A DNA stretch of 50,033 nt from an uncultured Lachnospiraceae bacterium (GTDB lineage: Bacteria > Bacillota > Clostridia > Lachnospirales > Lachnospiraceae): the NCBI GenBank assembly GCA_946614165.1, contig CAMOGQ010000005.1, positions 1-50,033 of the forward strand, given 5' to 3'. Below, one piece after another: positions 1-50,033 of this stretch. A program made the position numbers and the translations under genes. The notes under the pieces are model-generated. The model did no database searches, had not been told where the DNA came from, and worked only from the letters and a program-made list of their open reading frames with translations. Position 1 is the stretch's first letter; each line of letters begins with the position of its first letter.

Positions 1-2
1 AG

Positions 3-419
3 GAGAAGTATTTTGAGCAGATGAAGGATCAGATGGACTTCCATACCCAGGATGCCTCCAGTCAGGACGGCAGAGCAGGGAGAGCCTTTATACTGTTTGT
101 TGCTCTGATCCTCAGTTCTACTGTACGAAGCACATGGCGGAATTCTCTGGAACTCAAAGAAATCTTCCCTGCTTCGCTGGAGATCCTGGATGAAATGGAA
201 GATATCCGCTGGATCAGATACGAAGATGGCAGGGAAATCCTGACGGAGTTCTGCGGGCAGCAGCTAAGTATATGCAAGGCTTTCGGTATTACGGTCCCTC
301 CGGAGTGCCTGCCCGCTCAGGAAAAAAAGGCAGTAGAACGAAAGAACAATCCAAAGAAGCGAGGAAGAAAGCCCAAAGATGCTCCCGCACCGAATAAGGT
401 TACCGTAGTTCAGTGTTGA
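3..419 (+). CDS. Transposase C-terminal part (DDE family, IS1634/IS4-like), cut by window edge
   Basis: The reading frame is open from the first bases of the window, so this is only the last ~138 residues of a longer protein. The visible part has a hydrophobic helix (RAFILFVALILSSTVRSTW), a segment near IRWIRYEDGREILTEF and a basic AT-hook-like tail (KKRGRKPKDAP). This pattern resembles the C-terminal end of IS1634/IS4-type DDE transposases; the catalytic residues lie outside the window. The TGA stop overlaps a perfect 13-bp palindrome, TGACCAATGGTCA (417-429). The family call is from recall of the fold, not a search. Whether the gene is intact cannot be judged from here. Confidence 0.6.
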   Translation, partial: EKYFEQMKDQMDFHTQDASSQDGRAGRAFILFVALILSSTVRSTWRNSLELKEIFPASLEILDEMEDIRWIRYEDGREILTEFCGQQLSICKAFGITVPPECLPAQEKKAVERKNNPKKRGRKPKDAPAPNKVTVVQC

Positions 420-608
420 CCAATGGTCATAGCACGACTAAGCTGGTCTACTCGGACTATTGACAATGCTTACACCACTTGTTCCTATTTGGTTTATAAA
501 CAATTCAAAAATTCGGATTATATAAACACGATCGATTTGTATTAATGTTTTCTGGCATGTCCTGCAATACTGCCGGCAGCTACAGCCCTGTTAACAATCC
601 CCGGCATC

Positions 609-1811
609 TTACACGCTTTTCTTTTTTCTGCACTTCCATACCTTGTCATGCCCATCCGCAGCTGCGTACAGTTCGTTCACTGCAAAAAACTCATCCATTC
701 TTTCAATGCAAAAGGAATTACCGCTTGCACATTTACAGTGTTCCTTATTCCATGAAGGGCAAACTGGGCAGATGAAGAGCCTTGACACCTCCTCACAAGT
801 TGCGCCAAACGTATCGCCGTCAAAGCGAGAATATTGATCTACATAGTTCCAAATTGCATCTGAAACCCGGTGACACGCCAAATGAGATCGCCAGATGTCG
901 CAGTCTCCATCGACCAAAATTGTATGTTTAACATACTTCTCGCCTATACTGATCTTTTTCCTGCACCAGTCACACTCATGCTCTTTCCGTGCGATTGCCA
1001 CCCTTGTCCCCATATCAAGCACATCTGTAACTTTTCTTTCAGAAATCATTTGCCCTTCTGCAGCATCATCTCTTTTATCTCCTTTCACGATGCCAAGAAT
1101 ATCCTCTGGAAGCTTCAGGGCATACGCATTATGTTCTGTCGCTGACGGAACGAAATCATCTGCCAGTGACCAGCCAAACTTCTCGGCGATCATGCGGTTG
1201 CGGGGCAGATCGCGGCTTTCGTTTTCTTCGTCCTCTTCCAAATCTTCGCCCTGGTCATCTGCCCTCACCGGATATATATATGCAGCGCCGGAATAATCTT
1301 CTCCAAACCAGTCTTTTAAAACCTCCATCATCTTTGTGAATACCCCATGCCGGCGGTATTCAAAGGACACAATTACATCATTAAAAAATAAAATATTATG
1401 CTCCATGAATCTGTATCTTTCAGAATCATCCATCCTGTCAAAGATATCTTCGATTTCTTCATCTGACAATCCGCAGCCATCCAGATAAGATTCATCCATT
1501 TCTGCCTGTGGAAAGACTCTTTCCAGATATGCCAGCGCTTCGTCTCCATAAATCGCGCCTTCACTGTCAAGGTATCCCGCAATATATGCCGGGTCTGTTA
1601 ACATACAATAAGGATTTGTGGACAGACCATTGATTTTTCCCACCAGCGCGCTTCCGATCCATGCTCTGACGCAGAAAGGATTGACCTCACTCTCTTCCTC
1701 CTGCTCATTACGAAAGTGGGAATACTCTGTCTCTAATATGATAATCATGTCATCGCAACGGAAACCCATTTCGGACACGGGTTCCAAGGTTATGTTCTTG
1801 TAATTTTTCAT
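609..1811 (-). CDS. GNAT-like and zinc-binding two-domain protein, function unknown
   Basis: A 400-residue protein with a good ribosome binding site (AGGAG, 7 nt before ATG). Residues ~140-185 contain RRHGVFTKMMEVLKDWF, which resembles the acyl-CoA-binding motif A of GNAT N-acetyltransferases. An acidic linker follows (~195-210). The C-terminal third has CDWC (~279-282) with a later HLACH, and a second cluster (CPVC, then HCKC and a final C), consistent with one or two zinc-binding knuckles of the kind found in phage and plasmid proteins. The substrate is unknown. It is a single gene, with no obvious operon partner between it and the choline-binding gene 95 bp downstream of its start. The GNAT assignment is tentative; the zinc-site assignment is firmer. 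Confidence 0.55.
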   Translation of the reverse strand: MKNYKNITLEPVSEMGFRCDDMIIILETEYSHFRNEQEEESEVNPFCVRAWIGSALVGKINGLSTNPYCMLTDPAYIAGYLDSEGAIYGDEALAYLERVFPQAEMDESYLDGCGLSDEEIEDIFDRMDDSERYRFMEHNILFFNDVIVSFEYRRHGVFTKMMEVLKDWFGEDYSGAAYIYPVRADDQGEDLEEDEENESRDLPRNRMIAEKFGWSLADDFVPSATEHNAYALKLPEDILGIVKGDKRDDAAEGQMISERKVTDVLDMGTRVAIARKEHECDWCRKKISIGEKYVKHTILVDGDCDIWRSHLACHRVSDAIWNYVDQYSRFDGDTFGATCEEVSRLFICPVCPSWNKEHCKCASGNSFCIERMDEFFAVNELYAAADGHDKVWKCRKKKSV

Positions 1812-1850
1812 GCTATTACTCCTAAATACAACTTTTCTGTTCCTTTTTAG

Positions 1851-1879
1851 AGAAACAGGACCTCATCGGTCCTGCTTCT
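1851..1879 (-). terminator. Hairpin downstream of the secreted MBL-fold gene
   Basis: Inverted repeat AGAAaCAGGACC / GGTCCTGcTTCT with a 5-nt loop, placed between the stop of the 1906-4101 gene and the start of the 609-1811 gene. The minus-strand tail is not a clean T-run, so termination may be weak; it could instead be an mRNA 3'-end stabiliser. Confidence 0.45.
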
Positions 1880-1905
1880 CATCATTCTTTTGTGAGCCAT
1901 GCCAG

Positions 1906-4101
1906 TTACTTTAGATTGCAGTAGAAAGGGATCATATTTTCATATATTTTGTACTTCCCGTTAGCCGCCCCCTGGACCGTGACATTAACGGATTCCTGTG
2001 CTCCGGTCACTTTGTTCACCACCGGAACGCTCACCGTTTTCATTCTCCTCGTACCGCTCACGAAGACAGACCCTTCTGATACGGAAAGGGTAAAGGTACC
2101 GTTGACAAGAGGATGGAAAAGGTTCATTCCAAGGCTCTGGGCCCTGTTTATCACCGGCCTGCACCAGCTATCCTGCAGGAGGCCGCTGACTTCGTTGGGA
2201 TTCGTATAGTATCCTGTCCCGGCGCCAATAGCTTCCAGGAGCTTTTTGGTATTGCCTGAAGAGCCTCCATGATGGCTGAGCTTGAAGATCTCCGCAGAAA
2301 GATCCAGTCCTTTTGCAAGCAGGTCCTTTTCGGCTCCGGATTCGATATCTCCTGCTGTGAGGAACCTCACACGACCGCAGGCAAACATGGTCACAAGGGA
2401 ATGGTTATTGATATATGTGATGACCTGGCCATGATCGCTGGCATTCCCAGTAAAGTCAGGCGTGATCTTCTGGAAAAGGACGGACCCTTTCACAAGCCCG
2501 CACTGGATGGTATCTCCTTCCCGGATCGTAATGACCTGGGTCCCGTGCTTTCTTGCAAGTTCTACTGACTTCTCATAAATGGCCGTATGGGCCTTGAACC
2601 ATTTTGTGTTCTTGTTCTTCCCATACATATATGAGGCATCCGGCAGATACAGTTTTTCCACCGTGAAATAGCTGTCCTTCAGTATCGCCGGTACGCAGCC
2701 GATGTGATCGTCATGATAATGTGAGATATAGATGGACAGGCGCTTTACACCAAGCTCTTTGAGCTTTTTGATCAGATTCGTGCTCCCGTTCGGCATAAGG
2801 GTGTCGAGAAGGAGATATTCTCCTTTCGACTCCATAAGCGTTGCATCCCCATAGTTGCTCCCATAGCTGCCGTTCGTCTTGCCATAATCGATCACTGTCA
2901 GCTTCATGGCAGGCCTGTCCTGGATATACATGCCCTTTTCATTAAAGTACGCGTAGTCCCCGTCTTCCATCTGCCAGCCGGTCACTGCATCCCCGTTGCT
3001 GTCGAACCAGTAGTAGTTTCCTTTATAAAAGACAGGCTCCCTGGCCATTTCGCCTTTTTCATGCCCTCCTTCGGAAACCGGATAATAAAAGTGCCATGTC
3101 CCGTCTTCTTCTGAAAGGCCCAGTTTTACGGTCCTGTCCATGTCCAGAGTCCCGTCCTCGTTAAAAAAGCAGGCCGTATCATCTATCGTAAGCTCACCTT
3201 TCGCGGCTGCCCTGACAGGCTGGTCTGCTGTCTTTTCAGGAAGGAAATAGTATCTCTTCCCGTCTGCCTCCTGCCAGCCGGTCTTAAGACACCCGTCTTC
3301 GCCGGCATAGTATAACTCTCCACCATAAGAGATAAGGCCGGTCTGGACCTTTCCCGAAAAGCAGATATAATGCCTGCCGTTGTAATTCAGTTTCCCTTCA
3401 TGAGCTTCGAACCTGTTCGTATTGATATTGAAGTAGTATCTCTCCCCGTCAATGGTGCAGAAGCCTTTCTGGAGCTTTCCGCTTTTGTCTGTATAGAAAA
3501 GCTTTCCGCCGTGCTCATTCAGGCCGTATTTAAGATATCCCTCATTGCCGTCAAAGAGATAATACGTCCCGTTCACTGACTTGACGCCCCGCGCCGCTTC
3601 ATGATGGATATGGCCGTTCTGCGTCTTACACCAGAAGTAGTACTTTTTCCCGTCTATGGTCCTCCATCCGGTCTTCAGGTGACCGTCGCTCCCGCTGTAA
3701 TAGAGAACGCCCGCATCGGTCCTTATGACCCCTGTCTTCATTTCGGGATCCAGGAAGTACCAGAAGTCCCCTATCTTCTGCTTTCCTGTGAGCATGGCTC
3801 CCTTGTTCTTTCCGGACTTTACGAAGTAGTATCTTTTCCCGTTCACCGTCTGCCAGCCGGTCTTCATCTTGTTATTTACATAGTAGTAGGTCTTTCCGTT
3901 CTTATACCGAAAGCCCGTGGGCGATGCAGTATATTCGACGTTCACGTGTCCTTCCCGGATGTCATCGTAATGTGACAAAATGTGCTCCCTGCATGCAGAA
4001 GCAGCTTCAGCTCTGGCAGCAAAAGCCCCTGAAAGCATGAGTGCCGAGGCAAGGAGCACGGCCAGGAGGCGGCAAAGTATTGATGATCTTGTTATTCTCA
4101 T
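1906..4101 (-). CDS. Secreted cell-wall-repeat protein with metallo-beta-lactamase-fold domain
   Basis: 731 residues. A signal peptide (residues ~1-33, ending AFAARAEA) is followed by about ten cell-wall/choline-binding-type repeats (units such as GWQTVNGKRYYF and TGLISYGGELYY, residues ~60-390). A C-terminal MBL-fold domain then carries the metal motif SHYHDDHIGC (~459-468), TAGD (~583) and LSHHGGSSG (~604-612). That domain resembles the secreted ComEC-type hydrolase domain, but there are no membrane segments. The layout says the enzyme is held on the outside of the cell wall by the repeats. The substrate is unknown; nucleic acid or phosphodiester hydrolysis is an inference from the fold. 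The start has no good Shine-Dalgarno; a stronger one (AAAGGGGAG) precedes a six-codon open frame (MRARVP) just upstream. Confidence 0.85.
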   Translation of the reverse strand: MRITRSSILCRLLAVLLASALMLSGAFAARAEAASACREHILSHYDDIREGHVNVEYTASPTGFRYKNGKTYYYVNNKMKTGWQTVNGKRYYFVKSGKNKGAMLTGKQKIGDFWYFLDPEMKTGVIRTDAGVLYYSGSDGHLKTGWRTIDGKKYYFWCKTQNGHIHHEAARGVKSVNGTYYLFDGNEGYLKYGLNEHGGKLFYTDKSGKLQKGFCTIDGERYYFNINTNRFEAHEGKLNYNGRHYICFSGKVQTGLISYGGELYYAGEDGCLKTGWQEADGKRYYFLPEKTADQPVRAAAKGELTIDDTACFFNEDGTLDMDRTVKLGLSEEDGTWHFYYPVSEGGHEKGEMAREPVFYKGNYYWFDSNGDAVTGWQMEDGDYAYFNEKGMYIQDRPAMKLTVIDYGKTNGSYGSNYGDATLMESKGEYLLLDTLMPNGSTNLIKKLKELGVKRLSIYISHYHDDHIGCVPAILKDSYFTVEKLYLPDASYMYGKNKNTKWFKAHTAIYEKSVELARKHGTQVITIREGDTIQCGLVKGSVLFQKITPDFTGNASDHGQVITYINNHSLVTMFACGRVRFLTAGDIESGAEKDLLAKGLDLSAEIFKLSHHGGSSGNTKKLLEAIGAGTGYYTNPNEVSGLLQDSWCRPVINRAQSLGMNLFHPLVNGTFTLSVSEGSVFVSGTRRMKTVSVPVVNKVTGAQESVNVTVQGAANGKYKIYENMIPFYCNLK

Positions 4102-4167
4102 TTTTATTTCGAGCTTAGGGCACCCGCGCCCGCATATCGCTCTCCCCTTTCTTTCTGGATATGTACG

Positions 4168-4193
4168 GCGCAGGGGACACCTGTCCCCTGCGC
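4168..4193 (-). terminator. Very strong GC hairpin after the cysteine-peptidase-like gene
   Basis: Arms GCGCAGGGGACA and TGTCCCCTGCGC are perfectly complementary over 12 bp, with only two bases between them. It lies between the stop of the 4213-5757 gene and the 4101 start. It lacks a T-run on either strand, so it may be a transcript-end stabiliser or a Rho-type stop rather than a classical terminator. Confidence 0.5.
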
Positions 4194-4212
4194 TTAAGGT
4201 CTTATGCCGGAC

Positions 4213-5757
4213 TCAGTTCTTTACGAGCTTTCCGGCCGCATTCCAGTAATAGAAGGTCTTCAGATCATTGGGAATCCATATGGTCCCGATGTTCTGTCCA
4301 CCATATTCCCATGTGTCGGATGCTTCATTGATCCATGTACGGAAAACGGCCCTCTTGCCGTCAGTATGGTATCTGTTTGAAAGGTCTTTTTCCCAGGCCC
4401 TTACTTTTTCCTTTAGGGAAGGGGCATATGCTGAGATATTGCCCCCGTGCCCGGTATCGAAGACACGCTCTGTGCCGTCGCTGCCCTGTCCCATATAGAT
4501 CCAGGTATGGGTCATTCCAGTATTGTAGAAACAGGTCCCGGGGGTGAGCTCTATGAACTTACCGCCGGACTTAAAGCCGCCCTTTGCAATGAGGTCCCTG
4601 AGCTTAAGGCTGTTGACCTTATATTTCTTCCACACGGTATTGATATCCCTGGACGTGGTCCCGTTTACATTCAGTACATCCTGGACCACCCACCACTTGC
4701 AGGTGTCACAGTTGCAGTAGCGTACTGTCCTGCCGTTTTTGGAATATGCTCCGGAATTCATCTTATCGAAGCGGGCAAAGTAGCTCCCAAGAGCCCCGTG
4801 GTTCGAGTACTGCCACACATCACCTGAAGGCGCGCCCTTTTTCCCAAACCGCTCTTCAAACTTATTTTTGCTGTTCAGCTTCTGAAGCTCGGACTCGTAA
4901 TAATTGAGGCAGCTCAGGATAGCCTTCTGGGTGAGTGTCTTTCCGGCAGATACGTCTCCAAAGAACCTTGCATCCGGCGCAGAAGGCGAAGGCGCGGGCG
5001 TGGGAACAGGAGCCGGTGCAGGTGCAGGGGAAGGCGCGGGCGTGGGCGTCACAGGAGCAGTCGTCATTACGCCGTATCTGTCCAGTGCCTTTCCCCCATA
5101 GGACTTAAGCGGCACGCCGCTTGTGTCCAGGTAATGTGTCACGCCGCTTATCACGGCAGTTCCTTTAGCCCTCTCAAAACGTACATGCCCATTCCCGGCC
5201 TTTTTCCAGAAATAGGCGGGACTTCCATTCACGTTCTGCCAGCCGGTCTTCAGGATACCGTCAGGTCCGGCAAGATACGTCTTCCCGCCATAGCTTATAA
5301 GGCCTGTCAGGACAGCGCCCCCTCTGCATATATAGAACCGGCCGTTCACGTTGAGCAGACCTTCATGGCCCTCATACCGGATGCTCGCCGTGTTGGAGTT
5401 GAAGTAGTAGCGTTTTCCGCCGATCGTATGGAAGCCCCTCTGCAGGACTCCGTTTTTGCCGGCATAATAGACTGTTCCTTTTTCATCCCGGAACAGTCCG
5501 AACTTCATCTCAGGCCCGAAATAGTACCAGTTCTTCCCTACCTGGATCTTGCCGGTCTTTTTCTGCCCGTTTCTGTAATAGTATTTTTTGCCGTTTACTG
5601 TCTGGATGCCGTTCCTTGCTGCCGCAGACGCCCTGGCTGAGACGGCCTGGGCCTGAACGGAGAGTCCTGATGCCTGCGCGGGGAGCGCTTTAACAGGGAG
5701 CATGCAGGCCACAGCGATGAATGCGATGAGCATCCTGATCCTTGTTTTTGTTTTCAT
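4213..5757 (-). CDS. Secreted cell-wall-repeat protein with NlpC/P60- or papain-like C-terminal domain
   Basis: 514 residues from the ATG at 5757, chosen because AGGAG lies 7 nt upstream and a signal peptide (MKTKTRIRMLIAFIAVACML...) begins there; the frame stays open to 5865. Residues ~45-240 are cell-wall-binding repeats (GKKYYYRNGQKKTG, GWQNVNGSPAYFW). A Pro/Ala linker follows (~236-260). The C-terminal domain has CNCDTCKWWVVQDVL (~350), THTWIYMG (~417) and FDTGHG (~433), a Cys/His order typical of NlpC/P60 or CHAP-like amidase folds. It is probably a wall hydrolase, or a peptidase acting on peptidoglycan or surface proteins. A closing YYWNAAGKLVKN is one last half-repeat. The gene has its own upstream box (5891-5901), and the preceding adhesin transcript ends at a terminator, so it is likely a separate transcription unit. 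Confidence 0.75.
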   Translation of the reverse strand: MKTKTRIRMLIAFIAVACMLPVKALPAQASGLSVQAQAVSARASAAARNGIQTVNGKKYYYRNGQKKTGKIQVGKNWYYFGPEMKFGLFRDEKGTVYYAGKNGVLQRGFHTIGGKRYYFNSNTASIRYEGHEGLLNVNGRFYICRGGAVLTGLISYGGKTYLAGPDGILKTGWQNVNGSPAYFWKKAGNGHVRFERAKGTAVISGVTHYLDTSGVPLKSYGGKALDRYGVMTTAPVTPTPAPSPAPAPAPVPTPAPSPSAPDARFFGDVSAGKTLTQKAILSCLNYYESELQKLNSKNKFEERFGKKGAPSGDVWQYSNHGALGSYFARFDKMNSGAYSKNGRTVRYCNCDTCKWWVVQDVLNVNGTTSRDINTVWKKYKVNSLKLRDLIAKGGFKSGGKFIELTPGTCFYNTGMTHTWIYMGQGSDGTERVFDTGHGGNISAYAPSLKEKVRAWEKDLSNRYHTDGKRAVFRTWINEASDTWEYGGQNIGTIWIPNDLKTFYYWNAAGKLVKN

Positions 5758-5890
5758 GTTGTCTCCTATACTTGAGATGCCTGACTTCTTGCGGCCTTTT
5801 TCCATCCCCCCTTTCTTTTTTCGCCGCCCGTGCTGCTTCCAGGCAAAGAGCAGCATAAGCGGCAAAGTCCATCTCCGGACTTCTGCTATA

Positions 5891-5901
5891 TATATGTCAG
5901 A
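5891..5901 (-). promoter_or_regulatory. Shared upstream box (copy A)
   Basis: TATATGTCAGA on the + strand (TCTGACATATA towards the gene), 133 bp before the 5757 start. It is one of six near-identical boxes in front of minus-strand genes. It may act as a promoter element (the CATATA part as a -10) or as an operator. Confidence 0.5.
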
Positions 5902-5935
5902 ATGCTTTTCGGATTATCTCCCGGCCTTTGATGGC

Positions 5936-5980
5936 AAAAAGAGTGCCCGGAGCAGCTCATATGAACTGCTCCAGGCACTC
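5936..5980 (-). terminator. Intrinsic terminator of the giant adhesin gene
   Basis: Long stem GAGTGCCcGGAGCAG / CTGCTCCaGGCACTC, followed on the minus strand by five T's (5936-5940). It is placed 35 bp after the adhesin stop codon, a classical Rho-independent terminator. Confidence 0.85.
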
Positions 5981-6015
5981 TCCTGTCTCTTATCCCTTAC
6001 CGGGATATCTGTCTT

Positions 6016-9000
6016 TTATCTGGTCCTTTTTTTCTTCCAAAGGATGACTGCAAAGCCTCCGGCAAGCGCTGCCGCCGCCAGGATCCCCCAGAGGATCATA
6101 TTGCTCTCATCACCGGTTTTGGGCGGGCTGGGAGGAGTCGTAAGCTTCACTGTCTGGGCCTCGTCGCTCAGCCTTGCATGGCTCGTGACCAGCTCGTCAT
6201 TGCTGTAAAGATACTCGAACGCGACCAAGGTCTTTCCGCCAAGGCCGGATGCCCTGAAGGTAAAGGTCACGGTCACTGTGCCGTCTGCCGACTCGGGAGT
6301 GAATGTCACTTTGGAGGTCACATCCTTTCCGCCGACTTTCAGCACGTTCTTTGCATCCCTGTCCATCAGGACGCCGATGATCGTGTACTCCATGCCGGGA
6401 ACCAGGTTCCTGTACTCGACAGTGTCATCCAGGGTGATGGTCCCGCCTGCCTGTGCGCTCTTTCCTCCGTCAATGGAAGCTTTCGTTCCGATCTCAGGGT
6501 AGTGGACGCTCTGGTCTTCATCTTCGATGTCCGCATGGAATGCGACCCTGACGCCTTCATGGAAGAGGTCCTCGAAGACGACGACCGTCTTTCCCGAAAG
6601 CAGCGTGGAATCCAGCGTATAGACAAGTTCTACAGTCCCTTCTGCTTCCTCTGCAGTAAACGTGCTGGATGCTGTGATCTCATTCCCTTCGCTGTCAGGG
6701 ACAGACTCCCCAGTGTCCTTATTCATAAGGACGCCGGAAACAGTATATTCTTTGCCAGGGATCAGGTTGTGGTATGTAACGACGTCTACCACAGTCGCCT
6801 CTTCGGAGACGATGCCTGTGTGGTTCTTCGTAAGACCGTCAGAAGCCTCTGTCTCTACGCCAGGGTAAAAGATCATTTCCGCTTCATCTTCCATATCCTT
6901 ATGCTCTGCTACAAGGACGCCCTTTCCGTCAAGGTCATCAGTCCCTGCATAGATGGACTGGAACACTACGACGGTGGAGGCGTCAAAGCCTGTCGCATTG
7001 AATGTGAACGTGACAGGCACGGAGCCGTTCATCTCCGTGTTGGCAAAAGGTACCACTGCTGTGATCTCATTTCCGTCTGCGTCTACAGCGGCTTCTCCGG
7101 TCTCCCTGCTGACTACGGAGCCGTATGCGATATAGCTGCCGGGCACAAGGTTCTCATACCAGACCATATCTGTTACTGATACTTCTTCGTCAGCAGTACC
7201 GGTCTGTGTCCCTGTCTGGTCATCTGAGGCCATGGTCCTTACTGCGGGATAATGTACGGTCTGCTCTTCATCCTCGATGTCTGCATGGAATGCGACCTTC
7301 ACGTCTTCGTGGTACAGATCCTCAAAAACGACCACGGTCTTTCCGGAAAGGAGCGTGGAATCCAGCGTGTAGATAAGCTCAGCAGTGCCGTCTGCTTTTT
7401 CAGCAGTAAATGTGGTCTCTGCCGTGATCTCGTTTCCGTTTTCATCAGGGAGAGGCTCTCCTGTCTCCTGGTCCATGAGGACGCCGGATACGGTATATTC
7501 CTTTCCGATGATCAGGTTGTGATAAGTAACTACGTCTACTACAGTTGCCGTTTCGCTGAGCGCACCGACATGCTTTTTTGTATCTCCGTCTTTAGCGTCT
7601 GTCGTCACGTCGGGATAATGTACGCTCTGGGCTTCGTCGCCCAGGTCAGCATGGACCGCGATCTCAACGTCGTTATGAAGAAGGGTCTCGAAGGCTACGA
7701 CTGTATCGCCGGCATAGGCTGAAGAGTCGAACTCGAATGTCAGGACGACAGAGCCTTCTGCCTTATCCGGAACGAATGCTGCTGATGCGGCTGCGCCTGT
7801 CTCCTCGCCCGTGGACTTAAGTACAAGGCGGCCTTCCACCACGTATGACTTTCCGGGAACAAGGTTCCTGTAATATACAGTATCTTCCAGGATGGCGCTT
7901 CCAGTGACTTCGCCAGTATGCGCCCCCGTCCTTCCATCGACAGCTTCGGTTCCGATCTCGGGGTAGTCCACCGTCTGGTCCTTATCTGTAAGGTCGGCAT
8001 GGGCTGCGACTTCGATGCCCCTGTAATAGAGGTGCTCGAATGCCACTGCGCTCTCACCGGCAAGAAGGCTGGAGTCAAGCGTAAATGCAATGTCAACAGA
8101 ACCGTCAGCGGTCTCTGCCGTGAAAACGGTCTCTTCAGAAACCACAGCATTCCCGGATCCGTCTAAGATGGGCTCGCCGGTCGCCTTGTTCATCAGCTGG
8201 CCGGATACAGTATATTCTTTGCCGGGGATCAGATCATGGTAGGTAACGGTATCGGTGATGGTCACTTCTTCACCGAGTCTTCCCACACCGTCTCCGGTCA
8301 TTTCGTCAGACGCGCTGGTCTTAATTTCCGGATAGTGGACGGTCTGGTCTTCGCTTTCAAGGTCCGCATGGACCGCGATCTTGACGCCCTTATGGTAAAG
8401 GTCTTCAAATACGACGACGGCCTTTCCCTTAAGGATGCTGGAATCGATGATGAATTCCATGTCGACGGATCCGCTCTCGCCTTCCGCAGTGAAGGCCATC
8501 TCCACGGCAGTGCTGCCATCCTTCAAAGTGATGACATCGCCGCTCTCCTTGTCATGGAGGCTTCCTTTTACGGTATATTCCTCTCCTGAAACGAGGCCCG
8601 TCATCTTGATGGTGTCGATGATCACGGCTTCTTCGCTGCAAGTGCCGACATGGTCTTCTGTCTGTCCATCCTTTGCGGACGTTGCGATGTCAGGATAAGA
8701 TACGCTCTGGTCCCTGTCCTCAATATCCGCATGCAATGCAACGACCACGTCGCCATAGATCAGATATTCATAAACGACTGCAGTCTTTCCGGCAAGAAGC
8801 TCGGACTCGACAGTGAAAACAAGATCGATCGTTCCTTTAGATGCATTAGCTGTAAAGGTCTTCGATGCCGTGATCTCTTCTCCTCTGGAATCAAGAACGG
8901 GCTCTCCGCTCTCCTTTTCCATCAGGGTCCCAGATATGGTATATACCTTGCCGGCGATCAGGCCTTCATAAGTCACTGTATCAACGACGTCCGTGGTCTT

Positions 9001-12000
9001 CGGCATTCCAAAGAGTTCCTTCAGCATGGATACGAGGCCTACATGGTCTTTGGTATGGACATCGGAAGCGCTGGTATGGATGCCGGGATAAGTGATGCTC
9101 TGGTCCTTATCCTCGATATCGGCATGGGCTGCCACTTCGATCCCCTTATGTTCAAGGGACTCGAATACGACTGCTGTCTCGCCTTTCAGTGCGGCAGCAT
9201 TAAAAGTAAATGTCATGGCCACAGTGCCGTCTGCCTTTTCAGGCGTGAAGGTCTTTTCAGCTCTCACTTCAGACCCGTCCGCCACAAGGGCTTCTCCGGT
9301 GCTCTTTACCATGAGCTTTCCTTTTACTGTATAGGTCTCGCCGGGGATCAGATCCTTATAGGAAACGATATCCGTGATGGTCGCTGTCTCCCTGTCAGAT
9401 GCGCCGACGCTGTCTCCAGTCATGATGTCAGATGCCTTAGTGCCTATCTCGGGGTAATGCACCGTCTGGCCTTTATCTTCCAAATCAGCATGAACTGCGA
9501 TCTCCCTGCCTTCATAACTGATCGTTTCAAAAGCAACGACGCTCTTTCCGCCAAGTAGCCTTCCATCCACCTGGAAGGTGATGAGGACGCTGCCATCCGC
9601 TTTATCAGGTGTGAACTTCTTAGTGGCAGTAATGACGTTTCCATCCCCGCCCTTAAGTGCCTTTCCTGTCGCCTTGTCATACAGGGTACCTGTGAGGACA
9701 TATTCTTTGCCGGGCTCAAGACCTGTATACTCGACAAGGTCCTGTACCACTGCGTCTTCTGCGGCCCTTCCCACATGGTCCTTTGTGGACGCATCCACAG
9801 CTGTTGTTTTAACAGAAGGATATGTGACGGTCTGCTCTTCATCGCCCAAATCGGTATGAGCGCAGACGTCGATGCCCTTATGATAAAGAGTCTCGAATGC
9901 GACGACCGCTTTGCCAGCGATATCTCCCGTCCTTACTTCGAATTCGACGTTCAGGGTCATGCTCTCCGCATCTGCCTTGAAAGCAAGCTCTTTCGTATAG
10001 ACGCCGCCTGCCAGGGGAGCGCCTGTGCCCCTGTCCATAAGGACAGCTTTTAAGCTGTACTCCTGGTCCGGCACAAGGCCTTCCATCCTGACGGCATCTG
10101 TGATGACTGTCTTTTCATCCAGGAGCGACCCGTAGTGGGAACCAGTCCCTTTGTCAAGTGCTGTGGTCCTGACTTCCGGGAAGGAAACGGTCTGATCCTT
10201 ATCATTGATGTCTGCATGGGCAGCAACTTCGATGCCCTTATGCTCCAGGGTCTCGAATGCCACTACAGACTGACCTGCAAGGATGGATGAATCGAAGGTG
10301 AATTCCAGATCGACGGTCCCGTTTTTTGCCTTTGCTTTAAAAGTCTTTTCCGCAGTGATCTTCTTTCCGCCTGCAAGGACTGCCTCTCCGGTAGCCTTGT
10401 TATAAAGCGTTCCTGTGACGGTATATTCCCTGCCGGCCACGAGATTTGTGTAGGTGACCCTGTCTGTCAGTGTCGTGGTCTCTGCAGTCCTTCCGATATG
10501 GTCTTTGGTCTGGGGATCCGTCGCATTGGTCCGTACTTTGGGCGCATATACGGTCTGGTCCTTGTCGCTGATGTTTTTGTGTTCAGCTACCAGTTCTCCT
10601 GCAGCATCGTAAAGGGACTCAAAGACGACCAGGGTCGTTCCTTCAAAGCCTTCTGGAGCCTCGAAGGTAAACCTGACTGTCACTGTCCCGTCTCCGCCTT
10701 CTCCTGCGGTGAAGGATGCAGAGGAAGTGACTTCTTTCCCGCCCACTGTGAAGGGCGCTTTTTTTGCCGCGTCATAAAGGATGCCCTTTACCGTATAGGA
10801 TCCGCCTTCTGTGAGGGCATGGAATTCCACCTCGTCATCAATGGTGATGGTACCTTCAGAGGGCATCACGTTATCTCCTGTCGCAGCAGCTTTCGCCCTG
10901 GTACCGAAGGAAGGGAACCATACGGTCTGGTCTTCATCCTCCAGGTCCTCGTGCTTTGCGATCTCCTCTCCCTTCTCATCAAGGACATATTCAAAGGCAA
11001 CGACAGCGCGTCCGCCAAGACCTGTACCATCCAGGGTAAATGTCATCTCGATATCGCCGCTGGGGGCAGCAAGAGTGACGGCGGTCTCCGCTTCCGCATA
11101 CTGCTCCTTAGTTTCCTTATCTACAAGGATGCCCTTTACTGTGATCTTCTTTCCTACATAGTCATAAAAATCACTGATCGATACGGTATCCGTAAGCTCC
11201 AGGTCCTTCCTGGGCCTTGCGTTATGGGAACCGTCAGAAGCTGTGAGCTCTGTTTCTGCAGAAGGAGCCTTATAGTTGACGAATGATCCAATGTCTATCA
11301 CGGTTTCTCCGCTGACAGTAAACGTAACGGGAGAAGAAAGCGCATATCCCTTATTGGCATCGCATTCCAGCTCCGTAAGGGTATAGGTCCCATAAGGGAG
11401 CATGCGGCGGGTCTTATCCGCATCGCGGGAAGAATCATACGTCCCGTCTTTTCCTGTCCTGACTGTCCAAGTCTTTCCGCTCTCTTTGCATGTGACTTCA
11501 AAAAGGACATCTGCCATGTTTTCCGCATTGGAATTCAGCTTTTTGAATCTGAAGGGGGCTTTAATCACTTCTTCCTTAAGAGCGCTGCCCTCTGTCAGAT
11601 ATGTGGTCTGGTTATCCTCTATGGTAAAGGCCACGTTCTCACCGGAGAGCTTATAGCCTTTAGAAGGCTTCTTTTCCCGGATAATATATTCGCCTGCAGG
11701 GATCACAGCAAGTTCTGCGCTGCCTTCTGCATCCGTCGTAAGTTCTGCATATACGTCGCCTTTGCTGTAGTAGGTCTCGGCATCCTCTACTCCGTCTTCG
11801 CTGTTTACGATGATCTCATATACAGCGCCTTCAAGGCTTGCGCCTCCCTGTGCGGATACGGTCTCGGAGTCCACCTTCCGGATCACCAGTGCGCCCATCC
11901 TGGAACTGTCCGGATGATCGACCACCTTTTTTGTCAGGTGGTTCAGTCCGTTTCCAAAGCTGGTATCTCTTTTAAGAACGCACTCGTATACGTCCTCATC

Positions 12001-13623
12001 AAGAGCAAGGCCTTTGGCCGCAGCTGTCTCCTTCAGATAGTAGGTTCCGAAATCAATGATCACCTTATTAGCTGTGCCATCAGCATTGCAGGTAAAGACA
12101 GCTTCATTGCCGTAGGAATCTACAGCAGGCTGCGTGCAGGCTTCATCCTTATAGAGCCTGTACACAGTGCCCGTGAGGTCGACATCTGTGATCTCATTTT
12201 CTTCATCATCTACTGCGCGCTTTCTGATCTCTATGACGCCAGGGGTCTCGACCCACATAAGGGGCTGGCGGTTCCCGCCGGAGCCTCCGTTCCAGAGATA
12301 GCCGATATAGGCAGGACTGGCATCCAGTAGCGCCTTGTTCTCGGGCTGCGCTGCCCATTCCTGTACCTTTGTCTTCATCTGTCTGAAGACGACGTCATAC
12401 ATGGGATCCTTCTTGCTGCATCCGTCATCATCTCCAAAGAGCAGGTCGGAAGCCAGCAGATGGGCTGCCGCATAGGAAAGGACGAAAGTATCAAATGTCT
12501 CTTCCCAGAAATCTGCTCTTACGAACATGGATACCATGACAGCTTTGGCAAGCTCTGCATTGCTGCCCAGACCTTTCGTGATCGGGATCGTGTCACCTGT
12601 CTCTGTCTTCTTCATCCAGGCCGCGAGGCCGTCGATCACCTCCGGAGTCAGACGGTTATAACGGATCGATGCCGTGGAGCTGGTTGGGTTGCTGGGATTG
12701 ACAGGGCCAGTCGCAGATGCCCTGGCACAGACTGCGTAGTACTTGACGCCCTTGTGGGTGACCCACCAGGTACGGGTGTGGTTTACATACTTGCTGGGAA
12801 GAGGAAGGGGCGTGATGCCGTCACGTCCGCAGGTAACGTTTCCCAGCTGCTGAGGGATCGCGTTCAGGAGCGCGAGCTCCTCGGCATATTCTTCCGCCTC
12901 TTCGGAGATCTCCTCTGTCTCTTCGCCGGTTTCAACTTCTTCTTCCTCTTTAGAAGCTTCAGGAGCCTCTTCTGTGTTTTCTTCTGTAGTCTTCTCTTCC
13001 TCCTTCTCCTCTTCTCTTCCTTCTTCAGGTGCGTTTCCTTTTTCATCTTCGGCCGCAGGGATCACAGTCTCCTCACTGCTTCCTCCCTGTGGTGATCTGT
13101 CTTCATCTGCTTCCTGTGAGGCTTTATCCTCCGGGTCTGCTTCATCATCCTCCTGTGAGGTTTCCTCATTTGAAGCTTCATCCTGTGAAGGCGCTTCTCC
13201 TCTTTCAGCCTGGGAAGTCAGGGATGTGGTCCTTACTTCCCGCACCGTGATCTTCCTTCTTACGCTGTATGAAGGGCTGCCGCTTTTTGGCGTGCAGTTA
13301 TACACTGCAGTATACGTACCGGGCCGGTCATTCCGATACGATGCGCCGGAAGAGTCCTGTGCGCCTTTCATCTTCACTGTGACTTTGCCCGCATCATAGG
13401 AGATGCCCTCCTTTTCGATGTCCACATCGTCACCGGCATCGAATTCGATGTCCTTTGCTTCCACGGTCTCTCCGTCTTCCAGTCTGCTTACAACGGCAGA
13501 AATGTCCGGAAAGCTCTCTTCTGCCTGCGCTCCAATGGACGGGGCGGCCGAGCTGATGACCATGGCCGACGCCAGGACTGCAGACAGGATCTTTTTCAGT
13601 GCTTTTTTTACTCCTGTTTTCAT
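6016..13623 (-). CDS. Giant sortase-anchored adhesin: thioester domain, SpaA-like domains, 14 VaFE repeats
   Basis: 2535 residues from the ATG at 13623 (AGGAG 6 nt upstream; signal peptide ends near SIGAQA). In order: an Ig-like segment (~40-125), a Glu/Ser-rich acidic linker (~130-255), and a putative thioester domain with Cys299 (YYAVCAR) and Gln453 (NRQPLMW). That 154-residue spacing fits the Cys-Gln thioester of Gram-positive TED adhesins. Two to three SpaA/prealbumin-like domains follow (~461-788). Then come 14 repeats of ~120 residues (VVAFE...HADLEDKDQTVHYP...), matching VaFE domains that are known to carry Thr-Gln ester crosslinks. The end is PPKTGDES, a hydrophobic helix and KKKRTR, a variant sortase signal. 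It is likely a long fibre that covalently captures a host or bacterial surface amine. No sortase gene is visible in the window. Confidence 0.9.
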   Translation of the reverse strand: MKTGVKKALKKILSAVLASAMVISSAAPSIGAQAEESFPDISAVVSRLEDGETVEAKDIEFDAGDDVDIEKEGISYDAGKVTVKMKGAQDSSGASYRNDRPGTYTAVYNCTPKSGSPSYSVRRKITVREVRTTSLTSQAERGEAPSQDEASNEETSQEDDEADPEDKASQEADEDRSPQGGSSEETVIPAAEDEKGNAPEEGREEEKEEEKTTEENTEEAPEASKEEEEVETGEETEEISEEAEEYAEELALLNAIPQQLGNVTCGRDGITPLPLPSKYVNHTRTWWVTHKGVKYYAVCARASATGPVNPSNPTSSTASIRYNRLTPEVIDGLAAWMKKTETGDTIPITKGLGSNAELAKAVMVSMFVRADFWEETFDTFVLSYAAAHLLASDLLFGDDDGCSKKDPMYDVVFRQMKTKVQEWAAQPENKALLDASPAYIGYLWNGGSGGNRQPLMWVETPGVIEIRKRAVDDEENEITDVDLTGTVYRLYKDEACTQPAVDSYGNEAVFTCNADGTANKVIIDFGTYYLKETAAAKGLALDEDVYECVLKRDTSFGNGLNHLTKKVVDHPDSSRMGALVIRKVDSETVSAQGGASLEGAVYEIIVNSEDGVEDAETYYSKGDVYAELTTDAEGSAELAVIPAGEYIIREKKPSKGYKLSGENVAFTIEDNQTTYLTEGSALKEEVIKAPFRFKKLNSNAENMADVLFEVTCKESGKTWTVRTGKDGTYDSSRDADKTRRMLPYGTYTLTELECDANKGYALSSPVTFTVSGETVIDIGSFVNYKAPSAETELTASDGSHNARPRKDLELTDTVSISDFYDYVGKKITVKGILVDKETKEQYAEAETAVTLAAPSGDIEMTFTLDGTGLGGRAVVAFEYVLDEKGEEIAKHEDLEDEDQTVWFPSFGTRAKAAATGDNVMPSEGTITIDDEVEFHALTEGGSYTVKGILYDAAKKAPFTVGGKEVTSSASFTAGEGGDGTVTVRFTFEAPEGFEGTTLVVFESLYDAAGELVAEHKNISDKDQTVYAPKVRTNATDPQTKDHIGRTAETTTLTDRVTYTNLVAGREYTVTGTLYNKATGEAVLAGGKKITAEKTFKAKAKNGTVDLEFTFDSSILAGQSVVAFETLEHKGIEVAAHADINDKDQTVSFPEVRTTALDKGTGSHYGSLLDEKTVITDAVRMEGLVPDQEYSLKAVLMDRGTGAPLAGGVYTKELAFKADAESMTLNVEFEVRTGDIAGKAVVAFETLYHKGIDVCAHTDLGDEEQTVTYPSVKTTAVDASTKDHVGRAAEDAVVQDLVEYTGLEPGKEYVLTGTLYDKATGKALKGGDGNVITATKKFTPDKADGSVLITFQVDGRLLGGKSVVAFETISYEGREIAVHADLEDKGQTVHYPEIGTKASDIMTGDSVGASDRETATITDIVSYKDLIPGETYTVKGKLMVKSTGEALVADGSEVRAEKTFTPEKADGTVAMTFTFNAAALKGETAVVFESLEHKGIEVAAHADIEDKDQSITYPGIHTSASDVHTKDHVGLVSMLKELFGMPKTTDVVDTVTYEGLIAGKVYTISGTLMEKESGEPVLDSRGEEITASKTFTANASKGTIDLVFTVESELLAGKTAVVYEYLIYGDVVVALHADIEDRDQSVSYPDIATSAKDGQTEDHVGTCSEEAVIIDTIKMTGLVSGEEYTVKGSLHDKESGDVITLKDGSTAVEMAFTAEGESGSVDMEFIIDSSILKGKAVVVFEDLYHKGVKIAVHADLESEDQTVHYPEIKTSASDEMTGDGVGRLGEEVTITDTVTYHDLIPGKEYTVSGQLMNKATGEPILDGSGNAVVSEETVFTAETADGSVDIAFTLDSSLLAGESAVAFEHLYYRGIEVAAHADLTDKDQTVDYPEIGTEAVDGRTGAHTGEVTGSAILEDTVYYRNLVPGKSYVVEGRLVLKSTGEETGAAASAAFVPDKAEGSVVLTFEFDSSAYAGDTVVAFETLLHNDVEIAVHADLGDEAQSVHYPDVTTDAKDGDTKKHVGALSETATVVDVVTYHNLIIGKEYTVSGVLMDQETGEPLPDENGNEITAETTFTAEKADGTAELIYTLDSTLLSGKTVVVFEDLYHEDVKVAFHADIEDEEQTVHYPAVRTMASDDQTGTQTGTADEEVSVTDMVWYENLVPGSYIAYGSVVSRETGEAAVDADGNEITAVVPFANTEMNGSVPVTFTFNATGFDASTVVVFQSIYAGTDDLDGKGVLVAEHKDMEDEAEMIFYPGVETEASDGLTKNHTGIVSEEATVVDVVTYHNLIPGKEYTVSGVLMNKDTGESVPDSEGNEITASSTFTAEEAEGTVELVYTLDSTLLSGKTVVVFEDLFHEGVRVAFHADIEDEDQSVHYPEIGTKASIDGGKSAQAGGTITLDDTVEYRNLVPGMEYTIIGVLMDRDAKNVLKVGGKDVTSKVTFTPESADGTVTVTFTFRASGLGGKTLVAFEYLYSNDELVTSHARLSDEAQTVKLTTPPSPPKTGDESNMILWGILAAAALAGGFAVILWKKKRTR

Positions 13624-13767
13624 ATGTCTCCTATTTAATTTGTGTCCCCTCTTTTTAGGGGAATCCATCAGGTTCCTTGGGCTTTCAGATGCAGGGCATC
13701 CTTGCCAGTCTTCTTCTTTTCATTCCTTTTCCTTTCCGCATGCCTTCCGGCTGCTTTTTCTCATCTC

Positions 13768-14589
13768 CTATATGTCAGAGCGGATCTGTTCCTGTGCGGG
13801 CCCTTCCTCACTCCCGGGGACCGGGTCTTCATGGAACTGCATCTCTTCCGTTCCGGCATCTGCAGGTGCTTCCCCGGCACCAGCATCCTCTTCTTTTTCA
13901 GGGCCCTCTTCTTTTTCGCTCCCCGGAACAATGGCGATGTCCTCCACATAGAAATCCAGGTACTTCCGTTTTCCGCTCTCCGTATCCTTTACCGGGGTCT
14001 GCAGGGAGAGCTGGACGATGATATTAGATCCCACAGGAAATTTAGAGATCCGGGGCCTGTAAGGAGCATTGTCGTAATAGGTACACCGGATGACATTCCT
14101 CTGCATGACCTTCTTCTCCCCTTCCTGTGAGATATCCGTCTCCGTCCTGATCAGCAGGGTCTTCCAGGGGTTCTCCGGTGACCTTGCTGAGACCCCTATG
14201 AGCTCTCCCGCCACTACTGCATATGCGGAAGCGTCATCATAGCTTCGGCCGATCCCCTCGATCCCCGATACCCGGGATATCACCGGCGTATCAAAGGTAT
14301 ATTTCTGGCCGATCAACACCTGTGAGACCAGGTACCTGTCCGAGAGATAGTCCCTCTGCCCAAAGGCACGGATAAAGCCTTCCGCTATGATGTGGTCCCG
14401 CCTCCTGATCCCGGCGGGAAGCCCCGCCTGGGGCAGGATCTCAGGGAGCGTGATATTCTCTTCCACTCTCCCTGCCTTCTTGTAATAGCGGACGTCCTTC
14501 TTGTACATCTGCAGCATCCGCTCGCCCTTCTGGTCCAGAAGGACCCTGTCCACACTTCCCTGCACTACGAAATGGTTGATATAAAGCAT
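13768..14589 (-). CDS. Unknown protein, possibly OB-fold, with acidic tail
   Basis: 273 residues, with a clear site (GGAGG, 6 nt before ATG). No signal peptide or membrane segment is seen, so it is probably cytosolic. Residues ~120-225 alternate hydrophobic strands (VVAGELIGV, TLLIRTETDI, NVIRCTYYD, GSNIIVQLSLQTP, YLDFYVEDIAIVPG) in an order that resembles OB-fold single-strand-binding proteins. The last ~45 residues are Glu/Pro-rich, as in SSB tails. That likeness is by eye only. It lies 144 bp upstream of the adhesin gene in the same direction, and its stop codon falls inside box B, so the two may be co-transcribed or separately initiated. Confidence 0.55.
   Translation of the reverse strand: MLYINHFVVQGSVDRVLLDQKGERMLQMYKKDVRYYKKAGRVEENITLPEILPQAGLPAGIRRRDHIIAEGFIRAFGQRDYLSDRYLVSQVLIGQKYTFDTPVISRVSGIEGIGRSYDDASAYAVVAGELIGVSARSPENPWKTLLIRTETDISQEGEKKVMQRNVIRCTYYDNAPYRPRISKFPVGSNIIVQLSLQTPVKDTESGKRKYLDFYVEDIAIVPGSEKEEGPEKEEDAGAGEAPADAGTEEMQFHEDPVPGSEEGPAQEQIRSDI
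13769..13779 (-). promoter_or_regulatory. Shared upstream box (copy B)
   Basis: TATATGTCAGA on the + strand, 145 bp before the adhesin start and overlapping the last codons and stop of the 13768-14589 gene. Confidence 0.45.
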
Positions 14590-14622
14590 CTTTGACCTCC
14601 GATCTTTTTTTCTGATGTCTTA

Positions 14623-14633
14623 TATATGTCAGA
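14623..14633 (-). promoter_or_regulatory. Shared upstream box (copy C)
   Basis: TATATGTCAGA on the + strand, 33 bp before the 14589 start. Directly beside it (14634-14650) is a perfect inverted repeat, GCGGTCC-CGC-GGACCGC. Confidence 0.5.
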
Positions 14634-14650
14634 GCGGTCCCGCGGACCGC
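14634..14650. promoter_or_regulatory. GC-rich inverted repeat next to box C, possible operator
   Basis: GCGGTCC CGC GGACCGC: 7-bp perfect arms with a 3-base centre, abutting the upstream side of box C. The position suits a regulator site for the 14589 promoter. Confidence 0.4.
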
Positions 14651-14696
14651 GTATTCCCTCATCTCCGGCTTTTATGTATCTGTCAGCCTGGTCCGC

Positions 14697-14748
14697 AAAT
14701 AAAAAAAGCCCTGCGAGGGGCCATCAGGAACAAATGGACCCTCACAGG
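14697..14748 (-). terminator. Hairpin with minus-strand T-run and no obvious gene to end
   Basis: Arms 14710-14724 and 14734-14748 pair over 15 positions with a few mismatches. On the minus strand they are followed by TTTTTTTATTT. No minus-strand gene lies upstream (the next gene right is on + at 14911). It may therefore end an antisense or small RNA, or protect the 14589 gene from readthrough. Confidence 0.5.
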
Positions 14749-14784
14749 AGCGAAAAAAAATGTCTTCTTCTGACAGATATTCGG

Positions 14785-14803
14785 TGATCAGGACTTCTGA
14801 TCA
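14785..14803. promoter_or_regulatory. Palindrome TGATCAG-N5-CTGATCA, possible operator
   Basis: TGATCAGGACTTCTGATCA has perfect 7-bp arms around a 5-base centre. It sits in the divergent region between the 14589 (-) and 14911 (+) genes, ~110 bp before the + start, a good place for a dimeric repressor. The rest of 14590-14910 holds box C, the hairpin above and AT-rich DNA. Confidence 0.4.
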
Positions 14804-14910
14804 GCAGAAAAGAGCGCTTTTATATATTTTAGTTATTTTATATATAATATTTTTCTGCATTCCAGACAGGCATATATATGATAGAAACACATTTTTGAAA
14901 GGAGAAACCT

Positions 14911-15315
14911 ATGAAAGACATGGCATCCATCACAAAGATCTGCTGTGACTGCGGTCATGATGTCCGACCCATGATCACTGGCGCCGGGAGGCACTATGAT
15001 CCGCTGTCCAGGAAAACAGTGAACCTCGGCACGATGTGGATATGTCCCAACCGCTTCATGAAAAGCGAGGAGCACCCGGAGGGACGTGAAGGCGGGCCTG
15101 CATGCCGCAACAGCATCTCAATAAGCGACTATGAAAAGATCCTCCTGTGCATCTCGGATAAATGCAGCCGGGCCCTTCTTCGTTTTGAGGAGCCTGACCT
15201 TACCACGGAGGGGGAATTTACTCCTCCCAGAGGGAGCTACCTCCACTGCAGAGTCATAAAGCACGACGAGGATGAGATCCTGGTCTGTGTCAGGAACGGC
15301 AGGCAGACCAGATGA
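14911..15315 (+). CDS. Small Cys-rich, probably zinc-binding protein
   Basis: 134 residues with a good AAGGAG site. The N-terminus has CCDCGHD (~11-17), then a WICPNRF segment and CRNSISISDYEK, suggesting a four-Cys zinc site. No membrane segment. The family was not recognised. Its TGA stop overlaps the ATG of the signal peptidase gene (ATGA), so the two are translationally coupled. This points to a role in the same surface-protein export pathway, but nothing in the sequence proves it. Confidence 0.65.
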   Translation: MKDMASITKICCDCGHDVRPMITGAGRHYDPLSRKTVNLGTMWICPNRFMKSEEHPEGREGGPACRNSISISDYEKILLCISDKCSRALLRFEEPDLTTEGEFTPPRGSYLHCRVIKHDEDEILVCVRNGRQTR

Positions 15316-15845
15316 GCTGGAAGAAGCTCCTTACAGCATACATGGGATCCCTCTTCATCCTTGGCTTAGTCATGGCCGTGCTTAGGAAGAGGGCGGCTGC
15401 CTGCACTCTCCTGATGATCACAGCCATTCTTGCCGGGTTCCTCGTTTTTATCTTCCTCTTCTCTCCCTATAGAGTGAGCGGTCTTTCCATGTATCCCGCA
15501 TATCGTCCCGGGCAGATCGTCTTTACAGCGCCTTACCCGGATGCAGGATCAGCAGAGCGGGGAGACGTGATCGTCTTCCACTCCAATGACCTTTCCGCCG
15601 ATCTGATAAAGCGGATAGAGGGGCTCCCCGGGGATAAGGTGCAGATAACAGAAGGAAAGCTCTTTATAAACGGCGAAGTTGTCGAGGAAGGATTTGAGCC
15701 CATGGAGCAGGCAGGTATCGCAGCTTTTCCTGTGACGCTTAAAGAAGGCGAGTTCTTCGTCCTTGGAGACAACCGAAATGAGTCCCTGGATTCCAGGGAA
15801 CTGGGCCCGGTACTTTTTTCGCAGATAAAAGGAAAAGTCAGATGA
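15312..15845 (+). CDS. lepB: Type I signal peptidase (S26 family)
   Basis: 177 residues. Two N-terminal hydrophobic segments (~8-25 and ~30-50) are followed by the S26 boxes: SGLSMYPAY with the catalytic Ser, VIKRI-type box with Lys in LIKRIEGLPGD, and GDNRNESLDSRELGPV. It cleaves signal peptides on the outer face of the membrane. The gene starts inside the stop of the zinc-protein gene. Lying beside the surface-protein genes, it may process their precursors, including the very long adhesin, but that link is inference. Length and motifs are complete for a Gram-positive signal peptidase. Confidence 0.9.
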   Translation: MSWKKLLTAYMGSLFILGLVMAVLRKRAAACTLLMITAILAGFLVFIFLFSPYRVSGLSMYPAYRPGQIVFTAPYPDAGSAERGDVIVFHSNDLSADLIKRIEGLPGDKVQITEGKLFINGEVVEEGFEPMEQAGIAAFPVTLKEGEFFVLGDNRNESLDSRELGPVLFSQIKGKVR

Positions 15846-15988
15846 GGCAGGGACAAAACACAGAATAAAAATCTCCCGGTCCATAAATCCCATGATCAGG
15901 GGCCAGGAGTCCCGGATGGCATCCGACAGATGTCCTGTCCTTTCGGGTCTCAAAGAAGAAATAGAAAAAAGAAAGGAGACACAAATAA

Positions 15989-16342
15989 ATGGCGAAAGCA
16001 AGAAATTCAACACCCTATGACGAATCAGAATTCTGGAAGGAGAACTGCCTTCCCCTGGTCAATAAGCTTTTGATGCACTGCCAGTGCCAGGAGATCCCGT
16101 TCTTTCTCTGCGCCGGCGTAAAAGAAAGCGGCACGGCAACGACCTATGAGACGGTCTGCAGTGGGAGCCGGGACAGCACCTATGTCCAGAAGGCCGTCAT
16201 GCCTATCGAAGTCGGAAGGATCCTCTCACAGGACAGGATCGCAAGACATCTTCTTGTGGAGAGGGGCTATGTCCCCGTCCCGCCTGCAGCCAGTGTTGAT
16301 TATGAAGACTTTGATGATGAGATCTTTGGGGATCTGGAATGA
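15989..16342 (+). CDS. Small protein of unknown function with acidic C-terminus
   Basis: 117 residues with a clear AAGGAG site upstream. Features are HCQCQEIPFFLCAGVKES (~31-48), VQKAVMPIEVGRILSQDRI and an acidic end (DYEDFDDEIFGDLE). No signal peptide, membrane segment or known domain was recognised. It lies 45 bp before the first XRE regulator on the same strand, so the two probably form one unit. The CQC and the single later Cys are too few to argue for a metal site. Confidence 0.6.
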   Translation: MAKARNSTPYDESEFWKENCLPLVNKLLMHCQCQEIPFFLCAGVKESGTATTYETVCSGSRDSTYVQKAVMPIEVGRILSQDRIARHLLVERGYVPVPPAASVDYEDFDDEIFGDLE

Positions 16343-16387
16343 TCCCTTCCGGATCAGGGAAATTGTGTTTCGAAAGGAAGCTAAGAC

Positions 16388-16996
16388 ATGTTTGAGAAGA
16401 AAATGCAGCCGGATCCCGATCCTTTGGATCAATATAACGAAACAGCAGCCGCACGCGTCGGCCACAGGATAAGAAAGATCAGAATCGCAAGGGGAATGAG
16501 GCAGGCCGCACTTGGAGCTGCTGTAGGTCTTAGTGCTGACAGGATCCAGCAATACGAGAACGGCTTTCGAAGGCCCAGGGCAGAACTGCTGAAAAAAATA
16601 GCCGGAGCACTCGGAGTGAGTACGCTTTCCCTGGTCGATCCTGCTGTGACCGATCCTGTCGGGGCTATGTATGCTTTTTTTGAACTGGAAGATCTGTTCA
16701 TTATGAGGATCGGGGAAGGCCCGGGTGACAGAGCACCTTCACTTTGCTTATCTGTCGATGACAGAAATAAACTGTATCCTTATCTGAAGGACTGGCTTGC
16801 TGTGAAAAGCCTTGTTTCCGCACAGCTTGAGGCGGCTTCCTCCGACCAGGAACAAGATAAGATCTGGCAGGCCTACCATGCCTGGAAATGGTCATATCCT
16901 AAGGTCTCCTTCTACCCGGAGGATGTCTCCCGGGCAAAAGAATATCTCCTGAAAAGGATACGGGCTCTGCAGGAGAAATATGACAGCTTGTTATGA
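16388..16996 (+). CDS. XRE-family helix-turn-helix regulator, copy 1
   Basis: 202 residues with an AAAGGAAG site. The N-terminal HTH (~20-80: RIRKIRIARGMRQAALGAAVGL...RIQQYENGFRRP) is a standard XRE/Cro-C1 fold, with the usual YENG turn. The C-terminal ~110 residues are unknown and shared with copy 2, so they probably sense or dimerise. It is a paralogue of the 17237-17848 gene, with about half of its residues identical by eye. Targets are unknown; the palindrome at 14785-14803 is one candidate. Confidence 0.85.
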   Translation: MFEKKMQPDPDPLDQYNETAAARVGHRIRKIRIARGMRQAALGAAVGLSADRIQQYENGFRRPRAELLKKIAGALGVSTLSLVDPAVTDPVGAMYAFFELEDLFIMRIGEGPGDRAPSLCLSVDDRNKLYPYLKDWLAVKSLVSAQLEAASSDQEQDKIWQAYHAWKWSYPKVSFYPEDVSRAKEYLLKRIRALQEKYDSLL

Positions 16997-17236
16997 GTTT
17001 CCACCCCAGCGCTTATCGCAAAGCCGCGGCCCGGTCTATCAGCAGGTGCAGTGCCCTCATCCCACTGTTTTCAGAAGCAGACAGAAAACTGTTCACGAAA
17101 CTGTCAAGTGGCCTTGTATACCGTTACGCATAGGCACTGGCACAGCCTAAAGGCCGTGATGCGGCGGGACTTGACCCTGGTCTGATCATACTGGCATATT
17201 TATTAACTTGCCCCATTTTGAAAGGAATGCTATCAG

Positions 17237-17848
17237 ATGTTTGAGAAGAGAACGCAGCAGGATCCTGCTCCTTTGGATCAATATGAGGAAACGACCGCAG
17301 CCGCTCGTGTCGGCCGCAGGATAAGAAAGATCCGGCTGGCACGGGGAATGACGCAGACCGCTCTTGGATCTGCCGTAGGACTTGATGCCAACAGGATTCA
17401 GAAATATGAGAATGGCTACAGAAAGCCAAAAGCAGCGCTGTTAAAAAAGATCGCCGCAGCTCTGGAAGTAAGCACTCTTGCCCTGACCGACCCTGTTGCG
17501 ACAAGCCCGACAGGTGCCATGTATGCCCTTTTTGAGATGGAGGATATGTTCGGGTTAAGCGTTAATAAGGGTTCCGAAGACAGGCTAGAATCCATCAGTT
17601 TGTCCGTTGATGACAGTTCGGATCTTTATCCTTACATCAAAGAATGGCTTGCAGTACATAATCAGGTCACTGTTCGCCTGGAAAACGTTTCGTCTGATAA
17701 AGATCGCGAAAATGTCCTGCAGGCCTATAAAAACTGGAAATTGTCTTATCCTCAAGAGACAATTGATCTGGATGAGACCTCCCGCGCAAAAGAAGAACTT
17801 TTGAGAAAAATCCGTGCACTCCAGGAAGAATATGACAAATTATTGTAA
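17237..17848 (+). CDS. XRE-family helix-turn-helix regulator, copy 2
   Basis: 203 residues with a GAAAGGAATG site. It begins MFEKRTQQDPAPLDQYEE and has the same HTH (~21-81: RIRKIRLARGMTQTALGSAVGL...RIQKYENGYRKP) and C-terminal domain as the upstream copy. The tandem arrangement points to gene duplication, followed by divergence in the recognition helix (SADRIQQ versus DANRIQK), so the two may bind related but different sites. The 240-bp gap before it (16997-17236) shows no gene or clear motif. Confidence 0.85.
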   Translation: MFEKRTQQDPAPLDQYEETTAAARVGRRIRKIRLARGMTQTALGSAVGLDANRIQKYENGYRKPKAALLKKIAAALEVSTLALTDPVATSPTGAMYALFEMEDMFGLSVNKGSEDRLESISLSVDDSSDLYPYIKEWLAVHNQVTVRLENVSSDKDRENVLQAYKNWKLSYPQETIDLDETSRAKEELLRKIRALQEEYDKLL

Positions 17849-17855
17849 GGTTATC

Positions 17856-17895
17856 AAAAATGCCGAGAACACGCTAATAATGCGTGTTCCCGGCA
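17856..17895 (-). terminator. Terminator between convergent genes
   Basis: Stem TGCCGaGAACACG / CGTGTTCcCGGCA with an 8-9 nt loop. The minus strand ends in TTTTT, so it best serves the leftward 18063-18815 transcript; it may also slow the rightward XRE transcript. The rest of 17896-18062 shows nothing clear. Confidence 0.7.
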
Positions 17896-18062
17896 TTCGA
17901 ACTGTCAAAAACCGGTCAATATAGGTGTAAATTGATTCAACGATATTTTTAAGCTGCTTATGTCTTACCTGTGAGGCACAACTAAAAAACTGTTATTGCC
18001 TGTCATAATCACTTTGTCCTTCAATTCCGAACATGTTAATCTTTAACTCATGTTATCCTGCA

Positions 18063-18815
18063 TCAGTTAGTAGCAGAATAACTGATGAAATAGTCGGTAT
18101 ATTCGTGCTCCGGGATTTCCGTATCATCGATGAATTCATCTGAAAACCCATATCCAAAGGACATGTAATCTACGATAGTGTCATTATTTGTAAAAACTAC
18201 ATATCCATCAACAGAAACACCTTCTTTAGCGGTTGTTCTTAATTCTAAATGTACTGATCCATCGCTATTAACAGAAGATTCAATCGATAAGCTTTCGTTA
18301 ATCTCCTTTGTTCTAGCCCCAACATCTTGTATCTCACAATAAAGAAGATTATATTCAAAATAATCTAAACTTACAAATTCAGCTATACAATCTGCTCCAT
18401 CTTTAATATATTCTTGAATCCCACCAAATGAATTAATCTCGTTACCTTCTTCATCAAAAACTGCTCCTTCAGTATAAAGAGCTATGTCGTTTCCAGTATG
18501 ATTCTTATAATGGATAAGTAACGTAAAGTCATCAAATTTCTGGACAGTCGCTTCCAATCCTTCTGGTAATGGTTCAACCCAGGGATAGTAAGGATACTCG
18601 TCATATTCTGTCTTATCTTCCACCTCAGCAACAGAATTATTATCAATTACGTCTTCCTTTAACTCTTCTGATGAAATCTCACCATTCTCTTCTTCTGTCT
18701 CATTTTCAATTGTACCTGTATCTGCAGTTGACGTACTGCCTTCTGTGCTGCCACATGAGGATAACGTGAATATGGTTATAAATCCAATAAGAACTATCAT
18801 ACTTGCTTTCTTCAT
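18063..18815 (-). CDS. Lipoprotein of unknown function
   Basis: 250 residues with an AAGGAGG site. A lipoprotein signal with lipobox LSSC (Cys21) is followed by a Thr/Glu/Ser-rich linker (~25-75). The folded domain (~78-250) is strand-rich, with FDDFTLLIHYKNHTGNDIALYTEGAVFDEEGNEI, which resembles small extracellular Ig/FxLYD-type domains. Membrane-anchored outside the cell. It is more AT-rich than the surface module to its left. No operon partner is seen, and the 233 bp upstream (18816-19049) hold no gene. Confidence 0.75.
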   Translation of the reverse strand: MKKASMIVLIGFITIFTLSSCGSTEGSTSTADTGTIENETEEENGEISSEELKEDVIDNNSVAEVEDKTEYDEYPYYPWVEPLPEGLEATVQKFDDFTLLIHYKNHTGNDIALYTEGAVFDEEGNEINSFGGIQEYIKDGADCIAEFVSLDYFEYNLLYCEIQDVGARTKEINESLSIESSVNSDGSVHLELRTTAKEGVSVDGYVVFTNNDTIVDYMSFGYGFSDEFIDDTEIPEHEYTDYFISYSATN

Positions 18816-19049
18816 CCAGTTTCCTCCTTTTTTAATCCGTACCCTCTCTTTTGATGTTTTGTTTTAGCCCTATGTTTTTCAGATTATTGAATCTTAATAA
18901 TCTTCATTGTAGCACTTGTCGTAATCATAATTTAAGATAAAAATTGCTGTTATACTTGTAATTCCTTTCACTTTTCATCCTACAACGAACTTGTATTAAC
19001 TTTTTGTTTACATTAGCCACCAAAAACCTTCTGACATGTTCTCCCATCC

Positions 19050-21086
19050 TCATACATAAAAATGATGCTTAAGGCAATTTGCACACCTTCCACAAGGTTT
19101 TATATCAAAGTCATCCAGCTCTTTGCGGATAAAGCTCATGTAACACTTGTCTGTTTCTATAAACTCATTAAACCTCCGAAGCTCTTTCCATCTATACCAG
19201 GACACTATTCTCGCCCTTTTCATATCACAATGCCATTCCCTGATTGTTTTAAAATAGCGTGCTTTCGTTTTATAGATATCTCCGTTAACAAGAAGGTATT
19301 TTAAGACTTTATCAGCCCATACCTGCGTAACATCCAATTTCTGCATGATCTCATTTCGGCTTAAGCCAGGGTTTTCTACAATACATTCGATAACGCTTTC
19401 CATTTCATTTTCTGTGGGAAATGCATTCATAATGAAATATCTGTTTACAGCGTTATCTTCGTCCCCGGCCAACAGAACTGCGTATGCTCTGTTGATCGCT
19501 CTTCCTGCTCGCCCGATCTGCTGGTAATATGCTATTGCACTTGCAGGCTGCTGGTAGTGGATGACAAAAGCTATATCTGCCTTATCGATTCCCATCCCAA
19601 ATGCTATTGTCGCAACCAATACTTTGATTTCATTGTTTTTGAAGCGCTCTTCCGTGGTCCTTTTTTGTTCCGGGTCCAGTCGCCCATGGTAAATATCTGC
19701 ATTTATCCCATGTGCAGTAAGTGTTTCTGTCACCTCTTCGCAGTCGTGTATCGTCAGGCAGTATATGATGCCAGAACCTTGAAATTTAGGAATGTTCCTG
19801 AGCAGCCATTCAACTTTGTTTTCATCCGAACCCAGATTCAGAACATCTATGCATATACTTTTCCGGTCCATGGTCCCACGTAGGATCTCCAGATCATCAC
19901 CAAGCTGATGCCGTATATCTCTAACAACTCTGTCGTTTGCAGTAGCTGTCGTTGCGAGTACGGGTATTTCTGGGGGGAGTTGTCGTATTATTCTGATTAT
20001 GCGCCGAAAATCCGGTCTGAAATCATGTCCCCAGTCTGATATGCAGTGAGCTTCATCGACAACAAACAGAGAAAGCTTATTGTAATAATCCTTTATGAAC
20101 TCCAGGAAGACTTCATTCCCCAGCCTTTCCGGAGAAACTATAATCGCATCAATTTTATCTTTTCTTATATCGTTATAGACCTCTTTCCATTCCTTCTGTG
20201 TATCGGATGAGATCGCTTTTACGTTAATTCCAAACTTTTCTGTAGCTTCTATTTGGTTATGCATCAGTGCCAGAAGCGGGCTTATTATGATTGCAGGGCC
20301 TTTCCCCATTTCCCTCAGCTTCTTGATCGAAAGAAAGCAAACAAGGCTCTTGCCCCATCCTGTATGCTGGACTACTAACGTCTTCTTTCCATTTAAAACA
20401 GCAAGGACAGCCTCCTCCTGTCCAACCCGGAACTCTGCATTCTTTCCATATATCTGCCTGAGAGTATGTTTTATTCCAAATGTATCCTTTTCTTTATTAT
20501 CTTCAATGATTCGAGCTGTTTCGATGGTAAAAGTCTGTTCTGTTTTTTCTCCGATGTATTCTGTGATATCCTCATCAGCATAGGTTTCCTCTTCAGAAAA
20601 AGCGAAGCCATTCACAGTGCTGCTTATCTGACTGTTCAATTCCTCTCTGGTGTAGTGACGGACTGAGTCTGGTCCATACTTTTTTACCATCATGGATTCA
20701 AACGTTCGTTGACTGATGAATATCATCGGATCGTTCACAAGAGACCTGTAGTAAGATTCATTTGTCATGAACAGCTCTTCCAATGTGACCTTTTTATCTT
20801 CTTTTTGCCAGACGATATCATCCACCCTGTATTCCGTCTTATTCAGTCTCGCACCCTTTGAGAAAGTAGGCTCCGATCTGTCTACTACATCTATTCCTCT
20901 TTCAAGTATTTCAACCGTTTTTTCAGGAATGGAGTATTCATCCCTCTCAATCAGATAATTAAAATAATCTGGATCCGTCCTGAAGATCGACCGTATTGTT
21001 TCCCCTGCGTGCTTCCCCCAGGGCATTACATCATCAGCCTTCATGATCAACGGTTTTTTCTTCTTTTTTGTTTTTCTTTCTGCCAT
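19050..21086 (-). CDS. recQ: RecQ-like ATP-dependent DNA helicase with N-terminal accessory domain
   Basis: 678 residues, AAGGAG site. The N-terminal ~70 residues (MPWGKHAGETIRSIFRTDPDY) resemble the short PWGKH domain found in some exonuclease and helicase proteins. The helicase core starts near 220: Walker A TGWGKS (~243), DEAH with CISDWGHDFRPDF (~343), TTATAN, and motif VI QQIGRAGR. The C-terminus has CGRCANC, the Cys set of the RecQ zinc domain, but the HRDC domain is absent. It unwinds DNA 3' to 5' in known RecQ proteins. Compared with chromosomal RecQ the N-terminal extension is unusual. It is AT-richer than the backbone and stands alone, so it is possibly a mobile or defence-associated RecQ rather than housekeeping. 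Confidence 0.85.
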   Translation of the reverse strand: MAERKTKKKKKPLIMKADDVMPWGKHAGETIRSIFRTDPDYFNYLIERDEYSIPEKTVEILERGIDVVDRSEPTFSKGARLNKTEYRVDDIVWQKEDKKVTLEELFMTNESYYRSLVNDPMIFISQRTFESMMVKKYGPDSVRHYTREELNSQISSTVNGFAFSEEETYADEDITEYIGEKTEQTFTIETARIIEDNKEKDTFGIKHTLRQIYGKNAEFRVGQEEAVLAVLNGKKTLVVQHTGWGKSLVCFLSIKKLREMGKGPAIIISPLLALMHNQIEATEKFGINVKAISSDTQKEWKEVYNDIRKDKIDAIIVSPERLGNEVFLEFIKDYYNKLSLFVVDEAHCISDWGHDFRPDFRRIIRIIRQLPPEIPVLATTATANDRVVRDIRHQLGDDLEILRGTMDRKSICIDVLNLGSDENKVEWLLRNIPKFQGSGIIYCLTIHDCEEVTETLTAHGINADIYHGRLDPEQKRTTEERFKNNEIKVLVATIAFGMGIDKADIAFVIHYQQPASAIAYYQQIGRAGRAINRAYAVLLAGDEDNAVNRYFIMNAFPTENEMESVIECIVENPGLSRNEIMQKLDVTQVWADKVLKYLLVNGDIYKTKARYFKTIREWHCDMKRARIVSWYRWKELRRFNEFIETDKCYMSFIRKELDDFDIKPCGRCANCLKHHFYV

Positions 21087-21449
21087 ACTGCCACGGCTCC
21101 TTAAATAAAAAAAGATAAAGAATTGGTTTGATGATTCGCGATCAGGACAATGACTCCCTCGCTTTAAATCGCATCAGCACTTAAACAGGGCTTGATATCT
21201 GAATGTTTTGCAGAATCTCTCTTGCGGTATTTTGATTATACTATTTTTAATATACGAGAAAGCACTGGAATAATATAAAAAGGCAAATCAAGTCGTTCGG
21301 TCAGTTTTTGGTAAAGTGAAGACCATCCTCATACACAGGATACCGCACTAAGCATAAAGATTATGGACCTAATACTGATGACGGGGATGTCCGAAGATGA
21401 ACTATTGACGGCGCTTATTAATCACCAATCAAGGTGAAACATAAAACAT

Positions 21450-21477
21450 AAAAAAGAGCCTATGCAAGGCTCTTTTT
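21450..21477 (-). terminator. Terminator of the 21545-23222 unit
   Basis: AAAGAGCC / GGCTCTTT stem with a 7-nt loop and T-runs on both strands, so it can work in either direction. It lies 70 bp after the Cys-rich lipoprotein gene. The rest of the 458-bp gap 21087-21544 shows no convincing gene. Confidence 0.8.
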
Positions 21478-21544
21478 GTGTTCCAGGCTCTTGATTTCCG
21501 GTCGGACACTATTAAATAGTTCCTGCTAGAGGAAAATCTGACGA

Positions 21545-22324
21545 CTACATCGAAGCATACCATTCCGGCTCGATAATATTGCCTGTGTTCATATCATATA
21601 TTTTCTCTACAATAACAGCCGGCATTTCGTACACTCCTGAAAACCCCTGATATTCGCACAGAATGCATAAGGAGTGACCGCATAGATTCGAATACTTTTC
21701 TATAGATGTATAATAATCAAGATCTATTTGTACGAGCCACTGATTCCCTTCCTGATCTGTCAGAACAGAGATAAATGCATTCATCTTCCTTCCCAGATCT
21801 GCAGAAATATCCAATGTACTGACGTTCTCATATGATCCATTGAGCCAGATCATGGTTCCGCCAAGACCGTTTTCACTGGCATTACTGTTGAATTTCGAAA
21901 ACTCTCCAAATTCATATTCTTTTGTAAATCCTGCAGGGACATCATACAGCAGAACGGTTCCTTCAGTCTCTCCGCATCTTTTGCATGTCTTCGGAGCCTC
22001 GTGTGTGGCATCCGCCCAGTCATGTCCCAGGGGGTCGCCATCAGCATAACCGCAGATTCTGCAATGCTTTGCTTCTGTGCAGGTTGCTTCTTCCCAGTCA
22101 TGCTCCAACGGAACACCTTCGGTCTCACCGCAGCGGCTGCAGTGCTTTGCTTCCGTACAGGTCGCTTCCACCCACTGATGCCCAAGAGCTTCGCCTTCCG
22201 TTTCACCGCATTCAATACAGGTTTTTGGTTCAACGCATGTCGCGTCCGCCCACTGATGTTCGTGGCTGCAGCCAGCAAGGATCAGAACAAATATCATTAT
22301 CATAAAGCACAGATATCTCTTCAT
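21545..22324 (-). CDS. Lipoprotein with four Cys-rich repeats
   Basis: 259 residues. Lipoprotein signal with LAGC (Cys19). Residues ~22-125 hold four tandem ~27-residue units of the form HxW..ATC.E.K.C..CG.TEG..LGH, each with a CxxC pair plus one more Cys and flanking His. They resemble small zinc ribbons or disulphide knuckles seen in extracellular proteins of gut Firmicutes. The remaining ~130 residues form an unknown extracellular domain (YDVPAGFTKEYEFGEF...). It follows the coiled-coil membrane protein by 52 bp on the same strand and shares its terminator. Confidence 0.75.
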   Translation of the reverse strand: MKRYLCFMIMIFVLILAGCSHEHQWADATCVEPKTCIECGETEGEALGHQWVEATCTEAKHCSRCGETEGVPLEHDWEEATCTEAKHCRICGYADGDPLGHDWADATHEAPKTCKRCGETEGTVLLYDVPAGFTKEYEFGEFSKFNSNASENGLGGTMIWLNGSYENVSTLDISADLGRKMNAFISVLTDQEGNQWLVQIDLDYYTSIEKYSNLCGHSLCILCEYQGFSGVYEMPAVIVEKIYDMNTGNIIEPEWYASM

Positions 22325-22376
22325 CGATTTTATCCCCTATTGTGACAGTTTAATGCAGGAGGACCTTGTCACATTA

Positions 22377-23222
22377 TTATCGTGACTCCGCGGCATCCTT
22401 TGCTTCTTCTGCAGCCCGCTGGGCATTTTCTGCAGCGTCTTTAGCTTCTTCCGCCGCTCGCTTTGCGTATTCCGCAGTATCTTTCATTTCATTGACAGCC
22501 GATAAAAGATCATCTATTCCACGCGCCACCGAATCATAGTTGTATTTATCACAAACGCTTTCATGTATTTCCTCTACTTTTGACTTTATATCACTGATAT
22601 CGTAATTACTGGATGAGCCATCCCCAACACTGGATTTGATCTCTTCAATATCCGACGCCATCTCATCTAAGTTATCACCCATACTGTCCAGCCTTGATTT
22701 AAGGTCCGAATCATTGAGACTGTCCTGGATCGACTCGTTCATTTCATTGATCTGGCCTGTCAGGGTCTCAGTTATACCTTGGATCTTAACAGTCACATCC
22801 TGAAGGAGACGGCTCATCCGAGCAGTTATCTGATCATCAGTCAAATGCTGCTCAAGCCTGTCAAGCCGGCTGCCGTAACCATTAAGCGCGATCATCACAT
22901 TGGCAAGCAGTTCCTTGTCGCTCATCCGGGAAAGTTCCTGTTTTCTGTTTTCTATATCTTCTTTTGCATGCTGTATCTGTCTGGCACATTCCCGCCTTAG
23001 CGCATCAGCCTCCCTGGCATACTTTTCACTTAAGCTCTTTTTGTCGTTTTCATAGCTTTCCATTGCCGCTTTCAACTCTGTCTGAGTTTCAGACCGGATT
23101 CTTGCCGTTTCTTGGACAGACTGTTCAGTTAGTTTTTGATTTTCTTCTTTCAGGCTTTTATTACCTGAATGAAGAATCAAAATGATTACAACAAGAACGA
23201 TGATAATAAAATACAAGACCAT
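22377..23222 (-). CDS. Membrane-anchored coiled-coil protein
   Basis: 281 residues with an AGGAGG site. One N-terminal membrane helix (VLYFIIIVLVVIILILH, residues 2-18) is followed by almost continuous heptad-like coiled coil rich in Glu, Lys, Gln and Ala. It ends with Ala-rich repeats (AAEEAKDAAENAQRAAEEAKDAAE pattern, ~255-278). No enzymatic motif. The orientation cannot be set from sequence. It could be a structural or tethering protein, loosely like RmuC N-terminal regions, but the nuclease domain is missing. It is first in a two-gene unit with the Cys-rich lipoprotein. Confidence 0.7.
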   Translation of the reverse strand: MVLYFIIIVLVVIILILHSGNKSLKEENQKLTEQSVQETARIRSETQTELKAAMESYENDKKSLSEKYAREADALRRECARQIQHAKEDIENRKQELSRMSDKELLANVMIALNGYGSRLDRLEQHLTDDQITARMSRLLQDVTVKIQGITETLTGQINEMNESIQDSLNDSDLKSRLDSMGDNLDEMASDIEEIKSSVGDGSSSNYDISDIKSKVEEIHESVCDKYNYDSVARGIDDLLSAVNEMKDTAEYAKRAAEEAKDAAENAQRAAEEAKDAAESR

Positions 23223-23369
23223 TGATATACCTCCTGAGCAGTCATATCTCTTTTGCCAGTTTATTTCTCAGGTCCATATGGACAAGTTGATTATAACATC
23301 TTCCCGGATAATAAAACCATTTCCATAAACCGTCCTTCTCCATATCCGCGTATCTCGCGTATCTTATAG

Positions 23370-23681
23370 GACTTTCTTTCTGATGATAAACACAGACGGT
23401 TTATAGATCTTCCCGATTCTATAACTTCTATTGGAGAATACGCATTTGAAGGTTGCTCTGGAACTTCATATATCATTTTGCCGAAGAATATCCTAAAAAT
23501 TCATGATAACGCATTCTTTAAATGTCCATCTACAAAGGTTATATTTAGAAATCCTTCAACACAGATTATTACAGATAATATTAACTTTCCTTGTGGTGAG
23601 ACAATAATCAGCGGTTACAAAGGGTCTACAGCAGAGCAGTACGCAAAAAACACAGGTCTTATGTTTGAAGAGATTACATAA
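23370..23681 (+). pseudogene. Decayed BspA-type leucine-rich-repeat (LRR_5) fragment
   Basis: The frame after an in-frame TAG (23367-23369) reads FIDLPDSITSIGEYAFEGC, then ILPKNILKIHDNAFFKC and a terminal YKGSTAEQYAKNTGLMFEEI. These are two LRR_5 units and the usual C-terminal cap of BspA-like surface proteins. There is no start codon with a ribosome binding site, no signal peptide, and the N-terminal repeats are gone. It is a truncated remnant that kept its terminator (23735-23760). Confidence 0.65.
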
Positions 23682-23734
23682 TCACCCACAATTATTATGC
23701 TCAACAATACCACATCATAGTGAAGAATATGAAC

Positions 23735-23766
23735 AGGCAGGCTGAATAAACAGCCTGCCTTGTCTT
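23735..23766 (+). terminator. Terminator after the LRR remnant
   Basis: AGGCAGGCTG / CAGCCTGCCT perfect 10-bp stem with a 6-nt loop, followed by TGTCTTTT on the + strand. Confidence 0.8.
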
Positions 23767-23841
23767 TTATATCCCGGGTTCCCCACCCTGATACATTTGG
23801 TTGTTTGATGATGAAAAACACAAGCCTTCTTCATATCTTCA

Positions 23842-24045
23842 CTATATTTCTCTCAGATCATGGTCCGTTCTGAATCCTGCCGTCAGCTCCCGGATATGCC
23901 TTGCCATGATCCTTCCATACCGGTATTCTGCTCGTTCAAGCTCAATGCCATTTTCTCTGTCTTTTCTCATCTGTATTTCCAGCCTCAGCCTCCCTGTCAC
24001 CAGTATCACTGCTATACAAAAAGCCAGGATTTTTTCTGTCGTCAT
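23842..24045 (-). CDS. Small single-pass membrane protein
   Basis: 67 residues. An N-terminal hydrophobic helix (ILAFCIAVILVTGRL) is followed by a basic amphipathic tail (ERAEYRYGRIMARHIRELTAGF). GGAGGAGG lies 5-7 nt before the ATG, and the ATG overlaps the TGA of the upstream 24042-25184 gene (ATGA), so the pair is translationally coupled. Function unknown. It probably works with the upstream membrane protein. Confidence 0.7.
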   Translation of the reverse strand: MTTEKILAFCIAVILVTGRLRLEIQMRKDRENGIELERAEYRYGRIMARHIRELTAGFRTDHDLREI

Positions 24046-25184
24046 GAATACCTCCTCCTGTCATTCTGATAGAACCCTCTTTTTATCGGGACTATCGCCC
24101 TGGTCTCATCGGCGTCATCCTCCAGGCCAAAGTCCGAAATGCTTACGGATTTCCCTGTGATCGATTCATCATCGTCCCTGTCAATTACTTCCACATCTTC
24201 TTCCAGCCTTTCAGGCTCATAGTCATACTCCTGCTTCTGCTGTGACTGCTCATAGATGGCCATCCTCTCGGCCCGCAGCCTGTCAAACTCAGATACGTCC
24301 CTTTCCGGCTCTTTCCCGGATTCTTCTTTTCTGCTCTCTTTCTTCTCTCTTTTCCGGGTCATGAGCAGAGCGCCTCCCATACAGACTGCTATCATTATCC
24401 CCCAGAAAAGAGGGGAATAATCTGCCTGTGACGGCACTTCCCACTTTTCTGCAGTCTTTTCATCTTCTGCGGGGAGCATGTCTCCTGAACCGCCTGCAAA
24501 CTCTCTTTCCTGGACATCAACAGGCGCTGATGCTGTGATCTGCCATTCACCTTCCGTCATCCCCTTCATATCAAGCTGGAGATACGTCTTATTCCAGGTA
24601 TAGACCACAGACATGCTGCTGGTCCTGACGCTGTCTGATGCGCTGGCTATGACAGTGACAACGCCTTTGGGGTCCACTATAGAAACTGCTGGGATCTCTC
24701 CCTGAAACATGCACAGATATGTGCAGGAGGCCTCTTGCCCTCTCACCCTGACAGGATAACGGTATCTCTGCTTTCCTGTGATCGCAGCAAAGGCATCTTC
24801 CGCTTCTTCCAGTCTTGATGCGTCCAGCCTGGTCCTTTGTCCTGCGCTCATCATTTCATATGCATTCCTGGCAGATAGGATCATGCTTTCGTCCGCCTGC
24901 GTCACATTCTCCTTATCCGGAAGCATTTCTATAGCTTTCGCGACTGCTTTCTGGACCTCTGACAGTTCGCTGCTACTCGTCTCCTCTTCTATTTCTTCAC
25001 CGCTCTCCTGCTCTCTTGCAGTGCTATTTTCTTCTTCAATCTGGTCTTTTTCGCCGTTGGAAGCGGCCTCTGCCCCTTCCTGTGACTGTTCCTGTATCTG
25101 CGCTTCCTGTGCATATGCTGTACAAGCCGCCGGCGATACGATTATTATGGCAAATATGATGGACGCTAAGATCGTTCTGTGCAC
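24042..25184 (-). CDS. Secreted-domain membrane protein with cytosolic acidic tail
   Basis: 380 residues. Start at GTG 25184 (AGGAAGG nearby). A signal peptide (~1-25) is followed by a Gln/Glu-rich segment, a helical part (~75-135), a strand-rich domain (~138-235), a membrane helix (LFWGIMIAVCMGGALLM, ~255-272) and a basic then acidic cytosolic tail (~275-380). No catalytic motif. The layout resembles structural components of surface or pilus machines. It sits after the anchored Asp/Pro-rich protein gene and before the small membrane protein. All three probably form one unit from box D. Confidence 0.65.
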   Translation of the reverse strand: MHRTILASIIFAIIIVSPAACTAYAQEAQIQEQSQEGAEAASNGEKDQIEEENSTAREQESGEEIEEETSSSELSEVQKAVAKAIEMLPDKENVTQADESMILSARNAYEMMSAGQRTRLDASRLEEAEDAFAAITGKQRYRYPVRVRGQEASCTYLCMFQGEIPAVSIVDPKGVVTVIASASDSVRTSSMSVVYTWNKTYLQLDMKGMTEGEWQITASAPVDVQEREFAGGSGDMLPAEDEKTAEKWEVPSQADYSPLFWGIMIAVCMGGALLMTRKREKKESRKEESGKEPERDVSEFDRLRAERMAIYEQSQQKQEYDYEPERLEEDVEVIDRDDDESITGKSVSISDFGLEDDADETRAIVPIKRGFYQNDRRRYS

Positions 25185-25293
25185 TTATGACCTTCCTCAT
25201 AGCTCGTTAAAATGGTTTGCTCCGGATACGGCAGGCTTTTCGCCCGCCGCGTTCCGGATATCTGCTGATTTATTCTTTTCTTGCTGCAGCCTG

Positions 25294-26070
25294 TTACTGC
25301 TGTCTTTTTACAAAGAATGCTCCTGCCGCTGTGACAAGGGACATGATCCCGAAAGGCATTGAGGGATCCCCTGTCTGGGCCCCATCAGCAGTTTCTGTGG
25401 TCTCTTCCTCTTCTGCTTCTTCTGTCACAGCTTTTACCCTGCTTTCCGTATCTGAATCCGCATAGGAGATCACCTTATCAGCAGCTTTGGATGCAGCGCT
25501 GCTGTTACCGCCAGAATGCCCGGAGCCTCCGCCTGTCTTACCTCCTCCTGCTGTCTTTCCGCCCCCTGAACCTTCCTGGCTGCCGGGAGCATCCGGAGTC
25601 TCAGGTCCTTCCGGGTCTCCGGGATCTTCAGGGTCTTCCGGGTTTTTAGGCTCCCCAGGATCACTCGGGTCACCGGGATTGTCAGGGTCCTCAGGATCTT
25701 CAGGGTCCTCCGTATTCCCAGGACCGTCCGGATTCTCGGGGTCACCAGGGTCTTCAGGTGTGCCGGGATCTTCAGAAGCCCCGCTGTCATCTCCTGTTCC
25801 AGATCCAGTATTATCGCCCGCATTATCTCCTGTGCTGCCGCCGTCGTCCTTTCCGCTCTCTTCTTCTACTTTGTCTTTGACATCATCAACAGCATCCTGC
25901 ACAGGGGAACCGCCTGCTCCGTCTTCCTCGCCGCTCTCTTCTGCTTCCTGCTCCTGTGCGACCGGTTCTGCAGCATAAACAGTCCCTACAGAAGCTGCCA
26001 TAAAGGGCATACCCATACAGGCAGACACAAATACGATCCCCAAAAACTTCCTGACTTCGTTTCTTTTCAT
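25294..26070 (-). CDS. Surface-anchored Asp/Pro-rich repeat protein
   Basis: 258 residues with an AGGAGG site. A signal peptide (~1-34) is followed by an acidic segment and a long low-complexity stretch of PEDPxxP/GDPENPDGP units (~95-165), then Gly/Ser/Lys spacers. The C-terminus reads AQTGDPSMPFGIMSLVTAAGAFFVKRQQ-like: a QTGD sorting motif, hydrophobic helix and basic end. That is a sortase signal of the kind common in Clostridia, matching the PPKTGD of the adhesin. The Pro-rich stretch is likely an extended wall-spanning stalk. No enzyme domain. Confidence 0.75.
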   Translation of the reverse strand: MKRNEVRKFLGIVFVSACMGMPFMAASVGTVYAAEPVAQEQEAEESGEEDGAGGSPVQDAVDDVKDKVEEESGKDDGGSTGDNAGDNTGSGTGDDSGASEDPGTPEDPGDPENPDGPGNTEDPEDPEDPDNPGDPSDPGEPKNPEDPEDPGDPEGPETPDAPGSQEGSGGGKTAGGGKTGGGSGHSGGNSSAASKAADKVISYADSDTESRVKAVTEEAEEEETTETADGAQTGDPSMPFGIMSLVTAAGAFFVKRQQ

Positions 26071-26126
26071 TGTTTTCCTCCTAAAAAAGATATTGATCTA
26101 AGCCGGATCATTTTCCGGCTGTCATC

Positions 26127-26137
26127 TATATGTCAGA
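26127..26137 (-). promoter_or_regulatory. Shared upstream box (copy D)
   Basis: TATATGTCAGA on the + strand, 56 bp before the 26070 start. Confidence 0.5.
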
Positions 26138-26316
26138 ACACTTTTTAATTTTTCCATCCTGTGATGGTCCTGTGCGGATCTCTATCCTGCCGCCTGTTCA
26201 GCAGAACTCCCTACCGATCCGGACCAACGATTATTTTTATGCCGGGCGGTCGTCTCTTGGTACTTAAACGTCCCGCATGACTTTCACAGCATTTCTCTTA
26301 TTTTGCATTCTCCCGT

Positions 26317-26349
26317 TTGCCGTCATATTGCCGTCATATTGCCGTCATT
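26317..26349. repeat. Iteron cluster 1: three tandem 11-bp repeats
   Basis: Three head-to-tail copies of TTGCCGTCATA (the last ends in T), exactly 11 bp apart, about one helical turn. It is paired with cluster 2 (26785-26817), which has the same TGCCGTCA core and spacing. The ParM of plasmid R1 uses 11-bp iterons in two clusters as its centromere, so this is a candidate parC for the adjacent ParM/ParR genes. Confidence 0.7.
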
Positions 26350-26544
26350 CTTTTTATCCGCCCTCTTTCAAAAGACAGGTATTCCAGATGACCTGTAGCT
26401 TTTTTCTTTTCCGGCTTTTTGTTTTCCTCCTCTCTCAGAAGATGTGCTCCCTGTCAAAAGCAGGGCTGCATCCTGTGTATAATCCGGCACTGTTTTATAT
26501 TTCTTCCTCCCCCTTTGGAGTCCTTAATTGGTACTCTCCCAAAA

Positions 26545-26579
26545 TGCAAGACATATATATACTATGTCTTACATTTTTT
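26545..26579 (+). terminator. Inverted repeat with T-run inside the iteron region
   Basis: TGCAAGACATA / TATGTCTTACA (11-bp arms, one mismatch, 7-base centre) followed by TTTTTT. It could be a rightward terminator or a palindromic operator midway between the two iteron clusters. No other gene is seen in 26071-26812. Confidence 0.45.
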
Positions 26580-26784
26580 GTACCGCCCGGATAAAGAGAA
26601 AAAGTGTCCTTATTTGCAGAGAGCGGTTTTATCTGCCCTGTCTTCTTTTTCTTGATTATTTCAGCAAAAAACGTATTCCCAAATGGATTACCGTATTCAG
26701 TATGATGCTGTTCTATGTATCTCCTTCCAGTCTTCCTGGATCCTCCGAACCCGATTATTCTGAAAAGCTGAAAGCAGCGCCACC

Positions 26785-26817
26785 CTGCCGTCAGAATGCC
26801 GTCAATATGCCGTCAAC
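26785..26817. repeat. Iteron cluster 2: three tandem 11-bp repeats
   Basis: CTGCCGTCAGA, ATGCCGTCAAT and ATGCCGTCAAC run head to tail at an 11-bp period. The third copy overlaps the stop codon of the ParR-like gene. The core TGCCGTCA is identical to cluster 1, ~435 bp away. Confidence 0.7.
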
Positions 26818-27106
26818 CCATATTCATGGCATCCATGAAGTCCATGGCTTCATCTGGGATGTCCGGGACATCCATGATCTCATCTCTTGTATCTGACGAT
26901 CCTTCTGCTGTTTTCGAAGGTGTAACTGCAACAGAAAACAGCTCCTGACCTTCCTCACCAAGGCGTGCTCTGTTCAGTATGAGATTTACAAATGCATTCA
27001 CTGAAAGGCTGCGGTCCTTTGTCATCCTGTGGAGCCACTCGTATAATTCCCTGTCTTCTCTTCTGTCCAGATCGAGCCTAAATGTGAACTTCTTTATTTC
27101 GCTCAT
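26813..27106 (-). CDS. parR: ParR-like ribbon-helix-helix adaptor
   Basis: 97 residues, starting 3 bp after the ParM-like stop. The N-terminus (KKFTFRLDLDRREDRELYEWLHRM...LSVNAFVNLILNRAR) has a strand followed by two helices, as in RHH DNA-binding proteins. The acidic C-terminus (DEIMDVPDIPDEAMDFMDAMNMG) is the part that in ParR proteins contacts the ParM filament. It probably binds the 11-bp iterons that start at its own stop codon and links them to the actin-like filament. The assignment rests on size, gene order and iterons rather than on a direct match. Confidence 0.65.
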   Translation of the reverse strand: MSEIKKFTFRLDLDRREDRELYEWLHRMTKDRSLSVNAFVNLILNRARLGEEGQELFSVAVTPSKTAEGSSDTRDEIMDVPDIPDEAMDFMDAMNMG

Positions 27107-27109
27107 CCC

Positions 27110-28048
27110 TTACCTCTGTCCGCGTCTCAGCTGTGCAAGCGCCAGGGCCTCATACCCTTTGGCATTGGCCCGGATATCATCGATGAACCTGCACTTCTCC
27201 CTTAAATCATCCGGCAGATACTTCCTGACCGTCTGGGCACCCCCTCCCATGAACGTATAGAGCATATTGTCGGGATCGTACTCCCACTCTCCAAGAAGGG
27301 ACATAAGGTCATTCACATATTCCTGTGCGGCATTTTCCATGATCCGGATATGCTTCTCGTTGGCTACGGCCTCCGGACCTTTTTTAAGGAATTCGTCGTA
27401 GTAGCTGTAGTGTGCGTTATAGCCGGTCTCTGTGAGGATCTTCTCCCTCATCTTCCGGATGCAGACCTCTGCCCCGAACTTGTCTGTATGACACCTCTCC
27501 ACGATGGGTCTTCCGTTCACGATCATGATGGTAGAAAGCGTCCCGTTCCCCACATCAATCAGTACGTTCATGCCCTTATAGCTCCTGATATCTGCGGCAA
27601 TCGCGGCAAATCCCTGCGGGAAGAGCATCACGTCCCTGATGTTCACCGTCCTTGTCTCATCCCTGTATGTGAAACGGTATCTTCCTCCATGCAGGAGGTA
27701 CTCTTTGAAGCTGTCCTTCTGTGATCCATACCAGAGAAGTGGGAGACCTGCCGCGATGATGACCTGGGCATCTCCCTTTATATCCCTGGTCCTCAGCTCC
27801 TTTGCAAGTGCCATCGCTGTGAGGATATGATTGTCCTCATCACCGGATTTCACGTGGGAAAAGGCTTTATGGTCTTCTCCCACGATGTAGTATCTGTCCT
27901 CAAAAAGGATGTGATCGCTGTTCAGGTAAGGTTTTGTATCGGATGCCGTAATCCCTGACCGCACCGTGTAATTCCTGGTCTTCACGTGTCCGTAGCCGTG
28001 ATCGATCCCGATGATCTCTGCGCCGTTAAAATTGAATCTCTCTGCCAC
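27110..28048 (-). CDS. parM: ParM-like actin family ATPase (plasmid segregation)
   Basis: 312 residues from GTG at 28048, chosen because AGGAG lies 9 nt upstream; a TTG at 28093 would add 15 basic residues. Actin-fold motifs are visible: phosphate 1 GIDHGYGHVKT (~14-24), phosphate 2 VLIDVGNGTLSTI (~162-174) and adenosine FMGGGAQTV (~262-270). It forms filaments that push plasmid copies apart in the ParMRC scheme. It overlaps the end of the ATPase gene by 23 bp, so it is translationally coupled to it, which is unusual for parM. ParR-like follows immediately. Confidence 0.8.
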   Translation of the reverse strand: MAERFNFNGAEIIGIDHGYGHVKTRNYTVRSGITASDTKPYLNSDHILFEDRYYIVGEDHKAFSHVKSGDEDNHILTAMALAKELRTRDIKGDAQVIIAAGLPLLWYGSQKDSFKEYLLHGGRYRFTYRDETRTVNIRDVMLFPQGFAAIAADIRSYKGMNVLIDVGNGTLSTIMIVNGRPIVERCHTDKFGAEVCIRKMREKILTETGYNAHYSYYDEFLKKGPEAVANEKHIRIMENAAQEYVNDLMSLLGEWEYDPDNMLYTFMGGGAQTVRKYLPDDLREKCRFIDDIRANAKGYEALALAQLRRGQR

Positions 28049-29942
28049 TTGTCTCTTTCTCCTCTTCTCTTTTGTATATATGCCTGTAGGCAAATTCGCC
28101 GCTCATGCTGTCATAGCCGGCAACTTCCAGTATCTCGTCCACCTTATAGTCCTTCAGGAACACTATGGTCTGAAAGGCAAGAAGCTCCCTGTTGATCTGA
28201 TCAGAGGCTATGCCCTGATATGCTGCATTCTTCCGGACCAGGTTTGCGCATTTGGTCAGCACCGATCCTGCTGAATCGGCATGGATCGTCATGAAGATCC
28301 TGCATCCGGAGCCGGCAAGCGTGATCGCAGATGCGATCTCCGGCCCCTTGACTTCTCCTATCCCGAAGACATTGGAGCTCGTGACCAGTGCCAGCCTCCC
28401 GAGAGCCTCCAGGGGACAGTACTGCTGTCCCTCCTGCGGATGCATCATCACGTTCTCGAACATGATCCCCTTCCTGTCAGAGAACAGCTCGTCCGTCTCC
28501 TGGATGATCAGGATCGCAGCGCTCTTCTCGTACTGCTCCAGGAACCAGTTGGCAAGCTCCGTCTTTCCGGCCCCTGTGGCACCTGCGAACAGGACCGCCT
28601 TGCTGTGCAGGGCGCAGTCCGCAAGATAGTCCCTTACCACTTCATTGAACATGCCTGCTTTCAGGAAATAATCATCCATGGGCTTTTCTTTCGAGTGCTT
28701 TCGGATGGCCATGTAGGCATTCCCACTGCTGGAGATGTAATTTGCCGTAATCGTGATCCGCATCCGGTACAGAGGATGAGAATGGTCATGGAACTCCTGC
28801 TGTGCCACGTCTATCTGCCGGTTGTTCTTTATCGCCACCATGATGATGAACCTGGAATAATCATCTTCATCCATAAAGGACAGATTGGAAGCATAGGTCT
28901 TTCCGCCGATCCGGACCGTGATATCGTTCGGACCGCAGAGCTTGATGTCTGTGATCATGGGATCGTTTATGAGGGGCTTTATGATGTAATAGTCAAAAAG
29001 GGCCTCGTGGAGCTTTGCCATGACCGCGGTCCGGTTCTCCAGAGCCGTGATATGCATGGTTTTTACGACCTTTTCGGTAAAGTATTTCTCTGTCGGCCTC
29101 AGAAAGGCCCTTATCGCCTCTTCCTGGGCCTTTTTACCCAGGGTGTTGAGTCTCCATAGGAGTTTCTTGTATTCGTGCCTCTGGCCGCCTTCTGAGGCGT
29201 TTCTGAGGCAAAGGCGGAAAGCCTTCATAAAACTCTCATAGGAGCCCTTTATCGAGGTCTTAAGGAGCTTCCTGTCCAGGTCCTCTAGGTCATATACCAG
29301 ATCAGCAAACGGATCCACTTCGAACAGGTCCCTCTTCTCATAATGGTCCAGCCCGTTCAGGAACGGCTTGTCCCTTGAACAGCCGGAATACTTTGATTCC
29401 TGTGCGGCCAGGTAATTGTCATGGAGCTGGATCTGCCAGTCGGTATAATATCTCCTGGCTCCGGGAGGTATGATCAGTTCCGGTGCCGCCTCTTCGATCT
29501 CTTCCGTCTCTCCCATCCCAGCATAGAACTGCCGGAATATGTCCTCTACCAGCTTTTCTATATAGGCCCTGGGCCTTTTATCGAGGTATGCCCTCAGCAT
29601 CGTACAGAGCACAATCCTGCCGTCCGTGATGCCGGCTGTGATGGACAGTATGTCGATGCGGACGGTCTCAACAGACTCAAGGCAGACATACATGGCTCCT
29701 GTAATAGCAGATATCCCATGCGCGATATGATGCCTCGTGATCCCGATAAAGACCGGGTCTGCCCACTCTCCTCCCCTGTCAGGGATCAGGTCCCTGGCCA
29801 GGCGTCGCATGTTCGTCCCCTTTGCCAGAGGAACGCACTCACTTTCCGGGAATATCCTGTGAGAGCTGCAGCCTATGTCAAAGCCTGGCCATCCTGTCAC
29901 TGTATATAGCTCGAACACTTTGTTGTCATCATGGCCTGTCAC
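28026..29942 (-). CDS. CpaF/VirB11-family secretion ATPase
   Basis: 638 residues. The start is GTG at 29942, overlapping the lipoprotein stop (GTGA) with GGAGAGG 7 nt before. The C-terminal half has the T2SS/T4SS ATPase core: Walker A GATGAGKTE (~455), the Asp/Glu-rich box LIIQETDEL, GIGEVKGPEIASAITLAGSG (~525-545) and the His box MTIHADS (~550). The N-terminal ~300 residues are unusual and match no motif known to me. Such ATPases power pilus assembly or secretion from the cytosolic face of the membrane. No inner-membrane pilus platform (TadB/C-like) or pilin gene is visible in the window, so the partner machine is unknown. Confidence 0.8.
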   Translation of the reverse strand: MTGHDDNKVFELYTVTGWPGFDIGCSSHRIFPESECVPLAKGTNMRRLARDLIPDRGGEWADPVFIGITRHHIAHGISAITGAMYVCLESVETVRIDILSITAGITDGRIVLCTMLRAYLDKRPRAYIEKLVEDIFRQFYAGMGETEEIEEAAPELIIPPGARRYYTDWQIQLHDNYLAAQESKYSGCSRDKPFLNGLDHYEKRDLFEVDPFADLVYDLEDLDRKLLKTSIKGSYESFMKAFRLCLRNASEGGQRHEYKKLLWRLNTLGKKAQEEAIRAFLRPTEKYFTEKVVKTMHITALENRTAVMAKLHEALFDYYIIKPLINDPMITDIKLCGPNDITVRIGGKTYASNLSFMDEDDYSRFIIMVAIKNNRQIDVAQQEFHDHSHPLYRMRITITANYISSSGNAYMAIRKHSKEKPMDDYFLKAGMFNEVVRDYLADCALHSKAVLFAGATGAGKTELANWFLEQYEKSAAILIIQETDELFSDRKGIMFENVMMHPQEGQQYCPLEALGRLALVTSSNVFGIGEVKGPEIASAITLAGSGCRIFMTIHADSAGSVLTKCANLVRKNAAYQGIASDQINRELLAFQTIVFLKDYKVDEILEVAGYDSMSGEFAYRHIYKREEEKETSGREIQF

Positions 29943-31114
29943 TGCAGCACCTCTCCTTCGTCGTAATCAGGTCCTTCCTCTTCTGCTGTACCTTCCCCTT
30001 CCGGAAGGTCTTCCTTCTCTTCGGTCTCCTCCAGAAGCTCCAGCGAGTAGGTGAATGTCCTCTCTTCCATCCCGCCTGCTGTGAGCATATAAGTCCCCTG
30101 CGTCAGCTGGCACTCTCCTTCCATCCTTCCGATATCCGTGACAGCAAGCTCAAGATCGGCGTCTTCTCCTGTGAGGATGACTTTTGGCGCAAGGGCCGTG
30201 CCGGTCTTTGTGTATTTGACGGTGATCCTGTATCTGCCAGGGATCCCGACCTGCACACTGTATGTACCGTCTGACAGCCTCTCCAGATCCGTTTCGATCT
30301 CATTACGCTCATTAAAATCAGTGCTTTCGGTATAGGAAGTCCCGTCCACATAGCGGAATACGCCCATCCCATCTACAGAGTAGTATCCGGTCTTCATCCA
30401 GTCCGGGATATGGATCTCAAGGATATTGGAGCGGAGGAAGGAATAATCGTTCACTGTAAAGTCTTCCATCGAGACCAGGCATCTGGTATCCGCTTTGATA
30501 TAGAGCGTATTAAGATACGTTCCCACATAGGCTTCCACTTCATAATCACGGCCTTTTTCCAGGCTGCCGCTTTTCCCCCTGATGGTGCCGCCTCTCGTGA
30601 CATTTCCGGACCTGATATAATTCCCTCCTGCCCTGTCGATGATAACGGACGATGTTCCAAGGTCCTTCAGCTTCGAAGCGTCCGAATGGTTATTCACGAG
30701 AAGGCTCTTTTCCGTGGTCGAAACGCTGTACCTTCCGGAAGGAGTCTCCGCAAGCCCGCTTATTCCAAGCGTCCATCCCATATCCTCCCACCTCATGAAA
30801 TCAAAATCCTCATCCAGGACCCCTCCTGTGCAGTAGATCAGCTGGTCACCGCTGTAGAACGTTGGGATCTTCTCATAATCATCCGTGTAATAGAGCGTGT
30901 AGGAATCACCCGTCCTTTTCGGGAAATTCTTCAAAGCAAAAGAGGAATCATTTAAGTAGAGCGGCTTGTAGGCTCCGTCATGAAAGACATAAAAGCTGCC
31001 ATCTTCCAGCTGTGAAAGCTCTGTCAGCATTGTTTCTTCAGTCTCTTTGCTGCTCCCGCAGCCGGTCAGGACAATGGCAGCCGTGAGGACCGCCAGTATC
31101 AGTTTGAACTTCAT
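29939..31114 (-). CDS. Lipoprotein heading the ATPase-ParM operon
   Basis: 391 residues from the ATG at 31114 (AAGGAAG site; the longer frame to 31156 adds residues before a clear lipoprotein signal). Lipobox LTGC (Cys19). The mature protein is strand-rich, with repeated GxYxVxxxxPGRYxI-type units (YSVQVGIPGRYRITVKY, TYMLTAGG, and SGRYSVSTTEKSLLVNN) that suggest several small beta-sandwich domains. It ends in a Glu-rich tail. Exported and membrane-anchored. Its stop overlaps the ATPase start by 4 nt, so it is the first gene of a four-gene operon from box E. Confidence 0.75.
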   Translation of the reverse strand: MKFKLILAVLTAAIVLTGCGSSKETEETMLTELSQLEDGSFYVFHDGAYKPLYLNDSSFALKNFPKRTGDSYTLYYTDDYEKIPTFYSGDQLIYCTGGVLDEDFDFMRWEDMGWTLGISGLAETPSGRYSVSTTEKSLLVNNHSDASKLKDLGTSSVIIDRAGGNYIRSGNVTRGGTIRGKSGSLEKGRDYEVEAYVGTYLNTLYIKADTRCLVSMEDFTVNDYSFLRSNILEIHIPDWMKTGYYSVDGMGVFRYVDGTSYTESTDFNERNEIETDLERLSDGTYSVQVGIPGRYRITVKYTKTGTALAPKVILTGEDADLELAVTDIGRMEGECQLTQGTYMLTAGGMEERTFTYSLELLEETEEKEDLPEGEGTAEEEGPDYDEGEVLQ

Positions 31115-31171
31115 TAAAGATCTTCCTTTCTGTCTGGGTTTTGGAGGATCATTCATATCCCCTCTGCTATC

Positions 31172-31182
31172 TATATGTCAGA
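31172..31182 (-). promoter_or_regulatory. Shared upstream box (copy E)
   Basis: TATATGTCAGA on the + strand, 57 bp before the lipoprotein start of the ATPase-ParM operon. Confidence 0.5.
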
Positions 31183-31201
31183 CCCGTTCTGCTCCAGAAC
31201 A

Positions 31202-31230
31202 AAGAAAAGACAGCCCTTTCGGACTGTCTT
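31202..31230 (-). terminator. Terminator of the ParA operon
   Basis: AAGACAG(CC) / (GG)CTGTCTT stem, followed on the minus strand by TTTTCTTTG. It lies 52 bp after the RHH partner stop. Confidence 0.8.
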
Positions 31231-31281
31231 ACCCCAAAATTTATTTTATATACAAAATACACTTAATGCATATAATATATT

Positions 31282-31791
31282 TTATTTATTTCTTTCGATC
31301 TGTTTCTTTGTTTCTTCCACGTAGATCTTAGCAAGGAAGTTGATCGCAACAGAGACATTCTGGCCATTGGCGAAGCACGCCCTGGTGAATTCTTCCTTCA
31401 GTTCTTCCGGAACATAGGCTACCAGCTTGTCTCTCTTTACCTGGCCGGGATTCTCGACTTCGTATTCTGTCCCGTTCACGTTGAACGTGACTGCCGGATT
31501 GTAGCTGAGAGCAGGCCTGCCGGCCTTTTTCACTTCTTTCTTTACAGTCTTTTTTTCAGGTGCGGGAGCATCTTCCTTCGTAACTGCTTCTTCCTTGGGT
31601 TTCTTTACTGCCGGTCTCTTTTTCTGCGTCTTCTTTTCTTCCTGTTCAGAAGCTGCAGGCTGTTCCTTTTCTTCTATCTCTTCCAGCAGGCTTGCCTTGA
31701 AGCCTGTATCCTTGCTGTCCTGATCGATGACCGACTGATTGAGTACACTGTTCAAAAAACTTCCAGGTCTTGCCGCTTTCGTCTTTGCCAT
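31282..31791 (-). CDS. ParB-like partner: Lys-rich linker plus C-terminal RHH domain
   Basis: 169 residues, 12 bp after ParA. A short N-terminal segment (MAKTKAARPGSFLNSVLNQ) probably touches ParA, as in other small partition partners. A Lys/Glu/Pro-rich linker follows (~50-105) with KKAGRP, an AT-hook-like core. The C-terminus (VKRDKLVAYVPEELKEEFTRACFANGQNVSVAINFLAKIYVEET) looks like a ribbon-helix-helix. It most likely binds the AT-rich island array upstream of parA and tethers it to ParA. The AT-hook reading is tentative. It is not a canonical ParB with a Spo0J/HTH core. Confidence 0.6.
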   Translation of the reverse strand: MAKTKAARPGSFLNSVLNQSVIDQDSKDTGFKASLLEEIEEKEQPAASEQEEKKTQKKRPAVKKPKEEAVTKEDAPAPEKKTVKKEVKKAGRPALSYNPAVTFNVNGTEYEVENPGQVKRDKLVAYVPEELKEEFTRACFANGQNVSVAINFLAKIYVEETKKQIERNK

Positions 31792-31803
31792 ACCATGCCC
31801 CTC

Positions 31804-32571
31804 TTACTTTCCATACCTTTTGATGATCTCTTTTGCTAATACCATGTAATCATCAGCCGCATTGCATCCCGGTGCATAATCCAGAAGCATCATGCCTGCA
31901 GCCTGCGCGTTCTTTACATCCTGGCATGTCCTCACAGGAGCGAAAACATGGAACCCAAGCTCCTTTCCTTTGATGGGGAGGTTTTCCTTGCAGTCCCTTC
32001 CCAGTGCAGTCCTCTGGTCATAGGCCGTGATAAAGACGCCGTAGACCTTCAGCTTGTCATTGAAAGCATCCCTGACCTGGTTTATGAAGCCCAAGATCGT
32101 ATTGAGCCCGCCCAGAGCATAGATATCTGCGCTGACAGGAATGATCACGCCGTCAGCAGCAAACAGTGCCATAGAGGTATAGAATTCAAGTGTGGGGGCC
32201 GTATCGATGATGCAGTAATCGTAATCACTCTTCTCTTCGATCTCTTTGAGGGCCTTTTTAAGAGTCACAAGGTTGGCCGGTCTTGACGTATATTTCATCT
32301 GCACGCCTGCCAGAGCCGGATCGCTTGCGATGATGTCCCCGATGTCCGTATGCTGCACGGCTTCCTCAGCGCTGCATTCTCCTTCAAGCAGATCGTACAG
32401 CGTACTTTCTCCGTCGATAACAGCATGATAGGTTGCTGAGCTGTTCCCCTGGGGATCTGTATCTATGAACAGTACCTTCTTTCCTTTTTTCATAAAAACA
32501 TCGGCAAGAGCAAGCGCTGTCGTGCTCTTGCCTACACCGCCCTTGTTGTTGGCGATAACTATCGTTTGCAT
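31804..32571 (-). CDS. parA: ParA-family partition ATPase
   Basis: 255 residues with an AAGGAGG site. It shows the deviant Walker A KGGVGKST (~9-16), IDTDPQGNSS (Walker A', ~38-47), YDYCIIDTAP (Walker B, ~117-126) and LGGLNTI. It has no N-terminal HTH, so it belongs to the short type Ib-like ParA. It works on the nucleoid to position plasmid copies with its partner gene downstream. This is the second partition system in the window besides ParM/ParR. Confidence 0.9.
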   Translation of the reverse strand: MQTIVIANNKGGVGKSTTALALADVFMKKGKKVLFIDTDPQGNSSATYHAVIDGESTLYDLLEGECSAEEAVQHTDIGDIIASDPALAGVQMKYTSRPANLVTLKKALKEIEEKSDYDYCIIDTAPTLEFYTSMALFAADGVIIPVSADIYALGGLNTILGFINQVRDAFNDKLKVYGVFITAYDQRTALGRDCKENLPIKGKELGFHVFAPVRTCQDVKNAQAAGMMLLDYAPGCNAADDYMVLAKEIIKRYGK

Positions 32572-32639
32572 TTATATTCCTCCTTGAAAGTGAGTTTCAT
32601 CTGTATCCTGTATTGTACTCTTCTGTTTCCGAGCAGTCA

Positions 32640-34770
32640 ATATATTTTAGTAATATAATGTATTTTGTATATAAAATATAATTTAGGAATTTTATATATA
32701 ATATTGTTCTGCAAATAGAAATGCTGTTTCCGGTATTTCTGCCATCTTCCACATCTTTCTTGGGTAACTGAATGCCAGAGGGTATCCACTCCACTCCTCT
32801 TCTCTCCAGGCTGTGCTAACAGCAGATTATGAACGTATATTTTATATATAAAATAGATATTATGTACTGTTCTGTTTTCTTCATCCAGCCACTGGCCACG
32901 GGCCCGCAGCAATCGTGTGTCTCATGCCTGAAATGATACTTCCTTATGTGTGACACCCTATATTATCCCGTGTATTTTATATATATAATATATTTTGTTA
33001 CTATTATGTTTTTTATCTGTTTTATGTATTTTATATATTTTGATACTTATATATATTATATACATTTTATCATTTTTATGTATTTTGATTCTTTTATATA
33101 TTAAGTCACTATTATCATACATTCAGCCTTCCCGGATACTCCTGGCACGGTTATTTTAGATATATAATGTATATAATATACATAATATATTTAATTATTT
33201 TAATCCATTTTATGTTTAATATGTATTTTATATATTTAAGTGTTTTTATCAATTTTATGTTTCTAATATATTTTATATTTATATTATATTTAATGTATTT
33301 AATGATTTTTATGTATTTTAATTATTTTATATATTTTATTACCAGAGTAGTATCATTAAATCCTCCCGTATCTTTGCATCAGATGACAGCAGCACCCATG
33401 GTAAGGAGCTATAATTCAGTCAGAGGATATAAAATACATTTTATATATATAATGTATTTTATGTTTTTTATAACCATTTTTTCTTTGTCATATGACTGCG
33501 ATCCTTTATAGCCGTTAAGATCCATAAGCATATCCCAATGGCATATTGCTCTGTCGGAGCCTTTCCGTATCCCTTAAGATCATTTTCAGAGTAGCTCAGG
33601 CAGCCTGGACCATCTTTCTCAAATCAGAGATAAGAGCTCCTGTGAGCAGAGTTGTTGAACTAGTTAAGTACATTTTATAGACAAAATACATTCTGGTAAT
33701 AATATGTATTTTATTTCTTTTAACCATGACACTGCGCAGCGATCAGGCAATGCAAGTGCCCCGTCCGTAAGTCTGAGATGAGAGAAGGAACACCTTATCC
33801 GTCCGAAGTACCCGCAGTTGCCTCATGCAGCCTGTCTGGACAGCAGAAGGCGACACAGTCCTTCATTCCATCCAGCGGCTTACATACCCTTCTAAAGTGA
33901 TTTATACATTTAATAGATATTATCTATTTTATGTATATAATTATTTTTGTTGATTAGATATATTTTATATATATTATTGTTTTTCTTTATTTTATGCGGT
34001 TTTCTGTTTTTAATAGGGGTATCAGATGTATAGCTGACGCAGGCTTTGTATATCGGGCATATGCAAGGAGAGCAGAGTATTGTATATAAAAAAGCTATCT
34101 GGAATATGCCGAGAAGAAGAGTCTGCCTCCATCATAGTTTGGTGCAAGGAGCGTGGACATGAAGAGAGGGAGGAGAGGGAAAGGATACTATGGTATAAGA
34201 GTTGGAGGAGAAGAGAAGAGTGCCGACTCCTGCTGTCTGTTCCATATGACAGGGCAGGAGAGGAGAGTATGGACTTGCATTCCGGAAATAATGAAAGAGG
34301 GCAGGAGAGAAGAGGATTGAATCGAGGATCAGAAACAGATAGCTCCACTTTGCTGTGAGGCTATTTCCGGTCAACTACCAGAAAAAGGATGACATACGAG
34401 AGCATTATTCACAGCTTTCGCTTATTAAGCATACGCATGGGCCTCAAACCCTTTCATGATGATAATTCCGGGCCCAATAAAGACATATAGAAAACCTATC
34501 TTCCAGCCCAGGACTATTTCGCTCCCATCAGATGGCTGTTCACAGAGCCTGATAATCCTTTTCTAACCAAGTCAGAATCATTGATAAGCTCTTCTTCCTG
34601 ACTGAATGACTTAGCCAGGACCAGCTTCTTGAAGATATACCGTAAACAATAAATCCCTGCAGGTATCTTCAGAGATTCTATATTCTGATGCAAAGTCTTT
34701 TGAATATTTTATATCTATTATCTATAATATATACATAATATATTATATGTATTTTATTCTATTAAAATAG
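32640..34770. repeat. Array of AT-rich islands (TATTTTATATA-type) upstream of parA
   Basis: This 2.2-kb gene-free stretch (32572-34810) alternates between nearly pure A/T islands and ordinary DNA. Islands lie near 32640-32700, 32837-32866, 32965-33130, 33150-33345, 33428-33480, 33660-33715, 33895-34010 and 34690-34770. The islands are built from variants of TATTTTATATA and its complement, often arranged as inverted pairs such as TATTTTATATATAAAATA. Similar short islands lie just after the ParB-like gene (31240-31285) and at 48478-48515. The spacing is roughly 130-270 bp. Likely roles are centromere-like partition site, DNA-bending or replication site. No coding sequence in this stretch is believable. 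Confidence 0.7.
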
Positions 34771-34808
34771 AGCAGGATCGGCCTGAATCCAGGCTTTTCC
34801 TGCTCTAT
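34760..34808 (-). terminator. Terminator of the recJ-like gene
   Basis: ATAGAGCAGGA / TCCTGCTCTAT outer stem with inner GCCTG / CAGGC, followed on the minus strand by TTTTAATAG. Confidence 0.75.
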
Positions 34809-34810
34809 GT

Positions 34811-36601
34811 CTATGCTTTTTCGAACCATTCAACTGTGATCTGCGGCCTGATATTTCCCTTATATTCGTTCTGAGAAAGACTCCCGTACAGGACCAGTTC
34901 TCCATCCGTCCCTTTAAGTGCTTCTCCCAGTTCCGGATCGAAGGTTATGGCAGATACCCCGCGGCATGTCATTTTATAGACCTTGTTTTCCTTACCGAAT
35001 ACAGACATCCTCTTACCGGTGAAGAGATCAGTATCCGGTATGAATCCTGTAATGCGGTAAATATTCTGCTCGCACCCTTCGCCATAGGGCATGAATCTCT
35101 TTTCCTCCGCAGCAAGGCTTCCGCACATGCGGGTATCAGCAGAAAGATCATAGAACCTTATGTCAACATCAGCCGGAACATATGCGAACATCTCTTTTTC
35201 AGCTCTGATCAGTGCCTGAAAGAAAGCTGGGACAGCTGCTTTTTCAAGTGTCAGCCCAGCAGCCCCGGCATGACCGCCATATGCCATCATGAGATCGCTT
35301 ATTTCGTCCAGGAGGGCTTTTATATTGATCTCCGGCACAGATCTGCATGAACCTACCAAAACGCCTTCATGGCCCATTTTCGGGGTCAGAACGATACTCG
35401 GCCGGTTATGCTCCTCTGTGAGCCTGCCGGCAATTATGCCTGCGATCCCCGGATTGACGTCCTGGAGCACTGTCATAAGGACAGGAAAGCGGTCCAGGTG
35501 CTTTTCCTCTACCATTTCTTCTGCCTTTTCCGACGCCTCATTTACCAGCCGAATCCTTTCCTGGTTGATCTCCCATAGCTCTTCTGCCATTGGATAAGCT
35601 TCTTCATAGTCTTCACACGTCAGGAGACTTATGGACTTATATGCCCCCCGGTTAAGGAGGCGTCCAGGGGCATTCAGGGCAGGTGCAAGCTGGAACCCGA
35701 TCTCATATCCCGAGATCCTGTTTTCCATCTCCTCGGCCTGCTTTTTTGCCTCTACGCGCCTTGCTTCAGGATCCTCTGTCCCGGATCTTTTCTCCAGCTT
35801 TTTTGCTGTAAATACGTTGATCAGGGCCTGCAGTCCAGGCATGATGCGCCTCTTTTCCATGCACCTGATCCCCTGTGAAACGAAGACCCTGTTCTCTTCC
35901 TTAAGAGGCATGACGTCAGCGACCGTGGTGAGAGCGGAGTAGGAGAGTAGTATCTGCGCCTTTTGCTTCCCTATCATGGCACAGATGAATCTGTATGCCA
36001 GAGCGCCTCCGCAGTAGGAGCTCCACCGCCCCTGTCCTTTGATGGCCGAAGGATCTATGATCACATCTGCCGGCGGAAGGACAGGGTTCCCTTCATAATC
36101 GACCCTGTATAAATGGTGGTCCAGAATTATGACAGTAAGTCCCAGATCCTTTGCCCTGGATACTGCCTCCACAGCCGCGATCCCGATATCTACAGTGATC
36201 ATAAGGCCGTTTCCGCCGCATTCCTTGGCAAATTCTTCTATGGCAGGGACCGAGACCGTATACCCTTCCTCATGCCTGAAGGGAGGCCTTACGACCTTCG
36301 TGGGACCGTTGTCCCGGCAGTACCTGAAACCTGCCATTTTGAGTCCCAGATAAAGTATAGCCCCTGCCCCTACACCGTCTACGTCGTAGTCGCAGAAGAC
36401 CCTTATCTTCCTGTTTTTGAAGGTCAGGGCAAGGTCTACTGCCTTATCAAGGTCCCTGATCCAGTATTCCCCTGCGTATGAAGACTTGTACCAGGCGTTG
36501 ATCTCATCCGTGTTCTCTACGCCCAGCTTCTGCAGGTAGCATTCCTGAGCCGTATTTCCTGTGATTCTAGGTCTTTTTTTATAGGTGATCTTCCTGTTCA
36601 T
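34811..36601 (-). CDS. recJ: RecJ-like DHH/DHHA1 single-strand exonuclease
   Basis: 596 residues with an AAGGAGG site. N-terminal DHH motifs: DYDVDGVGAG (~69-78) and VIILDHHLY (~155-163) with nearby Asp/His metal ligands. The C-terminal DHHA1 part has GYGGHAGAAGLTLE-like sequence (AYGGHAGAAG, ~440). RecJ degrades single-stranded DNA 5' to 3' in recombination and repair. Length is close to the family. On a plasmid it could help replication or recombination; chromosomal copies are normal too. A single gene with its own terminator. Confidence 0.85.
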   Translation of the reverse strand: MNRKITYKKRPRITGNTAQECYLQKLGVENTDEINAWYKSSYAGEYWIRDLDKAVDLALTFKNRKIRVFCDYDVDGVGAGAILYLGLKMAGFRYCRDNGPTKVVRPPFRHEEGYTVSVPAIEEFAKECGGNGLMITVDIGIAAVEAVSRAKDLGLTVIILDHHLYRVDYEGNPVLPPADVIIDPSAIKGQGRWSSYCGGALAYRFICAMIGKQKAQILLSYSALTTVADVMPLKEENRVFVSQGIRCMEKRRIMPGLQALINVFTAKKLEKRSGTEDPEARRVEAKKQAEEMENRISGYEIGFQLAPALNAPGRLLNRGAYKSISLLTCEDYEEAYPMAEELWEINQERIRLVNEASEKAEEMVEEKHLDRFPVLMTVLQDVNPGIAGIIAGRLTEEHNRPSIVLTPKMGHEGVLVGSCRSVPEINIKALLDEISDLMMAYGGHAGAAGLTLEKAAVPAFFQALIRAEKEMFAYVPADVDIRFYDLSADTRMCGSLAAEEKRFMPYGEGCEQNIYRITGFIPDTDLFTGKRMSVFGKENKVYKMTCRGVSAITFDPELGEALKGTDGELVLYGSLSQNEYKGNIRPQITVEWFEKA

Positions 36602-36854
36602 GTAAATGTCCTCCTTGTTGATTTGTTTTACTTTATCCTTGTCAGAACAGGAGATTATTAATAATTTCTCTCCCTGTGGAAAGGGAAGCGCCTTATCTCA
36701 GCATATACAGGATAAACAGTATAAAACAATATACTCAGTATTGGGGAAACGGCCTTCGGAAAAGCTTGCAGCTGCGCGGTTTTCTGGCATTCTGCCGGAA
36801 TGAGGGATTTCCATTTCTGCGGCAAACTTTTCTTTTGGGAAACGGGCCTTTCTC

Positions 36855-36927
36855 TTGTGGAAGCATGCTTTTCTTTTGTGGACCTTTCTCTTTCCTGTGG
36901 GCATGATAGTTTTTCCATTGTGGATAA
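36855..36927. promoter_or_regulatory. DnaA-box-like cluster in the gap before recJ
   Basis: TTATCCACA occurs perfectly on the minus strand at 36919-36927. Three related TGTGG cores lie at about 36856, 36878 and 36896, ~18-23 bp apart. The 498-bp gap 36602-37100 otherwise holds only a terminator and non-credible frames. Confidence 0.4.
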
Positions 36928-37043
36928 AATGGCGCCCCGGAAAACACCATTTTCAGGGATAGCACAGGGGCTGATCCGGGCGTTTTTTGCTTCATGGGCG
37001 GCACTTTGCGGGGCAGGAGAGAGGAGAGAAGTAAAAAAGCCCA

Positions 37044-37071
37044 CTAAAAAAAGCCTGTCCGGAGGCAGGCT
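37044..37071 (-). terminator. Terminator of the winged-helix gene
   Basis: AGCCTG / CAGGCT stem followed on the minus strand by TTTTTTT, 30 bp after the 37101 stop. Confidence 0.75.
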
Positions 37072-37100
37072 GAAGAGGAAATAGCTGTATTCAGTTGTTC

Positions 37101-38168
37101 TTATGCCGGCAGGATCTTTATATATCCGGGAGGAAGCGCTGTCTGCGGAGATCCATCTGAATTTCCTGTATGGAAGATCTCCCTTGCGATGTTCCGGATC
37201 GCAGCCTTGATGCTGTGAACGGAGTTCAGATCCCCTTTCAGGATATAATCTGTGATGAATTCATCGACCGCACTGACAACGACAGAGACAGGATATTTCT
37301 GGCCCAGATCCTTAAGGCTCATTATTTCCGGGATGAGCGAGTTGAACACGTTCGCGTTCAGCTTCATTACAGGCGATTCCGGATCCCTGGTAGAATTCAT
37401 ATGCATCACCAGGCCCCTTTCACACTCGGATTCAAGCTGTCTGGTGAGTGTCAGAGGATCATATTCGCTCTTTACTCTGACTTTTGCGTTGTATTTTCCA
37501 GGAACGACATTGAAAATTGATGTAAAAAGACTTCCTTTATCAACGATGTCTCTTACATTTCCTCTTGTGATGGATTTTGGCAGGCCGTTGCGGTAAAATG
37601 AATACTCAGGATCCTTGGGAAGACGGTCCTTCGAGAGAGCAGACTGATCAAAGAGGACGCGGAGAGCAGTCCTCATCTCGTTGATGTCCCTGCAGGCTCT
37701 GACTTTTTCAAGGATATCCCTGTGAAGGACACTGTAACCAGTCCCGCCTTCTGCAGCCGGGAGGAAATATTTCTTATAATCGCTGATAAAGATGTTGTAG
37801 ATCCCAGGATAACCTGTGCGTGACATAGAAAGGAAGCCTGCAGAGGAAAGCTGATGAAGGTTATTCATGACGGTCCTTCTGGTGCAGGCGATGTACTGCG
37901 CAGCTTCTGCCGGATCGAAATATCTGACCAGGCCGTTGGTATCAGGGTCACAGAAATGAACATAGAGCAGGAGCGTGAGTCCGGCCCTGCTTAATTTGCC
38001 GATACGGGAAGTGTATCGGGAGCTTTCATATATGCGGTATTTTTTTTCTTCCTGGTCCCCGGCCTCGGATCCATTTACGTCTGTATGAGAGTAAACAGTC
38101 CCGGACTTACGGAGACCGATCGCACAGCGCAGTACTGACTGGCTGAGCTTCGCTGTTCTGGTGAGCAT
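37101..38168 (-). CDS. Winged-helix protein beside the origin (replication or copy-number role)
   Basis: 355 residues from ATG 38168 (AAAGGACG site). The frame continues to 38453 but would run through iteron DNA and box F, so the shorter start is preferred. A helix-turn-helix is visible at LVRYFDPAEAAQYIACTRRTVMNNLHQLSSAGFLSMSRTG (~90-130). The rest is an unknown alpha/beta body with no membrane segment. It diverges from the probable initiator across the iteron region, so it could regulate or assist replication. It might equally be the initiator, with the + strand gene the assistant. Confidence 0.6.
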   Translation of the reverse strand: MLTRTAKLSQSVLRCAIGLRKSGTVYSHTDVNGSEAGDQEEKKYRIYESSRYTSRIGKLSRAGLTLLLYVHFCDPDTNGLVRYFDPAEAAQYIACTRRTVMNNLHQLSSAGFLSMSRTGYPGIYNIFISDYKKYFLPAAEGGTGYSVLHRDILEKVRACRDINEMRTALRVLFDQSALSKDRLPKDPEYSFYRNGLPKSITRGNVRDIVDKGSLFTSIFNVVPGKYNAKVRVKSEYDPLTLTRQLESECERGLVMHMNSTRDPESPVMKLNANVFNSLIPEIMSLKDLGQKYPVSVVVSAVDEFITDYILKGDLNSVHSIKAAIRNIAREIFHTGNSDGSPQTALPPGYIKILPA

Positions 38169-38212
38169 GGCATACGTCCTTTGTTGATCGTATTTATTTG
38201 GCGTCTGTTTTA

Positions 38213-38223
38213 TATATGTCAGA
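38213..38223 (-). promoter_or_regulatory. Shared upstream box (copy F)
   Basis: TATATGTCAGA on the + strand, 44 bp before the 38168 start. Confidence 0.5.
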
Positions 38224-38339
38224 CTGCAGCGATAAACATTGAAGTTTTGACAGAGGGAGAGTTCCGCATATCCCTTTCTGCCAATTATTATATGAAAAAG
38301 GCCAGATCCTTGTAAAATCAGGGAAAAGTAGCCGGATAA

Positions 38340-38875
38340 CATGCCAAAATTTCTTTTCGCGGGCTGTGAACATGCCAAAATTTTTTGAGCGGGGTTTTCT
38401 GCATGCCAAAATCGACTTTTGCATGCTGTGAGGATGCCAAAAAAATTTTTCACAAAAATGAAAATTTTTCAGGTCGAAAAAGCAGAAAAAAACGGAAAAT
38501 AGGTGCGAAAAATACGTATTTAATTTAAAAATGGCATGTAAAAACCCCCCGTTCCTAAAAAATGGCATGCTGTAAACAGTCAAAAGTGGCCATTTTGTGC
38601 AAAATCACAATAGATCCCGGGAACCTGCAAAATGGCGTATTTTTGTAAGAGGCATGGAAAATGCCAAAACCGCCCTAAAACAGTGATTGACTTAACCGGT
38701 CAATAAAAAAGTGGCATGCATTCTGGCTACAAAAAATGATTTTGGCATGCAATACAGCTACAAAAAATGATTTTGGCATGCTGAGAGCAGTCAAAAGTCT
38801 GATTTAGTCAAAAATAATGGCATAATCAGCGTGGAAATGACATGCTTTTTCCAATTGTCAGGATGCCAAAATTTG
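38340..38875. repeat. Iteron-rich probable replication origin
   Basis: About a dozen copies of ATGCCAAAA or its complement TTTTGGCAT lie in this divergent gap. Forward copies are near 38341, 38372, 38403, 38434, 38661 and 38863; reverse copies are near 38532, 38563, 38713, 38743, 38773 and 38818. The first four forward copies fall at a ~31-bp spacing, about three helical turns. A 25-bp direct repeat (38726-38750 and 38757-38781) carries reverse copies, also 31 bp apart. Long A/T tracts lie between (38440-38530). This is the pattern of an iteron-controlled plasmid origin. Confidence 0.7.
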
Positions 38876-38960
38876 CTCGGCTGCATTGACCTTTCCAAAG
38901 CACAGCGATTAAAATACATAAAGACAGAAAAGAAATAATTCTCTGGAAAAGGAGAAGTGA

Positions 38961-40451
38961 ATGGGCAAAAGCATGATCTCAAGACCATCGATCAGAGACA
39001 TTCTCGACAGTATCGTTCCGGATCTTGAAAAGTTTTATAACAGGGAAAAAGCGGCCGGCAACAAGAATTTTGACGAGCCTTATGATGATATGAAGGCAGG
39101 GATCCTGAATGATATTCTCACAGGAAACATTACTTCAGACAGCCTTCAGAGAAAGAGCTATGCCCATATCAGCCAGTGCAACCGGAAAAAGAAGAGATGG
39201 GCAAGTACGTTCAGATCCGCGATGCAGCAATACAAGCTGTCATCTCCGAAGAACCCTCTTCATGAGCTGAGCGAAGATTATGAAAGCAGTTCAGAATCAG
39301 CAAGAGGAAAAAAGTATGGGGATAAGAGCCTCGATGAAGTGATTAACGAATATATGGAAAAGGTGGACGCCTGGGCAGAGGAGAGTGTCAAGGACGGAAG
39401 CTGGCTCATCTTATATCCGCAGATCGATACGCTGACACCCAAAAAGAGATATGACGCCCTTTGTTCAGACCTGGAGACCGGTATCTATAATGGTATCAGG
39501 GAGAAATTCGGTGAGAACATGGATGTGGATGCGGCGTTGCAGGTATATATCCGTGACATAGATGATTCGGGTCCTATCTTTGCAAACACGTCCAGGAAAA
39601 AATACCCTGTTTCACCGGAGGATGGCATCCTCTCTATCGTTCCTGTGAGTGAAGACGGAACAACGAAGATGGTCATAACAGTAGGTACGGATGTGATCCT
39701 GAACAGCAAGAACCTTTCGTCGATGTCCGTACTGGACTCAAAGGATCAGGATCTCTTCCTATATATAATACAGAAGGCGGCATCCGGAAAATCCTTCGCG
39801 AGCCCGGAACAGATCCTGGAAACGGCTGAGCTGGGAAGAGTGCTCGCCGGGACCAGCAATACCAATGCAAGGATATACAGTGATGTAGAGGCCAGGATCT
39901 TCAAACTCGTCACGCTGGGCTATGCGCTTTACAAGGATAATCCGGACGGAACAAGGACCCAGTACGGTGCCATCAACTTCCTCAGCAGTGCCTTTGCAGA
40001 GACAGACAGCTCCGGGAAAAAGATCATGCGTATCACGCTGAGCCCTATGGTTCAGGATGCGATCATCAATAACCGGCTGCGGAAGTTCCCTAAAGACACC
40101 TATGACATGATCGAGTCGCCCCTTGGAAAAGCGATCTTTACCAAGATCCAGAGAGACAGGGTCAAGGCGCATCTGAACTCGGAAGGGAATCAGGGCGACT
40201 GCTTCACGTATTATGACAAGAGTGCAATGATGCGGTATATCAATTCGGCGTCGATGCCGAAGAGGCAGCTGACCAAGGAATTTAGAGCCGTTATCAACGA
40301 GTACTATGAGAAGAAGATATTCGTCAAAAAGATGGAATATGATTCGATCGGCGAGATCCTGAAAGTTATTTTCTTCCCTCTGAGCGAGGATGAGATAAAG
40401 GATCTGAATAATATGGGCTTTGAAGACGAGAACGTCATTGATATGAACTAA
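38961..40451 (+). CDS. Probable plasmid replication initiator (winged-helix)
   Basis: 496 residues with an AAAGGAGAAG site, reading away from the iterons. Central segments (LDSKDQDLFLYIIQKAASGKSFASPEQILETAELGRVLAG...VEARIFKLVTLGYALY) resemble the winged-helix layout of theta-type Rep proteins. A later stretch (NNRLRKFPKDTYDMIESPLGKAIFTKIQRDR) could be the second winged helix. The N-terminal ~120 residues are basic and helical. No polymerase or helicase motif. Position next to the iterons is the strongest argument; family membership was not confirmed. It has a strong terminator. Confidence 0.55.
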   Translation: MGKSMISRPSIRDILDSIVPDLEKFYNREKAAGNKNFDEPYDDMKAGILNDILTGNITSDSLQRKSYAHISQCNRKKKRWASTFRSAMQQYKLSSPKNPLHELSEDYESSSESARGKKYGDKSLDEVINEYMEKVDAWAEESVKDGSWLILYPQIDTLTPKKRYDALCSDLETGIYNGIREKFGENMDVDAALQVYIRDIDDSGPIFANTSRKKYPVSPEDGILSIVPVSEDGTTKMVITVGTDVILNSKNLSSMSVLDSKDQDLFLYIIQKAASGKSFASPEQILETAELGRVLAGTSNTNARIYSDVEARIFKLVTLGYALYKDNPDGTRTQYGAINFLSSAFAETDSSGKKIMRITLSPMVQDAIINNRLRKFPKDTYDMIESPLGKAIFTKIQRDRVKAHLNSEGNQGDCFTYYDKSAMMRYINSASMPKRQLTKEFRAVINEYYEKKIFVKKMEYDSIGEILKVIFFPLSEDEIKDLNNMGFEDENVIDMN

Positions 40452-40460
40452 GTACAGGAA

Positions 40461-40492
40461 AAGCTGAGGGTGGAAGGCTCTCAGCTTTTTTG
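40461..40492 (+). terminator. Terminator of the initiator gene
   Basis: AGCTGAG / CTCAGCT stem followed by TTTTTT, 10 bp after the stop codon. Confidence 0.85.
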
Positions 40493-40652
40493 GTAGATTC
40501 CGAGAATTGTGGAGGAACAAGTTTTGTTAAGGTGGGAAGTGCATATGAAATTGATATTAGATTTTTGAAGAGGGTCGTAAGGAGAGGAGTCAGTAAATCT
40601 GACAGCGGGGGCCCTCCTCTCTTTGTCGATGGGTATGGTATAATGATTAAGC

Positions 40653-40709
40653 AAAGTAAGATGCCAGAGCATATAAGAAAAGCCGGTATGAAAACCGGCA
40701 TCTAACTTT
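40653..40709. promoter_or_regulatory. Overlapping inverted repeats, possible alternative hairpins
   Basis: AAAGTAAGATGCC (40653-40665) pairs with GGCATCTAACTTT (40697-40709), with one mismatch. Inside lies GCCGGT / ACCGGC (40682-40699). The two stems share the bases GGC, so they exclude each other, as in attenuators. It marks the boundary between backbone and AT-rich island. The rest of 40493-40871 shows no clear gene. Confidence 0.4.
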
Positions 40710-40871
40710 ACAATTATTGTACCGAACCGCAAGAAGAATTCTGGAAAATGCTCCTATATATAATTATTCAAAATATATAACTACAAATAACAGAAAGTCT
40801 AATATCGTATATAACTACAATTTTTTGAGAATGAATGTGTCAGCCTTATGTGGGGAGATAATAAATAATAT

Positions 40872-43800
40872 ATGAGCAGTATCGAACGCAACATAGCTAA
40901 AATTGTATATTTAGACGCAGACGGCACGGAAATACCAAGCGGTAATGCTGTGCTTATTAATGGACAGTATGCCCTCACGGTAAAGCATTGTGTTGAAGCT
41001 ATAAAAGATAAACAGATGTTTCTTTACTGCTATGATGTAGATGACTATAAGCTACGAGGAGCTGAGCTTGTAGATTGTTCCGACGATGGAGACGGGTTTG
41101 CTTTGTTAAAGATAGAGCCGGGACTTGTGGTGGAAGATGTAGAATTGATTTCTTATAAAGCGGCTCCTTTTCAAAATTTTGTAACATTTGGTTTTAATAG
41201 GAATCAAAGTGCACGGCCTATATGGCGTGGTCTCAACAACAGAACGAGTTCAAATTTCTCTTTAGGTGACTTCACAAGTGATTTGATATTTAAAGATGAT
41301 ACTAAAGAGAAAAGCTTTGATGGTTTATCAGGAAGTCCTATTTTGCAAAATAAGGATTCAAATCAGATTATCGGTTTGATTTCCCAGCAATATAAAGAAA
41401 ATGGGAAAGTGATATATCTGTATGGAATCAGTGTAGCTAGCCAGAGTATTTTTTTGTCAAGGCTGTCCAACTTGAGGTTGATGGTTGGAAATATACCAGA
41501 AGAAACAATTGATAAAATCTCCGGCGAAGGCATATTCAGTTGCTTTAAAGCATCAAATCCATATTTCTACAATTATTTCAAGCATGAGGATCGCTTGTTT
41601 TATCCAGAAAATGCAGTTAAAGATTGCCTGATTAAGGTTAATTCACGTGCGGCTGTTATTATAAAGGGAAGACAAGGTTCAGGGAAAACAACCCTTGCTC
41701 TCAAATTGGCAAAAATGTATCAGGAGGAAAATCCGCAATATGTCATTATGTATACTAATATTGCGACCAGTTGGTATCATATTCTGTCACATATACAGTG
41801 TATACGTAATTCCGTGCCAGATGCTCGCTTTGTATGGGTGATTGATGATATTCATAAATCAGTAGAATTTGAAACTGAGATTGTAAATTGGCCTTTTTCT
41901 AGTATTGATAAATACATTTTTGCTACAAGGAACAGCGACAAAACAAAGGGAAATCCATATAGAGCAGAAAGTTCCAGATGGGATGATGAATGTGTTATCA
42001 AGCTTGATATTGACAACCTCACATTTTCTAAATATCTTTACGCAGACCCAAGGTATGTTGAACTTCCATATAGGGATGTAGAAAAGATTTTTTCGATGTG
42101 TGGAGGTGATTTAACGCTTCTTGAAAACTTTAAGGTCCTTTACGAAAAAAATATTTCTGCACACTTTGGCAATGAACAGGATATCTTACGGGACATTTTT
42201 TCCTTTTATTTTCCTAATAGTCGTTATGCTGTACAAGCGAATGAATTTAAGGATGCGCTTAAGATGCTAGTAATGGGTATGCTCGATTTTCCTATTCCAC
42301 CATCTTTGCAGAATCGTACATGCAACACTATCCTTGCTCAGTTTTTTTATTCCAATATAAAGGGTGAGCTTGAATTTGACCATGCTTCCATTGCTGAACT
42401 TATTTTCTCATGCATTACTAATTATCTCCAGTTGGATTTCAAGTTGGAGTATGAATCTCTTGTCAGAGAGATAAGTCAAGAGCTTGTATCGCCTAATACA
42501 AGGAAGGATGAAATTGCCAAGCGAATTAATACGTTTTTGCAGTCGATGCTTACGTATAAATTTGTTTTACCAATTAACAAAAATAAAGCAGTTTCCTTAA
42601 ATGATGATGCGGGTAATGACGATACAGTATTTATTCTGCGAACACATAATGAATATATATCTTCTAGTACTTGGAAACTGTTGGTTAATGACAAATTTCA
42701 TCGTGACCAGAACATTAACCTTTTTATCAGCAGTATCAACAGCAATGGATTTATAAATGCGGTCTTAAATAGTCGAGATTATAATTTTCGCTTTATATAT
42801 AGAGTGCTTCCTAAAAGAGAAGTTGACATAATAAATGACGGAATACTACGAAACATGAGAGAGGTTGCAGAACAAATGGACAATAGCTCGGTGTTTGTCC
42901 TTTTGATTCGTTCATTGAAAGATGATACAGCGATAAAATTATTAGAAAAGCTTGATCAGGAAACTATCTTGAGAGCGATTTCCAACAACAGTGATGGATA
43001 CTTTGGATTTAGTTGTGGGTTGCATTATTTTAATTCCTCGGTTAACAAAAAACTGGAGGAGAGAATTGGAGAAGAGAATCTAGAAAAAATAATATCGATT
43101 TCCTCAATGTCAGCTATTTTACAGTTCTTAGAATACTTCACACTTCACAGGGATTATATATTTGAATTAATACGGAAAAATAGAGAAATAATACTTGAAA
43201 ACCAGATAACCAGGGGTTATAGCGTTCGTAGGGCAAACGAGATACTGAACACTATCAAACGTGTGAGTCCAGATCTGTTAGTAGAAATTGAGAATGCGTT
43301 TGGAGAGGATTTTTACATCTCACTATTGGAGAGAAAGGGAAACATTCAAGATTTATATGATATGCTTGTCAGTTGTAGTTTCTTATTGAGGAAAAGAATT
43401 CTAGATTATCTTCAAGAGGATAGAAACCGTACTATAGAGTTACTTAATAGAGTAGTTTTAAATACTCGTTCGATCGGTACTTTGAATTTAAGCTTGAAAT
43501 CACTAATGACGGAGTCGAAAGATAATTTTGAATGTTTGGATAGAATAATAGACTCTAGCATGTTCGTCTATTTGATTGCTTACAAAGGTAATGCAATGGA
43601 TTTGTTACGAATCATCTCGAGAACCACTAATAACACAGCTAATGCTATACTGGACGCTTTTGTGCAAGACGGCAATACGTTTTCAAAAATCATAAGACGA
43701 ACGATTGAAAATCGCATATCAATTGGAACTATGGGACTGGTTCTACATAGTTTTCAGGATGATTTGCTTGATAAAATTGAGAAGTTATTCACTGCAAATA

Positions 43801-45572
43801 CATATATGGAATTATGCAGGGGAAACGGAAACCTCCCTATTTTAATGGGAATAATGCAACATTCTTCATCAAAAATGCAAATTGAACTTGCTGTGATGCT
43901 GAAACAGAATCCAAGGTATAAGGATGAACTACTGAATAATACCATAGAAGATCAGAAAAAAATTGGAACATTTGCTTTATGTTTGAGAAGTCTCAAGGAC
44001 GAAAACGAAAAATGTCATTCCATTTTTGAAGAGGCAATCGGAGTTAGCGGTTTTATGCGCTTAATCGGTAAACGAGGAAATATCGTTATCTTATCTAGAT
44101 TCTTGCAGTATATGAGTGATGGAATGCGCATTCAGTTCATTGAGAAACTCAAGAAAAATCCCATGTCGTGTGATGCCATATTTGATAATACTTTTATTGA
44201 AGAAACGGCAGTAGGTAATTTCCATTTCTCTTTGAGAGATATGGACAAACAATCCAAGGAAATACTAAATGAGTTTGAACATGTTCTGGGAGCACCACGA
44301 TATTTAAGGATTATAAGCGAACTTGGCAATTTGACGGTTCTGTTTCAAATATTGCAATACTCCACTCCTGAGTTTATGGAAGAAATTGCGATGGAATTTG
44401 AGTCGGACAAAATAGCCTGTGAAAGAATGATTGACAGAACCATTGCACGCAGAGCCTCAATTCGGGCGATACCTCTACCATTGAAGGAAATAAATAGGAA
44501 AAATCCACGCATGATGGAACTGATGGATAGAATTATCAGTGCAGAAAGTTGGATTAACTTGTTTGTCAAGTTAGGGGATATTATGACGGTTTTTGGGTGC
44601 ATATCGGAGATGTCTGATGGCATGAGAGAATCTATCATAAACAAGTTGAAGAATCGTCAGGACGATTTTTCTAAAATAGTGTCGAATACTATAGAAAATA
44701 ATATTTCTATAGGAACACTACCACTTCGTATCAGGAGTATCAACGGTTGTGTTCCTAATATCACGGGAAAGTTTGAGGCTCTTTTCTCACCAGAAGTTTT
44801 CGTCTCATTAATGATTAATCAAGGTAAATTGTCAACATGGTTTCTTTCTCTAGGAGAGCTGTCGGTCGAATATATATGTTCGATACAGTCAATGGAATTA
44901 TATCCTATTATTAATCGCCTTTTTGAAAGGTCACTTATTGAGAAAGATGGTCTTTTTAATGTTCACTATGGGGTTAGAAGTCTTGCAGTAAAAAATTATG
45001 TCCTACTAAACATGATTGAGGGCTGTATAGGAAGAAAACGGTATAAGCAGCTTTTTATTCATGTATCGTCTCTTTTTAATGTGTTAAGAATAGCTTCATA
45101 TTCTACAATTGGAATGGAGTTATGCGAAGATATCATACAAGATCAAGACTATTTCGACGCTTTGATTAAGAATACTAGCGGAGACGAATTGTCCAATGGA
45201 TTTGAATTGGATATGTACTCTGCAATTATGAAGAGGAACAGTAATTTGGAATTCATTCTCAACAATTTAATCTCTGATGAATTGTGGATTTCCTACTTTG
45301 AAGAAAAATGTAGTTTTCACGTATTTCTTTGCATTATAAGGTGGCTACAGGGAGAAAAAATCGGCAGAATAGCTGATATACTTGTATCAAACGAAGGACA
45401 TACACATTTTTTTCAAAAAAAATGGCGTGATGAAATAATAATTGAAGATTGGAATTCTAAGTTCTCGGCGGATGCACTAGATGTTCTTAGGCGCTATGGC
45501 AAATCACTTGCCGAATTAATAAAGGATATTGTTACACAATCTCAGGTAAATGGAGCAGCATCACTTCAATAA
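40872..45572 (+). CDS. Trypsin-like protease / P-loop NTPase / helical-repeat protein, putative defence sensor
   Basis: 1566 residues. Domain 1 (~1-200) is a trypsin-like serine peptidase: His39 (LTVKHC), Asp74 (DGDGFALLK) and Ser155 (GLSGSPIL). Domain 2 is a STAND-like NTPase: Walker A GRQGSGKTT (266-274), Walker B FVWVIDDIH (320-328), and an Arg-bearing FATRNSDKT segment. Domain 3 (~650-1500) is alpha-helical and holds about eight ~80-residue repeats with the signature TIENxxSIGTxxLxLRSL. This order (protease effector, NTPase switch, long repeat sensor) matches Avs-type and other STAND antiphage proteins: the repeats would sense a phage product and unleash the protease. The gene is much more AT-rich than the plasmid backbone. 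The SD (GGGGAG) is 14 nt from ATG. Confidence 0.8.
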   Translation: MSSIERNIAKIVYLDADGTEIPSGNAVLINGQYALTVKHCVEAIKDKQMFLYCYDVDDYKLRGAELVDCSDDGDGFALLKIEPGLVVEDVELISYKAAPFQNFVTFGFNRNQSARPIWRGLNNRTSSNFSLGDFTSDLIFKDDTKEKSFDGLSGSPILQNKDSNQIIGLISQQYKENGKVIYLYGISVASQSIFLSRLSNLRLMVGNIPEETIDKISGEGIFSCFKASNPYFYNYFKHEDRLFYPENAVKDCLIKVNSRAAVIIKGRQGSGKTTLALKLAKMYQEENPQYVIMYTNIATSWYHILSHIQCIRNSVPDARFVWVIDDIHKSVEFETEIVNWPFSSIDKYIFATRNSDKTKGNPYRAESSRWDDECVIKLDIDNLTFSKYLYADPRYVELPYRDVEKIFSMCGGDLTLLENFKVLYEKNISAHFGNEQDILRDIFSFYFPNSRYAVQANEFKDALKMLVMGMLDFPIPPSLQNRTCNTILAQFFYSNIKGELEFDHASIAELIFSCITNYLQLDFKLEYESLVREISQELVSPNTRKDEIAKRINTFLQSMLTYKFVLPINKNKAVSLNDDAGNDDTVFILRTHNEYISSSTWKLLVNDKFHRDQNINLFISSINSNGFINAVLNSRDYNFRFIYRVLPKREVDIINDGILRNMREVAEQMDNSSVFVLLIRSLKDDTAIKLLEKLDQETILRAISNNSDGYFGFSCGLHYFNSSVNKKLEERIGEENLEKIISISSMSAILQFLEYFTLHRDYIFELIRKNREIILENQITRGYSVRRANEILNTIKRVSPDLLVEIENAFGEDFYISLLERKGNIQDLYDMLVSCSFLLRKRILDYLQEDRNRTIELLNRVVLNTRSIGTLNLSLKSLMTESKDNFECLDRIIDSSMFVYLIAYKGNAMDLLRIISRTTNNTANAILDAFVQDGNTFSKIIRRTIENRISIGTMGLVLHSFQDDLLDKIEKLFTANTYMELCRGNGNLPILMGIMQHSSSKMQIELAVMLKQNPRYKDELLNNTIEDQKKIGTFALCLRSLKDENEKCHSIFEEAIGVSGFMRLIGKRGNIVILSRFLQYMSDGMRIQFIEKLKKNPMSCDAIFDNTFIEETAVGNFHFSLRDMDKQSKEILNEFEHVLGAPRYLRIISELGNLTVLFQILQYSTPEFMEEIAMEFESDKIACERMIDRTIARRASIRAIPLPLKEINRKNPRMMELMDRIISAESWINLFVKLGDIMTVFGCISEMSDGMRESIINKLKNRQDDFSKIVSNTIENNISIGTLPLRIRSINGCVPNITGKFEALFSPEVFVSLMINQGKLSTWFLSLGELSVEYICSIQSMELYPIINRLFERSLIEKDGLFNVHYGVRSLAVKNYVLLNMIEGCIGRKRYKQLFIHVSSLFNVLRIASYSTIGMELCEDIIQDQDYFDALIKNTSGDELSNGFELDMYSAIMKRNSNLEFILNNLISDELWISYFEEKCSFHVFLCIIRWLQGEKIGRIADILVSNEGHTHFFQKKWRDEIIIEDWNSKFSADALDVLRRYGKSLAELIKDIVTQSQVNGAASLQ

Positions 45573-45696
45573 CAGAATAATGATGTTAAGATAATCTGTG
45601 GATATATAAAAAGAAAAATGGGTCAAGATGCGCAAGGTGTACGCGATTAGGAATCTGTTAAAGAATCTGTGATCACATATATAGGAGCTATCATGA

Positions 45697-46893
45697 ATGA
45701 GAACAGATGGAATTGAGATAAAAATGTTTCCGGCTCAATCTGGGGATTGTATTTTGATTAGCTTTATTAAGGAGGACTTCAGGATTCTTATTGACGGTGG
45801 ATATGGCAGAACATATGATGACTACTTAAAACCACACCTAATAAAGCTTGCTAAAAAGGGGAAAAAGCTAGACCTGGTAATTGCTACACATATCGACAGA
45901 GATCACATTGGGGGTATTAAAAAGTTGCTAAAGGAAAACGGAAAAGCGGATGCTCCCGAGGTCATTCCTATAGGCGAAATCTGGTTCAACGGATTTAAAA
46001 ATGTGCCTGCAATAAAGAAAAAACCAGGAGACAATTCACTTGCCATGCAGTGGAGGCTACAGACTATGGCCGCCAATAATTGCGAGGAAATTGAAAATGG
46101 CACTGAAAATATCAGTTATCAGGACGGAAACTGTTTGGCAGACCTAATCAATGAAAACAGATATTCCTGGAACAAAGCGTTTTCGGAAATTAAAACAACT
46201 GATGCCATAAATATTAACGTAGGGGTTGTCGCAAGGGATGTTCGAATGAAAGTTGAATATGGAAAAATCCATATCACTGTGCTAAACCCCACGATAGAGG
46301 ATCTAGACAATCTTGGAAGAGAATGGATTGACGTGCTAAAGCAGAGTTGCAAAGGTGATTTTACAATACAGGACAACCATTTGTTTAGCAGTGCATTTGA
46401 AGGATATTTTCTTTTTGATAAGGATTATAATTCTTATTGTGAAAATGTCAGCTTTTATACAGAAAAAGAGATTAACTGGATAATAGAAGCAGATGAGAAG
46501 GATGCCGCCAGAGACCGTTCACTACAGAACCAATCTAGCATAGCGATTCTGATTGAGTATGAAGGTAAGACACTACTATTTCCCGGTGACTGCGCGATCG
46601 AAAAGATACTCGATTATCAGTCTAATGATAGTTCGGGCTGCTTGCCGGAATCGATTGATGTGGTAAAATTGCCCCATCACGGCTCAGGGAAAAGCAATCT
46701 AAAGAATTTCATCAGAAAGTATGCAGTAGGATATTATCTGCTTTCATCAGATGGAAGTTATGGACATCCATCTAAAATGATTATAGGAAATATTATTTGC
46801 AATGCTAAGGGAAAAGCCGAGATTGTTAAGAACTATGATCTACCGATGTTGAAGGGTGTCGGAACTATGTGGAGTGAAATGAATAATATATGA
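45697..46893 (+). CDS. Cytosolic metallo-beta-lactamase-fold protein, partner of the protease-NTPase
   Basis: 398 residues with AGGAG 9 nt before the ATG. N-terminal MBL core: strand LIDGGYGRTYDDYL, then the metal motif THIDRDHIGG (64-73; H-x-D-x-D-H form, common in ComEC-like hydrolases). Later come LLFPGDC and VKLPHHGSGKSN with further ligands, so all metal sites look intact. No signal peptide. It lies 124 bp after the protease-NTPase gene on the same strand with similar AT-rich base use, and the pair is probably one operon. In AVAST type 1 an MBL protein is paired with a protease-STAND; here it probably acts as a second effector or modifies the sensor. Confidence 0.75.
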   Translation: MRTDGIEIKMFPAQSGDCILISFIKEDFRILIDGGYGRTYDDYLKPHLIKLAKKGKKLDLVIATHIDRDHIGGIKKLLKENGKADAPEVIPIGEIWFNGFKNVPAIKKKPGDNSLAMQWRLQTMAANNCEEIENGTENISYQDGNCLADLINENRYSWNKAFSEIKTTDAININVGVVARDVRMKVEYGKIHITVLNPTIEDLDNLGREWIDVLKQSCKGDFTIQDNHLFSSAFEGYFLFDKDYNSYCENVSFYTEKEINWIIEADEKDAARDRSLQNQSSIAILIEYEGKTLLFPGDCAIEKILDYQSNDSSGCLPESIDVVKLPHHGSGKSNLKNFIRKYAVGYYLLSSDGSYGHPSKMIIGNIICNAKGKAEIVKNYDLPMLKGVGTMWSEMNNI

Positions 46894-46900
46894 GTCTTCC

Positions 46901-47231
46901 CATCTTGAAATTAATCGTAGCTATAAGTTCCCTGAACTTATCAGATCTCAGAGTGGCCTCATTCCGAGCAACGACCTTTACCGGGAAGGACATCCGAGGA
47001 AAATTTCTCCTGTCCAGATCCAGTACGCCATGTCCCTGTTGAACGATCATTCACAAGCAGGTGGAAGCCATGACCGGCACATCCGTTCCAACTCTTTCAA
47101 GGGAAAGGAGCCGGCAGATTCTGATTGCGGCTAGGTACAAGGCTTCGTCTGAAGAAGAGATCCTCAATGCTTCTTTGGATAATCAGATGTGTATCACCGA
47201 TTTTCTGGAGTGTATACCTGTCTCTGACTGA
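46901..47231 (+). pseudogene. Frameshifted serine-resolvase C-terminal remnant
   Basis: One frame reads LYREGHPRKISPVQIQYAMSLLND (46947-47050 region) and then loses sense. A second frame from about 47055 continues QVEAMTGTSVPTLSRERSRQ, then ARYKASSEEEILNASLDN, and stops at 47231. Joined, this is the DNA-binding helix-turn-helix end of a Hin/resolvase-type serine recombinase. The catalytic N-terminal domain is missing. Dead recombinase fragments like this mark integration scars. The DNA from 47232 to 47600 contains other broken coding-like pieces (for example around 47260-47360) that I could not identify. Confidence 0.65.
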
Positions 47232-47626
47232 ATCGGTTTTGCAATATTATTTTTGACTACAAAAAGGACCCACAGGAATCTATCAATGGTCATCGTAAAT
47301 TAATCCGCTCTGCCGGATGCCATCGCCACATAGATGGTCAACGTCTGTATCAATGCTTATGAATAACTATACGACAAGCCACACCTGAGGTTGTACTCCG
47401 TTACTGCGAAGGCCTGCACAATCTGTCTAAAAGTGAACCGAATTTAGGAGAAAAACGTAGTTGTATAGTAATGAATGCCATAAAATTTGCGTGTTGCCAT
47501 GGTAATGCATTATTTAACAGTAGGTTTTGCTCGATATCGGTGATTCTGGAGTTTGCTTTCTGAATCACCGATTTTTAATTTTGATCCGTTCTGCCATGTA
47601 CTATGCGTACGGAGGTGGTGGATCTG

Positions 47627-48400
47627 TTGACAGATAAAAGAAAAGAGACCTTCAGGAAAATATACCCAAAGACAAACAGGGAAGCGGATAGGCTGAAAAA
47701 GTCTGTGGACATACTCAGGGTCCTGGACTACTGCGGAGCAGATATTAAGAAGAAAGGCAGCGCCTATTTCCTGAGATGCCCGGATCCGGAGCATCAGGAC
47801 CATGCACCCTACCGCAACTGCTACTGTCATACAGGTTGGAGCAACGTCCTATGCAAAAGATGCGGAAAGGCTTTCAATGCTGCTGACCTGATCATGGCCG
47901 AAAAGAAATGTGATTACGGTACTGCTATGGACATACTGTGGGAGCTGGCGGGAAAGCCGGAGTGGTACCAGAGCAGGAGAGGAAAGCCTGCTGATCCTTC
48001 ACCGGTCCTTTTTGAACTGACAAGAGAGGAGAGGAGACTTCTGGGGATCCAGCTACCGATATCCTACAGTCCCCCCTGCAGCAAGCAGGAAGGTGACCAT
48101 GCAGGGCAGGAGAGCAGGGCCCGGCTTTGCCTGAGCGACATCATGGCCGAGAAGGACTATATTTACATGGTCCAGGAGAAAGCTGCTGAAAAGATCAGGG
48201 AAATGGAAGAAATAAAGAAGGAGATAGCTTTGGCGAAGAAAACTGCAGCATACACAGGGGAAGATGAACTGACACTGGCGGCAGACGAAGCGATACGGGT
48301 CTGCAGAGAGATTCTGGCTAGGTCAGGACAAAAAATAACAATAAAAAAGGACTTCTTACGAAGCCCTTTTTTACAGACGCTTGCTCACTCACAAGAATGA
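47627..48400 (+). CDS. CHC2 zinc-finger (primase-type) protein
   Basis: 257 residues from TTG 47627 (GGAGG 11 nt upstream); an ATG at 47603 would add eight residues but has no site. Residues ~35-115 match the DnaG-type CHC2 zinc finger: DYCGADIKKKGSAYFLRCP, PEHQD, CYCHTGW, LCKRCG, FNAADLIM. There is no TOPRIM catalytic domain, so it is not a primase by itself; it could bind DNA for replication. Its base use matches the backbone rather than the AT-rich island. The C-terminal helices (EKIREMEEIKKEIALAKK) may form a coiled coil. Confidence 0.7.
   Translation: MTDKRKETFRKIYPKTNREADRLKKSVDILRVLDYCGADIKKKGSAYFLRCPDPEHQDHAPYRNCYCHTGWSNVLCKRCGKAFNAADLIMAEKKCDYGTAMDILWELAGKPEWYQSRRGKPADPSPVLFELTREERRLLGIQLPISYSPPCSKQEGDHAGQESRARLCLSDIMAEKDYIYMVQEKAAEKIREMEEIKKEIALAKKTAAYTGEDELTLAADEAIRVCREILARSGQKITIKKDFLRSPFLQTLAHSQE
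48344..48373 (+). terminator. Terminator overlapping the end of the CHC2 gene
   Basis: AAAAAAGGaCTTC / GAAGcCCTTTTTT hairpin with a short loop and T-run. It lies inside the last codons of the gene, so coding and termination overlap. Confidence 0.75.
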
Positions 48401-48552
48401 AGATCGTGTGCTCATCACGATTTCATGACTAGAATATAACATACAGAACAAACAAATGCAACAAATATTGTAGACAAAATACAAAAAATATATTTTATAT
48501 ATAAATATAGTAGCACATCACTATACACGCATCATTAAATTCATTTTGAATA

Positions 48553-49995
48553 TTAAAATGCCGATATATATTTGATTATCAAAGTTATCATTGAATTAAA
48601 TTTGTCTTCAGCTTCTTTAGCATGTTGTTGTGCAATAGCAGAGGATCGTTCTTCTCCAGGTGCATATGATATAAACTGTCCGTAAGAAACGATAAACGCA
48701 TTATAGATATCAACAAGTTGCTTTGCTTTTGCTGCGTTTTCTTTATCAGAAAACTGATTGAACTCATAGAACCTAAACACCTGGTCCATGCAGGTATTTA
48801 ATGATGATGATATAGCGTTGATTTCCGGAATATTACCTCTTCGTGTGGCGTCTCTATAAGCAACCGAATTTTGATACAGTTCCATAAGTAATGTATAGAA
48901 TTTCGTTGATTCACTGTTTTTGTAATTTGCAGTTTCTCTTTGGTATGGATTAGCTGATGGATTAAAATTCAGTTGTTTCATTACAAACGTTAACGTGCAA
49001 AATGCATTATCACAGGCAAATGCTTGCACACAATTCTTAATAGTCTCTCCATCGTAATCTTTGTATCCATCTCCGATAACTTCTTCCCAGCCATTTTTTA
49101 CTGCGCCCCAATCACAAATCCCTTTTATAATCATAAATGGAATATGTCTGTTTTTTCGCTTCTGGCAAGCATAGTATATACCACTTGCTTCCATCTCTCC
49201 ACCAACTACTGTGTGCCCAAGATTTTCCGCTGCTTCTACTAATTTCCCTCTTTCCGCGGCGTCACTTAAAACGGTTCCTCCTGTAAGCATAGATCCAAAA
49301 TACCATTTAAAGCTGCCCACTTCCTTGGGTGGAGTATTCTGATCAAGTCGATGTAATTGAGAGCTGAGATTTGGGTCAATCCGATACGATTCGTGGGGGC
49401 TGAGTTTAATCTTTCCGTCTGTCACTTTATTAAAATGATCATAAAATACAAGACCCTTAGAAACTAAGACGTCACCTAAGGATTGATTGACGGGATTGAT
49501 TCCAAATGCGACACCAACTGACATAACATATTTGGGAGTTACTTTTTCCAATGCTGCTTCTAAAGCACTGAAGGATCCGTACTGTGTAAATGATGCTGTA
49601 TCGGTAGGCCAAATATGGCAAACAGGAATCTTATCAATATATGCAAATTGAAACAAATGTCCTTCATACGGCCATGCATCGAGTGCTGTTGTTCCGGAGG
49701 ATTGCATCAACCGCCACGACAGAATCGAACCTTCAACGCTGTTAGCGCTGAGAATAAGAACTTGACTTTTTTCCAGTTCCTTAATGAAATCTTCTTCTGT
49801 CATTTTATTAGGATTTGGAGTGCACAACAAAGGATTATACTGTTCAATTATACGTACACCTTTTTCGGACCAGAAGGATTTCAGGTTATTTATCACATCT
49901 TCTCTGTATTCAGCTTGTTTAAGTATCCTATTAGCCAATTGTTCATCTACTTCAACCATTATTTTACCTGTTTCGTCATTCATTTTTGTGTTCAT
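48553..49995 (-). CDS. Nucleoside-phosphorylase-domain protein with helical C-terminus
   Basis: 480 residues. The central part (~75-330) looks like the PNP/MTA-nucleosidase fold: ALEKVTPKYVMSVGVAFGINP, LGDVLVSKGLVFYDHF, GSMLTGGTVLSDAAERGKL, VVGGEMEASGIYYAC (the usual purine-pocket ME pair) and IKGICDWG. The C-terminal ~140 residues are helical and unknown. In conflict systems such domains are proposed to act on nucleotides or as sensors. It stands alone beside the protease-NTPase island and converges on the CHC2 gene. A very strong hairpin fills the space between its SD and ATG (49996-50012), and a second in-frame ATG lies 12 nt further in. Confidence 0.7.
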   Translation of the reverse strand: MNTKMNDETGKIMVEVDEQLANRILKQAEYREDVINNLKSFWSEKGVRIIEQYNPLLCTPNPNKMTEEDFIKELEKSQVLILSANSVEGSILSWRLMQSSGTTALDAWPYEGHLFQFAYIDKIPVCHIWPTDTASFTQYGSFSALEAALEKVTPKYVMSVGVAFGINPVNQSLGDVLVSKGLVFYDHFNKVTDGKIKLSPHESYRIDPNLSSQLHRLDQNTPPKEVGSFKWYFGSMLTGGTVLSDAAERGKLVEAAENLGHTVVGGEMEASGIYYACQKRKNRHIPFMIIKGICDWGAVKNGWEEVIGDGYKDYDGETIKNCVQAFACDNAFCTLTFVMKQLNFNPSANPYQRETANYKNSESTKFYTLLMELYQNSVAYRDATRRGNIPEINAISSSLNTCMDQVFRFYEFNQFSDKENAAKAKQLVDIYNAFIVSYGQFISYAPGEERSSAIAQQHAKEAEDKFNSMITLIIKYISAF

Positions 49996-50012
49996 GCCGG
50001 GCGTCGCCCGGC
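49996..50012 (-). promoter_or_regulatory. Hairpin between Shine-Dalgarno and start codon
   Basis: GCCGGGC GTC GCCCGGC: a perfect 7-bp stem that exactly fills the 17 bases between AGGAGG (minus strand, 50013-50018) and the ATG at 49995. If folded, the SD abuts the first ATG and faces the second in-frame ATG (49983) at about 12 nt. Confidence 0.55.
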
Positions 50013-50033
50013 CCTCCTTTCAGTCGGCCGGCT

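Follow-up and report, generated by a model that had tools for sequence, protein, structure and literature searches.

The stretch of DNA analyzed here (the window; 50,033 nucleotides) carries two adjoining genes on the plus strand, on which all features described below are located. Gene A (40872..45572) encodes a 1566-aa protein, likely a sensor, that combines a trypsin-like protease, an NTPase of the nSTAND3 family and a region of repeats. After a gap of 124 bp read from the sequence (45573..45696) it is followed by gene B (45697..46893), which encodes a 398-aa protein of the metallo-β-lactamase (MBL) fold and is likely a gated pro-nuclease. Both open reading frames were found where an earlier note on this DNA had placed them. 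An AGGAG ribosome-binding-type site (45683-45687) lies 9 nt 5' of the start of gene B. The GC content by part of the gene pair is 34-39% compared to 46% for the window, in agreement with the AT-richness of both genes that the note had reported.

The region 40774..40820, upstream of gene A, holds two exact 13-nt direct repeats (TATATAACTACAA) lying 34 nt apart; one may speculate that they act as an operator. The shuffles were not exceeded in the promoter scan (26 versus a mean of 25.9) or in the terminator scan (4 versus 3.1), and Rfam gave no match at gathering scores. Of the adjoining genes, one encodes a CHC2 zinc-finger protein and the other a 496-aa protein for which no Pfam family exceeds its cut-off; no reverse transcriptase was identified by Pfam in the genes adjoining the pair, and the PADLOC match to RT_UG29 at 47603-48400 spans merely positions 3-94 of 2280. 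Between gene B and 47603 (46894-47602) there is no plus-strand ORF longer than 56 aa. Elsewhere in the window a DEAD helicase is encoded at 19050-21086, ~20 kb from the pair, together with a T2SSE-type ATPase and partition proteins of plasmid type (ParA, 31804-32571; actin-like, 27110-28093), which fits the plasmid setting proposed previously. The host assembly is fragmented (288 contigs, 87.65% complete).

Domain composition of the large protein

The trypsin-like protease domain comprises residues 1-197 (40872..41462), as supported by identity to the proteins P0128 and P0129, an iterated profile, the conserved H and S columns and the Foldseek matches listed, most of which are trypsin-fold proteases. 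The Pfam Trypsin match is weak (E 0.049, under the cut-off); the iterated family profile finds a trypsin domain at residues 24-183 with 98 bits. Residues 1-195 share 46% identity with P0128 and residues 1-197 share 43% with P0129, and this part resembles proteases fused to other proteins. Among the MBL-trypsin loci compared below (best 80 of 481 genome loci), the protease is nearest to that of L004, at merely 27% identity, with 47% for the MBL.

A His39-Asp74-Ser155 triad had been claimed for this domain. H39 (40986-40988) falls in a conserved H column of the family alignment and is retained, whereas the nucleophile is not Ser155 but S153 (41328-41330) within the motif G-L-S-G-S-P; of 80 aligned rows, 79 have this serine and the remaining one has a gap. 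D74 (41091-41093) is kept in the two closest relatives, P0128 and P0129. In the family, however, the Asp of the D-[IV]-A motif usually occupies the column next to it, and several loci have no Asp there at all. We regard D74 as the likely triad Asp.

The NTPase core covers residues 243-360 (41598..41951), where both nSTAND3 (33.1 bits; cut-off 27.2) and NB-ARC (25.3 bits; cut-off 23.5) exceed the curated Pfam cut-offs. Both Walker motifs reported for the large protein could be read, Walker A as GRQGSGKT at residues 266-273 (41667-41690) and Walker B ending at D325-D326. The structure model of residues 1-800 was poor (mean pLDDT 63.5), and among the 50 Foldseek matches listed most were serine proteases and none was a STAND protein. 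Since the model is of low confidence and did not give a STAND fold match, the STAND fold is assigned from the sequence profiles; the core postulated in the earlier note is thus present by profile, while the structure model adds no support to it.

The NTPase is followed by eight significant copies of a repeat with ~83-residue spacing (residues 792-1435; 43245..45176), detected with a profile built from six copies, which agrees with the approximately eight repeats described previously; this region is the likely sensor. One further copy at 1452-1508 was marginal and two fragments at 674-768 remained below significance. No profile-profile match was obtained between the repeats and 21 groups of other trypsin partners, and the repeat profile matched nothing in 105 other loci at E up to 1 (genome loci, best 80 of 481).

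Relatives of the STAND part

Gene A encodes a mosaic of domains whose parts meet within residues 198-215 (41463..41516): similarity to the protease relatives ends by residue 197, and similarity to P0002 starts at residue 216. Downstream of this boundary the protein resembles rare STAND proteins, of which seven were found (P0001-P0007), with the same NTPase and repeats and 54-76% identity over the shared part. Five of the seven have another N-terminal domain and no protease, while the other two, including the closest one (P0001, 76%), start inside the protein. The N-terminal domain of P0002, P0004 and P0005 also occurs on ABC-3C proteins (CTD11, CTD6). The full protease-STAND fusion was seen once. 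GC is nearly flat across the join (37.7% vs 35.6%) and does not mark the boundary; therefore, no recent swap is claimed.

Copies of the STAND part were sought with two short patterns in genome contigs (41 pattern matches) and in viral contigs (50 matches), and none of these was confirmed; tblastn gave no match in plasmids and phages. Likewise, no further copy of the STAND core was found in samples of 397, 392 and 391 genomes from the family, order and class, which overlap and each include the genome itself. The matches in these samples concerned the protease part, the other N-terminal domain of P0002, or were short and weak, with several located near the P-loop. A single weak match involved the repeats (genome G881, locus L102); the repeat profile matches nothing in that protein, which judging by its sequence resembles a peptide chain release factor.

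The MBL protein and its two loops

Gene B encodes the seven metal residues H65, D67, D69, H70, D298, H328 and H357, all invariant in a 39-row alignment, so that the metal motifs are as complete as had been stated. Its NCBIfam match to Avs1a scores 260 bits, where the equivalog model requires 420, and PADLOC gives LmuA (E 4e-68) and Avs1a (E 6e-59). Its nearest counterparts are Avs1a/LmuA-type enzymes, and in anatomy it corresponds to a gated pro-nuclease (PMC12799240). The best fold match is the ComEC domain 9ic4 (E 2e-11), in line with the resemblance of these MBLs to DNA-uptake nucleases stated in that study (PMC12799240); the second is Pce, a phosphorylcholine esterase. Scanning viral sequences for the clade of closest MBLs yielded four matches, all weak and partial.

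The structure model of the MBL has a mean pLDDT of 87.2, and its sole segments of at least three residues below 50 are residues 133-142 (46093..46122) and 243-254 (46423..46458). Both segments are likely disordered according to the model, and we consider them candidate gating loops, with likely cut sites at I139-S140 (site 1) and V251-S252 (site 2). Across the 39 aligned rows, site 1 has Ile139 in 35 and Val in 4, with Ser next in 39/39; at site 2, residue 251 is Ile in 33 rows and Val in 6, with Ser next in 34. The cut site of loop 2 has V here instead of I, as do 25 of 88 loci rows (best 80 of 481 genome loci).

Comparison with other MBL-trypsin loci

The loci classified were L001-L090; the 80 genome loci among them are the best 80 of 481 confirmed and hence not a random sample. 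L003 (no MBL) and L024, L051 and L086 (end near the MBL) were left out of the counts. Beyond these, L091 and L094 duplicate the window and L092 coincides with L002; the P0002 search supplied L095-L104, and L093 and L105-L108 entered solely the repeat-profile scan.

In the 81 other protease-bearing loci (genome loci, best 80 of 481) the MBL gene is upstream in 75, divergent in 6 and downstream in none; the window, where it sits downstream of the protease gene, differs from all of them. Ile or Val was found at site 1 in 77/81 MBL-trypsin loci, at site 2 in 72/81 and at both in 70/81 (best 80 of 481). The Ile/Val motif is not obligatory, as 11 of the 81 deviate from it in at least one site and Thr occupies both in L042 and L070. 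Four loci lack a trypsin although their surroundings are present: in L078, L088 and L090 at least one of the two sites is without Ile or Val, and L008, whose MBL ORF is short (265 aa), has both.

The pairwise identities of MBL and trypsin are correlated (Mantel r 0.83, with none of 999 permutations as high, uncorrected for kinship; 78 rows including the window, genome loci being the best 80 of 481). L002, from a genome of the host's family (G013), has the same layout as L005. Homologues occurring always without an MBL and in non-defense contexts would have spoken against the reading of the earlier note, but the MBL-trypsin relatives include a recognizable Avs1 locus (L080).

Relationship to described defense systems

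AVAST type 1, which includes a small third gene, Avs1c, likewise combines an MBL with a protease-STAND protein, and the protease of the window matches the N-terminus of Avs1b. However, the Avs1b profile covers residues 23-167 of gene A only, with 16.8 bits, whereas in the control L080 it extends over 23-1930 with 980 bits, itself under the model cut-off of 1500; the L080 MBL reaches 474 bits with Avs1a. The repeats gave an hhalign probability of 0.1% against a group of 14 proteins (1911-1968 aa) taken as Avs1b-like, of which solely L080 was checked with the Avs1b model, and past the protease merely a P-loop match to these proteins is seen. With an Avs1b match limited to the protease, no Avs1c-sized gene and a reversed gene order, we rejected filing the pair under AVAST type 1. 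The suggestion that it varies the AVAST type 1 theme therefore stands for the combination of MBL and protease-STAND protein, but not for membership.

Pairs of a gated pro-nuclease and a protease were published in 2025 for HamM/protease-HamA, Avs1a/Avs1b, Lamassu and DRT; HamM is cut just after a conserved Ile in two such loops, and EpiAvs1a has one such cut (PMC12799240). The window shares with these pairs the MBL with two Ile/Val-Ser loops, the protease placed N-terminally on a defense-type protein and the adjoining genes, but its protease is joined to another STAND sensor and its nuclease gene lies downstream, where theirs lies upstream. Since the nuclease gene is described as only 'typically' upstream, and since in Canu (caspase-nuclease) loci the gated MBL nuclease is likewise encoded downstream of the protease gene (PMC12799240), we do not treat this order as defining. 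Canu thus has the gene order of the window; its protease is a caspase rather than trypsin-like, and its loops have Gly in place of Ile/Val (PMC12799240). In contrast to Lamassu, gene A has no ABC-3C/Lmu C-terminal fusion (no CTD domain at E up to 0.1; in L009, a 366-aa trypsin fusion, CTD7 scores 22.7 bits, itself under the cut-off of 27.6). The pair has no HamA fusion with an adjoining HamB helicase as in Hachiman of the HamM type, and there is no reverse transcriptase beside the pair as in DRT with MBL. P0001-P0007 have the NTPase and repeats in common with the window, but the five with an N-terminal domain have no protease. The pair as a whole could be matched to no described system, in keeping with the possibly undescribed two-gene form proposed earlier; it seems to combine mostly known immune parts in a new way rather than to be a new kind of system.

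Proposed mechanism and alternative explanations

We consider it likely that the pair is an abortive-infection system in which a sensor-triggered protease opens an MBL nuclease by loop cuts. The STAND sensor is predicted to oligomerize on a phage signal, upon which the fused trypsin-like protease would cut both gating loops of the neighboring MBL, and the opened enzyme would degrade DNA and stop the infected cell. By analogy to the published pairs, the MBL is most likely the substrate of the protease rather than a parallel part, and cleavage after Ile, nuclease activation and cell death or growth arrest would be expected from the other members (PMC12799240). The 83-residue repeats may bind the trigger, and this trigger may be a phage protein, a proposal without direct precedent. 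There is roughly an even chance that a rare helical-repeat sensor exchanged its N-terminal domain for a gated-pair protease, with the nuclease downstream, and that it responds to a phage signal other than those of Avs1-Avs5, as a new NLR-like type.

The same enzymes could instead protect or stabilize a mobile element by plasmid exclusion or element competition, with another trigger. ParA, the actin-like partition protein, the T2SSE-type ATPase and the CHC2 zinc-finger protein in the window agree with such a role, which we nevertheless judge unlikely given that HamMAB, EpiAvs and Canu were tested as anti-phage systems and protected against phages where tested (PMC12799240). Somewhat less probable still is a divergent AVAST type 1 with rearranged genes that senses phage terminase. 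Avs1a is the best NCBIfam match of the MBL and the protease resembles the N-terminal ~165 residues of Avs1b, but the contrast with L080, the dissimilar repeats, the lack of an Avs1c-sized plus-strand ORF between gene B and 47603 and the reversed order argue against it.

It would be surprising if protease and MBL were independent, the MBL acting on a nucleotide messenger, RNA or a phosphodiester and the protease on its own targets. While the MBL fold has many substrates and Pce is the second fold match, the correlated divergence of the two domains, the anatomy of loops and cut sites and the published biochemistry of relatives speak for a functional link. We give the least credence to the idea that the fusion arose in assembly or annotation or is a chimera without function, for which its single occurrence and the fragmented, incomplete assembly could be cited: the frame is open over 1566 codons, the catalytic motifs can be recognized and the GC content is nearly the same before and after the join. 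Moreover, partner modules flank the STAND part on both sides, the protease 5' and the MBL past the 3' end, so that one false join would not account for this arrangement.

The protease half of a published pair is here joined to yet another sensor, and the position of the downstream MBL gene suggests that trypsin-type pairs can differ in their gene order. The repeats are a candidate new recognition scaffold, provided that they bind a phage protein. The boundary can be mapped to residues 198-215, with relatives to either side: this sensor recurs with different N-termini, and proteases closely related to that of gene A are joined to other proteins. The locus is thereby a natural experiment on the trigger part versus the output part.

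Gene A encodes a protease fused to a STAND NTPase and repeats

Gene A (40872-45572, plus strand, 1566 aa) is followed after a 124-bp gap by gene B (45697-46893, same strand, 398 aa), which encodes a metallo-beta-lactamase (MBL)-fold protein, so that both reading frames are present as described in an earlier note on this DNA. The AT-richness against the backbone that the note had claimed for both genes was also seen, with a GC content of 34-39% by part compared with 46% for the window. Upstream of gene A (40774-40820), a 13-nt direct repeat (TATATAACTACAA) is present in two exact copies separated by 34 nt, and no plus-strand ORF longer than 56 aa was found between gene B and position 47603.

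Using Pfam, matches of gene A to nSTAND3 (33.1 bits, cut-off 27.2) and NB-ARC (25.3 bits, cut-off 23.5) were identified, together with a weak match to Trypsin (E 0.049), while the protease was assigned to residues 24-183 (98 bits) by a profile iterated from related loci. In the protease alignment, whose 80 rows count the window twice and include one gene split in two, H39 and S153 are found in 79 rows and the remaining row has a gap. The previously proposed triad His39-Asp74-Ser155 was accordingly right for the histidine column, but its serine lies two residues off, and D74 is one column away from the usual Asp of the family, although it is kept in the two nearest protease relatives, P0128 and P0129. 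Walker A and Walker B were located as expected, at residues 266-273 and ending at D325-D326, respectively. A profile built from six copies of the repeat detected eight significant repeats at residues 792-1435, in agreement with the estimate of about eight, as well as one marginal repeat at 1452-1508 and two non-significant fragments at 674-768. The predicted structure of residues 1-800 has a mean pLDDT of 63.5.

Gene B carries putative cut sites in two loops

The model of gene B is confident (mean pLDDT 87.2), and the only segments of at least three residues below pLDDT 50 are 133-142 and 243-254. Its top match among solved folds is the ComEC MBL domain (9ic4, E 2e-11), and searching solved structures with a profile gave a consistent result (E 4e-14). 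The metal motifs, which had been called complete, are invariant in 39 of 39 alignment rows. Among the 88 other best-scoring loci with an MBL gene, H65, D69 and H70 are found in all, D67 in 87, D298 and H328 in 86 (two gaps), and H357 in 79.

The first low-confidence loop contains I139-S140 (35 Ile and 4 Val at 139; Ser in 39/39 rows at 140) and the second V251-S252 (33 Ile and 6 Val at 251; Ser in 34/39 at 252). According to PMC12799240, HamM is cleaved directly after I118 in one loop and directly after I218 in another, both loops being predicted to block the active site; each of the two isoleucines is required for HamM defence, and in infected cells EpiAvs1a is cleaved next to I134. Compared with HamM as presented there, gene B shows the same loop and cut-site anatomy, with Val in place of the second Ile.

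MBL and protease genes are linked across related loci

We classified 90 loci, namely the window, one locus without an MBL gene (L003) and 88 others with one; these are the best-scoring relatives and not a random sample. The search for the gene pair in other genomes, which the earlier note had suggested, revealed a trypsin-profile gene in 81 of these 88 loci. Of these 81 best-scoring loci, 75 have the MBL gene upstream of the trypsin gene on one strand (2951 bp apart in L017), 6 have it in divergent orientation, and none has it downstream as in the window. At 90% MBL identity, 69 distinct loci remain (63 upstream and 6 divergent). Both cut sites are Ile or Val in 70 of the 81; the other 11 lack these residues at one or both sites, with Thr at both in L042 and L070. 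Three of the seven loci without a trypsin gene end near the MBL gene (L024, L051, L086), three do not have Ile or Val at both sites (L078, L088, L090), and L008, with a short MBL ORF, has them at both. The identities of the MBL and of the trypsin domains were correlated over 78 rows including the window (r 0.83, without correction for tree relatedness), a value reached in 0 of 999 permutations.

L004-L006 and L008 share an MBL gene and, upstream, two conserved genes of 195 and 242 aa. In 12 loci (L014, L021-L023, L025, L039, L040, L050, L060, L064, L077, L083), the MBL gene is followed by a 927-936-aa trypsin fusion and by a pair of small genes encoding 132-172 and 107-138 aa; the L014 fusion has a weak Avs2 match (25.9 bits).

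The pair differs from AVAST type 1

The earlier note had regarded the pair as a variant of the theme of AVAST type 1 and related NTPase conflict systems. Gene B matches Avs1a below the cut-off (260 bits, cut-off 420), and LmuA and PADLOC Avs1a are also matched. In gene A, the match to the Avs1b model is confined to residues 23-167 (16.8 bits), in the protease part. In contrast, the protein of the recognisable Avs1 locus L080 matches it at 23-1930 (980 bits), and the L080 MBL exceeds the Avs1a cut-off (474 vs 420). Judged by these sequence models, the pair is not AVAST type 1. When residues 560-1566 of gene A were compared with 21 groups of trypsin partners, the hhalign probability did not exceed 0.7% for any group, although the test is weakened by several groups being single sequences. 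With the same reservation, the NTPase part reached 90.5% over 36 columns against L030, and it reached 75.7% over 22 columns against the Avs1b-like group, both around the P-loop; the whole core as query gave 81.6% over 93 columns against L030. In 105 other loci, the repeat profile had no match with an E-value of 1 or lower.

The fusion of trypsin to nSTAND3 is not unique, since L066 also carries it (27.4 bits, cut-off 27.2); however, its MBL gene lies upstream and the two sensors have no detectable similarity. The window is the only case found of this particular sensor with a trypsin-like protease.

Gene A is a mosaic

P0128 (933 aa) shares 46% identity with gene A over residues 1-195 and P0129 (2007 aa) shares 43% over residues 1-197, with no significant similarity beyond the protease. 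Past its protease, P0128 has an NTPase-like region (weak Pfam match, below cut-off) and pentapeptide repeats (Pentapeptide E 6e-37), a further architecture carrying the same protease; the sole Pfam match of P0129 is a weak trypsin. Among the best-scoring loci the nearest protease is that of L004 (27% identity), whose relative L006 has trypsin fused to a protein of 2039 aa; this protein shows TPR-type matches that stay below cut-off, and no STAND domain was recognised in it.

From residue 216 on, gene A groups with P0001-P0007 (54-76% identity), the only STAND-part relatives reported from 5.8 billion proteins searched and 7,993 candidates scored. P0002, P0004 and P0005 lack the protease and have another N-terminal domain in common, the N-termini of P0003 (perhaps a remote version) and P0006 are different again, and the sequences of P0001 and P0007 begin within the protein, so that they are uninformative here. 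Compared with P0002-P0006, the window is 9-18% identical over residues 1-200 and 54-73% identical over 258-360. The fusion is carried by one genome, in a fragmented assembly (288 contigs, 87.65% complete).

The P0002-type N-terminal domain, which belongs to no Pfam family, recurs on small proteins (L095-L098, L104). Three of the five examined have ABC-3C C-terminal domains (CTD11 in L097 and L098, CTD6 in L104), and L095 and L096 have no Pfam match. The protease occurs with a CTD-like end in L009 (CTD7 22.7 bits, below cut-off 27.6). STAND and ABC-3C systems may thus recruit their N-terminal modules from a common pool.

Proposed mechanism

Our analysis suggests a likely route for this pair, in which a signal of infection would be bound by the repeats of gene A, the STAND part would oligomerise in an ATP-dependent manner and bring the proteases together, each protease would cut the gene B product after I139 and V251, and the opened MBL site would degrade DNA, so that the cell dies or is arrested. 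For cutting and DNase activity, this proposal draws on the relatives described in PMC12799240. Avs1-Avs4 sense phage proteins (PMC12931631), and recruitment of trypsin-like proteases to STAND proteins via adaptor domains was proposed earlier (PMC10907252). Among the titles and abstract starts listed in searches of open-licence literature, no paper on the combination of this sensor with the protease was found. The new parts are the sensor, the junction and the gene order; the mechanism is already published.

Other genes in the window

On the strand opposite to gene B, 48553-49995 (minus) may represent a second conflict gene; its 480-aa product contains a PNP_UDP_1 nucleosidase domain according to Pfam (E 6e-11) and also matches PADLOC 'Effector PN-superfamily' (E 2e-10). 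The region 1906-13668 (minus) encodes two choline-binding proteins, one of which is Pce/CbpE-like and carries an MBL domain, and a likely surface adhesin of 2550 aa in which SpaA folds are combined with 14 T-Q ester bond domains. Genes for ParA, an actin-like partition protein, a T2SSE-type ATPase and a CHC2 zinc-finger protein, located at 27110-32571 (minus) and 47603-48400 (plus), likely represent a plasmid or integrative-element backbone.
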